NCBI RefSeq assembly: GCF_000016985.1
Contig: NC_009633.1
Location: 2,461,539 to 2,525,538 of the forward strand
Direction of reading: 5' to 3'
DNA from: Alkaliphilus metalliredigens QYMF
GTDB lineage: Bacteria; Bacillota; Clostridia; Peptostreptococcales; Natronincolaceae
DNA: 64,000 nucleotides
Positions 1-64,000 of this stretch are shown here, in pieces (the stretch's first letter is position 1; each line of letters begins with the position of its first letter). The notes below the pieces were generated by a model. That model saw nothing but the letters and a program-made list of their open reading frames with translations. It searched no databases and had not been told where the DNA came from. Position numbers and translations under genes: made by a program.

Positions 1-276
1 TCAAAATTTTTAAACACAAAACTTCATAGTCCTCCCTCTCCTAATGTTATTAAAAGGATAGCTGAATCATCTCAAGCTAGAGTGTCTTATGAAGAACTTA
101 TGGAGGCTGGGGGGTATTTAGAAGTAAATATCAACACATTATTGACATCACAGGAATTATGGATTCTAAAAAGTTGTTTATCATGGTATATGCAATCGCG
201 TAAGTGCACAGATCAAGAAGCATCCAAAGAAATGAATCATTTAATAGATAAAATGAACAAATTATGTGATGAATAG
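1..276 (+). CDS. XRE-family repressor-like protein, C-terminal part (5' end outside window)
   Basis: The frame is open from the first base and ends at 276, giving about 91 visible residues. The stretch PPSPNVIKRIA followed by SYEELMEAGGYL is typical of the last helices of a phage XRE (Cro/CI-type) helix-turn-helix repressor. The DNA-binding motif itself would lie left of the window. A GTG at 82 could be mistaken for a start, but coding character continues upstream of it. The likely role is control of lysogeny or early promoters, inferred from family and position at the left of the early region. Confidence 0.7.
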   Translation, partial: SKFLNTKLHSPPSPNVIKRIAESSQARVSYEELMEAGGYLEVNINTLLTSQELWILKSCLSWYMQSRKCTDQEASKEMNHLIDKMNKLCDE

Positions 277-319
277 TACAATCCATTAATTACATAAATT
301 TTACTATGGGGGTGGTGGT

Positions 320-499
320 ATGAAAACAAGAATTACAGTTGGTGGAGTCCCATGGGAAGAGCTAACGGAAGATCATCAACAAAGGGTTAAAGATTTTGTC
401 ACAGGACATGTTAGACGTATTGTATCAGAAGAAGTAAACAGCATGATTGAAAAAGGCAAATCAATGGAAGAGATTAAGAGGTTCTTAAAAATCAACTAA
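320..499 (+). CDS. Small phage protein of unknown function (59 aa)
   Basis: ATG at 320 is preceded by a G-rich ribosome site (GGGGGTGGTGG). The product is short and charged, with MKTRITVGGVPWEEL near the start and a predicted helical C-terminal half (EEVNSMIEKGKSMEEIKRF). I do not recognise a family. It follows the repressor fragment by 43 bases on the same strand and is probably an early-region protein. Confidence 0.55.
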   Translation: MKTRITVGGVPWEELTEDHQQRVKDFVTGHVRRIVSEEVNSMIEKGKSMEEIKRFLKIN

Positions 500-570
500 T
501 CGTAGGATGATAGCATTTTAACTATATAAATCTTTTTTAAAAAGATGAAAATTAGAAGGGAGGAACAACT

Positions 571-669
571 TTGGTCAAGCTATTCCTAAGGATGATAAGT
601 AATAGAAAATACAAAAGCAAGACTGTTTCAGATAAGATGATAAGAATGTGTTTAGGAAAGAGATATTAA
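571..669 (+). CDS. Possible 32-residue basic peptide
   Basis: TTG at 571 has GGGAGG at 558-563, about seven bases upstream. The frame encodes 32 residues rich in Lys, Arg and Met and ends at TAA 669. No family is recognised and the frame is short enough to arise by chance; the good ribosome site is the main support. The rest of 500-762 shows nothing else I can name. Confidence 0.25.
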   Translation: MVKLFLRMISNRKYKSKTVSDKMIRMCLGKRY

Positions 670-762
670 CTTGATAGCTTCTATATTTATTTTATCACTA
701 AAAGCACGTACTTAATTTGTAAAATCGGCAAGTTGACAAATTGACAAAAGGAGGGGTTTTGA

Positions 763-1032
763 ATGAATAGAGAGATAGGGCAAGTCCTTAGAGAGATCAG
801 AATCGAGAAGGGGTTAGTCATGCGAGAAATATCTAGTGGGATTCATTTAGATGTGGGCAAGATTAGTAAAATCGAAACCGGAAGAGGGGAGCTGAATGAT
901 ATGGAAGTACTAGCAAAATGGTCTGAACTTCTAAATTCAAAGGAACCAATGAAGATAGCATGTAAGACATGTCCATTATTTTCAAAGCTATATGGGAACT
1001 ATCAATTCCAGGCAAGTACAATACTAAACTAA
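763..1032 (+). CDS. XRE-family helix-turn-helix regulator (89 aa)
   Basis: ATG at 763 follows AAAGGAGGGG. Residues 1 to about 60 form an XRE helix-turn-helix domain (IGQVLREIRIEKGLVMREIS, then KISKIETGRGEL). Residues 67-75 hold a short CKTCPL cysteine pair that is not part of the usual HTH fold. It probably binds an early phage operator as a monomeric-domain regulator; that role is family knowledge, not seen here. It ends 14 bases before the YopX-like gene, so the two are probably co-transcribed. Confidence 0.8.
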   Translation: MNREIGQVLREIRIEKGLVMREISSGIHLDVGKISKIETGRGELNDMEVLAKWSELLNSKEPMKIACKTCPLFSKLYGNYQFQASTILN

Positions 1033-1046
1033 GGGGAGGGGAAGTT

Positions 1047-1427
1047 ATGAGAGATTTACTTTACAGAGCATTTAATCCAGAGGAAGGCAAGATGTTTTAC
1101 TTTGATTTAAGGCAGTACATGCAGCTGAGTGAATGCGGACAAGAAGATTTATGTCCATCACTACCAGTTGAAACCTTAGAAAGCTTGATGGAATTTACAG
1201 GACAAGCAGATTTTACAGAGGCAAAGATATTCGAAGAGGACATCATGCAGGGTCCAATAGATAAGGCATTGATTATTGTTAAGTGGGACAAGAGCCAGGG
1301 GCAATGGGTTAGTGTTAACTTAAATAATGGAGACAGCCTTCCACTATGGAGATTGACTAAATCATTTAAAGTGATTGGTAATTCTTACGAATCAAGTTTA
1401 GCAAAGGAATACAAAATCGCAAGATAG
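1047..1427 (+). CDS. YopX-family phage protein (126 aa)
   Basis: The pattern fits the YopX family: an N-terminal FNPEEGKMFYFDL segment, a central FTG followed by AKIFEEDI, and a C-terminal FKVIGNSYES. YopX proteins are common in the early regions of Firmicute prophages and have no established biochemical role. ATG 1047 is chosen because GGGGAGGGG lies just upstream. An earlier in-frame ATG at 969 would overlap the XRE gene and lacks a ribosome site. Confidence 0.7.
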   Translation: MRDLLYRAFNPEEGKMFYFDLRQYMQLSECGQEDLCPSLPVETLESLMEFTGQADFTEAKIFEEDIMQGPIDKALIIVKWDKSQGQWVSVNLNNGDSLPLWRLTKSFKVIGNSYESSLAKEYKIAR

Positions 1428-1438
1428 GGGGAAAGCAA

Positions 1439-1555
1439 ATGAGAACATTTATTTTTACTGGGACTGTGAGAGAGCTAAGAGATTATCTTAAAAAATGGCA
1501 ACAAAATAACCGACCAGCGGGAACTGAATCGGCTATTACATTGGGTTTTAAATAG
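1439..1555 (+). CDS. Small phage protein (38 aa)
   Basis: ATG 1439 follows AGGGGGAAAGC and sits 12 bases after the YopX stop. The product has 38 residues. Its last ten codons lie inside the first copy of a repeated element (see 1523-1580). No family recognised. The good ribosome site and operon-like spacing support it; the size keeps confidence moderate. Confidence 0.45.
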   Translation: MRTFIFTGTVRELRDYLKKWQQNNRPAGTESAITLGFK

Positions 1556-1580
1556 ACTGTTACTAGTATTATAGCATATT
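1523..1580. repeat. Dispersed repeat, copy 1 (partner at 2823-2880)
   Basis: Both copies begin ACTGAATCGGCTAT, share GGGTTTTAAAT, then ACTGTTA and an AT-rich tail, exactly 1300 bases apart. Copy 1 overlaps the end of the 38-residue gene and runs into the leader of the next gene; copy 2 is intergenic. The function is not evident. It could be an operator, a promoter or the remains of a duplicated small gene. Confidence 0.6.
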
Positions 1581-1627
1581 ATTCCAACAAAAACACTTAC
1601 AAAATATAAAAAAGGAGAGGATCGAAG

Positions 1628-1954
1628 ATGGCAGGAGATTTTTCAGCTGAGCTTAATCTAGCAACTCTTATTAACGGTGAGCTTAACGATGAATTCAAAT
1701 CACTTTATCAAGATGTACTCAAGTCACTTAAGAAAGGAGAGAAGGGGAAGGTAACAATCAATGTACACATCAATCGTATTCAAGACATGGACACCATGGT
1801 AGGCATAGAGTATGACATCAAGAGTCAAAAACCAACTAGAAGGAAATCTAGTATGGCCGTTATTAAAGATGTTGATGGCCAATTATCACTGATGACAGAT
1901 AGGCCCAAGGAACCACTAGATAATATCACGATGTTAAAGCAAGCTAAAGAATAA
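1628..1954 (+). CDS. Phage protein of unknown function (108 aa)
   Basis: ATG 1628 is preceded by AAAAAAGGAGAGG. The product is 108 residues, acidic at the N-terminus, with a beta-strand-like middle (GKVTINVHINRI) and a basic KPTRRKSS patch around residues 70-77. It lies 62 bases before the DUF2303-like gene, and both are early phage genes that may act together. I cannot name a family. Confidence 0.65.
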   Translation: MAGDFSAELNLATLINGELNDEFKSLYQDVLKSLKKGEKGKVTINVHINRIQDMDTMVGIEYDIKSQKPTRRKSSMAVIKDVDGQLSLMTDRPKEPLDNITMLKQAKE

Positions 1955-2016
1955 AAGCAATATATGAAAATGGACAAGCATTACCCAATAAATCAAATGA
2001 GGGGGAATTATTAACA

Positions 2017-2757
2017 ATGGAAAAGGCAACGAATACAACTAATGTGAAGGTAGAAGTAAAGGAAGGAACTGAAACACTAAAACTGATTCATGAACCAATG
2101 CAAACAAGAAAGATCCATGAATGGAATAAAAGGGATTATGACTTGGAATCATTGCAAGCAGTTATTGATTTAGTAGAGCGAAAAGGAACATTAGAAAATA
2201 GCATGATCTTCTATAGTACGTCTTCAATCAGAGTCATTTTAGATGATTCTATCCAGGATAGACCATTAGATCATGCAACATATAAATTCCAAATCTCTGA
2301 TGAGCTACATAATTGGAAGCAAGTATTTGGACAAAGATTAAAGCAAAAGGAATTAGTAGATTTCTTAAAACGCCTGGACGATGATGAGGTTCAAAATCGA
2401 GAAGAACTAATCATGAATGTCCGTAAGCTGCAGGTCATGACAGAAATCAAAGGTGAATATAGATATGACGATGATGGCAATGTTTCAGTGATGTACAAAG
2501 AAAGCAATGGTAGAGAGGGCTTGATGGCACTTCCTAGATACATATTCATTACCCTACCAATCTTAAACGAGGGAGATCATAAACCAACATTAGAACTGGA
2601 ATTAGAGTTAATCAAGCCAAAGGCAGAAGATGAAAAACCAGCTATCGTCATCACTTGCCCAAAGCTCAAAAAGCACATGGATGATGCAGTGAAGTGTGAG
2701 ATTGATAAGTTGAAATCAGCATTACCTGAACACCTAATCATAGCTGGAAGAGACTAA
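2017..2757 (+). CDS. DUF2303-like (YfdQ-type) phage protein (246 aa)
   Basis: ATG 2017 follows GAGGGGGAATT. The architecture recalls DUF2303/YfdQ early phage proteins: an N-terminal segment before a Phe/Tyr-rich core (ATYKFQISDELHNWKQVFG), a helical FLKRLDDDE region near residue 125, and a C-terminal beta-rich part. The biochemical role of that family is unknown. The assignment rests on general resemblance, so treat it as tentative. It lies between the 108-residue gene and the replication gene. Confidence 0.5.
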   Translation: MEKATNTTNVKVEVKEGTETLKLIHEPMQTRKIHEWNKRDYDLESLQAVIDLVERKGTLENSMIFYSTSSIRVILDDSIQDRPLDHATYKFQISDELHNWKQVFGQRLKQKELVDFLKRLDDDEVQNREELIMNVRKLQVMTEIKGEYRYDDDGNVSVMYKESNGREGLMALPRYIFITLPILNEGDHKPTLELELELIKPKAEDEKPAIVITCPKLKKHMDDAVKCEIDKLKSALPEHLIIAGRD

Positions 2758-2764
2758 TAGTAGA

Positions 2765-2787
2765 AGAGGCGTATCTAATGCGCCTCT
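2765..2787 (+). terminator. Stem-loop after the DUF2303-like gene
   Basis: AGAGGCG and CGCCTCT form a perfect 7-bp stem with a 9-base loop directly after the stop codon. No long T-run follows, so it may be an mRNA 3'-end stabiliser or a weak terminator rather than a strong one. Confidence 0.4.
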
Positions 2788-2822
2788 CCTATCAATGCCA
2801 TAAGAACAAGAAACGATTGATG

Positions 2823-2880
2823 ACTGAATCGGCTATCAGATAGGGTTTTAAATTACTGTTATTAATATCATGGAATATTT
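2823..2880. repeat. Dispersed repeat, copy 2 (partner at 1523-1580)
   Basis: Second copy of the roughly 58-base element, roughly 80% identical by eye. It occupies the leader of the replisome organiser gene and ends about ten bases before its ribosome site. A weaker resemblance (TATCGGTTTTAAATATTG) occurs near 4870. Confidence 0.6.
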
Positions 2881-2894
2881 CGAGGGGGATAGAT

Positions 2895-3374
2895 ATGGCT
2901 GTTTATAGACAAATTCAGATTAGCTTCTGGCAAGATGACTTCATTCTTGATTTAACTCCAGAAGAAAAATACTTTTATATATATTTAATGACCAATTCTA
3001 AAACAAGCCAATGTGGCATTTATGAACTTCCTAAAAAAGTGATTGAGTTTGAAACGGGATACAACAGAGAAACAGTAGAAAAGCTCATTAATCGTTTTAT
3101 AGACTATGGGAAAGTTCTATACTGTGATGACGCTAATGAGATTATGATCTTAAATTGGATCAAGCATAACTCAAACCCTTCACACAAGGTAGTTACACGT
3201 ATCAAAAAAGAATTGCAAGAAATAAAAAGTGGGGAATTTGTTGAGAAATTTTATACCCTATGTATAGGGTATCCATACCCTATGTATAGGGTATGGATAC
3301 CCCATCGATACTCAGCCACAAAAAGAAAAAGAAAAAGAAGAAGAAAAAGAATTAAAGAAAGATATACCCAATAA
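2895..3374 (+). CDS. Phage replisome organiser (DnaD-like), N-terminal part of a frameshifted gene
   Basis: ATG 2895 follows GAGGGGG. Residues 1 to about 110 match the N-terminal winged-helix domain of phage replisome organisers (YRQIQISFWQDDFILDLTPE, then YIYLMTNSKTSQCGIYELP). Such proteins open the phage origin and help load helicase. From about residue 120 the frame passes through a 22-bp tandem duplication, after which it turns into an Arg/Lys run and stops. Removing one 22-bp unit puts it in frame with the gene at 3379-3819, whose frame reads QPQKEKEKEEEKELKKDI across the same bases. I conclude the gene is broken, or reads through by an unknown means. Confidence 0.75.
   Translation: MAVYRQIQISFWQDDFILDLTPEEKYFYIYLMTNSKTSQCGIYELPKKVIEFETGYNRETVEKLINRFIDYGKVLYCDDANEIMILNWIKHNSNPSHKVVTRIKKELQEIKSGEFVEKFYTLCIGYPYPMYRVWIPHRYSATKRKRKRRRKRIKERYTQ
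3253..3304. repeat. 22-bp tandem duplication with inverted repeats (possible phage origin iterons)
   Basis: Two 22-bp units, 3253-3274 and 3275-3296, differ only at their last two bases (CC versus GG). A partial third copy (ATACCCC) follows. Each unit contains ACCCTA-N4-TAGGGT, and the junction forms GGGTATCCATACCC, so the block is strongly self-complementary. Because 22 is not a multiple of three, the duplication shifts the reading frame of the initiator gene. Iteron-type origins inside phage initiator genes are well known, so an origin role is plausible but inferred. Confidence 0.7.
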
Positions 3375-3378
3375 TTCA

Positions 3379-3819
3379 TTGTCAAAGGGAAACCCCAAAA
3401 TCCCCTTTGACGATATCGTATCCACCTACAACAAAACATGCACTTCTATGCCTAAAGTGACTAAAGCAACGAAGAAAAGGCAAGGGCTCATGCGAAGCAG
3501 ATGGAAGAGTAATCCTGATATAACTGTATTCGAGAGATTATTTGCCATGGCTGAAGCCAGTGATTTCTTAAGTGGCAGAAATGGAAAATGGACAAATTGC
3601 AACTTTGACTGGCTTTTGAACGAGGATAATATGATCAAGACCCTTGAGGGCAGCTATGAAAATAAGGAAAGTCCAAAGTCTAAAGTCAACAATAGAGAGG
3701 CACTAAAAACTAAATTTCATTTAGCCGAGAGTAGGGGAAAGGGCTACTCAAATAATGATCTGGAAAATATGCTTTTAAATAAAAATAAACAGGGTGTGGT
3801 GAAGAACAATGTTACATAA
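3379..3819 (+). CDS. Phage replisome organiser, C-terminal part of a frameshifted gene
   Basis: This is the continuation, in the other frame, of the gene starting at 2895. The open frame extends upstream through the Lys/Glu-rich linker, so the TTG at 3379 is only a nominal start. The region around FDDIVSTYNKTC, then VTKATKKRQGLMRSRW and NCNFDWLLNEDNMIKTLEG, is the conserved C-terminal domain of phage replisome organisers. The intact protein would be about 300 residues. Whether the fragment is translated separately is unknown. Confidence 0.7.
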   Translation: MSKGNPKIPFDDIVSTYNKTCTSMPKVTKATKKRQGLMRSRWKSNPDITVFERLFAMAEASDFLSGRNGKWTNCNFDWLLNEDNMIKTLEGSYENKESPKSKVNNREALKTKFHLAESRGKGYSNNDLENMLLNKNKQGVVKNNVT

Positions 3820-3979
3820 TGGGAGGCTGTTGGGGAAAGAGCAGTTAGATCCACTTATTGATAACTTTTTAGCTTTTTATATTTCCATCGTCAAAGGTTA
3901 CACACCAGATAAAAGCCTAGCAAAGATGGGAATCTACAAAGCTCATAATAGTCCATCCAAGAAGGTGAAAATGAATTAA
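3809..3979 (+). CDS. Small phage protein (56 aa)
   Basis: ATG 3809 overlaps the end of the replisome organiser frame by 11 bases, with GGTGTGGTGAAG upstream. The product has 56 residues with a basic C-terminus. It occupies the position where many phages carry small replication-associated proteins. I do not recognise it. Its stop overlaps the next start (TAATG), which supports translational coupling. Confidence 0.5.
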   Translation: MLHNGRLLGKEQLDPLIDNFLAFYISIVKGYTPDKSLAKMGIYKAHNSPSKKVKMN

Positions 3980-4152
3980 TGATGGATAGGAGAATATGGT
4001 GTAAGACTAGAAAAATAGCTGAGTTAGTGATAGATCATGGAGCTGGCTTAACTGAGGTGATCAATGAAGAATTGAGTGCTATGAGATCAGAGGGGGATGA
4101 TGAATGTGACTGTCAAAATGCCTGTATTAGCCAAAGATCATTCGTGGGTTAG
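3979..4152 (+). CDS. Small cysteine-containing phage protein (57 aa)
   Basis: Starts at ATG 3979 overlapping the previous stop, with another ATG at 3982. The 57-residue product has a CDCQNAC cysteine cluster near its C-terminus that could bind metal. It overlaps the next gene by 56 bases in a different frame. Coupled starts argue for a real gene; the long overlap argues for caution. Confidence 0.35.
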   Translation: MMDRRIWCKTRKIAELVIDHGAGLTEVINEELSAMRSEGDDECDCQNACISQRSFVG

Positions 4153-4393
4153 ACATAGATTGAAACTTCATGAAGAGCATGATGAACTTCAACAAGCAAT
4201 ATTTGGAGTAAAGGATAATATAGGGCATGTAGCTGCAGAAGCTCTTGATACAATTCAAGTTTGCATAGGCATATTGGACAAGGTGGAAGAAGAAGTTCCA
4301 GGAATGGTGAAAAAAGAAATATTCAATCACAATCGAAAGCTATTGGAGAGAGGCTGGAAGGTGAAGAAGGTTATACAAATTACAGAAGATTAA
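4097..4393 (+). CDS. MazG-like phage nucleotide pyrophosphohydrolase candidate (98 aa)
   Basis: The helical pattern LKLHEEHDELQQAI followed by VAAEALDTIQVCIGIL resembles the EE..E ... E..D metal-binding helices of all-alpha NTP pyrophosphatases (MazG-like), which phages often carry. If so it would hydrolyse NTPs or dNTPs with magnesium. ATG 4097 abuts the G-rich ribosome site; GTG 4106 has better spacing to AGGGGG and may be the true start. Substrate unknown. Confidence 0.5.
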   Translation: MMNVTVKMPVLAKDHSWVRHRLKLHEEHDELQQAIFGVKDNIGHVAAEALDTIQVCIGILDKVEEEVPGMVKKEIFNHNRKLLERGWKVKKVIQITED

Positions 4394-4412
4394 TAAAAGG
4401 TGGGGTGATCAG

Positions 4413-4634
4413 ATGGATATTGGAAACCTGGTTAATGTATCTGACATCAAAAGCGATTTATATTGTAAAACCGGTGAGATTCTTTACGTAGATCAAAACA
4501 AGCGAAAAGCTTTAGTGATGTTTAAGCTTTTGGTCAAAGTAGCAGGATGCTATGAGTTTAGATGTGTAGCAGACTTATTTGAATTTCATCAACTCTATGA
4601 AATCAAAAACATCAAGAGAAGACAGGTAGGATAG
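4413..4634 (+). CDS. Small phage protein (73 aa)
   Basis: ATG 4413 follows AAAGGTGGGGTG. The product looks like a small beta-rich fold (TGEILYVDQNKRKALVMFKL) of the kind seen in SH3-like or KOW-like domains, but I cannot assign a family. It is 19 bases after the MazG-like gene and 11 before the next gene, so it is part of the same early transcript. Confidence 0.6.
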   Translation: MDIGNLVNVSDIKSDLYCKTGEILYVDQNKRKALVMFKLLVKVAGCYEFRCVADLFEFHQLYEIKNIKRRQVG

Positions 4635-4645
4635 GGGGACATACA

Positions 4646-4837
4646 ATGCAGAAGAAGTCAGAGGTTGAGAGTGGAAAAAAGGATATGCTAGGGCATCAAA
4701 TGAAAGACTTTATTGATGGGGTGCTTGAAAGAGCAGAAGAAGATAGAAAGCTAGATCATATTAATATTTCAATCAGCAATCACAATGGGGCCCTTCAAAT
4801 GGACTATACATTTAGGGATAGGAAGAAGGCTTATTAG
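4646..4837 (+). CDS. Small phage protein (63 aa)
   Basis: ATG 4646 follows ATAGGGGGAC. The product is charged: a helical N-terminal half and a beta-like C-terminal half (HINISISNHNGALQMDYTF). No family recognised. It is the last gene of the plus-strand early run before the two minus-strand accessory genes. Confidence 0.55.
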   Translation: MQKKSEVESGKKDMLGHQMKDFIDGVLERAEEDRKLDHINISISNHNGALQMDYTFRDRKKAY

Positions 4838-4912
4838 TACGATTGTTTTAGATAATGCGACTTAATATATCGGTTTTAAATATTGAAAAGGAGGTAATTG
4901 ATTTATTATTTA

Positions 4913-5353
4913 TCATTTATCATACCATCTCTGGTAAAGATAAATAATTGGAACAAAACCTAACAGTAAGAGATAAAGTCCGAAATTACCCATGTTAACC
5001 ATTTGATAGAGTCCAAATTTTTCAAAAATAAAAGGACTGATTATAAATGCTTGAATTGCATCTATAATTATATTAGTACCAAAAAACAACCATTTATTTT
5101 GGTAAGTATAATAAAACACAAGTATTGTAATTACAGGAAGTAATCCATAGTTAAAAGCTGAAATATTAGTAAGGAAAAATAAATTGTTTGTTATTTCCCA
5201 CCAGTTCCAGATTTCAGCAACTTGCCAAAAAATTGAAGTTAATACTATAGTGAAGAAAGCAACTGAAAGAAAGTGTTTTACTCGTTTTAAATCTAAGAAA
5301 AATAGTACAAACCAAGGAGCTATAAGTGTTATCCATAATAGTAATTGCGTCAT
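4913..5353 (-). CDS. CBO0543-like integral membrane protein (146 aa)
   Basis: The product has four to five hydrophobic segments and an early DLKRVKHFL motif like the D(L)KR motif of the CBO0543 family of small Firmicute membrane proteins, whose function is unknown. I start it at 5353 because GGAGG (complement of 5363-5367) lies nine bases upstream; a longer frame from 5389 lacks a good ribosome site. It lies opposite to the surrounding phage genes, which is typical of a lysogenic accessory gene (moron). Confidence 0.6.
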   Translation of the reverse strand: MTQLLLWITLIAPWFVLFFLDLKRVKHFLSVAFFTIVLTSIFWQVAEIWNWWEITNNLFFLTNISAFNYGLLPVITILVFYYTYQNKWLFFGTNIIIDAIQAFIISPFIFEKFGLYQMVNMGNFGLYLLLLGFVPIIYLYQRWYDK

Positions 5354-5503
5354 ATTAGGTAGCCTCCAAAGAATCTTTTTAAGTATCATCCTACAATCAA
5401 AACCAATTTATACATAAATAAGGTTATTATCATTACACATTTCAATAACTATGCAAAGTAGCCATGGATGAAAAAAGGAGTTATATTAACTCCTTCAAGC
5501 ATA

Positions 5504-5689
5504 TTATTTGTTTTTATAACTATCTATTAGTTGTCTTTCGCCCATTTCAACTAGTTTTCTTACAACATATCCAGTATGATTTGAAGCAAGAGCTCTTGGG
5601 TCATCAACACCAAACTCTTGAGCAGTTTCCATTTTGAATTTTTCAAAAGCTTGACGAGCTTCAGGCACAACAAGTTTATTTCTAGCCAA
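5504..5689 (-). CDS. Alpha/beta-type small acid-soluble spore protein
   Basis: The N-terminus ARNKLVVPEARQAFEKFKME and the phrase TAQEFGV match the alpha/beta SASP family; the C-terminal half (YVVRKLVEMGERQLIDSY) fits the second SASP motif. These proteins coat DNA in the forespore and protect it from UV and heat. GPR-type proteases recognise an E-F/I-A-like site, here around TAQEFGV. The start is TTG, with AAAGGAG upstream. At 61 residues it is near normal family length. It lies inside the prophage on the opposite strand, so it is probably phage-carried and expressed in the forespore. Confidence 0.85.
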   Translation of the reverse strand: MARNKLVVPEARQAFEKFKMETAQEFGVDDPRALASNHTGYVVRKLVEMGERQLIDSYKNK

Positions 5690-5866
5690 TACTCTTCACT
5701 CCTTTTAATGATTTAATATTACCTTCGTAGTATATAGGATGCGAAAAATGGAAAACAAATATACTAAGCAGAAATTGTAATTAGAGTAATTTCATAAAAA
5801 AAAGGTACGGTCAGAAATCATATTGCATATACTGAAACAAAGATAATAAGTTGGGAGGATATAAGG

Positions 5867-6073
5867 GTGAGGTGTCAAAATTGCGAATGTAATATTTACT
5901 CTCAAAGGCTGTCTGAAAGTAAGTGCAAAACTTGTGGAGAAGTGATTATATCACCACACAAACCAGGTGCTCTGTATTGTGGACCATGTGCTACGGAAAA
6001 TGAGTTGTGTCAGCAATGTGGCAAGAAAAAATGCAATGAGCAAACATCGAAGTGCTTTGAGTTGGTGACATAG
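5867..6073 (+). CDS. Cysteine-rich zinc-ribbon protein (68 aa)
   Basis: GTG 5867 follows TTGGGAGG. The 68-residue product has about a dozen cysteines in C-x2-C pairs (CQNC, CKTC, CGPC, CQQC), indicating two or three small zinc ribbons. The function is unknown; small zinc-ribbon proteins of this type can be regulators or adaptors. It is divergent from the SASP gene across a 177-base region that must hold both promoters. Confidence 0.65.
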   Translation: MRCQNCECNIYSQRLSESKCKTCGEVIISPHKPGALYCGPCATENELCQQCGKKKCNEQTSKCFELVT

Positions 6074-6155
6074 CATAAACTGTATCAATCATTGAATAAG
6101 TAGACAGAATTATTTTATCAAATTAATAAGCATGAGTCCTACTGGACATCCAGCG

Positions 6156-6198
6156 GACACTACTGAGCTATAGAAATATAGTTTAGTGGTGTCTTTTT
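6156..6198 (+). terminator. Strong intrinsic terminator before the late regulator
   Basis: A 17-bp stem (6156-6172 with 6177-6193, three G-U pairs) is closed by a GAAA tetraloop and followed by TTTTT. It ends the transcript carrying the zinc-ribbon gene and isolates the late regulator, whose ribosome site follows closely. Confidence 0.8.
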
Positions 6199-6224
6199 AA
6201 TTAATGTAAAAGGAGGCACAAGGG

Positions 6225-6698
6225 ATGAATTATTACAAATCAACAGAAAAGTTTTTATATAATTATAATGCATTGAAAGCATGTATTGAAAATATGCAGT
6301 GTGAGTTGGAAGAGATGGGAGAAGGAAATCACATTGGTATTCGAGGGCTATCGGTGAAAGAAAAAACAAGTACTACTTTTGAATTTAATTCAATGACGGA
6401 AAATGAAGCAATTAATAGCATAGAACGAAAGGATTTATTAATAAGTCGCATTCATTCTATCAAGCGAAAGATTACTAGAATTGACCGAGCCATAGAATCC
6501 ATTGATCAAAATGAAAGAGAGATAATTGAAAAAAGATACCTTATGGGAAAACAGTGGTGGGAAATTGCTTATGAAGTAAAATTTAGTGAAAGACATTGCA
6601 AACGTATAAGAAATGAGGCCATTGAAAAAATAGCTGTGGCATTGTTTGGAGAAGATGTCCTTTTTACGTCCCTTTTTAGTGAGAAAAATGTTATATAA
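6225..6698 (+). CDS. Phage late transcription regulator, sigma-70 region 4-like (ArpU/RinA type, 157 aa)
   Basis: ATG 6225 follows AAAAGGAGGC. The C-terminal part (DQNEREIIEKRYLMGKQWWE, then HCKRIRNEAIEKIA) has the layout of a sigma region-4 helix-turn-helix as found in ArpU/RinA-like phage late activators. Residues 1 to about 95 form a helical coiled-coil-like region. Family knowledge suggests activation of packaging and structural genes. Its position just before them fits. Confidence 0.7.
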   Translation: MNYYKSTEKFLYNYNALKACIENMQCELEEMGEGNHIGIRGLSVKEKTSTTFEFNSMTENEAINSIERKDLLISRIHSIKRKITRIDRAIESIDQNEREIIEKRYLMGKQWWEIAYEVKFSERHCKRIRNEAIEKIAVALFGEDVLFTSLFSEKNVI

Positions 6699-6742
6699 TA
6701 ATAGTGTGGTCTTTTATAAAACAGCGACAAGTAATTTTTGAT

Positions 6743-6775
6743 AACCCTGCTAGGTACTCTAATGGGGTTTTCTCA
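6743..6775 (+). terminator. Terminator-like hairpin, copy 1
   Basis: AACCCTGCTAG and CTAATGGGGTT form an 11-base-pair arm with one mismatch and a GTACT loop, followed by TTCTC. It is nearly the same sequence as the hairpin at 7123-7151, so the two flank the 69-residue gene. Confidence 0.55.
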
Positions 6776-6796
6776 TGGCCAAATGAGGTGAGCATA

Positions 6797-7006
6797 ATGG
6801 AGAAGTACAGAGTAAAAGCAAAATTTCATAAAAGAGAAATAGTTTGTATTTCTCAAATTCTGTGTTCAGATTGTCCAGAGAGTAATAATTGTCAAGACAT
6901 AGATATTTTTATAGAACAGAAATATCAAGGGGTACGAGATTGTATGAGTCACGATAGTCATGAGAAAAGAAATGGTAAGCTCAAACAAAGAAGATGGGGA
7001 AAGTAG
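6797..7006 (+). CDS. Small cysteine-containing phage protein (69 aa)
   Basis: ATG 6797 is chosen because GAGGTG sits seven bases upstream; a longer frame from 6704 would read through the hairpin at 6743. The product has CSDCPESNNC around residues 23-32, a possible small metal site, and a very basic C-terminus. No family recognised. It is bracketed by two near-identical terminator-like hairpins. Confidence 0.5.
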   Translation: MEKYRVKAKFHKREIVCISQILCSDCPESNNCQDIDIFIEQKYQGVRDCMSHDSHEKRNGKLKQRRWGK

Positions 7007-7122
7007 AGAAAAATAATTTGCTTTAAAACGTAATCTAAATGTAACAGACATAATAATATAATGATGATAAAATAATAACAAACAGACATATCTTATTTCC
7101 CCTTATAAATAAGATATATGAT

Positions 7123-7154
7123 AAACCCTGCTAGGTAAACTAGTGGGGTTTTCT
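7123..7154 (+). terminator. Terminator-like hairpin, copy 2
   Basis: AAACCCTGCTAG and CTAGTGGGGTTT pair over 12 positions (two G-U) around a GTAAA loop, followed by TTCTTGT. The close relation to the copy at 6743 suggests duplication. Confidence 0.65.
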
Positions 7155-7249
7155 TGTGCAAGAAAAGAATTTGTCTATATTTGATATCGAAAATTAGAGG
7201 ATAACTCTTTTCTATGTGGAATCTTGACTATAGAAAGGGTGGTGGAATA

Positions 7250-7660
7250 ATGAAAAAACGGATTATTTCAATTTTACTAATTTTGATTTTATTAGGAGTC
7301 AATGTTACAGCATATGCACATTCAGGGAGAACCGATTCAAGTGGAGGACATAGAGATAATAAAAATGCAAGCGGACTTGGGAGTTATCACTATCACTGTG
7401 GAGGCCATCCTGCGCATTTACACAAAAATGGTGTGTGTCCTTATAAGACAACAAAGTCAACAGCGACTGGGACATCTACCACAAAGTCAACATCAATGAC
7501 GATCCAAAGCAAATTAAATAGTCTTGGATATGATTGTGGTGTTGTTGATGGCATTATGGGTTTAAAAACAAAGGCAGCTATAAAAGCATTCCAGAAGGAT
7601 AATGATCTAACTGTTGATGGAATAGTCGGACCACAAACGAGGAAAGCATTAGAAATATAA
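7250..7660 (+). CDS. Secreted YHYH-domain protein with peptidoglycan-binding domain (136 aa)
   Basis: ATG 7250 follows AAAGGGTGGTGG. Residues 1-22 form a signal peptide (MKKRIISILLILILLG, ending AYA). Residues 25-60 form a YHYH-type domain (HSGRTDSSGGHRDN, then YHYHCGGHPAHLH) rich in His and Cys. After a Thr/Ser linker, residues 80-136 form a PG_binding_1 domain (IQSKLNSLGYDCGVVDG). It should act at the cell wall; the YHYH part may bind metal. In a prophage it may alter the host surface. Confidence 0.75.
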   Translation: MKKRIISILLILILLGVNVTAYAHSGRTDSSGGHRDNKNASGLGSYHYHCGGHPAHLHKNGVCPYKTTKSTATGTSTTKSTSMTIQSKLNSLGYDCGVVDGIMGLKTKAAIKAFQKDNDLTVDGIVGPQTRKALEI

Positions 7661-7747
7661 AGACATTATTAAGGATGGAAACAACATGGGATAAGGAGCC
7701 ACTAGGCTCTTTTCTTTTGCGTAAAAATATGAAGGTAGGTGGTGATA

Positions 7748-8356
7748 GTGGCTAAAAAGAAGCCTGCCAATCCTATAAAAGGGAAAGAAGCAGTATTAGA
7801 TATTCAGGACTATTTGAAGTGTACAGGCCAAAGAGACTATGTGCTGTTCGTTCTTGGTATAGCCACAGGATACAGAGCAGGGGATATTGTAAAGCTAAAG
7901 GTAAGAGACATCAAGGCATCATTAGAAAATGGATATTTTGAGATTTTAGAAGGTAAGAAAGTAAACAGTAAAAACATAAGAAAAGAGAATATTAAGCCAC
8001 GAATTGTGAAAGTGATAAAGAATCTTGAGATATTGTTAAGAAAGTATATCAAGGGCAAAAAAGATTATGAGTATCTATTTCAATCAAGAAAAGGTAAAAA
8101 CAGGAGTATTCATGTTAGTACTGTAAGTAGAATCTTGAAAGCAGCTGGGGAAGAGTTTGGGCTTAAAAACATTACGGCACATTCAATGAGAAAGACCTTT
8201 GCATACTCGATTTACGTTGAAAGTGAGTATGACATTACACTGGTGAAAGAAATGCTAGGTCATGGCAGCATAGAAGAAACAAAATGTTACTTAGGTTTAG
8301 ATCGAGAAACATATGATAAATACAGTGACTCTCTTAATGATTTGATTAGATTATAG
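7748..8356 (+). CDS. Short phage tyrosine recombinase (202 aa)
   Basis: This is a catalytic-domain-only tyrosine recombinase. Visible residues are Arg in GIATGYRAGDIVKLK, the HSMRKTF box (H-x-x-R), LGHGS (His), and a Tyr near the end (ETYDKYSD). The N-terminal core-binding domain is much reduced. GTG 7748 is preferred, with GGTAGGTGGTG upstream. Genes of this type sit before terminase in many Clostridium and Bacillus phages. They are probably not the main integrase, and a role in dimer resolution is a guess. Confidence 0.8.
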   Translation: MAKKKPANPIKGKEAVLDIQDYLKCTGQRDYVLFVLGIATGYRAGDIVKLKVRDIKASLENGYFEILEGKKVNSKNIRKENIKPRIVKVIKNLEILLRKYIKGKKDYEYLFQSRKGKNRSIHVSTVSRILKAAGEEFGLKNITAHSMRKTFAYSIYVESEYDITLVKEMLGHGSIEETKCYLGLDRETYDKYSDSLNDLIRL

Positions 8357-8714
8357 AGGAGTCTTTTTTATTTTTTTGTTATCGAATGTTCTATTTTTTG
8401 GTGGGTGAACATTGGAGTGTAAAAATAGAGGTATATAAGAAGTAGAAAAAATTATATTTGAATGTGCGATTCCCTATGAAAATAAGACATTCAAAAATAG
8501 GGTTAAAAACCAATTAAACCATTGTCATATCAAAGGTCACAAAAGAAATGTATATAAATTGGTTCACGACTAAAATGGAATTTATCTTATTTTAGGGGGT
8601 TGTAGACCCGAAAACAACTCAATTCATCCCTTTCTAATAATTAATAAATACTGATTTATAGGGGGGCATTAAGATAAAAAAATAAATCTTATTTTTATTT
8701 AGGGGGATTTTGCT
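8357..8714. other. Non-coding stretch before the first terminase gene
   Basis: 358 bases without a convincing gene. It is AT-rich, with three G-runs (around 8594, 8661 and 8701) and a short GTTGT/ACAAC hairpin at about 8600-8620. A late promoter or packaging signals could lie here, but nothing is clear enough to name. Confidence 0.4.
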
Positions 8715-9365
8715 ATGGGAAGACAGAGAAGTCCCAATAGAGATAAAGCTTATGAAGTCTATAAAGAGAAAAACGGGAAGATAACATCCAAGGAAATAGC
8801 AGAGATGCTAAAAGAGAAACTGACGAATATAAATAGCTGGAGAGTTCAAGATAAGTGGAAAAAAAAGTTAAGTGGTGTTGGCGCTCCTGAGGGGAATAAA
8901 AATGCAGTAGGAAATAAAGGTGGAGCTCCTGAAAAGAATTATAATAGCTTAAAGCATGGACAATACACAAAGCGAATACCTTTTCACGTTAAAACGATTA
9001 TGGAAGAATTAGATATCGAAGACCCATTGGAAAAGCTTTGGAGAACTATTTGTCTGCATGAAGCTAGAATCATCTACATGCAAGAAATTATGCATGTTAG
9101 AGACAAGGATGATATGACAAAGGTTATTAAAAAGACTAGTGAAGGTAAAGGCGGTTCTTCTAAGGAATATGAAATACAATTTGCTTGGGATAAGGAAGCC
9201 AACTTAATTAATACTCAATCAAAAGCTGTACTTGCATTAGCTAAGCTAATTAAACAATATGATGAAATGATTCATGCTAATTGGGAGACGGTTACAGAAG
9301 ATCAGAAGTTAAGAGTTGAAAGATTAAAGATTCAAATAGATAATGAAAAGTTAAAGGCGTGGTAA
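8715..9365 (+). CDS. Phage terminase small subunit-like (XtmA/YqaS type, 216 aa)
   Basis: ATG 8715 follows TTAGGGGGAT. Residues 1-55 form a helix-turn-helix (RSPNRDKAYEVYKEKNGKIT then KEIAEMLKEKL). Next comes the GAPEGNKNAVGN and KGGAPEKNYNSLKHG segment, a hallmark of PBSX/YqaS-type small terminases. These bind the packaging site and hand DNA to the large subunit. A second small-terminase gene of the P27 type lies at 10151, so this one may be an accessory DNA-binding protein. Confidence 0.7.
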   Translation: MGRQRSPNRDKAYEVYKEKNGKITSKEIAEMLKEKLTNINSWRVQDKWKKKLSGVGAPEGNKNAVGNKGGAPEKNYNSLKHGQYTKRIPFHVKTIMEELDIEDPLEKLWRTICLHEARIIYMQEIMHVRDKDDMTKVIKKTSEGKGGSSKEYEIQFAWDKEANLINTQSKAVLALAKLIKQYDEMIHANWETVTEDQKLRVERLKIQIDNEKLKAW

Positions 9366-9366
9366 T

Positions 9367-10047
9367 ATGGCGAAGCATGCAATACTGAAAACCTTTTATG
9401 CCAGTGGTAAATGGAGAAAGCTCAGGCTAATGTTGATAAATGACAGAGGTCCATACTGCGAACAATGTGGAGACTTAATTACAGAGTCAATCAATATTAT
9501 CGCTCATCATAAAATTGAGTTAACACCTGAGAATGTTAAAGATTATAATATAAGCCTTAATCCTGATTTAATAGAACTAGTATGCTTTGATTGTCACAAC
9601 AAAGAGCATAAGAGATATGGGTACAATCAAAAACATGTATATATAGTCTATGGACCACCTTTATCCGGGAAACATACTTTTGTAAAGCACAATATGAAAA
9701 GAGGAGATATCGTGGTTGATATGGACATGCTTTATGCTGCTGTATCCGGTTTACCTGGCTATGACAAACCAGATAAGTTATTCAGCAATGTAATTGGGAT
9801 ACACAATCTGTTAATAGATCACATCAAGACACGGTATGGTAAATGGAATAATGCCTGGGTGATTGGTGGGTATGCTGATAAACATAAGCGAGATAAGCTA
9901 TCAAATGATCTTGGAGCTGAACTTGTATACTGTGACATGACTCAAGAAGAGTGCTTTGAACGTTTACTGATTGATGAAGATCGTAAGTACAGACAAGAAG
10001 AATGGAAGAGCTATATAGTAAAGTGGTTTAATACCTATACAGTATAA
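9367..10047 (+). CDS. HNH endonuclease fused to a P-loop ATPase/kinase-like domain (226 aa)
   Basis: Residues 1-85 are an HNH nuclease (YASGKWRKLRLMLINDRGPY, then CEQCG, IIAHHKIEL, LVCFDCHNKEH), with two CxxC-type zinc pairs and the catalytic HH. Residues 90-226 form a small P-loop domain (YGPPLSGKHTFVKHN as Walker A, VDMDMLY after it). HNH proteins next to terminase stimulate cos cleavage in many cos phages. The added P-loop domain is seen in some Gram-positive phages and its job is unclear. It starts two bases after the preceding gene. Confidence 0.75.
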   Translation: MAKHAILKTFYASGKWRKLRLMLINDRGPYCEQCGDLITESINIIAHHKIELTPENVKDYNISLNPDLIELVCFDCHNKEHKRYGYNQKHVYIVYGPPLSGKHTFVKHNMKRGDIVVDMDMLYAAVSGLPGYDKPDKLFSNVIGIHNLLIDHIKTRYGKWNNAWVIGGYADKHKRDKLSNDLGAELVYCDMTQEECFERLLIDEDRKYRQEEWKSYIVKWFNTYTV

Positions 10048-10150
10048 GCCCCCCCATTTTTGCGAAAAGAGCTTAATCTAAATGACCGTGGTAAAACCCT
10101 TATTTGCACACAAACCTAAAATTTTGAAATTGGAAGGAGGGCTTAAAAAT
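10048..10150. other. Candidate cos region between HNH and terminase genes
   Basis: Directly after the HNH gene lies a run of seven C followed by ATTTTTGCG. In HNH-type cos phages the cohesive-end site commonly lies between the HNH and small terminase genes, and a C- or G-rich run in an AT-rich genome is suggestive. The exact nick positions cannot be seen from sequence. Confidence 0.4.
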
Positions 10151-10477
10151 ATGTCCAAAAAGGAAATTTTTGAAAAAGAGCTAGAGAAATTGAAGGAGAT
10201 ATTCCAAGATGTCGAGATTTCAAAGAAAAAGCTAGTTGAAGGACTCATTGATGATGCCGCCTTTCTGAAAGCTGAAAATTATGTTTTAAAACAATCTATC
10301 GATAAAACTGGAATGGTCAAGGTACATCCAACTCTACCGGAGATACAAAAGCCCATTGAAGGGGCTCGTCAATATCTCAAGAACATCAATTCATATGCAG
10401 CAGTGATTAAAACCTTAAATGGCGTATTGAATAAGGGCTTGGTAGAAGATGATGATGAATTAGACGAGTTTGAATAG
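10151..10477 (+). CDS. P27-family phage terminase small subunit (108 aa)
   Basis: Start ATG 10151 is chosen for GGAAGGAGGG upstream. The pattern KKKLVEGLIDDAAFLKAEN, a short G-x-V segment, then a conserved SYAAVIKTLNGVL matches P27-family small terminases. These bind packaging DNA and partner the large subunit encoded next. It is nine bases before the TerL start and ends in a very acidic tail. Confidence 0.75.
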   Translation: MSKKEIFEKELEKLKEIFQDVEISKKKLVEGLIDDAAFLKAENYVLKQSIDKTGMVKVHPTLPEIQKPIEGARQYLKNINSYAAVIKTLNGVLNKGLVEDDDELDEFE

Positions 10478-10485
10478 GTGATTAT

Positions 10486-12219
10486 ATGCTGTTAAATGAA
10501 AATATTAATGGAACTCACTCATGGCTCATAGAGTATATCAATAGATGCAAATCCGGTGAAATTATAATTGGTTATGAGTTGATGCAGGAATTAGATGTTT
10601 TATTGAGGCATTTTAATAATCCAGAAATAACGGTAGATTTTACAGATGCTCATAAGCGGATCAAGTTTATAGAAACAAAATGCAAACACTTTGAGGCTCC
10701 TTTTGCTGGGAAGCCTTTTATATTAATGTTATTCCAGAAGGCCTTTATTGAGGCTATATATATATTTAAAATATATGATGAAGAAGTAGGTCGATTAATA
10801 AGACTATATCAAGATGTTCTATATTTGGTTAGTAGAAAAAATGGGAAAACTCCACTGATTTCAGCTATGTGTTTAGCTGAATTTTTTTGTGGACCCATGG
10901 GATTAAGAATACTATGCTCAAGTAATGACTATGAACAAGCGGACCTGATGTTTCAGGCTATTAATTCCATGAGAGAAGAGAGTCCAGGACTTGAGAAAGT
11001 CACTAGAAAAAATATAAAAGGTGTATTCTTTGGGAATCCCAAGAAGCCTAAAAAGAATGGAAAGTTTTCATACAAGAACAAAGGAACGATTAGAAAGATA
11101 TCAGCAAAAACAGGAGCCAAGGAAGGTAGAAATATAGGAGTAGGGGCTGTTGATGAGGTTCATGAGATGAAGGATGATACATCTGTTATGCCTATTAGAC
11201 AAGCTTTATCAACACAGGATGAACCTTTGTTTTTCGAACTGACAACTGAAGGAGTCGTAAATGATGGATATCTAGATAACCGCCTAAAGGAAGCACGTCA
11301 AGTATTAGACGGAGAACTAGAACGTCCACGCTGGCTCATATGGTTACATACACAGGATAATGAGCAAGAAATATGGCAAAATGAAAAATCTTGGCACAAA
11401 AGCAATCCTGGGCTAGGTGTGATTAAAAAGTGGTCATTCATGCGGAAGATGATCGAAGAAGCTAAAAACAGTAAATCTAAGAGAGTATTTGTTTTATCCA
11501 AGGATTTCAATATCAAACAAAATAATGCAGCTGCTTGGTTGACCCCAGAGGATATTGAGAATTTGGAAACCTTTGATATAGAAGAGTTTAGAAATTGCTT
11601 TGCCATAGGTGGTGTAGATTTAAGTAAAACAGGTGATTTTTGTAGTGCTAGGGCCCTACTGATGAAACCGGGTAGTGATAAAAAGTATTTCTTGCAGCAC
11701 TATTTTATTCCTGAAGCAAAACTGAACACTCTCAATAGGGAAGAGGAAAGAAAATATAGGGAGTGGGTTAGACAAGGATTGATAACATTATCTGATGGTA
11801 ATGAAAATGATTTTAGGCACGTTACCGCATGGTTTGTAAAACTATTTAAGGAATATGGTATTCGATTTTATAAGGTGGGTTATGATAAGTGGTCAGCTGT
11901 CTATTGGAGAAAAGAAATGGAAGAGTACGGATTTGATACACAAAAGGTAGACCAAAATTGGGGAAGCATGTCAGAGCCTATGAAACTTCTGGAGGTAGAT
12001 CTTAAAAGTAATAAGGTAGTATACAACAATCATCCAATCGATAGGCTATGCTTAGAAAACACGGCAATGAATGTGAATACCAAAGAAGAAATAATGCCTA
12101 TTAAGATCCAGGGAAAGGATGATAAAAAGATTGATGGAGCCGTTACGAAGATGATTTGTTATAGGGTTTATATTGATAACAAAATAGAGTTTTTAGAATT
12201 AGTTAAAAGGACTGCTTAG
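10486..12219 (+). CDS. Phage terminase large subunit (577 aa)
   Basis: The motor and nuclease that pumps DNA into the prohead. The N-terminal ATPase has a Walker A-like VSRKNGKTPLIS near residue 121 and a Walker B with catalytic acid at VGAVDEVHEM around 220. The C-terminal RNase H-like nuclease shows GGVDLSKTGDF near residue 378 and YDKW further on. Length is normal for HK97-type TerL. ATG 10486 follows AATAGGTG. It sits between the P27 small subunit and a small membrane protein. Confidence 0.9.
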   Translation: MLLNENINGTHSWLIEYINRCKSGEIIIGYELMQELDVLLRHFNNPEITVDFTDAHKRIKFIETKCKHFEAPFAGKPFILMLFQKAFIEAIYIFKIYDEEVGRLIRLYQDVLYLVSRKNGKTPLISAMCLAEFFCGPMGLRILCSSNDYEQADLMFQAINSMREESPGLEKVTRKNIKGVFFGNPKKPKKNGKFSYKNKGTIRKISAKTGAKEGRNIGVGAVDEVHEMKDDTSVMPIRQALSTQDEPLFFELTTEGVVNDGYLDNRLKEARQVLDGELERPRWLIWLHTQDNEQEIWQNEKSWHKSNPGLGVIKKWSFMRKMIEEAKNSKSKRVFVLSKDFNIKQNNAAAWLTPEDIENLETFDIEEFRNCFAIGGVDLSKTGDFCSARALLMKPGSDKKYFLQHYFIPEAKLNTLNREEERKYREWVRQGLITLSDGNENDFRHVTAWFVKLFKEYGIRFYKVGYDKWSAVYWRKEMEEYGFDTQKVDQNWGSMSEPMKLLEVDLKSNKVVYNNHPIDRLCLENTAMNVNTKEEIMPIKIQGKDDKKIDGAVTKMICYRVYIDNKIEFLELVKRTA

Positions 12220-12230
12220 GGGGTGGAAGC

Positions 12231-12395
12231 TTGAAAAAGTTAAAAAAAATAGTCAGTTTTTTAGAAGACATTTTATTCATTGTGGGTATTACTCTTTTTT
12301 CAATAGGTGTATTCAAAATATATATTCCAGCTGGGTTTATTGTATTGGGCATTTGCTTTATAGCAGGTGCTTATTTTATTGCAAAGAGAAGGTGA
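12231..12395 (+). CDS. Small membrane protein in the packaging operon (54 aa)
   Basis: TTG 12231 follows AGGGGGTGG. After a Lys-rich N-terminus (MKKLKKIVSFL) two hydrophobic segments span about residues 14-27 and 30-49. It sits between terL and the portal gene. The function is unknown; small two-helix proteins in this position are occasionally seen in Gram-positive phages. Confidence 0.55.
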   Translation: MKKLKKIVSFLEDILFIVGITLFSIGVFKIYIPAGFIVLGICFIAGAYFIAKRR

Positions 12396-12401
12396 TGTTA
12401 A

Positions 12402-13643
12402 TTGATACTTAAAAGCTTGTTTCGTACAAGAAATCCCAGCAATATGAACTATGCCACAATGCTAAATGGCAATACTCCTATATTTAGTCAATTCGGAGAT
12501 AATATTTATTCATCAGACGTGGTACAAATGTGCATTGATTGCATAGCGACAGAATGCAGCAAGTTACAGCCAAAGCATGTAAGATTAGATAAAAATGATA
12601 TGCAAGTCAATGTAAAGGGGAGTCTTAATAGACTATTTAAATTTGCTCCAAATGAGTTGATGACAACTCGTGATTTTATAGAAAAAATCATATGGCTGCT
12701 ATATATGAATTATAATGCTTTCATTTATCCTGTATTTGAGTACAAAGGTCCTAAGGGTAGTAGGGCAAAAGAGTATAAGGCACTCTATCCTTTGAATCCC
12801 ATCCAAGTTGATTATCTACAAGATCAAACCGGTAAGTTGTTTGTGAAATTCTATTTTAATGGTGGACAAGATTTCACTTTGCCTTATTCTGATGTGATTC
12901 ATCTAAGAAAAAAGTTTTCTGTGAATGACATCATGGGTGGCGGCTTAAATGGCCAACCGGACAATGTTGCATTATTAAAAGTACTGGAGATTAATGACAC
13001 TGTACTTCAAGGTTTAGAAAAGGCAATCAAAACGAGTCTTTCTATTCGTGGAATATTAAAGATTAGCACCATGATGGATGATGAAAAACAAAAAAAAGAA
13101 CGCGAGAGATTTGAAAAAGCTGTTTCATCGGGGACGACAGGTATACTGCCCATGGATCTTAAGGGAGAATACACAGATTTAAAAGTAGATCCTAAGTTAA
13201 TCGATAAGGATACCCTAGAGTTTCTTCAAAATAAGGTTCTAAACTACTATGGGGTATCAGTGCCTATCCTAAGTGGCGATTTTACTGATGAGCAATACCA
13301 GGCCTTTTATGAAAAGACTCTAGAACCTATTGTGATTAGTTTAGGGCAAGCTTTTTCAAAAACAATATTTAGCACTGGGGAAATTGATCGTGGGAATGAG
13401 ATCGTCTTTTATCCTGAAAAACTTCTATTCACTAACACTAAAAACAGAATAGCTGTTGCAGATATTTTGGGTAATCGTGGAGCACTGACTAATAATGATC
13501 TACTTGAGTTATTTGGATATCCACCATATGAAGGAGGAACAGAACGATTTATGAGCCTTAACTATATCCACACTTCACTGGCGAATGAATATCAGATGAA
13601 AAGAGCAGGAATGAAGGAAAGAGAGGTCGATAAAGATGCGTAA
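12402..13643 (+). CDS. HK97-family portal protein (413 aa)
   Basis: Forms the dodecameric DNA gate at the head vertex. Recognised from YSSDVVQMCIDCIATECSKL near the N-terminus, LNPIQVDYL, DVIHLRKKFS, GGLNGQP, and the C-terminal GVSVPILSGDFTDEQ segment, as in phage portal family PF04860. Start is TTG 12402 after AGAGAAGGTGATG. Length is normal. It overlaps the protease gene by eight bases. Confidence 0.9.
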   Translation: MILKSLFRTRNPSNMNYATMLNGNTPIFSQFGDNIYSSDVVQMCIDCIATECSKLQPKHVRLDKNDMQVNVKGSLNRLFKFAPNELMTTRDFIEKIIWLLYMNYNAFIYPVFEYKGPKGSRAKEYKALYPLNPIQVDYLQDQTGKLFVKFYFNGGQDFTLPYSDVIHLRKKFSVNDIMGGGLNGQPDNVALLKVLEINDTVLQGLEKAIKTSLSIRGILKISTMMDDEKQKKERERFEKAVSSGTTGILPMDLKGEYTDLKVDPKLIDKDTLEFLQNKVLNYYGVSVPILSGDFTDEQYQAFYEKTLEPIVISLGQAFSKTIFSTGEIDRGNEIVFYPEKLLFTNTKNRIAVADILGNRGALTNNDLLELFGYPPYEGGTERFMSLNYIHTSLANEYQMKRAGMKEREVDKDA

Positions 13644-14286
13644 CAAGAAATTGCCACAAAACAATGAAGTAATCACAAGAAGTTTTGGAATTGCTGATTT
13701 CAGAGCTGACGATGAAGAAAAATCTGTTGAGGGACATGCTGCCGTATATGATCAAAAGACAAATATAGGTGGCTATTTTTATGAAGTTATTGAAAGGGGA
13801 GCTTTTGATGGTTGTGATTTTGATGATGTTTTGTTTTTCGTAAATCATGATACAAGAAAAATCCCCCTTGCTAGAAGCCGAAGAAATAACGGTAATTCGA
13901 CCATGCAGATAAAAACCGATGATAAGGGTCTGCATATTAAGTCCAAGCTAGATACTGAAGAGAATGCTGAAGCAAGAAGTTTATACAGTTCAATTAAGCG
14001 TGGAGATATTGATGGGATGTCGTTTATGTTTCACATCAAGGAAGCAAGATGGACTGACTTAGATACCGATATGCCTACACGCCATATCTTGAAATTTCGA
14101 AAAGTATTCGAAGTGAGTGCGGTTAATATGCCAGCTTACTCCGGTACTGATATAAATGTTCGTGATCAGGCTGCATTGGATAATGCGGCAGTGGCATTGG
14201 AGAATGCTAGATCGAAGGAGTTGGATAACTCTTCAAACGAGCTAGAATTAGTAAAATTCAAAACACAAATTCTGATGAAAGGTTAA
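13636..14286 (+). CDS. HK97-family prohead protease (S78, 216 aa)
   Basis: Processes capsid and scaffold proteins during head maturation. The catalytic His sits in LFFVNHDTRKIPLARS (about residue 75) and the Ser in GDIDGMSFMF (about 133), the usual H-S arrangement of the S78 family. A helical C-terminal tail may act as scaffold. Start overlaps the portal stop, indicating coupling. Confidence 0.9.
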   Translation: MRNKKLPQNNEVITRSFGIADFRADDEEKSVEGHAAVYDQKTNIGGYFYEVIERGAFDGCDFDDVLFFVNHDTRKIPLARSRRNNGNSTMQIKTDDKGLHIKSKLDTEENAEARSLYSSIKRGDIDGMSFMFHIKEARWTDLDTDMPTRHILKFRKVFEVSAVNMPAYSGTDINVRDQAALDNAAVALENARSKELDNSSNELELVKFKTQILMKG

Positions 14287-14296
14287 GGTGGTTTTA

Positions 14297-15586
14297 ATGA
14301 ACAGAGATAAAATATTAGCAATGATCACTAAGAAAGAAGCAAGGAAGGCTGAATTAGGAACAAAGGCAAATGAGACAGAGGATGTAAAAGAATTAAGAGG
14401 AATCAATACTGAACTGAGTACCTTGAATACTGAAATTGCTGAGTTGAGAAGTTTGCTAGATTCTATTCCTGAAGAAGGGCAAGGGGAACAAGAAACATCT
14501 GAAGAAGACGAACAAAGAAGCCAACCTTTAGGCGCTGCTCAGGTAGTTGCGACTTACGGTTTGCGACAACAGCAGAGTACTGAAGGGGAAGGAAAGGAGA
14601 CGGAACTAAAGCAGAAATATGAACAAAGAGGAGCTGACCTGAAGGAAAAGCGATCCGTAACTTATGATCTGGATGAAGTACCTGAATTAAGAGCAACAAC
14701 TATTGGTAGTGGTGCGCTAGTGACCCAAACGAAGTACAGTAATACAGTTAACCAAGGGTTCAATGAGGTATCAAGAGTGATCGATACTGTTAATGCGGTC
14801 CCGCTAAACGGTGGAGAAAGCTACGAAAAGGCCTTTGAAGTAACGGTTGGGGAAGGGGATTACACATCTGAAACTGGAGATTACAATGAGACTGATCCAG
14901 TGTTTGATTATGTTTCTATCAATAAAGCTAAGGTAACAGCTTATACAGAGTTATCAGATGAAGCTATGAAGTTACCGAATATTGAGTATCAAGCTATGGT
15001 AAGAAGTAGCATTACAAAAGCCATTAGAAAGAAAATCTCTAAGCAAATTCTTGTTGGTAATGGTGGAGCGAATGCATTAGTGGGTATTTTCAATGCTCCT
15101 GAAAAAGTAATTCCACCGGCAAGTGATATTGAGATTTCTGAAATCGATGCAGATACTTTGGATAATATCATCATTAATTATGGTGGAGATGAAGAAGTAG
15201 AAGGAATGGGGTATCTTGTATTAAACAAAAGAGATCTAGCAGCATTTGCAAAGGTAAGAAGTACTGATGGAAAGAAGCTGTATAAGATTAAAACCAATGG
15301 AAACACAGGAACAATTTCTTCTGAGGATTCTTTCGAGGTACCATTCATTATTAATAGTATTTGTCCGGCATTATCTGATGCAGGGACAGTGGCCGAATCT
15401 TATTGCATGGCTTACGGTATGATGAAAGCATATGAAATGCCAGTATTCTCTGCATTAACTGTTGAAGAGTCTCGTGACTATAAATTTAAAACAGGTCAAA
15501 TTGCTTACCGTGGAGCCGTTTGGGTAGGTGGTAATACGGCAATGTACAAAGGGTTTGTGAGAGTTAAGAAAGTAACTGCTACATAA
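14297..15586 (+). CDS. HK97-family major capsid protein (429 aa)
   Basis: Residues 1 to about 115 form a charged coiled-coil delta domain (scaffold) that the protease should remove. The rest is the HK97 fold: ALVTQTKYSNTVNQGFNEVS, ELSDEAMKL, KISKQILVGNGGANALVGIF, then the C-terminal FKTGQIAYRGAVWVGG. ATG 14297 is preferred over GTG 14288 because AAGGTGG lies eight bases upstream. A hairpin follows at 15603. Confidence 0.9.
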   Translation: MNRDKILAMITKKEARKAELGTKANETEDVKELRGINTELSTLNTEIAELRSLLDSIPEEGQGEQETSEEDEQRSQPLGAAQVVATYGLRQQQSTEGEGKETELKQKYEQRGADLKEKRSVTYDLDEVPELRATTIGSGALVTQTKYSNTVNQGFNEVSRVIDTVNAVPLNGGESYEKAFEVTVGEGDYTSETGDYNETDPVFDYVSINKAKVTAYTELSDEAMKLPNIEYQAMVRSSITKAIRKKISKQILVGNGGANALVGIFNAPEKVIPPASDIEISEIDADTLDNIIINYGGDEEVEGMGYLVLNKRDLAAFAKVRSTDGKKLYKIKTNGNTGTISSEDSFEVPFIINSICPALSDAGTVAESYCMAYGMMKAYEMPVFSALTVEESRDYKFKTGQIAYRGAVWVGGNTAMYKGFVRVKKVTAT

Positions 15587-15602
15587 AAATAAAATAAAAT
15601 GA

Positions 15603-15622
15603 GGGAGGGCATAAGCCTTCCC
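15603..15622 (+). terminator. Hairpin after the capsid gene
   Basis: GGGAGGGC and GCCTTCCC form an 8-bp stem (one G-U) with an ATAA loop. Only scattered T residues follow, so it may attenuate rather than end transcription, giving more capsid than tail mRNA. Confidence 0.6.
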
Positions 15623-15648
15623 TTGCTTTGTATGAGGTGGTGATTGAG

Positions 15649-15831
15649 TTGGCTAGAAAGAAAGCGGAAAAGATATTAGAAAAAGACGGTGTTATTTACT
15701 TTAAAGCAACTAAGCCGTTAACAAAGCAAGAACATGAACAACTATCAGATAAGGTGAGGTATGAATCAGAGAAAACAGAACTTAAAATCGTATTAGTGCC
15801 TTTTAGTTGTGATCTTGGCGGTGAAGAGTAA
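15649..15831 (+). CDS. Small head-region phage protein (60 aa)
   Basis: TTG 15649 is chosen because GAGGTGGTG lies six bases upstream; another TTG at 15628 has no such site. The lysine-rich product ends with a hydrophobic strand (LKIVLVPFSC). It lies between capsid and connector genes, where some phages carry a head fibre or decoration protein, but nothing here proves that. Its stop overlaps the next start. Confidence 0.5.
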   Translation: MARKKAEKILEKDGVIYFKATKPLTKQEHEQLSDKVRYESEKTELKIVLVPFSCDLGGEE

Positions 15832-16112
15832 TGAGCATATTCTTAAATGAAGTAAAACATCACTTGAGGATTGACTTTGATGAAGATGACTCTTATTTAG
15901 AGATTCTTATTTCTGCTGCAGAACAATTTATGCATAATGCCACGGGTAAGAGTTTTCATGAAACAAATAAATTAGCAAAAACCATATGCATGATGATAGT
16001 GGCAGATCTATATGAAAACAGAAATATGACCGCTGACAAAGTAGGTCAAACTACTAAGAATCTTGTTAATATGATGCTGATTCAATTGAGCTATGGAAGT
16101 GATCAGGAATGA
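15831..16112 (+). CDS. Head-tail connector, HK97 gp6-like (93 aa)
   Basis: The N-terminus FLNEVKHHLRIDFDEDDSYL, then LISAAEQFMHNATGK, is the classic gp6-like adaptor that sits beneath the portal. It is all-helical and of normal length. Start overlaps the previous stop (TAATG) and its end overlaps the next gene by four bases. Confidence 0.85.
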   Translation: MSIFLNEVKHHLRIDFDEDDSYLEILISAAEQFMHNATGKSFHETNKLAKTICMMIVADLYENRNMTADKVGQTTKNLVNMMLIQLSYGSDQE

Positions 16113-16438
16113 ATGCAGGGAACCTAAGGTACAAGGTTGATGTATATGCCAAAGTAAAGTTTGAAAATGAACTAAAAGAAACTGACTATAGAGATGAGAA
16201 ACTAAAAAGCATATGGACGGAGATCATTCCTCAAACCGGAAGCTTAAAGAATCAGCAGGTGGAAACGATGCTCTCCACAGTAACTCATAAAATAAAGTGC
16301 AGATATGTTTCGGCTAAAGACATCACCAAAGATATGCATTTTATCTATAAGGGTCATAGATTCGATATAAGGTATATTCTCAATCCATACTTTAAGAATG
16401 AAACGCTAGAGTTTTTCTGTGAGGAAGTGATTGAATAA
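16109..16438 (+). CDS. Head closure / head-tail joining protein, SPP1 gp16-like (109 aa)
   Basis: Recognised from GNLRYKVDVYAKVKF, IWTEIIPQTGSL, THKIKCRY and FIYKGHRFDIRYILNP, the pattern of phage head-tail adaptors of the gp16/Phage_H_T_join type. It should stop DNA leakage and accept the tail. Starts and ends overlap neighbours by one to four bases, as in a tightly coupled operon. Confidence 0.85.
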   Translation: MNAGNLRYKVDVYAKVKFENELKETDYRDEKLKSIWTEIIPQTGSLKNQQVETMLSTVTHKIKCRYVSAKDITKDMHFIYKGHRFDIRYILNPYFKNETLEFFCEEVIE

Positions 16439-16869
16439 TGGCTTCAGAAGATGGATTTGACTTGAGAGAGTTAGATAACTTTCAGAAAAAATTACTTCAA
16501 AAGGCTCAGAAAGAATTTCCAAGAGAGACATATCGATTCCTTAGAAAAGCTGGGAGTAAAGGGCGGACCCATGTAGCTAGAAAGTCCAGATCTATTGTAA
16601 AAAAGAAAAGCGGTAATTATCACAAAGGTTGGAAACGCGGTAAGGCGTATAAAAAAAGAAGTAATGATGCTTATGAAGTACAAATCAGAAATAGTGCACC
16701 ACATGCACACTTGATCGAATATGGACATAGGCAAGTTACAAAAGATGGACGTGAAGTTGGTTTTGTAGAAGGAAAGCATGTCCTAGAAAAAGGAATCAAA
16801 GAATTTCAAAGTGAGTACTTTGACATGGTAGAGGATTGGTTAGATGAAATGTTAGACAAAGGGTTGTGA
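16438..16869 (+). CDS. HK97 gp10-like tail completion protein (143 aa)
   Basis: The basic N-terminal half, the NSAPHAHLIEYGHRQV motif in the middle and the later HVLEKGIKEF segment are diagnostic of HK97 gp10-type proteins, which act at the head-tail interface or in tail completion. Length is normal. It starts at the last base of the previous stop codon. Confidence 0.85.
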   Translation: MASEDGFDLRELDNFQKKLLQKAQKEFPRETYRFLRKAGSKGRTHVARKSRSIVKKKSGNYHKGWKRGKAYKKRSNDAYEVQIRNSAPHAHLIEYGHRQVTKDGREVGFVEGKHVLEKGIKEFQSEYFDMVEDWLDEMLDKGL

Positions 16870-16873
16870 TGGA

Positions 16874-17293
16874 ATGATAACCTTGAAAGATATAAAAATA
16901 GCAATAACAACACGATTGAAAAATACTTTGGACATTGAAATAACAAGTAAAGATATAAAAGAAGGTTTTAAACGACCTTCTTTTTTTATTCAACTAGATA
17001 ACATAAGAAAGTCTGCAGCTGGAGTCGATCAGGTTAAAAGAGAATTAACAGTAAGAATTTATTATTTCCCTAGTGACAGGTATCAGTACAGTATTGAAAT
17101 TCTAGACATACAAGAGCAGCTTGAAGAAATATTTGATACAAAATTAAAAGTAATTGATAGGTACTTAAATATAGATGAAATTGAATCTATAACAACTGAT
17201 GGGGTATTACAATTATATTTTGACATTGCCTATGAAGAAGGGCGAGAAATTGATGAAGTAGAGGTCATGGAAGAACTTTACTTGAAGGAGTGA
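16874..17293 (+). CDS. Tail terminator-like protein (DUF6838 type, 139 aa)
   Basis: The order just before the sheath gene, the size and the pattern FKRPSFFIQLDN ... RELTVRIYYFP ... LDIQEQLEEIF match the phage tail terminator family seen in PBSX-like and Clostridium myophages. The protein would cap the growing tail tube. Start ATG 16874 lies four bases after the previous stop. Confidence 0.7.
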   Translation: MITLKDIKIAITTRLKNTLDIEITSKDIKEGFKRPSFFIQLDNIRKSAAGVDQVKRELTVRIYYFPSDRYQYSIEILDIQEQLEEIFDTKLKVIDRYLNIDEIESITTDGVLQLYFDIAYEEGREIDEVEVMEELYLKE

Positions 17294-17299
17294 TGATAA

Positions 17300-18355
17300 G
17301 TGGGATTACCACAAATAAATATAGAATTTAGTGGGAAAGCGGTATCTGCTGTTGAAAGAAGTGCAAGGGGGATTGTAGCGCTAATACTTAAAGATGCCAC
17401 AGGGACCTTTGATGTAAAAGAGTATAGAAGTATAGAGGAAATCAAGGTAGAAGATTGGACACCAGCTAATATAGATTACATTAAAAAGGCCTTCATGGGA
17501 ACACCGGCAAAAGTCATTTGTGAGAGGCTGGACACGGCAGAGAGTGATTATTCAGAGGTGTTGACTAGGCTAGGTTTTAAGAAGTGGAATTACCTTGCTA
17601 TACCTGACTTAGAGAATGCAACTGACATTGAAACTTGGTTAAAGGGTAAAAGAGAAAATGGCAAGAAGACATTCAAAGCAGTATTACCTAATGCATCTAC
17701 GGGGGACCATGAAGGAATCATCAACTTTACGACAACTGATATAAAAGTAGGAGATAAGACATATACAACTGCTGAATATTGTTGTAGGATAGCTGGTGTT
17801 TTAGCAGGGTTACCATTCACAAGAAGTGCAACTTACTATGTGCTACCAGAAGTAGAAGGCATTACAGAAAGCACTACCCCGGATTCAGATATTGAAAGTG
17901 GAAAGCTTATTTTAGTCAATGACGGTGAAAAGATTAAAATCGGTCGTGCAGTAAACTCTCTCGTATCAACAACAGTTTCAAAAACAGAGGACTTTAAGAA
18001 AATCAAAATAGTTGAGGTAATGGACATGGTTAAGGATGATATAAGAGATACCTTTAACAATAATTATATCGGAAAGGTCAATAACATCTATGACAATCAA
18101 GTGCTATTCTTTACATCTGTTAATGCTTATTTTAAAGGACTTGCTGGAGACGAAATATTTGACCGTAATTTCCAAAATAAAGCGGATGTAGATGTAGAAG
18201 CCCAAAGATTAGCATGGGAAGGAATTGGGACCGATGTTAGCCAGTTAAGTGATCAAGAAGTAAAAGAAAAGTCATTTAGAAGCAATGTATATGCCAAGGC
18301 TAATGTCAAAATAGTAGATGCTATGGAAGATTTAGACTTTAGTATAGCCATTTAA
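17300..18355 (+). CDS. xkdK: Phage tail sheath protein, XkdK-like (351 aa)
   Basis: The contractile outer tube of the tail. The N-terminus GLPQINIEFSGKAVSAVERS and the ARGIVALIL strand are typical of XkdK-type sheaths. The C-terminal QRLAWEGIGTDVSQLSDQEV and VKIVDAMEDLDFSIAI segments are the conserved sheath end. GTG 17300 follows GAAGGAGTG. Its presence makes this a myovirus-type tail. Confidence 0.9.
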   Translation: MGLPQINIEFSGKAVSAVERSARGIVALILKDATGTFDVKEYRSIEEIKVEDWTPANIDYIKKAFMGTPAKVICERLDTAESDYSEVLTRLGFKKWNYLAIPDLENATDIETWLKGKRENGKKTFKAVLPNASTGDHEGIINFTTTDIKVGDKTYTTAEYCCRIAGVLAGLPFTRSATYYVLPEVEGITESTTPDSDIESGKLILVNDGEKIKIGRAVNSLVSTTVSKTEDFKKIKIVEVMDMVKDDIRDTFNNNYIGKVNNIYDNQVLFFTSVNAYFKGLAGDEIFDRNFQNKADVDVEAQRLAWEGIGTDVSQLSDQEVKEKSFRSNVYAKANVKIVDAMEDLDFSIAI

Positions 18356-18370
18356 GAAGGGATGATATAG

Positions 18371-18814
18371 ATGGGTAAGAGCAAGATACCAAGCAATAAA
18401 CAGATTAACGGTACCTTTGGAGCATTGTGGTTAGATGGAGAGAAACTAGCTGACGTAGATAGCTTTGAAAGCAAAATCAACATCAATTATGAGGATGTCA
18501 ACATGGCAGAGGATTTAGCTACTCATAAAAAGATGACTGGGTGGGCTGGAGAAGGAACGTTAGCTCTAAAGAAAGTATATTCCACTGGTGCAAGCTTAAT
18601 TGGTCAAAAGCTGAAGGAAGGCATTATGCCAGTATTCACAATGGTAAGTAAACTACAAGATCCAGATGCATATGGAGCAGAGCGTGTTTCTATGGAGGAA
18701 GTGACTTTTAATGAATTTACTCTTGCTAAGTTTGCTCAAAAAGAACTTCAAACAGAAGAACTACCATTTGCATTTGCAGATTTTGAATTAATCGATCTTA
18801 TTGGAAGGAGATAA
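18371..18814 (+). CDS. xkdM: Phage tail tube protein, XkdM-like (147 aa)
   Basis: The inner tail tube. NGTFGALWLDGEKLADVDSF and the TGWAGEGTLALKKVYS segment match the DUF2001/XkdM family, and the length is normal. ATG 18371 follows AGGGATG. It follows the sheath gene by 15 bases as in PBSX. Confidence 0.9.
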   Translation: MGKSKIPSNKQINGTFGALWLDGEKLADVDSFESKININYEDVNMAEDLATHKKMTGWAGEGTLALKKVYSTGASLIGQKLKEGIMPVFTMVSKLQDPDAYGAERVSMEEVTFNEFTLAKFAQKELQTEELPFAFADFELIDLIGRR

Positions 18815-18816
18815 AC

Positions 18817-19224
18817 ATGGCTAAAAAACCAGTTATAAAAAAACTAACGCTAAACGATTTGATGCAGCAAAGAGAAAAGTATGAGGTGAAACAAGATACA
18901 AAAGAAGAGGTGCTTTTAAGGAGAGGTGACGACCAGGTAACAATAACAATTAAAAAGCCGACTCGATCACTTTGCTTGGAATGTATCACCTTATCTCAAG
19001 ATGAAAATCGTCAAGAACAGGCAGATATTAATATGGTTTATAATATCGTAGTGGAACCCAACCTGAAGGATACGAATCTACACAAAGCTTATGGCTGTAT
19101 AGAACCTATTGAAATTGTAGAGAAGATATTCGAAACTGGAGAAATTGCTCAAATATCTGGATATGGTATGGAATTGGCTGGGTATGGTAATGAAATGAAA
19201 GCGATCAAAGATATAAAAAACTAA
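18817..19224 (+). CDS. xkdN: Tail assembly chaperone, XkdN-like, short form (135 aa)
   Basis: The product between the tube and tape-measure genes matches XkdN, equivalent to the lambda gpG chaperone that coats the tape measure. It begins MAKKPVIKKLTLNDLMQQRE and has SLCLECITLSQDEN in the middle. Its last codons form a slippery A AAA AAC heptamer followed by a perfect hairpin, so a fraction of ribosomes should shift to give a longer form ending at 19379. ATG 18817 follows TTGGAAGGAG. Confidence 0.85.
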   Translation: MAKKPVIKKLTLNDLMQQREKYEVKQDTKEEVLLRRGDDQVTITIKKPTRSLCLECITLSQDENRQEQADINMVYNIVVEPNLKDTNLHKAYGCIEPIEIVEKIFETGEIAQISGYGMELAGYGNEMKAIKDIKN

Positions 19225-19264
19225 TAAGTAGTGATGGAGAGTTATATTTTATTCATCACTACTT
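19215..19264 (+). promoter_or_regulatory. -1 ribosomal frameshift site with stimulatory hairpin
   Basis: The heptamer A AAA AAC (19215-19221) is in the correct phase of the xkdN frame, directly before its stop codon. Four bases later an 11-bp perfect stem (19226-19236 with 19254-19264, 17-base loop) follows. A -1 slip joins xkdN to a 52-codon frame ending at TGA 19379 and makes a 187-residue fusion, equivalent to lambda G-GT. Confidence 0.85.
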
Positions 19265-19379
19265 ACAAAAGGGTTTTGAAATAGACCATTTAATCAATCT
19301 TTCATGGGTTGAGCGACGATTTATGATGGCCAGTATGGAAATATATAAAGAAGAATTACAGGCAGGGTTGCAAATATGA
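19222..19379 (+). CDS. Frameshift extension of the tail assembly chaperone (GT-like part)
   Basis: An open frame of 52 codons in the -1 frame, starting CTA-ATA-AGT after the slip. It contains GELYFIHHYLQKGFEIDHL and WVERRFMMASMEIYKEEL, a pattern known from downstream tail-chaperone parts (LSxxEKxFMxASM-like). It has no start codon or ribosome site of its own, which fits expression only as a fusion with XkdN. The T part would contact tape-measure and tube proteins. Confidence 0.8.
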
Positions 19380-19410
19380 TCCTGTCTTATTCTTATAGGT
19401 AGGTGAAACT

Positions 19411-19869
19411 ATGGCTGCTAAAAGTATAAAGGCGATATTAACTCTTAATGATAAGAATTTTTCGTCTAACATGAAGAAGGCATCGGGTGGAGTTAATGGC
19501 TTTAATAAAAGACTGAAACATAGTGGGAACCAAGTTACGAAGTTTAGAAAGAACACAGTAAATAGCTTTAAAAGAGTGGCTAAAAGCGCTGTGGGGTTAG
19601 CGGCTGCTTATGTAGGATTTAGAGCCTTGTCTAGAGGGATAAGTAGTAGTGTTGAAGCTGCTAAGGCACAGATAGATGCAGAAACGAAGTTGATTGCAGT
19701 AATGAAAAATACAAAAGGAATGACAGAACAAAATGCGCAAAGTGTGATTAAATACGCTGGTGAATTACAGAAGGTTGGTGTAATTGGTGATGAAGTAGCC
19801 TTATCAGGTGTACAACAGTTAGCTACATATCAATTACAAGAGAAGACACTTAAAAAACTAATGCCGGGT
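19411..19869 (+). CDS. Tape-measure protein, exon 1 (residues 1-153)
   Basis: ATG 19411 follows TAGGTAGGTG. Exon 1 encodes the basic N-terminus and a helical segment (RALSRGISSSVEAAKAQIDA), ending at GGT 19867-19869 in LKKLMPG. Unspliced, the frame would stop at 19908 after 12 foreign residues. Joining base 19869 to 21155 gives LMPG-MNDLLAQQKG in frame and a 632-residue protein. The tape measure sets tail length and threads into the host envelope. Confidence 0.9.
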
Positions 19870-21154
19870 AAACATTCTTGCCCAGCTACTGAGAAATTGG
19901 TAGCTTAAAACAGAACGTGAATTCAGGGAAAATCTAAGTTTATATTAATTTAACAAATCCTTTAGTTATAATTTTATTTCAAATAGTGTAAAGGGTGGAT
20001 AAGATGCCAAAGAAAATTACTTATGATTTTGTGAAAAAGTATGTTCTTGAAAATAGTAATTGTCAGCTAATGAGTAATGACTATATTAATAATAGTTCTA
20101 AACTAGAATTTAAATGTGGATGTGGGAATATCTTCGAAACTTCTTTTGCAAAGTTTAAGGATAGAAAAAAAAGACAATGCAATGAATGTGGATTTGCTTT
20201 AAGGGGACAGTATCAAAGTAAAACTCCTGAAGAATTCAGAGAAGAAGTTCAAAATATTGTAGGAAATGAATATATAGTGCTAGGATATTATTCTGGAGCT
20301 GTAGAAAAAATTAAATTTAGGCATAATTCGTGTGGTAATGAATATCTAGCAGCACCACATGATTTTTTATCAGGCAAAAGATGCCCTAAATGCAGAAGGC
20401 CTAGATACAACACTACCACAGATGAGTTCAAAAAAATTATCAAAGAACTAACCAATGGAGAGTATGATGTGGTTGGCGAATATACGAGTTCACATACACA
20501 TATAAGGTTAAAACATAATCTTTGTGGAACGGAATATAAAGTAACTCCAAATAATTTTACATCTCATGGTCGAAGATGTCCTAACTATGACTGCCATATA
20601 AGAAGAGTAGGAGGGATAAATCACCACGCTTATAATCCAGATTTAACTGATGAAGAAAGAATAAATCGCAGAGATTTAAAAGAAAATATTAAATGGCGCA
20701 AATCAGTTTATAGAAAAGATGGGTATAAGTGTGTTTCTTGTGGTGATGATCAAGGAAGAAATCTTGTAGCACATCATCTAGATGGATATAACTGGTGTGT
20801 AGAAAAGAGATTTGATGTGAAAAATGGAGTCACTTTATGTGAAATATGTCATAAGGCTTTCCACCATAATTATGGATATGGAAATAATACCAAAGAGCAA
20901 TTTCAAGAATTCATAAGTAGAAATTAATATAAATATGACGATCCTGAGCCAAGTCATTGAGGAAACTCATGAAAGGTGCAGAGACTAGATAAAGTAAGCT
21001 AAGTAAAAAGACATTATCGGGTGTCTTTTTTATATGCTGAAATATCCATGAGCGCGTTCTACTCTAACAGTTAAAGCTGAGGGTAATGATATAGTCCGAA
21101 CTTATAGGAAACTGTAAGAGGTATAGGATAAAGAGCCTATGCGATAACAAATTG
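19870..21154 (+). mobile_element. Group I intron in the tape-measure gene (1285 nt)
   Basis: Exon 1 ends with T (19869) and the intron ends with G (21154), as group I introns require. P1 is visible: exon GGGT (19866-19869) pairs with GCCC (19880-19883), giving the U-G pair at the splice site. The P7 halves GACTA (20983-20987) and TAGTC (21092-21096) lie in typical contexts, GCAGAGACTAGAT and GATATAGTCCGAAC. CCTGAGCCAAG near 20943 fits the P4 region. The intron carries an HNH endonuclease gene. Confidence 0.93.
20004..20927 (+). CDS. Intron-encoded HNH homing endonuclease (307 aa)
   Basis: ATG 20004 follows AAAGGGTGG. The N-terminal two thirds hold repeated Cys-rich modules (FKCGCGNIFET, QCNECG, RCPKCRRP, RCPNYDCH), probably zinc-finger DNA-binding units. 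The C-terminus is an HNH domain (WRKSVYRKDGYKCVSCG, VAHHLDGYNW, LCEICHKAFHHNYG). It would cut intronless tape-measure genes and spread the intron. The gene is AT-rich, lies wholly inside the intron, and ends shortly before the P4-P7 core. Confidence 0.9.
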   Translation: MPKKITYDFVKKYVLENSNCQLMSNDYINNSSKLEFKCGCGNIFETSFAKFKDRKKRQCNECGFALRGQYQSKTPEEFREEVQNIVGNEYIVLGYYSGAVEKIKFRHNSCGNEYLAAPHDFLSGKRCPKCRRPRYNTTTDEFKKIIKELTNGEYDVVGEYTSSHTHIRLKHNLCGTEYKVTPNNFTSHGRRCPNYDCHIRRVGGINHHAYNPDLTDEERINRRDLKENIKWRKSVYRKDGYKCVSCGDDQGRNLVAHHLDGYNWCVEKRFDVKNGVTLCEICHKAFHHNYGYGNNTKEQFQEFISRN

Positions 21155-22594
21155 ATGAATGATCTTCTAGCCCAGCAAAAAGGGCTTAATGCAACTCAAC
21201 AAGATTCAGTAAATATAGGTAATATGATTGGTAAGGTTATGAATGGTCAAGTAGGTGCATTAAGTAGAGCTGGTATTAACTTTACTAAAGCACAGGAGCA
21301 AATATTAAAATATGGTACCGAAACTGAGAAGGCTGCAACATTAGCAGAGGTACTGGAAATGAATGTAGGTGGGGTTAATAAGGCCTTAGCTGAAACAGAT
21401 CAAGGTAAAATTCAAAACATGACAAATGCTTGGAGTGATTATAAAGAAGAGATCGGTAGAAGGATATTACCACTTCAAGGTAAGTTTGCAGGTTGGTTTG
21501 CTAAAAAGATACCAGGCATACAGTCGATAGTTGTTAGAGCAATAGACCGAGGAGTTATGGCTTTTGATAATGTAGGTAACAAAGTAGACTTTGTAACAGC
21601 TAAAATGAAAGGCATTAAGAAATGGGGGGTAGATGCTTGGAGTAACATTAAAGGTGTGGTAGATGAAAATGCAGGAACCTTAGAAAAAGTAACAGGTGTA
21701 CTTAACCATATGGGACAAGGCATTATAGGTATTAAGGATAAATTTGTAGATGCTTTTAAAAACGAAGGTGCTAGTTGGTTTAAGGATGAAGCCCTGCCGG
21801 CTATAACACAAGGGGTATTAGGTGTTCTTGACGGTGCCACAGATCTATATAACTTTGTAACTAAAAACTGGTCTAAATTTGAACCATTAATATTAGGGGT
21901 AGCGGGAGCAATCGCAACATATAAAGTAGCCGTAATAACTACTACAGCCGTGACTAAGACTGCCACTATAGTAACCAATGGAATGGCTTTAGCACAAGGA
22001 GGTTTAAATGCAGTAATGAACATGAGTCCTATTGGTTGGCTAGCACTTGGAATAGGAGCTCTTATCACAGTAGGGATTGCTCTTTATAAAAACTGGGATA
22101 CCATAAAATACAAGGCATCTGAACTAGGCAAAGGAATTAAAGATAGTTTCGCTCCTATAGGAGATTTCTTTAGTGGTCTATGGGGAGGCGTAGAGTCCGG
22201 ATTTAAGGGTTTTATAAACTTCTTTATAGATGGAATAAACACAGTGGTCAGTGGAGTAAATTCTATAAAATTTGATGTCCCTGATTGGATTCCTAAGTTT
22301 GGAGGAAAGTCGTTTGGTATTAACATACCCCAAATACCCGAGTTTGCTCTAGGGACATCTTATTTTAAAGGTGGAATGGCTCGTATTAATGAGCGTGGTG
22401 GGGAAATTGTTAATCTTCCTAATGGGTCACAAGTGATTCCAGCTGATAAGTCACAACAAATAATAAATAGAGATAATTCTAAGATAGAAGTAAAAGTATA
22501 TATTCAAGGAAATGTAATAGGCAATGAAGAGTATGCTGAGTATGTAGGCAATACAGTAGTCAAGAAAGTTAAGTTGGCGTTAGCTAACAGTTAG
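21155..22594 (+). CDS. Tape-measure protein, exon 2 (residues 154-632)
   Basis: Continuation after the intron. It begins MNDLLAQQKGLNATQQDSVN and includes GALSRAGINFTKAQEQIL, typical of tail tape-measure proteins, then a hydrophobic stretch (LGVAGAIATYKVAVITTTAV, then SPIGWLALGIGALITVGIAL) likely to insert in the host membrane. The C-terminus has the conserved ERGGEIVNLPNGSQVIPADK motif. The TTG before it is the intron's last bases, not a start. The 632-residue total is short, suggesting a short tail. Confidence 0.9.
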   Translation: MNDLLAQQKGLNATQQDSVNIGNMIGKVMNGQVGALSRAGINFTKAQEQILKYGTETEKAATLAEVLEMNVGGVNKALAETDQGKIQNMTNAWSDYKEEIGRRILPLQGKFAGWFAKKIPGIQSIVVRAIDRGVMAFDNVGNKVDFVTAKMKGIKKWGVDAWSNIKGVVDENAGTLEKVTGVLNHMGQGIIGIKDKFVDAFKNEGASWFKDEALPAITQGVLGVLDGATDLYNFVTKNWSKFEPLILGVAGAIATYKVAVITTTAVTKTATIVTNGMALAQGGLNAVMNMSPIGWLALGIGALITVGIALYKNWDTIKYKASELGKGIKDSFAPIGDFFSGLWGGVESGFKGFINFFIDGINTVVSGVNSIKFDVPDWIPKFGGKSFGINIPQIPEFALGTSYFKGGMARINERGGEIVNLPNGSQVIPADKSQQIINRDNSKIEVKVYIQGNVIGNEEYAEYVGNTVVKKVKLALANS

Positions 22595-22604
22595 GAGGGA
22601 GCTA

Positions 22605-23021
22605 GTGGATATATTTTTGAGTATCAATAATAGAGAACAAGTCATTCAACTTCCCATAATACCAGAAGACTTTCAAGTTGAATTTAGCAACAACAATGAA
22701 ACATTTGCTACTATATCCCAAGGAGATTTGAATCTAATTGGTAATCAAGGTCTCAAATCAATTATAATTGAGACCTTTTTTCCAAACAAAGAATATCCAT
22801 ATGCTAAATCTAAAGAGTTTACTGGTGACGAGTTTGTTGAGCTAATGTTTCAATGGATAGAAAGAAAAGTACCTATTCGTGTTGTAATAACAAATAATAA
22901 TGGGAAAGAGGTAGTAAATCTACCGGTAACAATAGATAGTTTTAACCAGGGCTATGATAGAACTGGAGATATTGGTTATTTTCTTGGTTTAAGGCAATTT
23001 AGATTTGTTAGGGTGAATTAA
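22605..23021 (+). CDS. Tail protein, XkdP-like (138 aa)
   Basis: GTG 22605 follows AGGAGGG. The N-terminal part (EQVIQLPIIPEDFQVEFSNN) and LRQFRFVRV end match the first domain of XkdP; no LysM domain is present, so it is shorter than PBSX XkdP. It probably links tube and baseplate. A terminator-like hairpin lies inside the coding region at 22749. Confidence 0.75.
   Translation: MDIFLSINNREQVIQLPIIPEDFQVEFSNNNETFATISQGDLNLIGNQGLKSIIIETFFPNKEYPYAKSKEFTGDEFVELMFQWIERKVPIRVVITNNNGKEVVNLPVTIDSFNQGYDRTGDIGYFLGLRQFRFVRVN
22749..22781 (+). terminator. Terminator-like hairpin inside the xkdP-like gene
   Basis: GGTCTCAA (22749-22756) and TTGAGACC (22768-22775) form a perfect 8-bp stem, immediately followed by six T. 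It has the exact form of an intrinsic terminator, yet lies about 145 bases inside a coding region. It could reduce expression of the downstream baseplate genes when translation is slow. Confidence 0.6.
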
Positions 23022-23022
23022 G

Positions 23023-24009
23023 ATGCATGTGGTTTCGGTATATAACCAAAATGGGATGAAGAAGAGTATCACAGCACTAGTGGGAAATTTAACTTGGACG
23101 AGCCATGAAAGTACTTTAGGTGTGCAGCTGAATTTTGACACTGCATATAACAATATAATTTATTTCCCCAAGGATTTAATTGATATTGGTGATGTTGTGG
23201 TATTAAGTAATGATGGTAATGAAGTTTTTAGAGGAATCATCGTCACAGAAGAAATAAATGGTGAGTTCTCAAGGCACTATATAGCCTTTGACTATGCTTT
23301 TTATCTTAACAAGTCAAAGGGGGTATATCAGTTTAATGGTATTCAGGCATCTAAAGCTATAGAGCAACTATTGAATGATCTTAATATACCAGTTGCTAAT
23401 ATAGCAAGTATTACTACAATCATAAACCATATTTATTTTGATAAAGTAATAAGTGATATTATAAAAGATATTCTCCTGCAGGCTACACAGGAAACGGGCC
23501 AAAGATATAGGCTAGAGATGAGGGCAGGCAAGTTATATATCGAAAATGAAGTTGATTTGATTGTAAATGCTACTTTTAAGCTGGCCGAAAACATTGAATC
23601 TTATAATGTAACCACTGCAATTAGCAATCTAAGCAGGAGAAGATCCATAGAGGAAATGAAGAATAGTATTATAATCATATCAGAGAATGGAGAAAGCATA
23701 AAAACTGTTGGTTCAGCAAAAGAAAGTACATCTATACAAAAATATGGTTTGTTACAAGAAGTACAAAGTGTGGATGAAAAGGATATATCACAGGCTAATC
23801 ATATAGCCAGGACACTTTTAAAGGACTTAAATAAAATATTTGAAGACAACAGTGTAGAACTCATTGGAAATGACAGTGTTAGAGCTGGCAGAATAATAAA
23901 CATATCTGAGCCTATCACAGGAATGAATGGGCAATACAAAATTAAGTCCTGTACTCATAATGTTAGTAATGGCATACATAAAATGTCATTGGATTTGGGG
24001 GTGTTATAG
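23023..24009 (+). CDS. xkdQ: Baseplate hub protein, XkdQ/YqbQ-like (328 aa)
   Basis: ATG 23023 starts one base after the previous stop. The order of domains (early LTWTSHESTLGVQLNFD, DVVVLSNDGNEVFRGIIV, later LLQEVQSVDEKDISQANHIA and the HNVSNGIHKMSLDLGV end) matches XkdQ, a gpD/gp27-type hub of contractile tails. It sits at the central axis of the baseplate. Length is normal. Confidence 0.85.
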   Translation: MHVVSVYNQNGMKKSITALVGNLTWTSHESTLGVQLNFDTAYNNIIYFPKDLIDIGDVVVLSNDGNEVFRGIIVTEEINGEFSRHYIAFDYAFYLNKSKGVYQFNGIQASKAIEQLLNDLNIPVANIASITTIINHIYFDKVISDIIKDILLQATQETGQRYRLEMRAGKLYIENEVDLIVNATFKLAENIESYNVTTAISNLSRRRSIEEMKNSIIIISENGESIKTVGSAKESTSIQKYGLLQEVQSVDEKDISQANHIARTLLKDLNKIFEDNSVELIGNDSVRAGRIINISEPITGMNGQYKIKSCTHNVSNGIHKMSLDLGVL

Positions 24010-24399
24010 ATGAATGGCATTAAAGAGTTAGCTGAAATGTTTAAAGAAAGAGAGAATAAGGCTTACATGGGTCCCCAAATAGGAAAGGTGATAACTCCTC
24101 CTCCTAATATCAAGGTATCACTGGGAGATAAAATTATATTGGAGAAGAACAGATTAATTATAGCTGCCCACGTATTATCAGGTTATACAAGGCAATTTCA
24201 AGGTCAAAGTAACGGAACGATTACTACTAAAACACCACCTAGTCCAGTGAGCTATAGTGAATACACAGTATTAGAAGATTTAAACCATGCTGGAGAAATC
24301 GTCTATACTGATACATTAAAAACTGGTGATGAAGTAATTCTATTGCCTAGTACCGATGAGCAAAAATATATTATTATAGATAAGGCGGTGAGATTATAG
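24010..24399 (+). CDS. xkdR: Baseplate protein, DUF2577/XkdR-like (129 aa)
   Basis: It follows XkdQ directly and precedes the gp25-like gene, the PBSX order. The pattern NIKVSLGDKIILEKNRLIIA and GDEVILLPSTDEQKYIIIDK fits DUF2577, an OB-like fold of baseplate hubs. Starts ATG 24010 immediately after the XkdQ stop. Confidence 0.8.
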   Translation: MNGIKELAEMFKERENKAYMGPQIGKVITPPPNIKVSLGDKIILEKNRLIIAAHVLSGYTRQFQGQSNGTITTKTPPSPVSYSEYTVLEDLNHAGEIVYTDTLKTGDEVILLPSTDEQKYIIIDKAVRL

Positions 24400-24839
24400 T
24401 GCTGCCACAAATAGCAAACTTAGAAATCGATGGTGATGATCAACAACAGACTACTCAAATAGGGAAGTCTTTTTTATTTGATTTCAATAAGGGTGAATTT
24501 GTGTTTAAGGATGGAAAGTTAGTGCCAGTAGAAGGAATTGAAGCTTTAAAAGTATGGATTGAAAAGACACTGAGAACAGAAAAGTTTAGATTTAAAGTTT
24601 ATGAAGGCACGGAGTATGGTGTCACCGTTGAAGATCTAATTATTGGCCATAACTATCCTATCAGTTTTGCTGAGTCAGAGGTCAAAAGAGAGGTATCCGA
24701 AGCTCTAGGTACTCACCCGTGGATAGAACGCTTGGTGGATTGGGGCTTAGAAAGAGAAAAATCAATACTTAAGATATCCTTTAGAGTGATTTTAGTAAAT
24801 GGAAATTCATTTGATCAGGTGGTGAATTACAATGTATGA
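24399..24839 (+). CDS. xkdS: Baseplate wedge protein, DUF2634/XkdS-like (146 aa)
   Basis: GTG 24399 follows AAGGCGGTGAG. The core GIEALKVWIEKTLRTEKFRF then YEGTEYGVTVEDLI is the DUF2634 (XkdS, gp25-like) pattern. This wedge component starts sheath assembly. Overlaps the next gene by eight bases. Confidence 0.85.
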   Translation: MLPQIANLEIDGDDQQQTTQIGKSFLFDFNKGEFVFKDGKLVPVEGIEALKVWIEKTLRTEKFRFKVYEGTEYGVTVEDLIIGHNYPISFAESEVKREVSEALGTHPWIERLVDWGLEREKSILKISFRVILVNGNSFDQVVNYNV

Positions 24840-25899
24840 AGGTAAGACAAAAGAGCAGATACATGAAGAGATGTTAGACCAGATATCTAAAAAATATGAT
24901 AAAACTCCTGGAGAGTTTATTTATGATGCCACTAAGCCCCCTGCAATTAAGCTTGAAGAGGTATATAAAGATTTAGATGACGTAATTGATAAATTGGATA
25001 TTGAAAATTTAAAAGGTGAAGAACTAGAAAGATTTGTATATCAAAGGACAGGTATTGGACGAAAAAAGGCTACCTATTCTATCGGGAGGGTGTTAGCAAA
25101 GGGTAATGGTAGCGTTAATGCAGGCAATCTATTTGAAACGGAAGGTGGTATACAGTTTGAAGCTGTTCAAGGGGTAATAATTAATGGTGAAGGATACGTG
25201 AACATAAAATGTGCTGTTGCTGGAGGTGTTGGAAATGTGCCAGCTAATCAAATTAAATTCATGCCTGTGACCATTTCAGGAATCAATGAAGTGGTAAATA
25301 CTGAGGCAACAACAGGTGGTTTTGAAGCTGAAACAGACCAAGCACTTCTTCAAAGATATTATGAGAGAAGACAAACACCAGCCACAAGTGGGAATAAGGC
25401 TCATTATAAAAATTGGGCAAAAGAGGTTCCTGGTGTGGGCGATGCAAAAGTTTTCTCTTTGTGGAATGGCGATAATACTGTAAAGGTAATTTTAATTGAT
25501 GCTGAAAAGCAACCCGCAAGTCTGGAGTTAATCGAAATGGTACAAGAGTACATTGATCCAGGTATGACAGGTTTAGGTGAAGGAGAGGCGCCAATAGGCG
25601 CATATTGCACAATAAGTAGTGCTATTGGTAAAGAAATTAATATTTCATTTACAGCTATTAAGGATCCTTCTGTATCTGATTTAGAAAGACAGCAAAGTGT
25701 AGAGAAAAACATCAATAATTATCTTAAAGAAATAGCCTTTGTAGAGAACTATGTAAGTTATGGGATTGTTGGGAGTTTGATATTACAATCAGAAGGAATT
25801 GAGGATTATAGTGACTTAGTAATTAATGATGGGAGTAGTAATATTTCAATAGGAAATGAAGAGGTAGCAATATTAGGGAGTGTGGTAATCAATGAGTAA
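24832..25899 (+). CDS. xkdT: Baseplate J-like protein, XkdT (355 aa)
   Basis: A wedge protein of contractile tails (gpJ/gp6 family). Seen: TGIGRKKATYSIGRVLAKGN, VAGGVGNVPANQIKFMP, GGFEAETDQALLQRYYERRQ, and WAKEVPGVGDAKVFSLWNGD, all landmarks of baseplate J-like proteins. Length is normal and its end overlaps XkdU by eight bases. Confidence 0.9.
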   Translation: MYEGKTKEQIHEEMLDQISKKYDKTPGEFIYDATKPPAIKLEEVYKDLDDVIDKLDIENLKGEELERFVYQRTGIGRKKATYSIGRVLAKGNGSVNAGNLFETEGGIQFEAVQGVIINGEGYVNIKCAVAGGVGNVPANQIKFMPVTISGINEVVNTEATTGGFEAETDQALLQRYYERRQTPATSGNKAHYKNWAKEVPGVGDAKVFSLWNGDNTVKVILIDAEKQPASLELIEMVQEYIDPGMTGLGEGEAPIGAYCTISSAIGKEINISFTAIKDPSVSDLERQQSVEKNINNYLKEIAFVENYVSYGIVGSLILQSEGIEDYSDLVINDGSSNISIGNEEVAILGSVVINE

Positions 25900-26425
25900 T
25901 CAAATGATTACCTATCTCCCCTTATTTATGCGAAAATCGAAGATCTATAATGAGATATTCGATGCTGAAGAACATCAATTTGAGTATGTTGAAGCAGATA
26001 TTAAGGACATAAGAAAGCAATTAGATATCGATACTGCAACATGGGGATTAGCTATCTATGAAAAAGAGCTAAAGATAAAAATTGATTTATCGAAACCATT
26101 ATCAGAGAGAAGATCCGTGATTAAGTCCAAGGAGAGGGGCACAGGGAAAGTTGATGCAGCTCTTATTAAAGTGGTAGCAGATGCCTATACCAATGGAGAA
26201 GTTGATGTGCTATTTAATGGGAATATAAATATAAAATTCAATGGAGTTTTGGGGATTCCTCGGAACCTAAGCGATTTAGAAAATTCGCTAGAAGAGATTA
26301 AACCAGCCCATTTAGCTTTAGCTTATACATTTGCTTATCTGTTAATTAAAGATATTCATGGAGTCATGACGTTGAATGAACTCCAACAAACAAAACTTAA
26401 CAAATTTGCAGGAGGTGGTAGTTAA
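25892..26425 (+). CDS. xkdU: Baseplate/tail protein, DUF2313/XkdU (YmfQ)-like (177 aa)
   Basis: It begins MITYLPLFMRKSKIYNEIFD after two residues, as XkdU/YmfQ proteins do, and later has LSERRSVIKSKERGTGKVDA and EIKPAHLALAYTF, the conserved parts of the family. It connects the baseplate to fibres. Overlaps both neighbours by a few bases. Confidence 0.85.
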   Translation: MSNQMITYLPLFMRKSKIYNEIFDAEEHQFEYVEADIKDIRKQLDIDTATWGLAIYEKELKIKIDLSKPLSERRSVIKSKERGTGKVDAALIKVVADAYTNGEVDVLFNGNINIKFNGVLGIPRNLSDLENSLEEIKPAHLALAYTFAYLLIKDIHGVMTLNELQQTKLNKFAGGGS

Positions 26426-26697
26426 TGGCCAGTAATACACCTAATTTAGATTTATACAAAAAGGATCCAGTTCAAGATGGAGACGATACTTTTAATATTG
26501 AGACAATGTTGAATGAGAATTGGGATAAGATTGATGAAGGAATTGGTGACGCAGCTGAAAGCAAAACAGCTATTGATGCTCATAAAGCTGCAGCCATGCC
26601 TCACAAATTCATTGGAAGTGATGGCAAGGTTTATCGATGGGGATTAGGTCAACAGGGTGGGCAATTCGGTTTTATTTATGAGGAGGTGGTTGTATAA
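26425..26697 (+). CDS. Short tail fibre-associated protein (90 aa)
   Basis: ATG 26425 follows AGGAGGTGG. NTPNLDLYKKDPVQDGDDTF then NENWDKID is the motif often seen at the start of Firmicute phage tail fibre proteins; the C-terminus has FIGSDGKVYRWGLGQQGG. It may be a short baseplate-attachment module for the next fibre. Confidence 0.65.
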   Translation: MASNTPNLDLYKKDPVQDGDDTFNIETMLNENWDKIDEGIGDAAESKTAIDAHKAAAMPHKFIGSDGKVYRWGLGQQGGQFGFIYEEVVV

Positions 26698-27326
26698 TGG
26701 CTCAATTTCTACCATTGGCAGATAAGCCAACATTAGATCAAGCGAAATTCACGATTGACGAAGTTCTTGCAATACTGAATGCCAAACTTGATGCAGATGT
26801 ATCAAGCAGACAAGCAGGTGTATTTACTCAAACAATGGCAAACCGCTTGGATGCAGCAGTCTCTTCACGTCAAGCAAACTGGGGCGCAACAACCACACAT
26901 AGAGATAGAATTGACGCTTCAATTTCAAGTAGAGCAAGTCAACCAAGTGTAAACACTGTTAGTAATAATGTAGGTAGTAATTCTGACTCATCTAGTGCAA
27001 GTGGAAGTGTTCATGCTAAATTGAAGGAATTAAGGTCACTGGTTTTAAATAGTAGCGGAGGAATTAAGGTTCAAAGAGGAATTGCTAGTACGCCGACGAT
27101 CGACAATGACCCACACATAATAAATATCACAATTTCACCAGTAGTTCTTATCAAGTCATTTGTAGTACCTGCCACTATGATGATGGGTGTTGGTGGACCT
27201 TCTTCTGCAAATTTTTTAAAAGCTAACATGACTTTAACCTCAACAACAAATTTAAGGATAGAATTGTTTGGAGGAAATTGGTTGAGGGATAAAGTGTTTG
27301 CATGGCAAATAGTAGAATTTGAATAG
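26697..27326 (+). CDS. Tail fibre-like protein with VSSRQA repeats (209 aa)
   Basis: After MAQFLPLADKPTLDQAKF the protein has three spaced repeats, DADVSSRQAG, DAAVSSRQAN and DASISSRASQ, about 22 to 26 residues apart, typical of beta-helical fibre shafts. The C-terminal 80 residues may be a receptor-binding tip. It starts at the A of the previous stop. The repeats suggest evolution by duplication. Confidence 0.65.
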   Translation: MAQFLPLADKPTLDQAKFTIDEVLAILNAKLDADVSSRQAGVFTQTMANRLDAAVSSRQANWGATTTHRDRIDASISSRASQPSVNTVSNNVGSNSDSSSASGSVHAKLKELRSLVLNSSGGIKVQRGIASTPTIDNDPHIINITISPVVLIKSFVVPATMMMGVGGPSSANFLKANMTLTSTTNLRIELFGGNWLRDKVFAWQIVEFE

Positions 27327-27338
27327 GAGGAATATAAA

Positions 27339-27734
27339 ATGAAATATTATGCAGAATTAAATAAAAACAATATATGTGTCGGCGTATCGGTACTTAAGGA
27401 TACCGTGGAGTATCCTAATATGATAAAAACAGACGAGTATGACGAAACGTTACTCGGTAAAATATACAGAGGAGAAGCTACAGGTTTTACGGAATTAGAC
27501 TATCTAACTTTAGAGAATGAAAATAATCTCATTATTATAAAAGCCTACAATTATTTAAATGAGTTTCAAACAGAATACGAGGGTGAAATCTTGATTGACA
27601 TTGGAGGAACAACTTTAACTGAACAGATGACAAGTGGAATAATCACATTTGAATTTGAAAACACAACAGGGGAGCAAGTCACAATTCAGACTATTAATGA
27701 AAATCTTAGAAATGGGGTGCTTTTAATTGAGTAA
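27339..27734 (+). CDS. Tail fibre accessory-like protein (131 aa)
   Basis: ATG 27339 follows AGGAGGAAT. The beta-rich sequence (MKYYAELNKNNICVGVSVLK; later TGFTELDYLTLENENN) resembles small proteins encoded after fibres in PBSX-like elements. No enzymatic motif. Its end overlaps the next start by eight bases. Confidence 0.55.
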   Translation: MKYYAELNKNNICVGVSVLKDTVEYPNMIKTDEYDETLLGKIYRGEATGFTELDYLTLENENNLIIIKAYNYLNEFQTEYEGEILIDIGGTTLTEQMTSGIITFEFENTTGEQVTIQTINENLRNGVLLIE

Positions 27735-27906
27735 ACCAATAATTGAGAAGATAGGAAACAAAATTATCGTGAGGAAATCCCAAGAACCAGATCCACAACA
27801 ACTAATGGGTCAAATGCTAGTATCCCAATCTTTGAAAATTGAGGACCTAGAAGATAAACTAGATTTAATGGGGCAAATGTTGGTGGAACTATCATTAAAA
27901 GAATAG
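27727..27906 (+). CDS. Small phage protein after the fibre genes (59 aa)
   Basis: TTG 27727 overlaps the preceding gene. The product has two related segments, PQQLMGQMLVSQSLK and LDLMGQMLVELSLK, so it looks like an internal repeat of about 28 residues. It is helical and sits where PBSX carries small proteins before xkdX. Function unknown. Confidence 0.55.
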   Translation: MSKPIIEKIGNKIIVRKSQEPDPQQLMGQMLVSQSLKIEDLEDKLDLMGQMLVELSLKE

Positions 27907-27918
27907 GAGGGCGTGTTT

Positions 27919-28044
27919 ATGGATTATAACTTTTGGAAATCAGCCTACAAATTAGGATGGGCCAAGGAGTCACAGATTCAAAGAGCATTTGAAAGAGCAA
28001 TGATTACAGAAGAAGAAAAGAACCAGATATTAGACACCGAGTAG
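27919..28044 (+). CDS. xkdX: XkdX-family small phage protein (41 aa)
   Basis: ATG 27919 follows AGGAGGGCG. MDYNFWKSAYKLGWAKE then FERAMITEEEKNQIL is the signature of XkdX, a 40 to 50 residue protein always found between fibre and holin genes. Its function is unknown. Confidence 0.85.
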   Translation: MDYNFWKSAYKLGWAKESQIQRAFERAMITEEEKNQILDTE

Positions 28045-28090
28045 GTGTTATTTTTATGTAAAAAACCAATAAGTGAAAGGAGTAATGAAT

Positions 28091-28534
28091 ATGTCTATAA
28101 ATAACATAGGAAATATTATTAAAGCAACGTTGGCAACCATAGGAGGAACACTATCATATATTTTAGGAGGGTGGGATACGGCATTGCTGACACTAATGAT
28201 CATGATGGCTGTTGACTTTATAAGTGGATGGACTGTTGCTGCCGTATTCAAGAGTTCTCCTAAAACTGAAAAAGGAGCACTGGAGAGTAAAGCAGGATTA
28301 AAGGGATTACTGAGAAAGGGACAGGTGTTACTGATTGTACTGGTTGCCACTAGACTAGACATATTAATAGGGACAGGAGAATTGGTTAGAAATACAGCTA
28401 TAGTAGGGTTTTGTTTAAATGAATTAGTTAGCATTGTAGAGAACACTGGTTTGATGGGGGTACCACTACCTCCTATTATTACTCATGCTATTGATATTTT
28501 AGAAAAGAAGAATGATGAGGTGAAGATACGATGA
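28091..28534 (+). CDS. Phage holin, toxin-secretion/lysis (TcdE-like) family (147 aa)
   Basis: ATG 28091 is preferred for its spacing to AAAGGAG at 28076. Hydrophobic segments occur near residues 10-30, 34-50 and 85-115. The MMAVDFISGWTVAA segment and KTEKGALESKAGLKGLLRKG loop are the family signature. It should form the membrane holes that release the amidase encoded next; the two genes overlap by four bases. Confidence 0.85.
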   Translation: MSINNIGNIIKATLATIGGTLSYILGGWDTALLTLMIMMAVDFISGWTVAAVFKSSPKTEKGALESKAGLKGLLRKGQVLLIVLVATRLDILIGTGELVRNTAIVGFCLNELVSIVENTGLMGVPLPPIITHAIDILEKKNDEVKIR

Positions 28535-29253
28535 AAATAGTAATTGACAATGGTCATGGATTGAATACTCCTGGAAAGAGAACACCAATACTTCCTGATG
28601 GAACACAGATACGAGAATGGCAGTTCAACTTTCCCACAGCAAAGAAGCTAGGAGAGCTGTTAATACACAATGGATTTGACATAGTCTATGTCAGCGATAC
28701 AGAAGAGGATACCCCACTAGGAACAAGAACAACTCGAGCCAATGAGGCAGGAGCCGATATTTTCGTGTCGATTCACTACAACGCCTTTCAAGGTACATGG
28801 GGTACCCATGGGGGAATTGAAACCTATCACTATCCCAATTCAAGCAATGGGCAAAGCTTAGCTCAGGAAATACAAAGAGAGTTGATTCAAGAGACAGGGT
28901 TGAGGGATAGAGGAGTGAAGTCAGCCAACTTTCAAGTTTTACGAGAAACTGCTATTCCAGCTGTGCTTTGTGAATGTGGGTTCATGGATAACTTGGAAGA
29001 AGCTAGTTTGATGTTGGATGAAGCGTATCAATGGAAATGTGCCAGAGGAATAGCGAAAGGAATATGTAGTTATTTAGGTGTTGAGTACCAGGAACTAACT
29101 GAGAACGAAAATGAAGATTCACCACAATGGGCTATTGATGCTAGAGCATGGGCCATAGAGAATGATATTTCTGATGGTAGTCGGCCCAAGGATCCAGCTA
29201 CCAGAGAAGAGGTTTGGAGGATGTTGCAGAAGAATGCAGAAAGGGTGGATTAA
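28531..29253 (+). CDS. Phage endolysin, N-acetylmuramoyl-L-alanine amidase (Amidase_3, 240 aa)
   Basis: The zinc amidase domain spans residues 1-180: KIVIDNGHGLNTPGKR (here N-G-H for the usual DxGHG), EWQFN, FVSIHYNAFQ, and the catalytic Glu in PAVLCECGFMDN. The C-terminal 45 residues (PQWAIDARAWAIENDISDGS ...) look like a single SLH-type wall-anchoring motif. It cleaves the amide between muramic acid and L-alanine for lysis. Confidence 0.9.
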   Translation: MKIVIDNGHGLNTPGKRTPILPDGTQIREWQFNFPTAKKLGELLIHNGFDIVYVSDTEEDTPLGTRTTRANEAGADIFVSIHYNAFQGTWGTHGGIETYHYPNSSNGQSLAQEIQRELIQETGLRDRGVKSANFQVLRETAIPAVLCECGFMDNLEEASLMLDEAYQWKCARGIAKGICSYLGVEYQELTENENEDSPQWAIDARAWAIENDISDGSRPKDPATREEVWRMLQKNAERVD

Positions 29254-29270
29254 TTTCCACCTTTTTTTTT
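29244..29270 (+). terminator. Intrinsic terminator after the amidase gene
   Basis: GGTGGA and TCCACC form the stem, followed by nine T. The stem overlaps the last codons of the amidase gene. It marks the end of the late operon. Confidence 0.85.
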
Positions 29271-29275
29271 TGCTC

Positions 29276-29304
29276 TTTACTCCGAACGTACGTTCTGATA
29301 TAAT
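29276..29304 (+). promoter_or_regulatory. SOS (LexA/DinR-type) promoter
   Basis: CGAACGTACGTTCT (29283-29296) is a perfect GAAC-N4-GTTC box of Gram-positive LexA. It lies between a -35 candidate TTTACT (29276) and -10 TATAAT (29299), spacing 17, so LexA would block polymerase. It should drive the small genes at 29332 and 29430, possibly the methylase too. Confidence 0.8.
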
Positions 29305-29331
29305 GATACCAAAATATTCTAAGAAAAGGCG

Positions 29332-29424
29332 ATGAGAACTTTTGAAAAGGAAAATATATTAGCAGCTACTATTCCAAAATCAAAGGGAAGTCATAGTATA
29401 GAAAATACAAATGTAGGAGTGTAA
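29332..29424 (+). CDS. Small SOS-controlled frame (30 aa), possible recombinase remnant
   Basis: ATG 29332 has AAAAGG just upstream and is the first frame after the SOS promoter. The 30 residues (ENILAATIPKSKGSHSIENT then NVGV) resemble the residues that precede the YxRVS motif in large serine recombinases, which would make it a truncated N-terminus. It ends six bases before the next gene. Function unknown; the recombinase link is a weak resemblance. Confidence 0.4.
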   Translation: MRTFEKENILAATIPKSKGSHSIENTNVGV

Positions 29425-29429
29425 GGAGC

Positions 29430-29678
29430 ATGATGAAGGCTAACATTAAATTAACCGATAAAGATTTAATCACATACTTGGCAGCTAGAGGGTTTGAAAT
29501 TGTAGATACATATAAAGAAGCAAGTAAAGATCGAAGTATTGTATTATTCAAAAATAGTAAGGAATTAGATCGAGCAATTTTAGATTATGCAAATAAAAGG
29601 GGGGATATCAATATTGCAGATTATTTAGCCACAGAAAAAAGAGTTAAGAACCTATTTTATGCTAATAAAATGAGGTAA
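29430..29678 (+). CDS. DUF5659-like small protein (82 aa)
   Basis: ATG 29430 (or 29433) follows TAAGGAG. DKDLITYLAARGFEIVDTYK, then RSIVLFKNSKELDRAILDYA, fits DUF5659, a small alpha/beta domain found in phage and plasmid contexts with no known function. It probably shares the SOS promoter at 29276. Confidence 0.6.
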   Translation: MMKANIKLTDKDLITYLAARGFEIVDTYKEASKDRSIVLFKNSKELDRAILDYANKRGDINIADYLATEKRVKNLFYANKMR

Positions 29679-29745
29679 GATATCATAATTCAACTATCAG
29701 CTGTATCTTTCATCACTTAAAAATATACTTTAAGGAGTGATGGAA

Positions 29746-30507
29746 ATGTTAAAAAGTCCGTTATCATGGATGGGCGGTAAATATCGTCTCAGGAAACAAA
29801 TCATTGAATTAATACCAGAGCATACATGTTATGTAGAGATCTTTGGTGGAGCTGCTTGGGTCCTGTTTGGAAAGGAATCTTCAAAGGTAGAGGTATACAA
29901 TGATATTAATAGTGAATTGGTGAACTTCTTTAGGATATTGAAGTATCATGCAGAGGAATTCAAATCTTGGATTGAGAAGGACGTTGTAAGTAGAGAAATA
30001 TTTGAAGAATACCATGAGAGTCCATCTAAATACATGACCGATATTCAAAGAGCAGTGAGATTTTTTTATCTAATTAAATACAGCTTTGCTAGTAAAGGTG
30101 ATCACTTTGGATATGGAACGAACAAGGATCCTAATAAGGCAATTTTTAATACAGATTTTATCCAGGAAGTAAGAGGAAGACTAAAGCATTGTTATGTTGA
30201 GAACCTCTCCTTTGATCAATTGATAAATAAGTACGATAGGAAAGAGACTTTTTTCTTTTGTGATCCTCCTTATTATGAACTGACTCAGTATAAAGATAAG
30301 TTCTATAAAGAAGATCACCTGCACCTGGTTGAATTACTCAAAAATATAGAAGGAAAGTTTCTTGTAACTATAAATGACCATCCTGAGGTGAGGGAGTGGT
30401 ATAAGGGTTTTAATATGAAAAGTACTGAAGTGAATTATTCAGTAAGCAGAAATATTGAAGGGCGGAAGAATTATAAAGAGTTGATTATAACTAACTATGG
30501 ATTATAA
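29746..30507 (+). CDS. D12-class DNA adenine methylase (Dam-like, 253 aa)
   Basis: Transfers a methyl group from SAM to N6 of adenine. The SAM motif is near the N-terminus (LSWMGGKYRLRKQI then YVEIFGGAAWVLFGK), and the catalytic motif IV is FFFCDPPYYELTQY (DPPYY, about residue 178). Start ATG 29746 has AGGAG eight bases upstream. No cognate endonuclease is adjacent, so it is an orphan methylase that may protect the phage from host restriction. Confidence 0.85.
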   Translation: MLKSPLSWMGGKYRLRKQIIELIPEHTCYVEIFGGAAWVLFGKESSKVEVYNDINSELVNFFRILKYHAEEFKSWIEKDVVSREIFEEYHESPSKYMTDIQRAVRFFYLIKYSFASKGDHFGYGTNKDPNKAIFNTDFIQEVRGRLKHCYVENLSFDQLINKYDRKETFFFCDPPYYELTQYKDKFYKEDHLHLVELLKNIEGKFLVTINDHPEVREWYKGFNMKSTEVNYSVSRNIEGRKNYKELIITNYGL

Positions 30508-30528
30508 TAAATTAATTACTCAAAGTAT

Positions 30529-30557
30529 CGGGTTGGATTAAGTTCCAGCCTGTTTTT
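30529..30557 (+). terminator. Intrinsic terminator after the methylase gene
   Basis: CGGGTTGGA pairs with TTCCAGCCTG (9 bp with G-U pairs), followed by TTTTTAC. Confidence 0.75.
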
Positions 30558-30646
30558 ACTTTTTGTAACATTTTGTCGAGTGATTATTGAAGGATATTGT
30601 ACATTTATGGTAAATAATAGAATATATAGTGATGAGAGGAGTGATG

Positions 30647-31279
30647 ATGGTGAAAAAAGTATTGAAATTTTTAGTAATAGGCATTGTTGCGCTAGTAATT
30701 ATAGGAGCACTTTTAGGAGATGGCGAAGAAGGGACGGAGGAAATAGCTAAAGAGCCGAGTGTAGGAAGTGCTGCTATAGAAGTCGAAGAAGAGACCGAGA
30801 CAGAGAAAGAACCTGAAGCTGAAGTACAAAAGGCGAGTTATTTATTAGATAGTGGTATGTATAAAATAGGAACCGAACTGCCTGCTGGGGAGTACATGTT
30901 AGTAGCAGATGGAATGGCCTACTATGAAACGACTAAAGATTCTAAAGGAACTTTTGAGAGTATACTTACAAATGATAATTTCTTTGTTAATAGATACATT
31001 ACTGTGAAAGATGGAGAATATTTAAAGTTACAGAGTTGCAAACTATATGAACTTAATAATGTTCCTACGTTGGAAAAGCAAGAAATGTATAAAATAGGGT
31101 TAGACTTGGAGCCTGGAGAATATAAAGTTGCTGCAGAAGGCATGGGTTACATAGAAGTTTCAACAGATTCAAGAGGTGGATTAGAAAGTATAGTTACTAA
31201 TGATAACTTTGAAGGTGAAAAATATATTACGGTTCAAGATGGGCAATACTTAAAACTTATGAGTGCTGCTTTGGAATAA
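30647..31279 (+). CDS. Membrane-anchored protein with two tandem ~62-residue repeats (210 aa)
   Basis: ATG 30647 follows GAGAGGAG. One hydrophobic segment (VLKFLVIGIVALVIIGALLG) anchors it. An acidic linker (residues 27-68) leads to two related domains: MYKIGTELPAGEYMLVADGM ... FESILTNDNFF and MYKIGLDLEPGEYKVAAEGM ... LESIVTNDNFE, each ending ITV-D-GxYLKL. The repeat is known from secreted Firmicute proteins but its ligand is not. It is the last gene before the inferred prophage end and may be a lysogenic surface factor. Confidence 0.7.
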   Translation: MVKKVLKFLVIGIVALVIIGALLGDGEEGTEEIAKEPSVGSAAIEVEEETETEKEPEAEVQKASYLLDSGMYKIGTELPAGEYMLVADGMAYYETTKDSKGTFESILTNDNFFVNRYITVKDGEYLKLQSCKLYELNNVPTLEKQEMYKIGLDLEPGEYKVAAEGMGYIEVSTDSRGGLESIVTNDNFEGEKYITVQDGQYLKLMSAALE

Positions 31280-31476
31280 ATAATAAACAACATTGATACA
31301 GTTAGGGTAGCTTAATTGCTACCCTTCACCCTAGAGGATGGCTTATCATTGAAAGAGCATGCCAGTCTTAATATAGTCAACTGTGGGAACCAGTACGCTA
31401 AGCTTATAACTAAGTTACCCCAAACATAGAAAGAGGGTGTAAAACCCTTTTATCTGTATTATAATACTATTAATGA
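31280..31476. other. Non-coding prophage right end with two hairpins
   Basis: GGGTAGC/GCTACCC (31305-31324) and AGGGT/ACCCT followed by TTT (31434-31451) are terminator-like. A TATAAT occurs at 31460. No gene is visible. The host attachment site is expected near the right edge, where the downstream coat-like frame opens. Confidence 0.5.
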
Positions 31477-32385
31477 ATAGACAATCTAACTATCAGTAGT
31501 TTCGTACATATAGATGAACCATGCTGCATTGCTGATACAGGTTGTTTTTTTGATGGACATATAAAAAATGTAGTAGGAGAATGTATATTTGTAGACAAGG
31601 TATATGACTCAGTGGTTTTCAACCTACAGGGAATTCAAGCTGTATCAAAGGCACCTTTTGGAAGATTACCAATAGCAAAGTGTGGACCTAGATCAAGAAT
31701 CGTTGCCATTAGGGACATTAGGGCTCGAAAGTTTTTTAACCCCAAAAATATTAACGATTGTAAAAATCTGGATGTAACTCCTACTACAAATTTATCTGGT
31801 GCGGAATTTGTACTTGATGAAAGAGGAAATCCTGTCGTTGTACCTGGCCCTGCAGGACTATTACAGTATTTAATTTACACAGATACCAGTGATTGTGACG
31901 ACGAAGGCTTAGGAACACCAATCTTTGGAACACAGGAAATTCAAATTACAGGGAATGTATTTGTAGAAATTGATGTAGACTTTATTGATGCTCAAGGAAA
32001 TACCCAAATGGCTACATTGACAGGGTTAGTTCCTGTTAGCCAAACATTAACAAACTTCTTTGAATTATGTATGCCTTCAGTATTTGACTCTGCATTTTTA
32101 CCACAATTCACAGAGTTTTGTAATATCGCATTTGAAGCTAGATTAGCGACACAAAGTATCCAAAGAGACATTGCCTTCAATCCTGCAACTGGAGAAGTGT
32201 TTATTAATCTAATTATTGCTTTATGTTTAACCTGCGAAAAGAAAATCAAAGTACCTGTACAATTATGCGTATTGAGCACAGGCTTCTGTGAGCAAGTACC
32301 AAGACCTAGACCAATTTGTGGCGAATTTCCACCATTATTCCCACCTCAAGTAAATGTACCTTTTGTCAATCCACCAGATTGTTAA
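31477..32385 (+). CDS. Coat/exosporium-like protein, 5' end missing (at least 257 aa)
   Basis: The first possible start is GTG 31612, but the same frame is open from 31477 and clearly coding: HIDEPCCIADTGCFFDGHIK, then VVGECIFVDKVYDSV. ECI-VDKVY is shared with the coat-like protein at 37998. No ATG, GTG or TTG lies between the stop at 31474 and 31612, so the N-terminus has been separated, most simply by the prophage on the left. The later part is Cys- and Phe-rich (CNIAFEARLATQSI; LCLTCEKKIKVPVQLC), as in Clostridial spore surface proteins. The family role is inferred. Confidence 0.65.
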   Translation: MDNLTISSFVHIDEPCCIADTGCFFDGHIKNVVGECIFVDKVYDSVVFNLQGIQAVSKAPFGRLPIAKCGPRSRIVAIRDIRARKFFNPKNINDCKNLDVTPTTNLSGAEFVLDERGNPVVVPGPAGLLQYLIYTDTSDCDDEGLGTPIFGTQEIQITGNVFVEIDVDFIDAQGNTQMATLTGLVPVSQTLTNFFELCMPSVFDSAFLPQFTEFCNIAFEARLATQSIQRDIAFNPATGEVFINLIIALCLTCEKKIKVPVQLCVLSTGFCEQVPRPRPICGEFPPLFPPQVNVPFVNPPDC

Positions 32386-32416
32386 TGGGTGAAGACAAGA
32401 TGAAATGTAAGTAATA

Positions 32417-32458
32417 AAGGCTCAAGACCCGATGCATCTGTATCGGGTCTTGAGCCTT
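32417..32458. terminator. Bidirectional terminator between convergent genes
   Basis: A perfect 17-bp stem (32417-32433 with 32442-32458, arms AAGGCTCAAGACCCGAT) with an 8-base loop lies between the coat-like gene and the minus-strand DUF2512 gene. Confidence 0.85.
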
Positions 32459-32466
32459 ATAAGTAG

Positions 32467-32823
32467 TTATTCTTTTTCCTCATTCTTTATTGTTTTATTG
32501 GTTTTAAGTAAAAAGATATGTTGAATGTACTCTGTAATGGTTAGAAGGGTAGCAGTTAGAATCGCTCCTGCAAAATTAAGTGGTGCGTTTATAAAAAGAT
32601 ATTGAACAAAATAAATCACTGCAAAGGCTCCAAGAAAATCCATGATTGTACTAATCCAGAATGTTCCTTTTCTTAAAATAAGCACTTCCATGAGATGCGC
32701 CGCAAAGGCTAAGAATAGACCTGTGATGATGGCTTGAAATGAAGTGAATCGTAAATCAAACAAATAGCTTGAAATCAAAACCGTTATGGGACACACAATG
32801 ATTTTTATAATTAATCCAATCAT
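32467..32823 (-). CDS. DUF2512 (YndM-like) membrane protein (118 aa)
   Basis: Four hydrophobic segments; the N-terminal LIIKIIVCPITVLISSYLF and FQAIITGLFLAFAAHLMEVL match DUF2512, a family restricted to spore formers with no known biochemical role. Start ATG (complement of 32821-32823) has AAAGGAG upstream. It stands alone, separated from the Spo0E-like gene by about 100 bases on the same strand. Confidence 0.65.
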   Translation of the reverse strand: MIGLIIKIIVCPITVLISSYLFDLRFTSFQAIITGLFLAFAAHLMEVLILRKGTFWISTIMDFLGAFAVIYFVQYLFINAPLNFAGAILTATLLTITEYIQHIFLLKTNKTIKNEEKE

Positions 32824-32877
32824 ATCTTTCGGACTCCTTTTTAGTATAGGTTTTCCAGTAACTAAATTAGTATACTT

Positions 32878-33153
32878 GTACAGTAGGTTAAATCATTTTT
32901 ATGCGTTTAACAATATAATGCTACTCTTTGTCATTAGCATATTTAACGACTAAACTATCAAGATATTCACTTAAATCTAATACTTTAGAGTCAAGTAAAT
33001 TCCCTTCTTTACTTTTGATTAATTCTTGCAATTGATGTCTAACATTTTGGATCTCAAGATTTATATAATCACTATTTTTGGACAACGTGTTCACCTCCTT
33101 TCTGAAAATTTGATATAATAAACTAATGATGTTTCAAATTTAACCTACTGTAC
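32878..33153. repeat. 16-bp inverted repeats flanking the Spo0E-like gene
   Basis: GTACAGTAGGTTAAAT at 32878-32893 is exactly repeated in reverse complement at 33138-33153, enclosing the Spo0E-like gene and its ribosome site. The identity stops sharply at both edges. It could mark a small mobile insertion or a pair of protein-binding sites. Confidence 0.65.
32921..33085 (-). CDS. Spo0E-like aspartyl-phosphate phosphatase (54 aa)
   Basis: TTG start (complement of 33083-33085) with GGAGGTG upstream. The 54 residues form two helices: NLEIQNVRHQLQELIKS and DSKVLDLSEYLDSLVVKYA. The latter carries the family motif S-x-x-LD-x-L (SEYLDSL for SQELDxLI). Spo0E-type proteins dephosphorylate Spo0A~P and delay sporulation. 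Length is typical for the small Clostridial and Bacillus members. A TGTCGAA Spo0A-box-like 7-mer lies upstream at 33242. Confidence 0.8.
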   Translation of the reverse strand: MSKNSDYINLEIQNVRHQLQELIKSKEGNLLDSKVLDLSEYLDSLVVKYANDKE

Positions 33154-33241
33154 TGTTTTATTTTAATGCATTGGGATAAAAATGAATAATGTATAGTAAT
33201 ATACAATAATGCAAAATAATGTAAAGTGACCATAGTTATTA

Positions 33242-33248
33242 TGTCGAA
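33242..33248 (+). promoter_or_regulatory. Possible Spo0A box
   Basis: TGTCGAA matches the 0A-box core. It lies between the divergent Spo0E-like gene and threonine aldolase gene. A 7-base match can occur by chance; the neighbouring Spo0E-like gene makes it worth noting. The rest of 33154-33397 is AT-rich with no gene. Confidence 0.3.
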
Positions 33249-33397
33249 TTTATTTTTAAATTGTACTCTATGTTCAAGAGATTCCTAACAGCTTGATATG
33301 GAAGGTGATTAAAACCATACTTGCATTTCACAAATCAAATATATTTAAAAAAACATAAAAATACATTATAATAATGAAATAAGGGGAGATGAGATCT

Positions 33398-34444
33398 ATG
33401 AAAATGATAGACTTAAGAAGTGATACAGTCACACTGCCTAGTGAAAAAATGTTACAAGCCATTCAAGTAGCACAGCTGGGTGACGACGTCTATGGAGATG
33501 ATGTGACCACCAATGAATTAGAAGCACTGGCGGCAAATATAACAGGGAAAGAAGCAGGTCTTTTTGTTCCTACGGGAACAATGGGCAATCTAATAGCGGT
33601 GATGACACATACGAAACCAGGTCAAGAAATTATCTTAGAAGAAAGCTGCCATATCTATTTGTTTGAAGTGGGGGGCATTGCCAGAATTGCGGGGGTGCAA
33701 GCTAGACCGATTCAAGGGAGTGATGGGAAAATTTGCTGTGAAAAAATACAGAAGGCTATGAGAACAGAAAATATTCATTTTCCTGAAACCGGTTTAATTT
33801 GTTTGGAGAATACCCATAATATGGCCGGGGGAACAGTGGTACCATTGGAAAATATGAAGGAAATTTATGAGCTTGGACAAAGCATTGGTGTACCCATTCA
33901 TTTAGATGGGGCAAGGGTGTTCAATGCCGCTACCCACCTAGGGGTCCAAGTCAAAGAGATTGCTCAATATGTGGACTCTATGATGTTCTGCTTATCAAAA
34001 GGATTAGGAGCACCCATTGGAAGTATGCTTGTGGGAAGCAATACATTCATCAGTCAAGCGAGGAAATATAGAAAGATGTTAGGTGGAGGGATGAGACAAG
34101 TGGGTGTCATCGCTGCCCCAGGCCGAATTGCCATTGAAGAAATGGTAGAAAGGCTTGAACTGGACCATAAAAATGCTAAAAAACTAGCTGAGGGATTGAA
34201 TTCTATTAAGGGAGTCTCTGTAGAATTAAGTAAGGTTCACACAAACATTGTGAATGTAGATTTTTCTGAGACTGGATTGGCATGTACGGATATAGTAGAA
34301 AGTCTAAAGAAAAAGGGAATACTGGCCAATGTCCGTGGCCAACAAGAAATTAGATTTGTCACCCATAAGGATGTAACAACTGAAGAGATATCAAATACTA
34401 TCAAAGTCATTAAAGAAATGATAAAAGCGATTTCAATACAATAG
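33398..34444 (+). CDS. ltaE: Low-specificity L-threonine aldolase (348 aa)
   Basis: PLP enzyme that splits threonine or allo-threonine to glycine and acetaldehyde. It starts MKMIDLRSDTVTLPSEKM, the classic N-terminus; has DDVYGDDVTTNELE, a Gly-rich FVPTGTMGNL, HLDGARVFNA (PLP Asp and Arg), and the Schiff-base Lys in MFCLSKGLGAPIGS. ATG 33398 has GGGGAG ten bases upstream; an ATG at 33389 is too close. It lies 26 bases before rarA. Confidence 0.9.
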   Translation: MKMIDLRSDTVTLPSEKMLQAIQVAQLGDDVYGDDVTTNELEALAANITGKEAGLFVPTGTMGNLIAVMTHTKPGQEIILEESCHIYLFEVGGIARIAGVQARPIQGSDGKICCEKIQKAMRTENIHFPETGLICLENTHNMAGGTVVPLENMKEIYELGQSIGVPIHLDGARVFNAATHLGVQVKEIAQYVDSMMFCLSKGLGAPIGSMLVGSNTFISQARKYRKMLGGGMRQVGVIAAPGRIAIEEMVERLELDHKNAKKLAEGLNSIKGVSVELSKVHTNIVNVDFSETGLACTDIVESLKKKGILANVRGQQEIRFVTHKDVTTEEISNTIKVIKEMIKAISIQ

Positions 34445-34470
34445 AAGAAAAAAGGAATTTGGTGAGAGAA

Positions 34471-35739
34471 ATGAATAAACCACTGGCAGATCGCATGAGA
34501 CCAATTAAATTGGAAGATGTAGTTGGTCAAGAGCATATATTAAGTAAAAATCAAATACTAAATAAGACTCTACAGGCTGGGCACATTACCAATATGATTT
34601 TTTATGGGCCACCTGGGGTTGGGAAGACAACCGTAGCTAATATTATTTCTAATATGACAAATAAAAAATTATACAAACTAAATGCCACCAATGCTAGTAT
34701 TAAAGACATACAAAGGATCGTGGCAGAATTAGACAGCTTTATGACAATGAATGGGGTACTATTATATCTAGACGAAATTCAAAATTTCAATAAAAAACAA
34801 CAACAGTCCCTATTGGAATACATAGAGAATGGCAAAATTACACTGATCGCCAGTACAACAGAAAATCCATATCATTATATTTATAATGCCATTTTAAGTC
34901 GTTCAACAGTTTTTGAATTCAAGCTATTAACGAAATCAAATGTAATAGAGGGTCTAAAGCAAGTGATTAAGCGGATTAATGATGAGGGGAAAACCCTGGT
35001 TGAATATGAAGAGGAAGCCCTAGACTATATTGCTACAGCTAGCAATGGTGATCTTAGAAGGGCTATGAATGCTTTGGAGCTAGCAATGTATGCAGCGGAA
35101 TCAGAAAATAAAGAGCAGGTCTTTTTAACAATCCATATTGCCCAAGAATCAACTCAAAAAAAGGTAATTAGCTATGATAAATTTGGTGACCAGCACTATG
35201 ACATTTTAAGTGCTTTTCAGAAAAGTATCAGGGGGACGGATCCCGATGCTGCAATCCACTATCTGGCAAGACTGGTGAAGGCAGGGGATTTGAACTCTAT
35301 TTGTAGAAGACTTTTAGTGATTGCCTCGGAGGATATTGGTCTAGCCTATCCCACTGCCATTACCATTGTGAAAAGTTGTGTAGATGCAGCAATGCAGGTG
35401 GGATTTCCTGAAGCTCGAATCAATTTAGCACAGGCCACACTGGTTTTGGCTACAGCGCCAAAATCTAACTCGGTTATTGAAGCCATGGATCGGGCCTTAG
35501 CAGATTTAGATCAGAAGGACATCGGAGAGATCCCCACTTCTTTAAAGGACGCACACTATAAAGGGGCAAGTGATTTAGGAAGAGGGGTAACATACAAATA
35601 CCCTCATCATTATGAAAACAATTATATCCAACAACAGTATTTACCTGAAAACATTAAAAATGAAAAATACTATGGCTCACAAAATAACAAGATGGAGCAA
35701 AGGATATTTTCTTACTTAGAGCAGTTGAAAAAACAATAG
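34471..35739 (+). CDS. rarA: Replication-associated recombination protein A (RarA/MgsA, 422 aa)
   Basis: AAA+ ATPase of the clamp-loader clade that acts at stalled forks. MNKPLADRMRPIKLEDVVGQ, Walker A GPPGVGKTT, Walker B LLYLDEIQNFNKKQQ, sensor IASTTENPYHYIYN, arginine finger SRSTVFEF, and the C-terminal tetramerisation domain (GTDPDAAIHYLARLV, DLGRGVTYKYPHHY). ATG 34471 agrees with family N-termini. In B. subtilis rarA neighbours cymR-iscS, as here after an insertion of other genes. Confidence 0.92.
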   Translation: MNKPLADRMRPIKLEDVVGQEHILSKNQILNKTLQAGHITNMIFYGPPGVGKTTVANIISNMTNKKLYKLNATNASIKDIQRIVAELDSFMTMNGVLLYLDEIQNFNKKQQQSLLEYIENGKITLIASTTENPYHYIYNAILSRSTVFEFKLLTKSNVIEGLKQVIKRINDEGKTLVEYEEEALDYIATASNGDLRRAMNALELAMYAAESENKEQVFLTIHIAQESTQKKVISYDKFGDQHYDILSAFQKSIRGTDPDAAIHYLARLVKAGDLNSICRRLLVIASEDIGLAYPTAITIVKSCVDAAMQVGFPEARINLAQATLVLATAPKSNSVIEAMDRALADLDQKDIGEIPTSLKDAHYKGASDLGRGVTYKYPHHYENNYIQQQYLPENIKNEKYYGSQNNKMEQRIFSYLEQLKKQ

Positions 35740-35775
35740 GCTAATTTTAAATGAATAGCCCTATGACTAACGCGC

Positions 35776-35815
35776 AACATGGAGATCTTAGAGAACAAGA
35801 CCTCCATGTTTTTTT
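35776..35815 (+). terminator. Intrinsic terminator after rarA
   Basis: AACATGGAG and CTCCATGTT pair perfectly with additional TCTT/AAGA pairing inside, followed by a T-run. Confidence 0.85.
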
Positions 35816-35884
35816 GTGTAAAAAATCACATCAAATTTAAAAGGGCATATATTATATAATCATATATTGTCAGGAGGAGATCAA

Positions 35885-36187
35885 ATGTATGAAAAACTGA
35901 TTCACCAAGAATATTATCTCATGGTTTTTCATTCTAAAAGCTATGTGGTACAGCTATACCAATATTTAAGGAGAAATTATGAAAATAAATTTGACCTAAT
36001 TTCTACTCCATGCAGATTGAAGGCAGGATGTAGTTATTCCCTACGGTTTTACCAGCTAGATGATTTAAATATTATCAAAAATATATTAGCAGAACAGCCA
36101 CAGCATTTTTCTACCACCAAAGGAGTGGTCTATTTAAGTCAAAGAGTCAATAAACGTAGAACATTTACAAAAATAGAGACTATTTAA
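35885..36187 (+). CDS. DUF3343 putative Se/S carrier-like protein (100 aa)
   Basis: YYLMVFHSKSYVVQLYQYL then LISTPCRLKAGCSYSLRF matches DUF3343, in which a conserved Cys pair is proposed to carry sulfur or selenium. ATG 35885 follows AGGAGGAG. The last eight bases overlap the end of the convergent gene at 36180. The partner enzymes are not next to it. Confidence 0.75.
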   Translation: MYEKLIHQEYYLMVFHSKSYVVQLYQYLRRNYENKFDLISTPCRLKAGCSYSLRFYQLDDLNIIKNILAEQPQHFSTTKGVVYLSQRVNKRRTFTKIETI

Positions 36188-37790
36188 AGAAGGTCTTGAT
36201 TCGATTAAGAATACTTGGATCGTTGCAGCTATAATCACATATTTCTTCCTGTAGGGTGAGAAGGCTTTTCTTAAGCTCGATAAATTTATCTTCTATTTGA
36301 CATAATTTCTTTTGACAGGTTTCTACTTCTCGTTGGAGTAGAAATTTTTCATGATCTAACTCCGTTAATTGACTTCCTACTTTCTTTAATTCATGTGATA
36401 AGGAGTCAATTGATATGGTAGAGGAATGGCTATTCATGTTCGGGGATAATTCATTGTCTAAATCACCCTTTATATTATCTATCTTATCAATTTCAACAAC
36501 GATTTTATTAATATAATCTTGAACCTCTGTGATTAATTTTTTAAAGTTTTCATCAGTGGTTACATACTGCTCATGTATAGGGGGTTTGATAGCTTCTTCC
36601 GTTACCTTTTCAGGGTTTTGATTTGAATCCATATCCATATCCTCTGGAGGATCTGTATGGGTTTTCAGGGGTGGAGGATCTTGTGCCTCAGTTGATTTGA
36701 GGGTTTCAGACTTTGTGTTGGGTGGTTTTTTCTTAAATGTTTCTGTGGAGACCGGATTTTTTGTGCGAAGACCTAGTAAGATTAATTGGTTTTCAGCTTC
36801 TCCATAGATACTATTCACTGAATAATTGGACTCAGATGGATTCAGTTGACAGTATTTCATTAGTATTGGATCTTCTAATTTGTGTAGTGTGCTTTTCTCC
36901 ACAGCAGACCAAGTTTCACCAAAGTCCTTGGAATAAATCTCGTTAATATGCTGATTTTGCATGCTAAAGACCATCAGCTTCTCTTCATTTTCCATTATAA
37001 CCGGCGATAGGTGGTTAGCATTTCTATTTGTCAAAGTATAAAGCCTTGACCATTTAGATTTAGAACGTGAAACCTGGGGTTTTCTTTTGTACTTGATAAT
37101 AAAATTATTTTCCTCCAATGAGCACCATACAATGTGAAGGGTATGATTACGATCAATTAGCATGTGAGGATGAGAATGATCCTCCTGGGAGTTCGTGATC
37201 AGCTCTCCAGAGGTCCACTTTTTATGGAGTATATTAAATTTACTAAAATAAAACTGGTAATTACTTTTATAAAATACTTTATAAAGGATATATAAATTAT
37301 CGCCACTGTCTACTACAATTTGGTAGGGACTGGGATACTTTCCATGGAGATATGTGGTCATTGTAGATTTATTAATGCCTTTATCATCCCAATACATATG
37401 TTCTATAGAAGAAACCATTGCATTAAGCAAATTAGTCTTTGTACAGAATACATGGGTATACCTACCTTTAACAAAAATGGATAAGTAGCGATAAATATTA
37501 GAGCGAATGTCTAATTTTGAAATGATTCGATAATCCCAATGCTGGTTTTGATATATGTAGTATCGTAATTCACCTTCCTGTGTAATACAGATCAGGTGAA
37601 TTTTATTTTGCGTATCAATATCCACTGAAAAAGTAGATATATTGGTGGCAACCATTTCATTTTGTGTGACTAACCTGTTGTCCTCTTTGTAAATATTGGA
37701 AATGATTTGCTTATTTTGATCTAAATAAAAGTAGTATAACTGATTGTCCTTATACTCAACAAGATAATGCTGCAAAGAAGTAGATCTCAT
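36180..37790 (-). CDS. Beta-propeller-like protein with Pro-rich linker and coiled-coil tail (536 aa)
   Basis: ATG (complement 37788-37790) follows AAGGGAAGTG. Residues 1 to about 345 hold repeated propeller or sialidase-like strands (YHYLVEYKDNQ-like, IHLICITQEGELRYYIYQ, HIVWCSLEENNFIIKYK, IYSKDFGETWSAVEK with an Asp-box-like turn). Residues 350-405 are Pro/Thr/Lys-rich. Residues 410-536 form coiled coil (LTELDHEKFLLQREVETCQK). There is no signal peptide or catalytic motif. Similar proteins occur in Clostridia without known role; a spore-surface or sporulation role is a guess from neighbours. Confidence 0.65.
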   Translation of the reverse strand: MRSTSLQHYLVEYKDNQLYYFYLDQNKQIISNIYKEDNRLVTQNEMVATNISTFSVDIDTQNKIHLICITQEGELRYYIYQNQHWDYRIISKLDIRSNIYRYLSIFVKGRYTHVFCTKTNLLNAMVSSIEHMYWDDKGINKSTMTTYLHGKYPSPYQIVVDSGDNLYILYKVFYKSNYQFYFSKFNILHKKWTSGELITNSQEDHSHPHMLIDRNHTLHIVWCSLEENNFIIKYKRKPQVSRSKSKWSRLYTLTNRNANHLSPVIMENEEKLMVFSMQNQHINEIYSKDFGETWSAVEKSTLHKLEDPILMKYCQLNPSESNYSVNSIYGEAENQLILLGLRTKNPVSTETFKKKPPNTKSETLKSTEAQDPPPLKTHTDPPEDMDMDSNQNPEKVTEEAIKPPIHEQYVTTDENFKKLITEVQDYINKIVVEIDKIDNIKGDLDNELSPNMNSHSSTISIDSLSHELKKVGSQLTELDHEKFLLQREVETCQKKLCQIEDKFIELKKSLLTLQEEICDYSCNDPSILNRIKTFFK

Positions 37791-37997
37791 TATTTCACTT
37801 CCCTTAATTAATATTTTAAAATAGGCACTAACAAGAGCTTACTTCATATTATGATAAGATCAGCACATTTATTAGTAATTATTAAGGGGGAAAATAAAAT
37901 GAAAAGCAGAACACTTCATACATATTTGTAACACAATTTTGATCGCTTCATATATTAATACTGTATAGAAAGTTATCTTAGTATAGGAGGTAAAATG

Positions 37998-38660
37998 ATG
38001 GAAAATAACTTTGATTTAAGTCCAGGGGCGACGGTATCACTAGATCACAAATTTTCTGACCTTATAGCTGAATGCATTATAGTCGATAAAGTGTATGCCC
38101 ATTGCCAGCAACGGGAATGCTTTGAAGACATCAGGGTGAGTGTACCTCAATGTGGGAAACTTGAGCTTGTAGACATTACATTTAATCCAGGGGAAATCAT
38201 AGATCAAACCCTGGTCATCACCCCGATTCCTCATAGGCCACATTTTAGTAGAGTAAGATTTAGAGTTTTAATCACATTTGTACTGCATGTACGAGATATT
38301 AAGACAGGAGTGATTACACCAATTGTGGGGCAACTACCAGAAATTCAGAAGGATATTGTGATATTCATTCCACAAGCCAGAGACGAGTTTGCTTTTGAAA
38401 TTGTAATTGAAACAGCTTCCCAATTATTGAATCAGCCAATCCAAGATGGTGAAGAATTGGTATTTGCAGTGGGAACATTTATCATTGTTAAGGTTGTAGG
38501 AAGAGTACAATTGTTTGTGCCAGCCTTTGGATTCTGTCCAGAGCCCCCGGATTGTGAAGAGTTTGCACCTGATGCGATTTGTGATGATTTTGATCAAGAA
38601 CCATTTCCAGAGTTTTTTCCACGGCAGCTCCAAGACATTCCAGAGGATGAATTATTCTAA
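37998..38660 (+). CDS. Coat/exosporium-like protein, paralogue of the 31477 gene (220 aa)
   Basis: ATG 37998 is seven bases after AGGAGG. ECIIVDKVYAHCQQRECFED near residue 26 shares ECI-VDKVY with the truncated gene at 31477. The middle is beta-rich (VRFRVLITFVLHVRD) and the acidic C-terminus has FCPEPPDCEEFAPDAICDDF. The pattern recalls DUF3794-type spore or wall proteins. Function inferred; it is flanked by a strong terminator and probably has its own sporulation promoter. Confidence 0.6.
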   Translation: MENNFDLSPGATVSLDHKFSDLIAECIIVDKVYAHCQQRECFEDIRVSVPQCGKLELVDITFNPGEIIDQTLVITPIPHRPHFSRVRFRVLITFVLHVRDIKTGVITPIVGQLPEIQKDIVIFIPQARDEFAFEIVIETASQLLNQPIQDGEELVFAVGTFIIVKVVGRVQLFVPAFGFCPEPPDCEEFAPDAICDDFDQEPFPEFFPRQLQDIPEDELF

Positions 38661-38683
38661 GGATTTGACACCAAAATAATGGA

Positions 38684-38726
38684 GAAACTCAAAAAACTGC
38701 CAAAGGGCAGTTTTTTGAGTTTCTTA
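38684..38726. terminator. Terminator between convergent coat-like and CAP genes
   Basis: An 18-bp perfect stem (38684-38701 with 38706-38723), arms GAAACTCAAAAAACTGCC, with a 4-base loop. The poly-A/T within the arms allows termination in both directions. Confidence 0.85.
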
Positions 38727-38758
38727 TGGAACGGATTGATTAAATGTACTTTTTTCCC

Positions 38759-39559
38759 CTATTTGCTGATAAACATTTGTGTATAGTATCCGTTGTAGAT
38801 ACCAATACCAATATGAGTCAAGTTAGGGTTCAATATATTCTTGCGATGGCCTTCGGAGTTCATGAACCCATTGTGGGCTGACTGAACACTTGATGTTCTC
38901 GCTATGTTTTCTGCTGCTGCTCTATAGCTAATGCCAAAATGACGCATCATATCAAATGGAGAACCATATGTTGGTGATGTATGAGAGAAGTATTGGTTAT
39001 CATGCATATCCTGTGATTTAACCCTAGCTACATAGGATAAGTCTACATCAATAACTAATGCCGTAAGACCTGCATCTTTTCTAGCTTGATTAACATATTC
39101 AACTAATTGAATTTCAGACTGTGTTAAGGAATGTCTGGCATTAGAAGTGTTTCCTACATTTATATTTGGAGTCGCCGGAGGAACTGGCTGTGGAGCCGGT
39201 TGTGGAGTTGGTTGTGGTGCTGGAGTTGGTGCTGGCGTCTCTTTTACTACTTCTTGTTGCGGAGTTGGAGTCGTGTCTTTCGTAGGTTGAATATCCTTTT
39301 CCGCTTGTTCCACAGGAGTAGGGACTGCTTTTTCAGTTGTTTCTCTATTGAAATTTTGTGGGTTGAAGGTTAGAAAGGGAAGCCTAAACCGATAGCTTGT
39401 ACCATACTGTGATAATTGTTGAGTTGAGTTGACGTTAAATACAAACCTTTGACCATAAGAAGAACGATCTACTGTATAAGCACTAGCTGTTGTTGCAGAT
39501 AGCAATAACGTCGCCATAACAGTTGGTATTACCAATTTTTTATAAAGTTGCTTACTCAT
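38759..39559 (-). CDS. Secreted CAP-domain (YkwD/SCP-like) protein (266 aa)
   Basis: Signal peptide at residues 1-28 (LVIPTVMATLLLSATTASA). Residues 75-130 are a Pro/Thr/Gln/Ala linker. Residues 145-266 are a CAP domain: LVEYVNQARKDAGLTALVID, SHTSPTYGSPFDMMRHFGIS, AAENIARTSSVQSAHNGFMN and HRKNILNPNLTHIGIG. Such proteins are common in spore formers (YkwD family) and act in the wall or coat. ATG follows AAAGGAGG. The upstream DNA has a perfect Spo0A box, suggesting stationary-phase control. Confidence 0.9.
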   Translation of the reverse strand: MSKQLYKKLVIPTVMATLLLSATTASAYTVDRSSYGQRFVFNVNSTQQLSQYGTSYRFRLPFLTFNPQNFNRETTEKAVPTPVEQAEKDIQPTKDTTPTPQQEVVKETPAPTPAPQPTPQPAPQPVPPATPNINVGNTSNARHSLTQSEIQLVEYVNQARKDAGLTALVIDVDLSYVARVKSQDMHDNQYFSHTSPTYGSPFDMMRHFGISYRAAAENIARTSSVQSAHNGFMNSEGHRKNILNPNLTHIGIGIYNGYYTQMFISK

Positions 39560-39582
39560 TTACATTTCCTCCTTTAATATTT

Positions 39583-39648
39583 AAGGGTTGATAAGGGTTT
39601 GTCAATATAATATAGGAAGTGAGTTATAATTTCAACAAATTTCGACAA
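39583..39648 (-). promoter_or_regulatory. Possible Spo0A-controlled promoter of the CAP gene
   Basis: On the minus strand TTGTCGAA (39641-39648) is a perfect 0A box. Just downstream, TTGTTG and TATATT spaced 18 bases resemble sigma-A -35 and -10 boxes, placed so that Spo0A~P could activate. The ribosome site of the CAP gene follows about 45 bases later. Confidence 0.45.
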
Positions 39649-39663
39649 TATATATGTATGTAA

Positions 39664-39685
39664 TATATGGGTAGCTACCCATATA
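39664..39685. repeat. 22-bp perfect palindrome with adjacent conserved-looking sequence
   Basis: A fully self-complementary sequence centred on GGGTAGCTACCC. Beside it, on the minus strand, lies CTAAAGCCTCCGGGATCTTT (39686-39705), which recalls part of a c-di-GMP-I aptamer, but the rest of the aptamer is missing. The remaining bases 39706-39880 show no gene. Confidence 0.5.
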
Positions 39686-39893
39686 AAGATCCCGGAGGCT
39701 TTAGATGGACATATTGCATGATATAGCAAAGGAAAATAGTTGAATTTTCTACCCCATAGAAATCAATTTAGCATTATGTATCATAACCAGTACATTATGC
39801 ACATACAATGGGTTTAATAGAGAAACCGATGATCATTATTTACAAAAATAAGAAATTGTCAAGGTTCTACTTTAACCAATGGAGGTGATCAGG

Positions 39894-40730
39894 GTGAAGG
39901 TTTGTATTGTAGGAGGCAAGGGAACACTAGGTCATGAATTGACTGCACAGCTTAAAGTGCTTAGCCCATTTAAAACATATTTGCTAGAAATTGAAAATGT
40001 AGATATTGAAAGCTTCGAACGTGTTAATAAGACATTGAAAGAAATTGTACCAGGAGTTGTGATTTACGCAGCCGAATTTAATGATGTAGAAGCTTGTGAA
40101 TTGAGATCAGATGATGCTTTCATCGTGAATGCCCATGGGGCAGGAATGGTTGCAAGTATATGTGCTGGTATTGGAGCGAAGATGGTTTATATCAGTAGTG
40201 ATTTTGTTTTTAGTGGTGAGAAATCATCATCATATAACGAGAAGGATCCACCGAAACCCATTAACATTTATGGGTGGTCTAAGTACTTTGGAGAACACGA
40301 GGTGGAAAAGAATTTGCAGAAACACTTTATTATAAGAACCGCAAGGATTTTTGGGGAAAGACAAACTAGCTTTATCAATACCGTGTTGAATTTACCCACA
40401 AGTAATTCTATATTTAAAGTAATAGGAGATCAAAGAGGATCATGTACATATACGAAAGATTTAGCCCTGGGGATTAATCGTCTATTATCTGAAAATAGCA
40501 TTAAAAAATATGGTATCTATCATTTTGTAAATTCGGGTTCATGTACTTGGTATGAAATGGCGCTAAAAATTTGCAAGATAAAAAACCTCAATATAAGATT
40601 AGAAAACGTTTCGGCAGCGCAATTAAATAAAAAAGCTTTATATCCCACTAATCTTACATTAGCAAATCATTCTCCGTTTCAATTCAGGCCATGGGAAGAA
40701 GCTTTAGAAGAATATATTTTAAAGAGATAA
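39894..40730 (+). CDS. dTDP-4-dehydrorhamnose reductase-like protein (RfbD family, 278 aa)
   Basis: A short-chain extended dehydrogenase. VKVCIVGGKGTLGHEL is the NAD(P)-binding Gly motif; KMVYISSDFVFSGEKSSSYN, then INIYGWSKYFGE gives the Y-x-x-x-K catalytic pair; FIIRTARIFGE follows. RfbD makes dTDP-rhamnose, but the other rml genes are absent, so the true substrate is uncertain. GTG 39894 is chosen for GGAGGTG six bases upstream. Confidence 0.8.
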   Translation: MKVCIVGGKGTLGHELTAQLKVLSPFKTYLLEIENVDIESFERVNKTLKEIVPGVVIYAAEFNDVEACELRSDDAFIVNAHGAGMVASICAGIGAKMVYISSDFVFSGEKSSSYNEKDPPKPINIYGWSKYFGEHEVEKNLQKHFIIRTARIFGERQTSFINTVLNLPTSNSIFKVIGDQRGSCTYTKDLALGINRLLSENSIKKYGIYHFVNSGSCTWYEMALKICKIKNLNIRLENVSAAQLNKKALYPTNLTLANHSPFQFRPWEEALEEYILKR

Positions 40731-40752
40731 GAAGCTGTCTTATCTCTTTTAT
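40721..40752 (+). terminator. Intrinsic terminator after the rfbD-like gene
   Basis: AAAGAGATAAGA pairs perfectly with TCTTATCTCTTT over 12 bp with an AGCTG loop, then TATTTT. The stem includes the stop codon. Confidence 0.85.
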
Positions 40753-40816
40753 TTTGGGCATAAATCCATGTGAATGAGGATTAAAATCACAAAAAAATTA
40801 AATTCATTGGTGAATG

Positions 40817-40845
40817 TTGACAAAAATACTGGGGTATAATATAAT
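40817..40845 (+). promoter_or_regulatory. Sigma-A promoter of the isc operon
   Basis: TTGACA (40817-40822), 17-base spacer, TATAAT (40840-40845): a perfect consensus promoter about 50 bases before iscR. The IscR-like protein probably binds here to regulate itself. Confidence 0.85.
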
Positions 40846-40893
40846 TATTATGAATTCCAACTGATTCACTTGGGATTGAAAGGGAGGAAGGAT

Positions 40894-41343
40894 ATGAAAC
40901 TTTCAACTAAAGGAAGATATGGTCTTAAAGCAATGTTTGATCTGGCCATTCATCAAGGTGAGGGACCAATACCTCTTAAACATATTGCAGAAAGACAAAA
41001 GATTTCAGATCATTATTTAGAGCAGTTAATTGCAAGTTTAAGAAAGGCTGGTCTAGTGAAAAGTGTAAGAGGAGCCCAGGGAGGATATATGTTAGCAAAT
41101 TCTCCTGATAAGGTTGTGGTGGGAGAAATTATTCGGGTACTGGAAGGTCCATTGGGTCCTTCGGAATGTGTACTAGAAGAAGATCCAACGGCATGTGCTC
41201 GGGCTGACTATTGTGTGACCAGAGTGATTTGGGAAAAAATTAGAGTCAGTATTAGTGATGTGATTGATAACATTACTCTGCAAGATATGGTGGATGATTA
41301 TCATAAATTAAACAATAAAGACAATTACATGTTTTATATTTAA
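40894..41343 (+). CDS. iscR: Rrf2-family Fe-S cluster regulator, IscR-like (149 aa)
   Basis: MKLSTKGRYGLKAMFDLAIH is the Rrf2 start and DHYLEQLIASLRKAGLVKSV with GAQGGYMLA is the winged helix. Three cysteines (ECVLEEDPTACARADYCVT) sit in the loop that binds a [2Fe-2S] cluster in IscR. ATG 40894 follows GGGAGGAAGG. In B. subtilis the equivalent position holds cymR, which lacks these cysteines, so the cluster-binding form is meaningful. It heads the iscR-iscS-iscU operon. Confidence 0.88.
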   Translation: MKLSTKGRYGLKAMFDLAIHQGEGPIPLKHIAERQKISDHYLEQLIASLRKAGLVKSVRGAQGGYMLANSPDKVVVGEIIRVLEGPLGPSECVLEEDPTACARADYCVTRVIWEKIRVSISDVIDNITLQDMVDDYHKLNNKDNYMFYI

Positions 41344-41383
41344 TAGTTGAACATATGACAAATACAATTAAGGAGAGGATTAC

Positions 41384-42571
41384 ATGAAAGAAAATGTTTA
41401 CTTAGATTATTCAGGGACGTCACCTATGAAAAAGGAAATATTAGATGAAATGCTACCTTATTTCACTTTAGACTACGGAAATCCTTCAAGTATTCATGCT
41501 TTTGGTCGCACATCAAAAAAAGCTGTAGACACAGCCAGAGATCGACTAGCTAAAACGTTGAATGCAGGTGCAAATGAGATATTTTTTACTGGTGGGGGAA
41601 CTGAGGCGGATAATTGGGCAATCAAGGGTGTCGCCTATGCTTTGCAAAATAAAGGGAAACATATTATTACTTCTAAAATAGAACATCATGCGGTTTTACA
41701 CGCTTGTGAGTACTTGGAAAAGCAAGGCTTTCAAGTAACTTATCTAGATGTAGATCAGTATGGTTTGATTAACTTAGAACAATTGAAACAATCAATTACA
41801 AGTGACACAATTTTAATTACAATTATGTATGCAAACAATGAAATTGGAACTGTACAATCAATTAAAGAAATTGGTCAGATTGCTAAAGAGCGAGGTGTAC
41901 TTTTTCATACCGATGGGGTACAGGCATATGGAAATATACCCATTGATGTACAGGACTTAGGAATTGACTTAATGTCTATTTCAGCTCATAAATTATATGG
42001 ACCCAAAGGGGTAGGTGCTCTCTATATTCGTAAAGGCACCAAAATAGATCCCCTCATACATGGTGGAGCCCAAGAGAAAAAGAGAAGAGCAGGGACTGAA
42101 AATGTACCTGGAATTGTTGGTTTTGGAAAAGCAGCACTATTAGCTTATGAAGGATTAGAGGAACATCAGTTGACTATGATTAGATTAAGAGATAAAATGA
42201 TCAATGGAATAATGGAAACAATCCCATATGTAAGGTTAAATGGACATCCGAGTCAAAGATTACCGGGAAATGTAAATGTATCGATTGAATTTATTGAAGG
42301 TGAATCATTACTACTAAGCTTAGACCTGGTAGGGATTGCAGCTTCCAGTGGTTCAGCATGCACTTCTGGGTCCTTAGATCCATCTCATGTACTGATGAAT
42401 ATCGGACTTACCCATGAACTTGCCCATGGATCCCTAAGACTATCATTAGGGGACTTTAACACAGAAGAAGAGATTGATTATGTTTTAGAAAAATTACCAC
42501 CAATTGTGACTCGATTAAGAGCGATGTCTCCGTTATATGAAAAGATAAAGGGAGGAATTGAAAATGTATAG
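41384..42571 (+). CDS. iscS: Cysteine desulfurase, IscS/NifS type (395 aa)
   Basis: PLP enzyme that takes sulfur from cysteine for Fe-S clusters and tRNA thiolation. VYLDYSGTSPMKKEILDEML, FTGGGTEADNWAIKG, SKIEHHAVLHACEYL, the PLP Lys in SISAHKLYGPKGVGAL, and the catalytic Cys in ASSGSACTSGSLDPSHVL. Length is normal. ATG 41384 follows AAGGAGAGG. It overlaps iscU by eight bases. Confidence 0.95.
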   Translation: MKENVYLDYSGTSPMKKEILDEMLPYFTLDYGNPSSIHAFGRTSKKAVDTARDRLAKTLNAGANEIFFTGGGTEADNWAIKGVAYALQNKGKHIITSKIEHHAVLHACEYLEKQGFQVTYLDVDQYGLINLEQLKQSITSDTILITIMYANNEIGTVQSIKEIGQIAKERGVLFHTDGVQAYGNIPIDVQDLGIDLMSISAHKLYGPKGVGALYIRKGTKIDPLIHGGAQEKKRRAGTENVPGIVGFGKAALLAYEGLEEHQLTMIRLRDKMINGIMETIPYVRLNGHPSQRLPGNVNVSIEFIEGESLLLSLDLVGIAASSGSACTSGSLDPSHVLMNIGLTHELAHGSLRLSLGDFNTEEEIDYVLEKLPPIVTRLRAMSPLYEKIKGGIENV

Positions 42572-43004
42572 TGAAAAGGTAATGGACCACTTTACGAATC
42601 CTAGAAATGTAGGAGAAATTGAAAATGCTGATGGTGTAGGACAGGTTGGAAATCCTAAGTGTGGCGATATTATGAAAATGTATTTAAAAATAGATAATGA
42701 TATGATAACCGATGTGAAATTCAAAACATTCGGATGCGGCTCTGCCATTGCTACTTCTAGTATGGCAACTGAAATGATACAAGGGAAAACAGTAAAGGAA
42801 GTACTACAGCTTACAAATAAGGCAGTTGCTGAGGCATTAGATGGATTGCCACCTGTGAAGATGCATTGTTCTGTATTGGCTGAGCAAGCCGTTAAAGCAG
42901 CTATTTATGATTATGCTCAAAAAAACAATCTGCATTATGAAGATTTAGATGATTTCAATCCTAATGACGATCATGACCATCATGACGACATTGAGGAGGA
43001 ATAA
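42564..43004 (+). CDS. iscU: Fe-S cluster scaffold protein IscU/NifU-like (146 aa)
   Basis: YSEKVMDHFTNPRNVGEIEN, then the three ligand cysteines: GNPKCGDIMKMYL (with the key Asp), FKTFGCGSAIATSSM, and VKMHCSVLAEQAV. A His/Asp-rich tail (NDDHDHHDDIEEE) closes it. ATG 42564 follows GGGAGG. It receives sulfur from IscS encoded next to it. Confidence 0.93.
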   Translation: MYSEKVMDHFTNPRNVGEIENADGVGQVGNPKCGDIMKMYLKIDNDMITDVKFKTFGCGSAIATSSMATEMIQGKTVKEVLQLTNKAVAEALDGLPPVKMHCSVLAEQAVKAAIYDYAQKNNLHYEDLDDFNPNDDHDHHDDIEEE

Positions 43005-43042
43005 AAAGAAAATAATGATAAAATTAATTAATAATGACCAAT

Positions 43043-43072
43043 AATGCAGGGATTCCCTGCATTATTTTTTTG
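43043..43072 (+). terminator. Intrinsic terminator after iscU
   Basis: AATGCAGGG and CCCTGCATT form a perfect 9-bp stem with a short loop, followed by ATTTTTTT. Confidence 0.9.
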
Positions 43073-43117
43073 ACTTCGATTCAAAATAGTAATAGAACGG
43101 TGAAAAGAGGGATTGCC

Positions 43118-43666
43118 ATGGTTAAAGGAAGCGAATTGATAGATCAGGCATTGATGAAATCAAATGGCCATTTAACTGGATATAGAGTGAAAAGGAATCT
43201 ATATTTGAATCGGAAATTAGAATTAGGGGCATTTCAGCTATATAATATTGAAAATAAAAAAGAGGAAGATAAATATATTTTTTACAAAAGAATCAAAAAC
43301 ATAACCCAAAAAGGATTGGAAATATATTCTGAAAATGATATCATACATCATTTTCAAATGCCTACTCTAGAAAGTGCTTTAAAAAAGGTGATTCATGTAA
43401 TTGGGTTTGAGATATATAACGAAAGCAAGGATTTAATGGGAGTTGTTAAAGATACGGTTATTAATAAAAAGACAGGAAAAATAATGGCTTTATTGGTGAG
43501 TGAAGGCTATTTTGATGATCTAATCAATGGATATGCCATTCTGCCTTTAAATGAAAAGATCAAACTGGAAAAACACAACATCATATTTAATAGTGAGGAT
43601 ATTCGTTCAATCAGCCACAATAGCGGTGGATTGAAAAAATTACTTGGTATAGAACCACCTAATTAA
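43118..43666 (+). CDS. PRC-barrel domain protein (182 aa)
   Basis: ATG 43118 follows AAGAGGG; an earlier frame from 43034 runs through the terminator and is not used. Residues 1-85 and 90-165 look like two PRC-barrel units (GSELIDQALMKSNGHLTGYR; IGFEIYNESKDLMGVVKDTV, KIMALLVSEGYF). B. subtilis YrrD, at a similar locus, is of this type. The role is unknown, perhaps linked to spores or RNA. The second barrel ends DIRSISHNSGG. Confidence 0.7.
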   Translation: MVKGSELIDQALMKSNGHLTGYRVKRNLYLNRKLELGAFQLYNIENKKEEDKYIFYKRIKNITQKGLEIYSENDIIHHFQMPTLESALKKVIHVIGFEIYNESKDLMGVVKDTVINKKTGKIMALLVSEGYFDDLINGYAILPLNEKIKLEKHNIIFNSEDIRSISHNSGGLKKLLGIEPPN

Positions 43667-43703
43667 CAAAAAATAATAATGCAACTGGAAAGGAGTGAAT
43701 ATA

Positions 43704-43874
43704 ATGAATAGAAACATGATGACAGGTCTTGTTACAGGAAGTCTAATTGGAGCAACAATAGGCATGTATGCTGTCACTCAGATGAATAATGGCGATAGAA
43801 GGAGACTTATGCGTCAAAGAAATAGAATGATGAAAAAAGCGTCAAATGTTGTTAAAGGAATGAATATGTTTTAA
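43704..43874 (+). CDS. Small YtxH-like membrane protein (56 aa)
   Basis: ATG 43704 follows AAAGGAGTG. One glycine-rich membrane segment (GLVTGSLIGATIGMYAV) near the N-terminus and a basic tail (RRRLMRQRNRMMKKASN) are the layout of YtxH-like proteins. It is followed at once by a terminator, so it makes a short transcript with the PRC-barrel gene. Confidence 0.7.
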   Translation: MNRNMMTGLVTGSLIGATIGMYAVTQMNNGDRRRLMRQRNRMMKKASNVVKGMNMF

Positions 43875-43875
43875 T

Positions 43876-43900
43876 AAAAGCAGCTTAGGCTGCTTTTATT
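43876..43900 (+). terminator. Intrinsic terminator after the YtxH-like gene
   Basis: AAAAGCAGC and GCTGCTTTT form a perfect 9-bp stem with a TTAG loop. Confidence 0.9.
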
Positions 43901-43984
43901 AATAAAAATTTAATTTTATTTTCAAGAAATATATGGTAACATAGTGCCAAACACAATTAATATTAGCATGATTGGGGGTTCAAT

Positions 43985-45220
43985 ATGGGTGAAAATGCAA
44001 TTGAAGTTATTTCAACAGGTTTCAGGAGTATTGCACAGGGAGGCGAATTTACTAGATTAATTTCATTTTTAACTCAATTCATTGTTTTTGCTCTACTGAT
44101 CTTTTTATTATATTACTTAATCCATATCGGGAATCACTATGTTGATGATAGGCAGAAGGTTAATGTGGGTCGTAAGCAATTATTCTTTTTAGTATTGGGA
44201 CTCTTCCTCTTTACTCTATTATTATTATTGTTTCAAATTAGAGTTTTGTTAATGGAAATTTTATCTCCATTTATAATTGCCATTGTCATTGCATATATAT
44301 TGAATCCGCTGATTCATTACTTACAGGTCAAGGGTATTGACAGAATGTGGGGGGTCTTACTTGTCTACTTATTTATCTCCTGTATGATATTAATTCTCTC
44401 CCTAACACTAGTACCTAGAATAACAGAGGAAGTAAGGAACTTAATGGCGTTTTTACCCCAGTATAGTAATGACTCCTACGAGCATCTTCATAATCTATAT
44501 CTAAGGTACAATCAGAACCTCGAAAGTTTACCAACGGAATTTGAGTCAGTAAAGGAACTACTAAGACTTAATATTGATCGTATTCAAGAGATTGTATTTG
44601 GTATTGCCAGCTCATTTACCAGCACGCTTTTAGGTTTATTTTCAAGACTTGTAAACCTAGTACTGATACCTATATTGGTTTTTTACTTTTTAAAGGATGC
44701 AAAGGGGTTTAAAAAAGCGATTATTTTATTAATCCCTAGATATCTTAGAAAGAATGTAATGCATATTGCAAAGGATGTAGACAGTGTACTTGGTGGGTTT
44801 ATTCGAGGGCAACTGATTGTTGCAGGGTTTGTTGGGATTTTAACAATGATATCATTATTGGTTTTACGAGTAGAATTTGCTGTATTAGTTGGATTGATTG
44901 CAGGAATTGCAAATATTGTACCCTACTTTGGTCCTGTAGTTGGAATTGTTCCTGGTGTCTTATTTGCATTGTTGGATGGTCCAATCAAAGCAATTTGGGT
45001 GGTGGTTGTCTTTACTGTGATTCAACAAATTGAGAGCGCCATATTAGCACCTAAAATAGTAGGAAAAAGCGTGGGACTACATCCGGTATTAGTTATTTTG
45101 GCACTCCTTGTGGGAGGACGGTTTTTAGGAATTGTAGGACTATTAATTGCAGTCCCCGTTGCAGGAACCATTAAAGTACTGGGAAAACATTTAATCAGTC
45201 ATGTGACTAAAATTTCTTAA
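43985..45220 (+). CDS. AI-2E family transporter / PerM-like permease (411 aa)
   Basis: Multi-pass protein with about eight hydrophobic segments. After two N-terminal segments, the family-typical ILSPFIIAIVIAYILNPLIH, then FYFLKDAKGFKKAIILLIPR, a GGFIRGQLIVAGFVGILTMI segment and IANIVPYFGPVVGIVPGV appear. Members export small molecules or act in Na+/H+ exchange; the substrate cannot be read from sequence. ATG 43985 follows TTGGGGG. It precedes the alaS leader. Confidence 0.85.
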   Translation: MGENAIEVISTGFRSIAQGGEFTRLISFLTQFIVFALLIFLLYYLIHIGNHYVDDRQKVNVGRKQLFFLVLGLFLFTLLLLLFQIRVLLMEILSPFIIAIVIAYILNPLIHYLQVKGIDRMWGVLLVYLFISCMILILSLTLVPRITEEVRNLMAFLPQYSNDSYEHLHNLYLRYNQNLESLPTEFESVKELLRLNIDRIQEIVFGIASSFTSTLLGLFSRLVNLVLIPILVFYFLKDAKGFKKAIILLIPRYLRKNVMHIAKDVDSVLGGFIRGQLIVAGFVGILTMISLLVLRVEFAVLVGLIAGIANIVPYFGPVVGIVPGVLFALLDGPIKAIWVVVVFTVIQQIESAILAPKIVGKSVGLHPVLVILALLVGGRFLGIVGLLIAVPVAGTIKVLGKHLISHVTKIS

Positions 45221-45223
45221 ATG

Positions 45224-45252
45224 TTGACAAAATTGATGATTTTCTATATAAT
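45224..45252 (+). promoter_or_regulatory. Sigma-A promoter of alaS
   Basis: TTGACA (45224-45229), 17-base spacer, TATAAT (45247-45252), just upstream of the T-box leader. Confidence 0.88.
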
Positions 45253-45270
45253 TCTAATAAAAAATGACAA

Positions 45271-45520
45271 TAAGCGATGATGAGAAGGAGTAATGTTATT
45301 CGATTCTTACAGAAAGGGAGCACTAGGCTGAGAGGCTCCTAGATAGATGATATGAAGCAGTCTCTAAGCTATAACCTTGAACAATAAGAGTAGAGGTTAT
45401 CGGTTAATCCGTTATCTTAAAGGTTTTCCTGAGCGGCCGTATCAAACGGTAATTAGGGTGGTACCGCGAGAATATAACTCTCGTCCCTACTATATGATGT
45501 ATGGATGGGAGTTTTTTGCA
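45271..45520 (+). promoter_or_regulatory. T-box leader (tRNA-Ala) of alaS
   Basis: The T-box sequence AGGGTGGTACCGCG is at 45455-45468. In stem I, GGAGTA on the 5' side pairs as loop E with GAA on the 3' side; the following triplet GCA (45357-45359) is the specifier, an alanine codon. Beyond the T-box, CTCTCGTCC... pairs with GGATGGGAG before TTTTTT, the regulated terminator. Uncharged tRNA-Ala should turn on alaS. Confidence 0.95.
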
Positions 45521-45554
45521 TTTTTGTAGTTTAACTAAGGAGGATACGATTAAA

Positions 45555-48197
45555 ATGAAAAAAATGGGATTAAATGAAATTAGAAAATTGTTTTTAGACT
45601 TCTATGAAGAAAAAGAGCATTATGTACAATCAAGCTATCCACTTGTACCTCATAACGACAAAAGTTTACTGTTGATTAATGCTGGCATGGCACCGTTAAA
45701 AAATTATTTTTCAGGTGTGGAAACGCCCCCTAGTAAAAGAATGGCAACGTGTCAGAAATGTATTCGTACTGGGGACATAGAAAATGTAGGGAAGACTTCT
45801 CGACATGCAACCTTTTTTGAAATGTTAGGAAGTTTTGCATTTGGAGACTATTTTAAAACGGAGTCTATCCAGTGGGGATGGGAGTTCGCAACTAAATACT
45901 TAGAAATGCCAGAGGATAAGATATGGGCCTCTGTATATGAAGAAGATGATGAAGCCTATGGGATATGGGAAAATCAAATAAAGATGCCTAAGGAAAGAAT
46001 TGTGCGCTTAGGGAAAGAAGATAATTTTTGGGAAATTGGAGTGGGTCCTTGTGGTCCTTGCTCAGAACTGTACTTTGATAGAGGTGATAAATACAGCTGT
46101 GGTCATGATGATTGTAAACCGGGATGTGATTGTGATCGTTTTGTAGAGTTCTGGAATCATGTATTTACTCAATTTGATAAGGATGAAGCTGGTAATTACA
46201 ACCTGCTACCCAATCCAAACATCGATACTGGGATGGGCCTTGAAAGAGTTGCCTGCATTATGCAGGATGTGGATTCAATTTTTGAAGTGGATACCATGAA
46301 ACATATTTTAAATAGCGTATGTACAGCAACAAATACACAATATAATAAAGATGTTAAGACAAATATATCTCTACGAATTATTACAGATCACCTGCGTTCA
46401 ATTACTTTCATGATTGGAGATGGCATTTTACCAAGTAATGAAGGAAGAGGATATGTATTAAGAAGGCTATTGAGAAGAGCGGCCAGACACGGTAAGCTAT
46501 TGGGTGTGTCTAAAAGCTTTTTATATGAATTAATGGATACTGTTACAGAAACATATGGAGGGGCATATTCTGAACTTGTTGAGAAAAAAGATTATATTAA
46601 AAAAATCATTCAAGTAGAAGAGGATCGATTTCAAGAGACGATTCACCAAGGACTGGAGATTTTAAACCAGCATATTGAAGAAATGATAGGAAAATCTGAA
46701 AACATGTTGAATGGTACATATGCTTTTAAGCTTTATGATACCTATGGCTTTCCTTTGGATCTAACTAAGGAAATTTTAGAAGAAAGAGAAATGACTGTTG
46801 ATGAGAGTGAATTTGAATCTGAGATGGAAAAGCAAAGAAATCGTGCAAGGAAAGCAAGATCTGGGGGAGACACCGAAGGCTGGAAGGAAGATGCATTTGA
46901 CGCCCTAGATAAAAACATTCAAACGTCATTTAAAGGATATGAAACCCTAAGAGCTGAAGGGAAAGTGTTGGCGATTATTGAAGAAAATCAATCGGTTAAC
47001 TTAACTTCAGCAGGAAAAGAAGTTGTGATTGTTTTAGATAAAACACCTTTCTACCCAGAAAGTGGTGGACAAATAGGGGATATAGGTCATATTTTTAAGG
47101 ATGAATTTGAGGGTCAAGTATTAGATACAAAACAAGGCAAAAATCAACGTATTCATCAATACATTAAAATTCTAAGAGGAATATTACAAGTAGGTGACTC
47201 TATACAAGGAGAAGTAGATAAAGAACCAAGACATAATACTGAAAGAAATCATACTGCTACCCATCTTTTACACAAGGCATTAAAAGGAATTATAGGAGAG
47301 CATGTGGAGCAGGCAGGATCTCTTGTGACTCCTGAAAAATTAAGATTTGACTTCTCTCACTTTGAAGGGCTTTCTTCAGCAGATTTATCTAAGGTGGAAT
47401 TAGAAGTGAATCAAGAGATACTGAATGCATTAAACGTTGACACTGTAGAGGCATCCTTAGAAGAAGCAAAAAAGATGGGCGCTATGGCATTGTTCGGCGA
47501 AAAGTATGGAGATGATGTACGGGTTGTCAAAACAGGGGATTATAGTGTTGAATTGTGTGGAGGAACCCATGTTAAAAATAGTAGTGAAATTGGAACATTC
47601 CTAATCTTAAGTGAGACTGGTGTTGCAGCCGGAGTCAGACGAATAGAGGCAGTAACTGGACAAGAAGCCTATCATCATATTAAGCGGGAACAAGGATTAA
47701 TTCAAGACATAGAAAGCTTATTGAAAACCAAAGGTGAGCAATTAACTAAAAGGGTAGAAGAACTATTAAAAGAAACAAAGGAAAAAGACAAGGAGCTTCA
47801 ACAATTAAAAAGCAAACTAGCAAACCAATCCATTGATGAAATTCTAAATCAGATTGAGGTCATTGAAGGGACAAATCTTCTTGTTCATCACTTTGGAGAA
47901 CAAAGCATGGAGGACCTAAGAAATATTGGAGATTCACTTAAACAAAAAATTGGCTCTGGAGTCATTGCATTAGGAGCAGAAAGCAACGATAAAGCAAGCT
48001 TCTTTGTGACCGCTACAAAGGACGTTGTGGAAAAAGGAGTTCATTCGGGTAATATGATAAGAGAAGTAGCTAAAATTGCAGGAGGCGGCGGTGGAGGCAG
48101 ACCGGATATGGCACAAGCTGGCGGAAAAAATCCTGAAAAAATCCAATCGGCCCTGTCAATTGTTAAGGGATTGTTGAAAAATCAATTAAATGGTTAA
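45555..48197 (+). CDS. alaS: Alanyl-tRNA synthetase (880 aa)
   Basis: Charges tRNA-Ala. The class II core has LFLDFYEEKEHYVQSSYPLV and GMAPLKNYFSG; the editing domain has HTATHLLHKALKGI and CGGTHVKNSSEIGTF (zinc-type H-x3-H and C-x3-H); the C-terminus is a DHHA1 domain (AGGGGGGRPDMAQAGG). Length is normal. ATG 45555 with AAGGAGG upstream, after the T-box, is the start; an upstream frame from 45501 would run through the leader. Confidence 0.97.
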   Translation: MKKMGLNEIRKLFLDFYEEKEHYVQSSYPLVPHNDKSLLLINAGMAPLKNYFSGVETPPSKRMATCQKCIRTGDIENVGKTSRHATFFEMLGSFAFGDYFKTESIQWGWEFATKYLEMPEDKIWASVYEEDDEAYGIWENQIKMPKERIVRLGKEDNFWEIGVGPCGPCSELYFDRGDKYSCGHDDCKPGCDCDRFVEFWNHVFTQFDKDEAGNYNLLPNPNIDTGMGLERVACIMQDVDSIFEVDTMKHILNSVCTATNTQYNKDVKTNISLRIITDHLRSITFMIGDGILPSNEGRGYVLRRLLRRAARHGKLLGVSKSFLYELMDTVTETYGGAYSELVEKKDYIKKIIQVEEDRFQETIHQGLEILNQHIEEMIGKSENMLNGTYAFKLYDTYGFPLDLTKEILEEREMTVDESEFESEMEKQRNRARKARSGGDTEGWKEDAFDALDKNIQTSFKGYETLRAEGKVLAIIEENQSVNLTSAGKEVVIVLDKTPFYPESGGQIGDIGHIFKDEFEGQVLDTKQGKNQRIHQYIKILRGILQVGDSIQGEVDKEPRHNTERNHTATHLLHKALKGIIGEHVEQAGSLVTPEKLRFDFSHFEGLSSADLSKVELEVNQEILNALNVDTVEASLEEAKKMGAMALFGEKYGDDVRVVKTGDYSVELCGGTHVKNSSEIGTFLILSETGVAAGVRRIEAVTGQEAYHHIKREQGLIQDIESLLKTKGEQLTKRVEELLKETKEKDKELQQLKSKLANQSIDEILNQIEVIEGTNLLVHHFGEQSMEDLRNIGDSLKQKIGSGVIALGAESNDKASFFVTATKDVVEKGVHSGNMIREVAKIAGGGGGGRPDMAQAGGKNPEKIQSALSIVKGLLKNQLNG

Positions 48198-48202
48198 AAT
48201 AA

Positions 48203-48232
48203 TAAGGGCATGGTTTCCATGCTCTTATTGAT
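48203..48232 (+). terminator. Intrinsic terminator after alaS
   Basis: AATAAGGGCATGG and CCATGCTCTTATT form a 13-bp stem with a short loop; a weak T-stretch follows. Confidence 0.75.
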
Positions 48233-48311
48233 TATTTAATTCATTGGAGATACGAGAATAATATGGTAAAATAAAACTAAATCAATCAAATCAGTTGAAA
48301 GGGGAATAGAG

Positions 48312-48569
48312 ATGACTGAAAAAATAAATTTAACAATGAAATTCAGTTTAGATAAGGAGAAAGAAGAGCAAGCTAGAGATATTATACTAACTGTTTTTCA
48401 GGCACTACAAGAAAAAGGCTACAATCCCACAAATCAATTTGTAGGCTATATTTTATCAGGAGATCCAACTTATATTACAAATCATAATGATGCAAGAAGC
48501 TTAATTAGAAAAATAGAAAGAGATGAATTGCTAGAAGAATTACTAAAGTCATACTTAACAAACCAATAG
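48312..48569 (+). CDS. ireB: IreB family regulatory protein (UPF0297, 85 aa)
   Basis: [40 protein letters not shown] and [13 protein letters not shown] match IreB (YrzL in B. subtilis), a substrate of PASTA-kinase IreK involved in wall-stress response in Enterococcus. Conserved T near the N-terminus (LTMKF) is the phosphorylation region. It sits directly between alaS and ruvX in most Firmicutes; here one extra membrane gene and the reductase gene intervene. Confidence 0.92.
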
Positions 48570-48581
48570 GAGCGAGTGCAC

Positions 48582-50759
48582 TTGAAGAGGAAAACATTTG
48601 TTGTGATTACTGTTTTCATCATACTATATATGAATATAATTTTTAGTTTTGCAAAGGTAGAAAGTCAATTCTTAGAAACTGGTTTGCCCAATCAGAAAGT
48701 AATTATGATTGTGGTCAATCGGGTGACCTATGATGATCTACAACAAATGGATTTCATCCAGGAAATGATGGAAAAAAGCTATGTTGGTTTAATGAATACC
48801 AGGGCATCGGGAAGCAATAATGAGTATAAATCATATGCTACCCTTGGAATGGGAACCCGTGGAGAAGCAACCTACTCAACTTCTTTTTTTCAAAATGCAA
48901 ATGATGAGGTTGCTGCTAAGTACCAGCGTAGAACCGGAGTGTATTTAATTGATAATGGGGGTGTAATCAACCCATTTATCAATCAATTGATCCGACAAAA
49001 CAATCAGGGTGAATACGGTGCCATTCCCGGACTGCTAGGAGGGCATTTAAGAGATAATGGATATAAAACAGCTGTAGTAGGCAATAGTGATACAAATGAT
49101 GCTGAACTGCGATCAGCTGGTTTAATTGCCATGGATCGAAGTGGTTATATTGACTATGGAAATGTAGGCGCCTTGTTGAATATTGAGGATGATACAAGAC
49201 CCTTTGGAATCAGAACCGATTTTTCAAAGCTGTTGGAAGACTTTAAAGAGGTCTATGGACAGGCTAACTTTATTGTCGTCGAAGCTGGAGAAATAACACG
49301 ACTAGAAAGATACAGAGATAACTTAAATGAAAAAATGTATGTTCTACATAGACAAGCTATGTTAAATGATGTAGATGCTTTTATAGAGGATCTAATGAAC
49401 TGGATAGAGGGGGATATGGCACAAGTGATGATTATCGCCCCTTATCCTTCTGATGACGCGGCCAGGAGAGGAGATCGTTTGACACCTATCATTCTTTATG
49501 ATGGAGAAAATAGGGGCGTCTTATGGTCTGAGACAACCAGGAGACTTGGGATTCTAGGGAATGTAGATATCGCTTCAACGATTTTATCGTATTTTGAATT
49601 ACAATCCAATGAAATGGCTGGCAAAGTCTTGATTAATCAACAACATGAAGATTCATTAGATTATATTACTGATTTAAATAGACAGGTTGTCAATACATCT
49701 CAATTTAGATACAGGGTGTTACATACTTTTGCAATTTATCAAATGATTGTATCAGTTTTGGCATTACTGTATATCATTTTTAGAGAAAAACTTTCTAGTA
49801 AGTTGAAAGCATATATTAATTTTTCCTTAGTTTCTGCAATTGTGGCACCCTTCACACTTTTGGTTTTACCCTTACTTGGTGTGTTGTCTTTAACAACTAC
49901 ATATCTACTGTTGATTATTATTACTTTTGCATTGGTAACTACTTTGCAGATTATTTCTAAGAAAAATCCCTTAAACATGCTGATTTATAGTACTGGATTA
50001 ATTGTATTCGGACTATTATTGGATATTATACTAGGGCAAAACTTAATTAAGCAATCTTTATTTGGATATGATCCCATTATTGGTGCTAGATATTATGGAA
50101 TTGGCAACGAATATATGGGAATATTGATCGGAAGTATTCTATTATTTACAACATCAATGGTTGAACGATATAAAGTTCATTCCTATAACATTATGTTGTT
50201 TTATTTAATTTCCGTAGGCATTATTGGCTTTCCCACCCTTGGGGCTAATGTGGGAGGAACAATTACTGCAGTTTTTGCCTTCTTCTTTACTTCCTTTAGA
50301 CTTTCAAATCAAAGGGTTACCTTTAAGAAGTTCATTTATATTGGTATTACTGTTATAGGAGTCGTTTCTTTACTCGCAATTATTGATCTTTTTATGATAG
50401 AGAGTCAGTCTCATCTTGCTGGGGCAATTGAACAAGTTATTGCTAGAGGTCCAGCTGTTGTCATTGAGATTATTTCTAGAAAGGTCCTGATGAACATAAG
50501 GATTATGGGAGTTACTTTTTGGAGTAGAGTGCTTTTGTTATCAGTGATCATATTAGGAATTTTATTTTATAAACCAGTGGGCATGATTAAAAAAACAGCC
50601 ATGGAATATCCTAATATTTCAAAAGGATGGAGTGGCATATTAATGGCCTGTGCCATTGGGTTTCTTGTCAATGACTCGGGGGTTGTGGCTGCGGCTACAA
50701 GTGTTATATTTCTCACCACATCAATGCTTTATTTAATTATGAATTTTGATCATTTTTGA
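48582..50759 (+). CDS. Large membrane protein with alkaline phosphatase-like outer domain (725 aa)
   Basis: TTG 48582 is preferred, nine bases after AGGAG; GTG 48576 is too close. Residues 1-22 form an N-terminal membrane segment. Residues 35-360 form an outside domain with features of the alkaline-phosphatase superfamily (QKVIMIVVNRVTYDDLQQM, GLLGGHLRDNGYKTAVVG, GDMAQVMIIAPYPSDDAARR), although the metal ligands are not all clear. Residues 375-725 hold about ten membrane segments. Clostridia often carry this gene by ireB-ruvX. Function unknown; an envelope role is inferred. Confidence 0.7.
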   Translation: MKRKTFVVITVFIILYMNIIFSFAKVESQFLETGLPNQKVIMIVVNRVTYDDLQQMDFIQEMMEKSYVGLMNTRASGSNNEYKSYATLGMGTRGEATYSTSFFQNANDEVAAKYQRRTGVYLIDNGGVINPFINQLIRQNNQGEYGAIPGLLGGHLRDNGYKTAVVGNSDTNDAELRSAGLIAMDRSGYIDYGNVGALLNIEDDTRPFGIRTDFSKLLEDFKEVYGQANFIVVEAGEITRLERYRDNLNEKMYVLHRQAMLNDVDAFIEDLMNWIEGDMAQVMIIAPYPSDDAARRGDRLTPIILYDGENRGVLWSETTRRLGILGNVDIASTILSYFELQSNEMAGKVLINQQHEDSLDYITDLNRQVVNTSQFRYRVLHTFAIYQMIVSVLALLYIIFREKLSSKLKAYINFSLVSAIVAPFTLLVLPLLGVLSLTTTYLLLIIITFALVTTLQIISKKNPLNMLIYSTGLIVFGLLLDIILGQNLIKQSLFGYDPIIGARYYGIGNEYMGILIGSILLFTTSMVERYKVHSYNIMLFYLISVGIIGFPTLGANVGGTITAVFAFFFTSFRLSNQRVTFKKFIYIGITVIGVVSLLAIIDLFMIESQSHLAGAIEQVIARGPAVVIEIISRKVLMNIRIMGVTFWSRVLLLSVIILGILFYKPVGMIKKTAMEYPNISKGWSGILMACAIGFLVNDSGVVAAATSVIFLTTSMLYLIMNFDHF

Positions 50760-50802
50760 AAAATCAACAGTGTGGTATGCTGATAAAATTGGAGTGGTGT
50801 TT

Positions 50803-51753
50803 ATGGAGATGAGAGAACTTGGTGAGACACAGCTGAAGGTGTCTCGTCTTTGTTTTGGTAGTTTGACCATGGGACCCTTGCAAGCTAATTTAACCCCTAA
50901 AGACGGTGGCAATTTATTGCTTCATGGTTTTGAACGTGGTATTAATTTTATTGATACAGCTGAATTATACGAAAGCTATGCCCACATTAAAGAAGCATTA
51001 AAAGCCTTCGATAGAAAAAAAATTGTTTTATCTACAAAATCATATGCCTACTCTAAGGAGACGGCAGAGGCAAGCTTAAATAAGGCACTAAAGGAGCTTG
51101 GAACAGACTACATAGATGTTTTCATGTTACATGAGCAAGAAAGTGAACATACATTAAGGGGACATGAAGAAGCATTAAAGTACTTTTTCAAAATGAAAGA
51201 TAAGGGTTTAATACGAGCAGTAGGGATCTCTACCCATACAATAGCTGCGGTGAAGTCAAGTTTACACATAAAGGAGATTGAAGTTTTGCACCCTATTGTC
51301 AATCTCAATGGCCTTGGAATACAGGACGGAACAATAGAAGAAATGCTAACATATCTTGAACAAGCCCGTCAATTAGGAAAGGGAATTTATGCAATGAAGC
51401 CTCTTGGGGGTGGTAACCTACTCAAGAACTTTGAAGAATGCTTCGATTTTGTACTAAACATACCTTATCTGGATTCCATCGCCGTGGGAATGCAAAGTAT
51501 TGAAGAAATTGATATGAATTGTCTTGTTTTTAACCACAAGCCAGTTGATAAAGACCTATTAACAAAGGTGATGAATAAAAAGAGGCAATTGCGTATTGCC
51601 CATTGGTGTGAGGCATGCGGTAAATGTGTAGAGGCCTGTGGACATGGGGCATTACGGATTGAAAAGGATCAGGTAGTAGTGGATCACAGGAAATGTGTTC
51701 TCTGTGGTTACTGTTCTAAATACTGTCCGCAGTTTTGTATAAAAGTAGTATAG
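50803..51753 (+). CDS. Aldo/keto reductase with C-terminal ferredoxin domain (316 aa)
   Basis: Residues 1-255 form the AKR barrel: [36 protein letters not shown] (Asp-Tyr), [12 protein letters not shown]. Residues 268-316 bear two 4Fe-4S motifs, [16 protein letters not shown] and [15 protein letters not shown]. Such fusions are common in anaerobes; electron donor and substrate unknown. ATG 50803 follows GGAGTGGTG. It is 10 bases before ruvX. Confidence 0.88.
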
Positions 51754-51763
51754 GAGGAAGTAT

Positions 51764-52180
51764 ATGAATAGAATAATAGGCTTGGATGTTGGGGATCGTA
51801 CAATTGGGATTGCTATCAGTGATTTGATGGGATGGACAGCACAGGGAGTGGAAACCATTCAGCGGATAAGCATCAAGAAAGATTTACAAAGGCTTGAAGA
51901 ACTAATTGCACAATATGAAGTTAAGAAAATTTTAGTAGGACTTCCTAAAAATATGAACGGAACCATTGGACCTCAAGGAGAAAAAGTGTTATTATTTGTA
52001 GAGCGGTTAGAAAAACGCTTTAAATTAGAGGTTGTTACTTGGGATGAAAGACTATCTACTGTGGCAGCAGAAAAGTTCTTGATTGGAGCAGATGTCAGTA
52101 GAAAAAAGCGCAAGCAAGTCATTGATAAGTTAGCTGCGGTTCATATTTTACAAGGATATTTAGATAGCATATCTAAATAA
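51764..52180 (+). CDS. ruvX: Holliday junction resolvase-like protein RuvX/YqgF (138 aa)
   Basis: [20 protein letters not shown] is the metal-binding start of the RNase H-like fold, followed by [17 protein letters not shown] and the catalytic [16 protein letters not shown]. The family acts in pre-16S rRNA 5' processing. ATG 51764 follows TAGGAGGAAG. It corresponds to yrrK in B. subtilis. Confidence 0.93.
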
Positions 52181-52298
52181 GGAGTTTTCAAGTGGTCAAG
52201 TCATAGGGAACATAAAAATGGGTATTCATGGGGTTTTAATTTTAATCTCATTCGTATATACTAAAATATAATAGATCAATTACACGAAAGGAGCGTTT

Positions 52299-52565
52299 AT
52301 GATGGAAGAAAGAGAAAATATAGTAACATTAGTTGATGAGGAAGGTAAAGAACAGGATTTTGAGGTGATTATGACCTTAGAGGTAGAAGAAAGTGAATAT
52401 GCAATTTTAGCACCTTTAAGCGAAGAAGATGAAGATGCATATGCATTTAAGATCGTCCACGAAGGTGATGATGAGTATACTTTAGTCGCAATTGAAGACG
52501 ATGAAGAGTATGAAAATGTTTTGGCCGCCTATGATGCACTAACAGATGAAGACCTTTTACAATAA
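52299..52565 (+). CDS. DUF1292 family protein, YrzB-like (88 aa)
   Basis: NIVTLVDEEGKEQDFEVIMT, EESEYAILAPLSEEDEDAYA and the acidic C-terminus match DUF1292 (YrzB), whose role is unknown. ATG 52299 or 52302 follows AAAGGAG. Location after ruvX is conserved in Firmicutes. About a third of residues are Asp or Glu. Confidence 0.9.
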   Translation: MMEERENIVTLVDEEGKEQDFEVIMTLEVEESEYAILAPLSEEDEDAYAFKIVHEGDDEYTLVAIEDDEEYENVLAAYDALTDEDLLQ

Positions 52566-52571
52566 AAATGA

Positions 52572-52605
52572 GAGATGGACTTTACCAGGTCCATCTCCTT
52601 TTTTT
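52572..52605. terminator. Bidirectional terminator after the DUF1292 gene
   Basis: GAGATGGAC and GTCCATCTC form a perfect 9-bp stem, then CTTTTTTT. It separates convergent genes. Confidence 0.9.
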
Positions 52606-53034
52606 ATTGATTGTTCGACTAGATAAATAAGAAAAGAAAAGTCCGCCTATGAATATGACAATGAGCAAAATACTGCCTGTCTCCATGGTAATGCCTTTAA
52701 TACCTAGCCCTAGCAAAAAGATCTGTGGTGCCAGAGAGAGAAATAAGTCTGTTCCAAATAAGTAATACAAAAATGAAATCATAAAAATAGGGATGAGGAT
52801 TGTACCAACTGTAGAGAATATAAAAGAGAGAAGTCCTGCATGGTTTTTCATTCCCTTGATGAATGCAATAATCCCCACAAGAATAGAGATAACGGGATAA
52901 ATTTTTGCGGGATGAAAATAACCATAGATTTCTGGTACATATTCATATGCAATGATTGAAATGGTCAGTCCAATGACAAACCCTAGAAATAGACCGTGGA
53001 TTACATGATAAATAATTAGATGTGTCTTTCGCAA
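52582..53034 (-). CDS. Small integral membrane protein (150 aa)
   Basis: TTG start (complement 53032-53034) with GAGGAGG seven bases upstream. Four hydrophobic segments (IHGLFLGFVIGLTISIIAY; YPVISILVGIIAFI; LLSFIFSTVGTILIPIFMIS; ILLIVIFIGGLFFSYL) and a basic tail. No family recognised. It is the only minus-strand gene in the alaS-to-sigK stretch other than the recombinase. Confidence 0.65.
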   Translation of the reverse strand: MRKTHLIIYHVIHGLFLGFVIGLTISIIAYEYVPEIYGYFHPAKIYPVISILVGIIAFIKGMKNHAGLLSFIFSTVGTILIPIFMISFLYYLFGTDLFLSLAPQIFLLGLGIKGITMETGSILLIVIFIGGLFFSYLSSRTINKKRRWTW

Positions 53035-53131
53035 AGGGATCCTCCTCTACTTGCTATTAAAATATATTGGGTGAAAACAATTATTTCTATAATTAAAACT
53101 AGTATTAGTATAACAAAAGAAGGTGATATTT

Positions 53132-53830
53132 ATGAAAATTTACATAGAAGGAGAGAAGATTAGAGGCACATTTCAAAAAAGAGTCAATCGCTTTATAGCG
53201 GAAGTAAAGGTGGGAAGCCAGTTAGTAGTCGTTCATGTGGCTAATACTGGCAGGATGAAGGAGCTTTTGACTCCTGGAGCAGAGGTATTACTGAGGCGGG
53301 TAAATGAACCACATAGGAAAACGAATTATGATTTACTGATGGTCTACCACAAGGGGATACTGGTCTCAATTGATTCTAAGCTTCCTAATCGCTTGTTATA
53401 CCAAGGATTCATAAATAAAGAGATTGTTGCTTTTGATAAATTCAATGAAGTGAAACGAGAAGTAACCTATGGGAAAAGTAGACTGGACTTAGCCCTAATC
53501 AATGAAGAAAAAGAACTTGTACTAATAGAAGCTAAATGTGTCACATTAGTTAAAGAAGGTGAATTGGCTTCTTTCCCAGATGCACCAACAGAACGAGGAA
53601 CACGGCATGTAAGAGAGTTAACTGAAGCTGTGAAGCAAAACATACGAGGGGCGGTATTCTTCATTGTGCAAAGAGAAGATGCAGTCAGATTCACTCCGAA
53701 TAAAGAGATGGATCCACAATTTCAACAGGCGGTTACAGAAGCAAAAAAGGCAGGGGTAGAATTTTATGCTTATAACTGTATTGTCACAGAAGATTATATT
53801 GCTATCAATGATGAGTTAGAAATATTTTAG
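53132..53830 (+). CDS. sfsA: SfsA family protein (232 aa)
   Basis: EKIRGTFQKRVNRFIAEVKV, VHVANTGRMKELLTPGAEVL, TNYDLLMVYH, and the nuclease-like DLALINEEKELVLIEAKCVT with FPDAPTERGTRHVRELTEA match SfsA, known as a sugar fermentation stimulation protein with DNA-binding and nuclease-like features. ATG 53132 follows AGAAGGTGA. Length is normal. Confidence 0.92.
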   Translation: MKIYIEGEKIRGTFQKRVNRFIAEVKVGSQLVVVHVANTGRMKELLTPGAEVLLRRVNEPHRKTNYDLLMVYHKGILVSIDSKLPNRLLYQGFINKEIVAFDKFNEVKREVTYGKSRLDLALINEEKELVLIEAKCVTLVKEGELASFPDAPTERGTRHVRELTEAVKQNIRGAVFFIVQREDAVRFTPNKEMDPQFQQAVTEAKKAGVEFYAYNCIVTEDYIAINDELEIF

Positions 53831-53860
53831 TGATATTAATTAGAAAAATTTAGAAAAACG

Positions 53861-53889
53861 TTGACATTTATATGAAGGTTGTCTATAAT
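53861..53889 (+). promoter_or_regulatory. Sigma-A promoter of the fur-like gene
   Basis: TTGACA (53861-53866), 17-base spacer, TATAAT (53884-53889); the ribosome site of the gene follows about 30 bases later. Confidence 0.88.
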
Positions 53890-53932
53890 ATTACTTGAAA
53901 AGAATTATTATTTGAGAAGCGAAGGTGAAGAA

Positions 53933-54367
53933 ATGGAAAATCTAATGGATTCTTTGAAAGAAAGATTAAAAGAACGAGGGTATAAGCTGACGCCACAAAG
54001 AAGAGCAACATTAGACATCATTATGCAAACCCAAGGAAAGCATTTGAATACAGAAGAGATATATGATTTAGTAAAAGAAAAATGTCCAGAAATCGGCTTG
54101 GCTACCGTCTACAGAACGCTACAATTATTGGATGATATGAATGTCATCTCCAAATTGAATCTAGATGATGGCTGTATCAGGTATGAACTCAATACACATG
54201 AAGATGACCATCAGCATCATCACTTGATTTGCCAAAGCTGTGGAACCATCATTGAAGTAGATATAGATTTACTAGATCACTTGGAAGCGGAAATAGAAAA
54301 ATGCTATAATTTTGTTATAAAAGATCATAAGGTAAAGTTTTTTGGTATTTGTTCTAAATGTGATTAA
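53933..54367 (+). CDS. fur: Fur-family metalloregulator (Fur/Zur/PerR type, 144 aa)
   Basis: LKERGYKLTPQRRATLDIIM is the DNA-binding start, GLATVYRTLQLLDDMNVI the recognition helix, and HEDDHQHHHLICQSCGTIIE with ICSKCD the metal sites (two CxxC for structural zinc, His cluster for sensing). It could be Fur, PerR or Zur; the sequence alone does not settle it. ATG 53933 follows GGTGAAG. Confidence 0.9.
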   Translation: MENLMDSLKERLKERGYKLTPQRRATLDIIMQTQGKHLNTEEIYDLVKEKCPEIGLATVYRTLQLLDDMNVISKLNLDDGCIRYELNTHEDDHQHHHLICQSCGTIIEVDIDLLDHLEAEIEKCYNFVIKDHKVKFFGICSKCD

Positions 54368-54392
54368 CCTTGCAGAATACTGCAAGGTTTTT
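54368..54392 (+). terminator. Intrinsic terminator after the fur-like gene
   Basis: CCTTGCAG and CTGCAAGG pair perfectly with an AATA loop, followed by TTTTTAT. Confidence 0.92.
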
Positions 54393-54418
54393 ATATTAAA
54401 AATAGACTATTTAGGTTA

Positions 54419-54472
54419 AAATACATATAAGGTAGATATGAAATTAAATACATATAAGGTAGATATGAAATT
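54419..54472. repeat. 27-bp tandem duplication upstream of the RNase J gene
   Basis: Two identical, adjacent 27-bp units (54419-54445 and 54446-54472) containing CATATAAGGTAGATATG. They lie between the fur terminator and the RNase J gene, about 125 bases before its start, so they may lie upstream of its promoter. No spacer, so not CRISPR. Confidence 0.85.
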
Positions 54473-54598
54473 AAAGACTTATTACTTCTATGTAGCGCAT
54501 AAATATGGTAAAATAGTTAATGTATGTTTAGTGCGGAAAATAAAGTTTTAACTAAATAGATGACAAACAAAACATTATTGTAAAAGGAGAGAGAAATA

Positions 54599-56263
54599 TT
54601 GGGAAGAAAACCAACCAAAATTAGAATCATACCTCTAGGAGGATTAAGCGAGATCGGGAGAAACATGACTGCAATTGAATACAAGGATGAAATATTAATT
54701 ATAGACTGTGGTCTCAGTTTTCCAGAAGACGAAATGTTAGGAATTGATATCGTTATTCCAGACATTACTTTTTTAATTAAGAACAAAGAAAAGATTAAGG
54801 GGATTGTATTAACCCACGGACATGAAGATCATATTGGTGCACTACCTTATGTGCTCAAAAAAATTAATGTACCTGTATACGGAAGTCGGTTAACACTGGG
54901 CTTAGTAGAAAACAAATTAAAGGAACATAAGATTCCTGAGGTTCATTTACAAAGGGTTAATGCGGGAGACATGATTAACTTAGGTGTCTTTGATGTAGAA
55001 TTTATTCAATCATGTCATAGTATTCCAGATGCATACGCTATTGCCGTGCATACTTCATTGGGTATTATCTTTCATACGGGAGACTTTAAGATTGATTATA
55101 CCCCCATTGATGGTCAGTTTATTGACTTGCATAGGATTGCAGAGCTAGGTAAAAAAGGAGTACTTGTCATGTTAGCAGACAGTACGAATGTTGAGCGTGC
55201 TGGGTCAACTATGTCTGAAAAAAGCGTAGGAGCTACTTTTGAAAATATATTCAGTAAGGCCAAAAAAAGAATTATTGTAGCTACATTTGCATCAAATGTA
55301 CATCGAGTACAGCAAATTATCGATGCAGCACATAAACACAGTCGAAAAGTAGTCACTTCTGGTAGAAGTATGATCAATATCATCGCTGTTGCCCAAGAGG
55401 TAGGCGCCTTAAACGTACCAGAGGGCCTAATCATTGATATTAATGAGATGGACCAATATGAAGATCATCAACTGGCAATTTTAACAACAGGAAGTCAAGG
55501 AGAGCCTATGGCAGCTCTATCAAGAATGGCAAGCTCTGAGCATAGAAAGCTTGATATTAAAGCTGGGGATTTAGTTGTATTCTCAGCGACACCGATTCCT
55601 GGAAATGAGAAATCTGTGACAAAGGTCATTAATCAGCTTTTTGAAAAGGGTGCTGAAGTGATTTATGAAAGCTTAGCAGAGGTTCATGTTTCTGGACATG
55701 CATGCCAAGAGGAATTAAAGTTGATGCATAGACTGGCTAATCCTCAATACTTTATTCCTGTTCATGGAGAGCCTAGACATTTAAGACAACATGGGAAACT
55801 AGCTGAAAAACTAGGAATGAAGAGTGAAAATGTATTTGTAATCCAAAATGGTTCTGTAGTGGAGTTCACTAAGGACCATGCTAAATTAGCAGGTTCTGTT
55901 CCTTCAGGAAGAGTGCTTGTGGATGGCTTAGGTGTAGGTGATGTGGGGAATATTGTATTACGAGATCGAAAGCATTTAGCTGAGGATGGTCTCATGGTAG
56001 TTGTCGTCACAATTTCTAAGGAAACTGGAAAAATTGCCGCAGGTCCAGATATCATTTCAAGGGGCTTCGTTTATGTACGAGAGTCTGAAGTCCTTATAGA
56101 TGATGCAAAGAAAGTAGTCAGAAAAGCATTAGATGGCTGCGAGCAACAAAATATTAGAGAATGGGCAGTTTTAAAAAGTGCCATAAGAGATAGCTTAAAG
56201 GAATTACTTTACGAAAAAACCAAACGTAGACCAATGATTTTACCAGTGATAATGGAAGTTTAA
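54599..56263 (+). CDS. rnj: Ribonuclease J (554 aa)
   Basis: 5' exo/endoribonuclease for mRNA decay and rRNA processing. RIIPLGGLSEIGRNMTAIEY; the zinc motif VLTHGHEDHIGALPYVLKK; FHTGDFKIDYTPIDG; the beta-CASP motifs LADSTNVERAGSTMSE and VVFSATPIPGNEKSV; VHVSGHACQEELKLM and FIPVHGEPRHLRQH. TTG 54599 follows AAAAGGAGAG. Length is normal. A single RNase J gene is visible here. Confidence 0.95.
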   Translation: MGRKPTKIRIIPLGGLSEIGRNMTAIEYKDEILIIDCGLSFPEDEMLGIDIVIPDITFLIKNKEKIKGIVLTHGHEDHIGALPYVLKKINVPVYGSRLTLGLVENKLKEHKIPEVHLQRVNAGDMINLGVFDVEFIQSCHSIPDAYAIAVHTSLGIIFHTGDFKIDYTPIDGQFIDLHRIAELGKKGVLVMLADSTNVERAGSTMSEKSVGATFENIFSKAKKRIIVATFASNVHRVQQIIDAAHKHSRKVVTSGRSMINIIAVAQEVGALNVPEGLIIDINEMDQYEDHQLAILTTGSQGEPMAALSRMASSEHRKLDIKAGDLVVFSATPIPGNEKSVTKVINQLFEKGAEVIYESLAEVHVSGHACQEELKLMHRLANPQYFIPVHGEPRHLRQHGKLAEKLGMKSENVFVIQNGSVVEFTKDHAKLAGSVPSGRVLVDGLGVGDVGNIVLRDRKHLAEDGLMVVVVTISKETGKIAAGPDIISRGFVYVRESEVLIDDAKKVVRKALDGCEQQNIREWAVLKSAIRDSLKELLYEKTKRRPMILPVIMEV

Positions 56264-56270
56264 ACCATAG

Positions 56271-56296
56271 CCACTCTCTTTAGGGGGAGTGGTTTT
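56271..56296 (+). terminator. Intrinsic terminator after the RNase J gene
   Basis: CCACTC and GAGTGG with a short extension, followed by TTTTA. Confidence 0.8.
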
Positions 56297-56358
56297 ATGA
56301 TACATAGAGGTAAAAATGCGTTTATTCATAAAAATAGAAACCCAGGGGGGAGATCTAG

Positions 56359-56664
56359 GTGAATATTTTGTTTTACTTGATTATTTTAGTATTAGGAGCA
56401 ACGGTGGGATATAAGAAGTTATTATCTGAACAATCTCTTGAAAAATTAAGTAAGTTACAAAATGTAGCGTTACTGTTTTTATTATTCATTATGGGGATTA
56501 ATATTGGGCTAGATAGGGACATCATTGCTTCCTTTGGTGTAATTGGTTTTCAGGCAGTTTTATTAGCTGTTTCTTCGATTATATTCAGTGTCATTGGTGT
56601 AAGGCTTGTGTCAAAACGAATTGATGTGGGCCAGAAAGGTGAAGAGGTGGGTCATGACCATTAA
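56359..56664 (+). CDS. LysO-like lysine exporter, small subunit part (DUF340, 101 aa)
   Basis: Three hydrophobic segments; the conserved FLLFIMGINIGLDRDI of the LysO N-terminal half. In E. coli LysO (YbjE) both halves are one polypeptide; here they are separate genes overlapping by 11 bases. GTG 56359 follows GGGGGGAG. The pair probably forms the full transporter exporting lysine or analogues. Confidence 0.8.
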   Translation: MNILFYLIILVLGATVGYKKLLSEQSLEKLSKLQNVALLFLLFIMGINIGLDRDIIASFGVIGFQAVLLAVSSIIFSVIGVRLVSKRIDVGQKGEEVGHDH

Positions 56665-57247
56665 AATTCTCATGGCAGTATTAGTTGGCATCTTCACTGG
56701 ACGATTCTTCCTTCCACAAGAATTTACAGCATATATGGGCCTGCTAATTGATGTAGGGCTTTCCCTGCTGCTATTTTTTGTAGGCATTGATATCGGTAGA
56801 CAAGGAAACTTGTATGATAAAATGAAAAAAATAGGATTCAAGGTGTTATTGATTCCAGCCATGGTTGCTGTGGGAAGCATATTAGGAGCAATGGTTGCTG
56901 GAGGATTCTTAGGAATACCTTTACAGGAGGCAGGGGCCATTGGCGCAGGATTTGGTTGGTATTCATTGTCTGCTATCGAGCTCTCCAAGCATAGTGCCCA
57001 GCTAGGTACATTGGCCTTTTTAACAAATATAACAAGAGAAGTGCTTGCCTTGCTGACAATTCCCATCATTGCAAAGTATGTTGGTATGTTAGAATCCATT
57101 GCACCAGCAGGAGCCACTGCTATGGATGTAACCCTACCCATTATTTCGGAATCAACCAATGCAAATGTTGCGGTTGTCTCCTTTATTACAGGTGTTGTAC
57201 TCTCTTCATTGGTGCCTATTCTTGTGCCTTTAATCATGTCATTTTAG
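56654..57247 (+). CDS. lysO: LysO-like lysine exporter, large subunit part (197 aa)
   Basis: Six hydrophobic segments: LLIDVGLSLLLFFVGIDIGR, FKVLLIPAMVAVGSILGAMV, then the conserved GAGFGWYSLSAIELSKHSA, TNITREVLALLTIPIIAKYV and ATAMDVTLPIISESTNANVA. This is the LysO core. ATG 56654 overlaps the small gene in a different frame, indicating coupled translation in a two-gene version. Confidence 0.85.
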   Translation: MTIKILMAVLVGIFTGRFFLPQEFTAYMGLLIDVGLSLLLFFVGIDIGRQGNLYDKMKKIGFKVLLIPAMVAVGSILGAMVAGGFLGIPLQEAGAIGAGFGWYSLSAIELSKHSAQLGTLAFLTNITREVLALLTIPIIAKYVGMLESIAPAGATAMDVTLPIISESTNANVAVVSFITGVVLSSLVPILVPLIMSF

Positions 57248-57487
57248 AAAAATAGCCAAAGATAACTGATGTATATATTTTGTTTTTTTGTCAAAAAGAT
57301 CATGAAATTCATGAAACTTGTAAAAACTATCTTTTGATAATATAATATAAGTTAAGATTGTTGGGAAAGTAAAAAATGAGACTCAATTTAGTATGAGTCT
57401 TTAGCAATATACCAAAGACAAAAGTGAGCAAAATTAATACGTGGTGTTCACCACGTATTAATTTATGATTGAAGGAGTTGTTTCGTA
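57248..57487. other. Leader region with two hairpins upstream of trmR
   Basis: AGACTCA/TGAGTCT followed by TT (57379-57402) looks like a terminator. AAATTAATACGTGGTG (57431-57446) and its exact complement (57449-57464) make a 16-bp perfect stem with a two-base centre, just before the GAAGGAG ribosome site of trmR. The earlier part contains TATAAT-like sequence near 57341. No gene is visible. Confidence 0.7.
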
Positions 57488-58135
57488 GTGAGTCAAATTA
57501 CCACTTCCCATGTTGAAGACTACATTCACCAACTACTGCCAGAGCATAGTGGATTACTAAAAGAGCTGGAAATATATGCAGAAGAGCATAGTGTACCCAT
57601 TGTACATAAAGAGGTAGCTGCATTTTTGAAAGTAACAATCAAGGCCACTAAGGCCCAACGAATTTTAGAAGTAGGAACTGCCATTGCATATTCGGCAATT
57701 CTTTTTTGTCATGCCATGGGAGAAGATGGCCAAGTGACAACAATAGAGAGAAATGAAAAAATGATTGAACAGGCAAACCGTAATATTATACGATCTGGGC
57801 TAGAAAAGAATATTAGAATCATTCAGGATGATGCACAAGAGGCCTTGAAGTTTCTTGATGGCCAATATGATATTATTTTTTTAGATGGTGCCAAGGGACA
57901 GTATAAGGAATTTTTCAACGACTGTATTCGGTTACTTAAGGTAGGCGGTATTTTGATATCTGATAATATATTGTTTCACGGAATGATAGCTAATGATGAG
58001 TTAGTTCAACGGAGTAAACGAACAATTGTGAATCGGATGAGAGATTATCTACAATACATTTGCCATCATGAACAATTAGAAACCAGCATCATTCCCATAG
58101 GTGACGGCGTGACAATTAGCTATAAGAAGAAATAG
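57488..58135 (+). CDS. trmR: SAM-dependent O-methyltransferase, TrmR (YrrM)-like (215 aa)
   Basis: RILEVGTAIAYSAILFCHAM is the SAM motif I, followed by VTTIERNEKMIEQANRNI, YDIIFLDGAKGQYKEFF, and LLKVGGILISDNILFHG with the metal-binding DN. In B. subtilis yrrM encodes TrmR, which makes 5-methoxyuridine in tRNA from the hydroxyuridine made by YrrN/O. The U32 gene next door supports this. GTG 57488 follows GAAGGAG. Confidence 0.85.
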   Translation: MSQITTSHVEDYIHQLLPEHSGLLKELEIYAEEHSVPIVHKEVAAFLKVTIKATKAQRILEVGTAIAYSAILFCHAMGEDGQVTTIERNEKMIEQANRNIIRSGLEKNIRIIQDDAQEALKFLDGQYDIIFLDGAKGQYKEFFNDCIRLLKVGGILISDNILFHGMIANDELVQRSKRTIVNRMRDYLQYICHHEQLETSIIPIGDGVTISYKKK

Positions 58136-58149
58136 TAGGAGGTACGAAA

Positions 58150-59391
58150 ATGAACAAAGTTGAATTATTGGCACCTGCTGGAGATTTAGAGCGGTTAAAA
58201 ATTGCTGTCATTTACGGAGCGGATGCTATCTATGTGGGTGGGCAGATTTTTGGCTTAAGAGCAGCCGCTAAAAACTTTACACTAGAAGAATTAAAAGAAG
58301 GGGTGGATTTTGCCCATGAACATGGTGTAAAGGTTTTTGTAACGGCTAACATTATTCCTCATAATGAAGATCTAAAGGGTCTACATGAATATTTAATAGA
58401 ACTAGATAAAGTAGGGATCGATGCCATTATTGTTTCTGACCCCGGGACATTTATGATTGTGAAAGAAACAGTACCCAATATGGAGGTCCATATTAGCACA
58501 CAAGCCAACAGTGTTAACTACGAGACTGTTAACTTTTGGTATAAGTTAGGTGCAAGTCGCGTGGTGTTAGCCAGAGAATTAAATTTTACTGAAATTAAAG
58601 AAATTAAAGAAAAGATACCGGCTGAAGTTGAACTAGAAGCCTTTGTGCATGGTGCCATGTGTATGTCTTACTCAGGGAGATGCTTATTAAGTAACTATAT
58701 GGCAAATAGAGATGCTAATAGAGGGGAATGTGCTCAGCCCTGCAGATGGAAATATCATTTGGTAGAGGAGACAAGACCAGGAGAGTACATGCCTATTTAT
58801 GAAGACGAAAGAGGCACATATTTTATGAACTCAAAGGATTTATGTATGATTGAGTACATTCCTGAAATTATTGAGTCGGGAATTACAAGCTTGAAAATTG
58901 AAGGGCGAATGAAAACAACCTATTATGTTGCCACAGTGCTGAGAGCATATCGAACTGCAATCGACCGTTATTATGAGAATCCACAAGATTGGGAGTTTCA
59001 AGAAGAATGGTTGGAGGAAATTAAAAAGGCGAGTCATCGAGACTTCACAACTGGATTTTATCTTGATAAACCTGGTCGAAATGAGCATATTTATGGGAAT
59101 AAATCCTATATAAGAGGATATGATTTTATTGGGCTCATAAACAAGTATGACCCTATCAGCCAAATTGCAACTGTTGAACAACGTAATCGCTTTTTCTTGG
59201 GAGATGAAATCGAAATTATTGGACCTAAGGAAATCTTAATTAAAATGAAAATAGAACAAATGTGGGATGAACATGATGAACCACTGGAAGTAGCTCCTCA
59301 CCCTCAACAAATCATTAAAATGAAGATGACAGAAAAAGTAGCGGAAAACTATATTTTACGAAAAGAAAGAGCAGGTGGAGAGGATGAATAG
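58150..59391 (+). CDS. trhP: U32 family peptidase, TrhP-like tRNA hydroxylation protein (413 aa)
   Basis: [60 protein letters not shown], and the signature [20 protein letters not shown] with CAQPCRWKY cluster cysteines match the U32 family. TrhP with TrmR installs 5-hydroxyuridine at tRNA U34. ATG 58150 follows TAGGAGG. B. subtilis has two genes (yrrN, yrrO); only one is here. Confidence 0.85.
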
Positions 59392-60010
59392 GCCCATATT
59401 CATTGGGATTACAGGTGGAACTGGTTCGGGAAAGAGTACGGTAGCTCGGGCTATCTTTGAAAGTTTACCAGAAAAAAACATTGCCATTATTGAGCAAGAC
59501 TCTTATTATCGGGACCAAAGTCATCTAGCGCTTGAAGAAAGAGTGAAAACAAACTATGATCATCCTCTAGCATTTGATACAGCACTTTTAACAGAACATT
59601 TGATGCTACTGGCACAAAATAAAACGATAGAGAAACCGATCTATGACTTTGAAAGACATACGAGAAAAAAGGAATTTGAAGTGATTGAACCTAGAGACAT
59701 TATGATCTTAGAGGGAATTATGATTTTAGATGATCCAGCCCTTCGAGATATGTTAGACATTAAAATTTTTGTGGATACAGATGCTGATGTGAGAATTATA
59801 AGGCGGATTCGAAGGGATATGGAGGAGAGAGGCAGAACTCTGACCTCTGTAATCCAACAATATCTGACAACAGTAAGGCCTGCACATTTACAGTTTGTTG
59901 AACCGAATAAAAGGTATGCCAATATCATTATTCCAGAAGGTGGAGACAATCAAGTGGCCATAGATATTATGGTGGCAAAGATCAAAACCATTATCCAGGA
60001 GCGATCCTAA
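59384..60010 (+). CDS. udk: Uridine kinase (208 aa)
   Basis: [20 protein letters not shown] (P-loop), [29 protein letters not shown] and [40 protein letters not shown] match Udk, which phosphorylates uridine and cytidine. ATG 59384 overlaps the U32 gene by eight bases with GGTGGAGAGG upstream. The order trmR-trhP-udk matches B. subtilis. Confidence 0.95.
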
Positions 60011-60082
60011 TAGAAAAAGCATATTGAATACCCCCAAAATCATTTGGTAATAATATAAAAAATGGGTAAGGGGGTTCTTTTC

Positions 60083-61768
60083 ATGTCTAGGGTAAATCAA
60101 AAATTAGGAAAAATAGAAAGTGTTTATATAAAAAGATTATGGTGCATAGGTCTGCTGGCGACGCTGTGCTTAGTTTTATTACTGATGAGACTATTTTACA
60201 TTCAATGGTTTAAACATGATCTTTATACCACGGAGGTCAACAGACAACGTAGTGTATCAATTGCTCTGGATACGGGGAGAGGGACAATACTAGACCGAAA
60301 TTTTATTCCTCTGACAGGACAAGAACGACAAGCCGTGGCAGTGATTATTCCTCAAGTATTAGAAGGTAATCCTAATACTTTAAGTAAGATTGAAAAAATA
60401 ACTGAAATTAATAGTGCTGATATGCTAGAACAATTGAGCACCAAAAATCAACCGCTGGTTATTCCAATTGATGTAGAAGTCAACTGGGAAGAGAGACATG
60501 GCCTTAACAGAATGGGTGTGTTTATTGTAGATAAAGAGTTTAGGTATAAGGATAGTCCTATGTTAGCACATGTGGTTGGATATACTCATGAAATAGATCA
60601 TAGGGGGCTCACAGGGTTAGAAAAGGCTTTAGATGAATATTTATATAGTATGGGTAGTAAGGCGCTAAATATTATTGTAGATGGAAAAAAGCGTCTTTTA
60701 CCAGGGGAAGGAATTGGAATTTTAAAACAGCCAGGTTTAAGTCAGCATGTCAAATTAACCATTGACTATCAAGTTCAAAAAATAATAGAAGAAATCATGG
60801 ATCAACAGAATCGAGAAGGTGCTATCATTGTGTCAAACGTCCAAACTGGAGAGATTTTAGGTATGAGCAGTAGACCTAATTTTAACCCCAATGAGATTAC
60901 AGCACATATCAACAGCCAAGGCGATGAACTGTATAATCGAGCTACTCAAATGGCATTCCCACCAGGATCTATCTTTAAAATAGTGATAGCTGCAGAAGCA
61001 TTGAGACAAAATAAATTAGATTTTAATGAAACATTTTTTTGCAAAGGGTTTGAACAAGTAGGAGAGTCCATTATTCGCTGCACCTCATATAATCAGGGAG
61101 GACATGGTGAAATAAAGTTTGAAGATGCCTTTGCGAAGTCATGCAACTCTGTTTTTATTCAAATGGGACAAAGGTTAGGTGCTGGAAATATCATAGAGAT
61201 GGCAAAACAATTAGGATTAAATGAAAAAGTTGGCATTGGATTAGAAGAGACTCAGGGCAATTTACCACTAGGTGATGGGCTTTTAGGTCCCGTAATCGGG
61301 AATATATCAATTGGTCAAGGTGAGATAGAGGTCACACCGCTTCAAATAAATCAAATGACTCAAATTATTGCTAATAGTGGCGTTAAAAAACCATTATTTA
61401 TTGTAGACGAAATAATAGATGATCAATATGGCACAATAGAAGCAGTAAAGAGACAACATGCACCAGAAAGCACAGTAATTGATCAAGAAATCACTATGGA
61501 GTTACAAAATATGATGGCAATGGTAATGGCAGAGGGGACTGGCGGGAGAAGTAATGAACTGAGGTACGATACAGCAGGAAAAACTGGAACAGCTCAGGCT
61601 AGAAACAGAGGAGAAGACCAATTACATGCATGGTTTACAGGATATTATCCACTAAATACACCACAATATGCGATTACAGTATTGATTGAAAATGGAGGTT
61701 CAGGTGGTGCTGTAGCCGTACCTATTTTTAGAGAGATTCTTGAAGAAATGCTCTTGGTGGGGTATTAA
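60083..61768 (+). CDS. Class B penicillin-binding protein (PbpI/SpoVD-like transpeptidase, 561 aa)
   Basis: One membrane anchor near residues 22-46 (LWCIGLLATLCLVLLLMRLF). The dimerisation domain has RGTILDRNFIPLTG. The transpeptidase domain contains the SxxK serine in MAFPPGSIFKIVIAAEAL, SxN in FAKSCNSVFIQMG, and KTG in YDTAGKTGTAQARN. It cross-links peptidoglycan. B. subtilis yrrR (pbpI) lies at this locus and is sporulation-linked; lack of a PASTA domain separates it from SpoVD. ATG 60083 follows AAGGGGG. Confidence 0.85.
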   Translation: MSRVNQKLGKIESVYIKRLWCIGLLATLCLVLLLMRLFYIQWFKHDLYTTEVNRQRSVSIALDTGRGTILDRNFIPLTGQERQAVAVIIPQVLEGNPNTLSKIEKITEINSADMLEQLSTKNQPLVIPIDVEVNWEERHGLNRMGVFIVDKEFRYKDSPMLAHVVGYTHEIDHRGLTGLEKALDEYLYSMGSKALNIIVDGKKRLLPGEGIGILKQPGLSQHVKLTIDYQVQKIIEEIMDQQNREGAIIVSNVQTGEILGMSSRPNFNPNEITAHINSQGDELYNRATQMAFPPGSIFKIVIAAEALRQNKLDFNETFFCKGFEQVGESIIRCTSYNQGGHGEIKFEDAFAKSCNSVFIQMGQRLGAGNIIEMAKQLGLNEKVGIGLEETQGNLPLGDGLLGPVIGNISIGQGEIEVTPLQINQMTQIIANSGVKKPLFIVDEIIDDQYGTIEAVKRQHAPESTVIDQEITMELQNMMAMVMAEGTGGRSNELRYDTAGKTGTAQARNRGEDQLHAWFTGYYPLNTPQYAITVLIENGGSGGAVAVPIFREILEEMLLVGY

Positions 61769-61899
61769 AGTGGACAATATATAGAAATAAAGCCAAGGAT
61801 GGCTTATACCAATGCGTTAAGTACATGCACATCTTATGATCTTCAAACATATTATTTAAAGTGACCTAGTATATAGGTTTTTAGGGAGGAGATGGTGCT

Positions 61900-62349
61900 A
61901 TGTGGACAGTAATTGCCAGTGGACTACCTATGATTGCAAAACCTTTGTTATTTTTTGTGTCGTATATCTCAAGTAACACTTCTTTTCCACAACCATTAAG
62001 CCCGGAAGAAGAAGCAATGTATTTAGAAAGATATGAACAAGGAGACGAGGAAGCCAGAAATATCTTAGTTGAAAGGAATTTAAGGTTGGTTGCCCATGTT
62101 GTCAAAAAGTATAGTAATGTAAATAGAGACGCTGATGATTTGATTTCTATAGGGACAATTGGTTTAATTAAGGCAATTACCACATTCAATCGAGGTAAAG
62201 GAACGAGACTAGCAACCTATGCTGCACGGTGTATAGAAAAAGCTATGCTCCCAAAGTGCTATATGTTCAACAGATGTATATCAAGACTTTCGCCATCCCA
62301 TACAATCTTCTCAATAATACCGTTAATAAAATTACGTTTACTTTCATAG
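61900..62349 (+). CDS. sigK: Pro-sigma-K, 5' part, interrupted by a skin-type element
   Basis: ATG 61900 follows GGGAGGAG. Residues 1-21 look like the pro-sequence ([14 protein letters not shown], processing point as in B. subtilis). PFAM-type regions follow: [53 protein letters not shown] and [13 protein letters not shown]. After ARCIE (about 62242) the frame reads foreign residues to a stop at 62349. The normal continuation (NEILMHLR in B. subtilis) is missing. The 3' half should be on the far side of the element, outside the window. Confidence 0.9.
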
Positions 62350-64000
62350 AGAGTCCCATCGACTATTTCAGAAAAACCTACAGAGGGCATTTTCAACAAA
62401 TCAATATTTAGTAATTGTATTTCCTTGTGATCATTTTCAAGCTCTTGAGAAAGCACTTTGTTTGCTTGTATGAGTCGCTTTATTTCATTCAAAATATAAT
62501 CAGATACAAACTCATCATCTGATTTAGATAGCTGTTTCACTAAATTATCGATGGCCTTATGTTTGTTATGGATTTTATTTTGTAGTTCCTTAACTTCTAG
62601 TTTCTTCGTATTAATATTCACATTGTACTGATCTAAAGATTTAAGCACATCATTAGCTAACAGTACCTTCAGCTCTTCCATAATTCCTTTATCTACTTTC
62701 ATCCCTTGTAGATTAGGACATTTGCATTTTACGCCTCGGGAAATGTTTTTATTGTTACAAACATAGTAATATATCCTTTTACCGGTTTCTTTGCTAACTT
62801 GACCATACTTAATCCCCATAAAGGACCCGCAACCAGCACATCGAATCAATCCTGACAGTAGGGCAGTATGAGAAGTTCCTTGTCTAGGGGCTTTGTCTTT
62901 GTTTATATGCATCATATGCTGTACCTGGATCCATTCTCTGCCATCTATAATTCCTTTATGTTTACCGATAGCAACAATCCATTCAGACATATCCTTTCGT
63001 TTAACCGACTTCCCTTTTTTCACTAGATTCTTGTTATAGACCATAGCCCCATGTTGTCCAGTCCATTCTGACTTCTCGTTGGCAATTTGGGCTCCATTAG
63101 ATGAAAAATATGCATATAGGGCTCCATCGGTTTGAGCATACACAGGATTGGTTAGGATTGTGCGTAAAGAGTGTTTTTGAAAACACTTTCCTGTTTTAGT
63201 TGTTAGATCATTTTGAATTAAGTAAGTTTCTAATTTACTAAGGGACTTAAATTCTAGATATTTATCGAATAATAATGTAACCAAGGTCAATTCTTCATCA
63301 ATGGGAGAGAGCTTAAACATTTTCTTTTCCTTCATGGCGGTATCCATATAGATAATGGATTCAGATTCAAACCCAGTGGGAGTGTTACCTCCTAACCACC
63401 TACCTGTACGAGCTAACTGTAGCATATTGTCTCTGATGCGCTCAGCGATGGTTTCTCTCTCTAATTGAGCAAAGACAGATGCAATATAAAGCATGGCACG
63501 TCCCATGGGAGTAGCGGTATCAAACTGTTCTTTAACAGATACAAAAGAGATGTTATTGTTTTCCAACATTTCTATAGTTCTTGCAAAGTTAGATATATTT
63601 CTACTGATACGATCCAGTCTATAGCAGATTAAGACATCAAACCTTTTAGCCCGAGCTTCTTTGATTAGCCTTTGAAATTGTGGACGGTCAGTATCTCCAC
63701 CAGAAAATCCTTCATCTTCATATACATTAATCTCAGCTTTTTCAAAGTGTTTCTCGATGTATTCCCTACAAATCGTTATTTGATTTTCAACTGATTCTCC
63801 TTGTCCGGTGAATTTAGATTTTCTCGAGTATATTGCTATATTCATAATAAATTGCCCCCTATATGTGAATCACTACCGTTCTAAGGTAAATGAGCTATAT
63901 TATTAAATCATTATATTATATTAAACAAGACAGAGATTTAAAACAAAGAGACAAGATCTATTATAATAATCTGCATGAGGAGGTATTCCGTATTATGATC
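62240..64000. mobile_element. sigK intervening (skin-type) element, left end
   Basis: Begins in sigK at about codon 115 and runs past the end of the window. Its first gene is a large serine recombinase transcribed toward the sigK break, the layout of spoIVCB-spoIVCA in B. subtilis. Excision in the mother cell would restore sigK. The exact core site cannot be fixed without the right end. Confidence 0.8.
62259..63845 (-). CDS. spoIVCA: Large serine recombinase, SpoIVCA-like (528 aa)
   Basis: Residues 1-145 are the resolvase domain: [20 protein letters not shown] with the catalytic Ser in YSRKS (Ser10), [37 protein letters not shown] and [17 protein letters not shown]. Then a recombinase domain, a zinc ribbon ([29 protein letters not shown]) and a coiled coil near the end. 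It should excise the element from sigK during sporulation. The stop lies about 17 bases from the sigK break. 63846-64000 is its AT-rich upstream region. Confidence 0.9.

Follow-up and report, generated by a model that had tools for sequence, protein, structure and literature searches.

A 45,981-bp prophage divides a conserved gene of Alkaliphilus metalliredigens QYMF behind its first 15 codons, and the two pieces rejoin in frame to a protein, MTDNNNTIVAPLQIDEPCC..., of the form found in relatives. A second case of the same split was found in another genus, where a congener has an intact copy. In A. metalliredigens itself, sigK is divided by an element with a homologous recombinase, a homologous small protein and the same promoter motif. 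Mother-cell-timed excision probably rebuilds both the split gene and sigK, as with skin and SP-beta; there are no excision, transcription or spore data.

Two pieces of one gene

The window (the whole stretch of 64,000 nucleotides that was analysed) lies on a chromosome consisting of a single contig of 4,929,566 bases (4.93 Mb). An earlier sequence-only reading of the window had described a coat-like frame that is open from 31477, has no start codon before 31612 and directly adjoins the end of a phage. These observations were confirmed. The frame is open through 32385, and its earliest ATG, GTG or TTG is the GTG at 31612. Its first part, 31477-31515, is phage att DNA and not part of the gene. 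To the left, the last phage ORF (30629-31279) is followed by non-coding DNA with a terminator-like hairpin at 31431-31451. Together with its reverse-strand counterpart, this hairpin makes two terminator-like sites in 31200-31700, compared with a mean of 0.2 in shuffled sequences. By eye, the N-terminus of the last phage ORF is hydrophobic; the ORF also matches the Rv1352/Rv1906c domain family.

The reading had placed the 5' piece of the gene beyond the left end of an integrated prophage. A search of 184 kb around the window with the upstream DNA of relatives located it at G000:2447028-2447072 (G000 being the present genome), outside the window and 46 kb to the left. It comprises a promoter (ACC-N16-CATATTGTA), a ribosome site, a TTG start and 15 codons in total, after which the sequence changes abruptly. 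The gene body is 45,981 bp away, across the prophage. The missing start codons, the integrase that the reading predicted and the core repeat are all present to the left of the window, and the left end of the prophage adjoins the missing start and not another gene. Joined at the core GA, the halves read MTDNNNTIVAPLQIDEPCCIADTGC, comparable to the sequence of relatives, e.g. MEKDQQFSVEAMQIDEPCCIANTGC.

Both prophage ends carry the core ATAGA(C/T)GA. Two other crossover positions were considered by reading. A crossover within TATA at the junction would leave four extra residues in the joined protein, and one within ATAT would give the joined frame a stop. Both were rejected. The core ATAGA(C/T)GA lies centrally in attP, recurs in the second case described below (G005) and yields the sequence of the relatives.

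The 3' piece might instead be a dead gene, or one restarted at GTG 31612, with the insertion a recent accident without function. There is no start before 31612, a weak AAGG stands 11 bases ahead of the GTG, and a single insertion could be recent. However, the body (31516-32385) contains no stop or frameshift, a start at 31612 would drop the conserved Cys-Cys and ECIFVDKVY segments, and sigma-70-like patterns in 31200-31700 occur at chance level (3 versus 2.5). The relatives also contradict a late start. Among genome contigs, from Alkaliphilus, Anaerovirgula, Natronincola and others, 141 stretches encode a relative. The best 80 were kept, and their species overlap with those of our set of 60 genomes. 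In every one of the 80, an in-frame start codon precedes the conserved Cys-Cys segment and comes with a ribosome-binding-site-like stretch by a loose rule; the start at GTG 31612 was rejected on this basis. Of 30 loci inspected in the 60-genome set, 29 could be parsed (L036 could not); besides G000 and G005 these are 27 others, all with an in-frame Met before the Cys-Cys segment. We consider a dead or restarted gene highly improbable.

The prophage and its attachment sites

The features of the prophage, the divided gene and the sigK element are collected in Table 1.

Table 1. Coordinates of the features. Positions without a prefix are those of the window; G000 positions are those of the chromosome, L005 and L007 positions those of individual loci.
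Feature	Position	Strand	Basis or remark
attL	G000:2447049-2447098 (L005:5511-5560)		core GA at 2447073
Prophage, left 14.5 kb	G000:2447073-2461538, before the window		att junctions
Large serine recombinase of prophage	L005:5553-7142		529 aa; resolvase, recombinase and zinc-ribbon domains (all three)
Prophage, right 31.5 kb	1..31515	+	att junctions; phage genes by PHROGs
Promoter motif of RDF candidate	272..296	+	AATAGTACAATCCATTAATTACATA; sigma-E-like (ATA, 17 nt, CATA)
Candidate recombination directionality factor (RDF), 59 aa	320..499	+	46% identical to 59-aa protein of sigK element
Terminase large subunit	10486..12219	+	PHROG 9, E = 1.1e-113
Portal, head maturation protease, major head protein	12402..15586	+	PHROGs 12, 80, 10
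Tail sheath (contractile tail)	17300..18355	+	PHROG 1480, E = 6e-139
Baseplate wedge subunit	24832..25899	+	PHROG 6
Endolysin	28531..29253	+	PHROG 435
Terminator-like hairpin just inside right end of prophage	31431..31451	+	pattern scan
attR	31492..31541	+	phage arm TCAGTAGTTTCGTACATATAGAT, core GA 31516-31517, then gene sequence ACCATGC...
3' body of split gene (coat-like, spore-type)	31516..32385	+	identity to orthologues; no stop or frameshift
Right-hand neighbour	33389..34444	+	homologue downstream of intact gene in 10/80 relatives' loci
sigK, N-terminal piece	61924..62250 (G000:2523462-2523788)	+	TIGR02846 search; junction at 62239 or nearby
Large serine recombinase of sigK element	62259..63845	-	60% identical to prophage recombinase L005:5553-7142
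sigK, C-terminal piece	G000:2527415-2527774 (L007:1877-2236)		TIGR02846 search

The ends of the prophage were mapped by the att junctions. Rejoined, these ends form a 50-bp attP in which 21 of 25 pairs are symmetric; among 50-mers sampled every 7 bases over 184 kb, the maximum was 20. The recombinase gene lies no more than 20 bp from the att core at L005:5535, beside attL. A sigma-70 scan in front of it gave one site, on the opposite strand; a TATAAT with a preceding TG is visible but remained below scoring. Ten prophage proteins were scanned (terminase, portal, protease, major head, sheath, baseplate wedge, tail protein, endolysin, HNH endonuclease and one unknown). Judged by its genes for packaging, head, tail and lysis, the element looks like a complete contractile-tailed prophage.

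Relatives of the recombinase were also sought outside bacterial genomes. A single-sequence search of viral contigs gave 26 pattern matches, none of them a relative. A search of the same contigs with the recombinase alignment gave 127 loci, the best 80 of which are at most 52% identical. The recombinase matched 1233 phage records, the best-ranked at 41.8% identity. Two other regions of the prophage were recorded in passing. L005:13235-16683 encodes an AAA ATPase followed by an apparent subtilisin-type protease (by eye), possibly a defence pair. The protein at L005:8507-9142 is built from repeats of about 17 residues, AYDSFQENPDGTYVCGG.

Intact relatives and a second split gene

The split-gene protein was matched in 31 of 60 genomes, the present genome being included in both counts, as in all counts over 60 genomes below. 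Eighteen genomes of the family have a match; the gene body is 70-80% identical to its orthologue in 17 of them and 65% identical in the remaining one. The gene left of attL (375 aa) has a homologue in 58 of the 80 relatives' loci. In nearly all of the 40 rows listed this homologue is upstream of the gene, and in L136 it is downstream. The right-hand neighbour, which looks like a threonine aldolase, is found next to the intact gene less often (Table 1). Because homologous neighbours surround the intact gene in relatives, the prophage interrupts an otherwise conserved arrangement.

In a genome of the same family and another genus (G005), an element of 37,670 bp interrupts the orthologous gene at the identical codon. 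At E 1e-5, no DNA similarity between this element and the A. metalliredigens prophage was detected beyond the recombinase gene. The G005 recombinase is 70% identical to that of the A. metalliredigens prophage, and both fall into one tree group (support 100/99). From its size and recombinase the G005 element is inferred to be a prophage; its remaining genes are unannotated. The joined G005 protein starts MANNEDLNNGVLQIDEPCC, and the intact gene of the congener G019, a natural empty site, starts MANNEDLNIGVLQIDEPCC. Different phages have independently hit the same gene in these two genera. Comparison of the split copy of G005 with the intact one of G019 gave a dN/dS of 0.15 (20 synonymous and 11 amino-acid changes). 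Polarised by G016, two amino-acid changes fall on the split branch and five on the intact branch, with three unresolved. The split copies show no decay, and a recent insertion would give the same low dN/dS.

The product of the split gene

No family in Pfam or NCBIfam matched the protein at E 0.001, so that no described coat family was found; at E 0.1, Pfam gave only DUF508, for one of 33 members. A PDB sequence search returned nothing usable and no solved relative. The AlphaFold model is predicted to be all-beta with middling confidence (mean pLDDT 75, pTM 0.63), and fold searches with it yielded nothing usable (Foldseek best E 0.009, VIA-align best Z 2.6). The promoter of the split gene has the form ACC-N16-CATAnnnTA, which fits the sigma-K rule of Clostridioides difficile (PMC3789822). 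The same pattern was present in 15 of 79 upstream regions of relatives overall and in 14 of 14 among the closest ones. On this evidence the gene is conserved and looks spore-specific, its sporulation role being inferred and a coat function unproven. The label "spore coat" in the sequence-only reading rests only on the sigma-K-type promoter. The gene at 37998, called a paralogue there, has only a short motif in common with the split gene (9 of 19 residues; E = 0.001 when only the two sequences are compared), and this claim remains weak.

The sigK element and a common candidate RDF

In this genome, the sigma-K model finds its best match in a full-length sigma factor that does not reach the curated cut-off, and sigK itself is present in two halves. 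The sequence-only reading had noted a sigK element 30 kb from the prophage's break; the sigK split is real, and the two breaks are 30.7 kb apart. The sigK element is 3,647 bp long. Joined at ATAGAAAA, the halves encode ...RCIENEILM... by reading. Across the 60 genomes, both halves of sigK were found apart in eight (in G039 on different contigs), and the N-terminal part alone in four more. Inside the A. metalliredigens element, L007:1248-1376 is a broken gene piece that looks like DNA polymerase IV. At G034:C3:271444-274155 (L061), the sigK halves are oppositely oriented with an RDF and a recombinase beside them, which represents an inversion or an assembly error.

Both elements of A. metalliredigens encode a 59-aa protein (Table 1), and 55 bp covering its promoter and start are 82% identical between them at the DNA level. 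NCBIfam contains no family for this protein. Its role as RDF is inferred, by analogy with SprB and CD1234 and from its position and the homology between the elements. Four such proteins, both of those in G000 and those of G005 and G034, were combined into a profile. It gave eight strong matches in seven of the 60 genomes, four of them the profile's own sources. The new ones lie between the sigK halves (G014), beside the C-terminal half of sigK (G040), next to a related recombinase (G045), and on contig C92 of G023, which also carries the far half of a split yunB. Six weaker matches had E values of 5.6e-4 or worse, and only that of G001, inside a yunB element, is backed by the promoter motif. 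For G004 and G015, whose yunB elements were sampled in part, the profile found nothing above threshold; in these elements the motif pointed to a similar small ORF further along.

A promoter motif in front of the candidate RDF genes

The RDF genes are preceded by AATAG(T/G)ACA(A/T)T-N10-CATA, followed by a ribosome-binding site and the start. Among nine RDF homologues the motif is exact in five and near-exact in three, and it is absent in the strong homologue of G040. The exact motif occurs at only two places in the 4.93-Mb genome, each before an RDF candidate. With one mismatch allowed there are five more places, and the resulting total of seven is hardly higher than the five of the reversed control. 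The motif fits the C. difficile sigma-E rule (ATA, then CATA 17 bases on; PMC3789822). Its identity as a sigma-E promoter was assigned by eye and is inferred, as is expression in the mother cell; an overlapping SpoIIID site is no more than a guess.

The variant WATAGTACAA-N11-CATA gave 33 matches in the 60 genomes compared with 11 for the reversed pattern. Nineteen of the 33 lie within 20 kb of one of 33 related recombinases, where 0.25 were expected (calculated with the DNA total rounded to 178 Mb; the listed genome sizes sum to 173). Six of the 33 places, five of them among the 19, had been used to derive the motif; without them, 14 of 27 are near a recombinase. A small ORF follows the variant at 20 places, 17 of which are near a recombinase. 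At 14 of the 27 new places, a closed ORF of 55-70 aa starts within 40 nt, compared with 2% of random places in the same loci; in eleven 20-kb loci the random rate was 0.7%. Thirteen places lack a small ORF; 11 of these are more than 20 kb from any related recombinase and look like chance matches.

By eye, the small ORFs behind the motif fall into several families, so that the promoter is more conserved than the RDFs. Seemingly unrelated families are found, for example, at L330, L343 and L344 (G019, G029). The motif-bearing elements also sit in an ABC ATPase gene (G019, G029), which is not obviously related to sporulation, or at unknown sites. The promoter may therefore serve escape of the phage rather than repair of the gene.

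Target genes of the recombinase clade

Thirty-three related recombinases were matched, and 32 loci were examined for what their C-terminal end abuts. The targets were sigK in ten (nine by BLAST, L077 by coordinates), yunB in four, the split gene in two (G005 by BLAST, G000 by reading), an ABC ATPase in three, an FAD protein in three (by reading), the region upstream of gerA in one, and others in nine (L081 without a readable flank). Ten genomes were checked for the sporulation gene yunB. It is in two pieces in G001, G004, G015 and G023 (the G023 pieces being on separate contigs) and whole in the remaining six; recombinases of the same clade lie at the breaks, e.g. L119 7729-9668 and G004:C1:2972780-2995515. 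In the tree, the prophage and G005 recombinases are joined first by the sigK recombinase of G000 (98/97), then by that of G014 (94/92). The yunB recombinases come next outward, with a weak enclosing fork (86/51). Because the recombinases of the split gene nest with those of sigK and yunB, jumps between spore genes within one clade appear likely from the tree. A third related recombinase of G000, 50% identical (L055:10885-14241; G000:1335885-1339241), abuts the 5' end of a gerA-type germination operon, and no gene was shown to be split by it.

Same-family recombinases thus also sit in genes outside sporulation, which is what ordinary lysogeny would allow. A conserved gene that is silent during growth would then merely be the attachment site, off in lysogens, with excision only on lytic induction. 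The packaging, head, tail and lysis genes of the prophage suit this explanation. So does the RDF ORF, which lies on the phage plus strand, flanked by small ORFs that by eye resemble HTH proteins, and could be read from an early phage promoter. On the other hand, the RDF promoter motif is common to the sigK element, where excision in sporulation is expected to be essential, the same gene was hit independently in G005, and the split copies stay conserved. Ordinary lysogeny is possible, and in our view unlikely.

Comparison with known systems

The prophage resembles SP-beta in spsM of Bacillus subtilis, where a complete prophage splits a spore-envelope gene, a large serine recombinase lies beside the att site, and a 58-aa accessory protein, SprB, has a mother-cell promoter (PMC4191935). 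There growing cells produce the recombinase, and the timing depends on its small partner. The present case differs in its gene, its phage and its Clostridia host. In B. subtilis, SprA and the skin recombinase SpoIVCA are only 26% identical (PMC4191935), whereas the two elements studied here share a recombinase clade, an RDF and a promoter. In the skin element in sigK of C. difficile, the recombinase is likewise not sporulation-specific and is made in growth, with timing set by the RDF CD1234, also a small protein (72 aa), under sigma-E and SpoIIID (PMC5025042). Here the target gene is different and the phage looks complete.

The element yin in yabG of Clostridium botulinum is also phage-like, with a large serine recombinase, a split late mother-cell gene and a putative RDF with a sporulation promoter. 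Its gene and RDF differ from ours, and its RDF promoter was proposed to be sigma-K-dependent, whereas the present one is sigma-E-like (PMC10747680). In gin in gerE of Bacillus cereus, an element with serine recombinases splits a sporulation gene and is removed in mid-sporulation; unlike the present prophage, gin is not a phage and has three recombinases (PMC5595907). Among the literature matches listed, none described this split gene or a yunB in two pieces; most subscription journals were outside the search. The kind of arrangement is already known; the target gene and the putative excision cassette common to two elements are new.

Proposed sequence of events and significance

We favor excision in the mother cell. 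Through its large serine recombinase, a temperate phage would have inserted behind codon 15 of a conserved gene that has a sigma-K-type promoter. In growing cells, the recombinase by itself would hold the prophage in place, leaving the gene without a start. After asymmetric division, a mother-cell promoter of the sigma-E type would drive the 59-aa RDF, which would turn the recombinase to excision. Because the sigK element has the same promoter and a homologous RDF, sigK and the split gene would be rebuilt in the same time window, and sigma-K would then transcribe the rebuilt gene, whose protein is inferred to act in the spore. The spore would inherit a chromosome with both elements still in place, the forespore chromosome being the germ line. 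The outcome would be a free ride for the phage without loss to the host. The developmental switch proposed in the sequence-only reading gains support from the common RDF candidate and the sporulation-type promoter, but without excision data it has not been demonstrated.

Few genes are known in which excision of a prophage acts as a developmental switch, and the present case adds a new target. The promoter motif together with a small ORF provides a signature of the timing step that can be searched for in any Clostridia genome. Because a single cell carries two elements whose recombinases and RDFs are homologous, RDF action across elements can be tested directly. A testable question is raised: do mobile elements, as a rule, adopt a mother-cell promoter of the host and so make the splitting of spore genes cost-free? 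More broadly, many serine-recombinase elements of this bacterial order may have come to share one sporulation-timed promoter cassette (WATAGTACAA-N11-CATA plus an RDF gene), with RDFs from several unrelated families. Phages and islands would then be excised under control of the mother cell, irrespective of the gene they occupy (sigK, yunB, the split gene, the ABC ATPase). This proposal rests on the position statistics of the motif, and we regard the case for and against it as evenly balanced. If it is true, genomes with two cassette elements would have co-timed rearrangements, and sporulation would be a general exit or silencing point for such mobile DNA.
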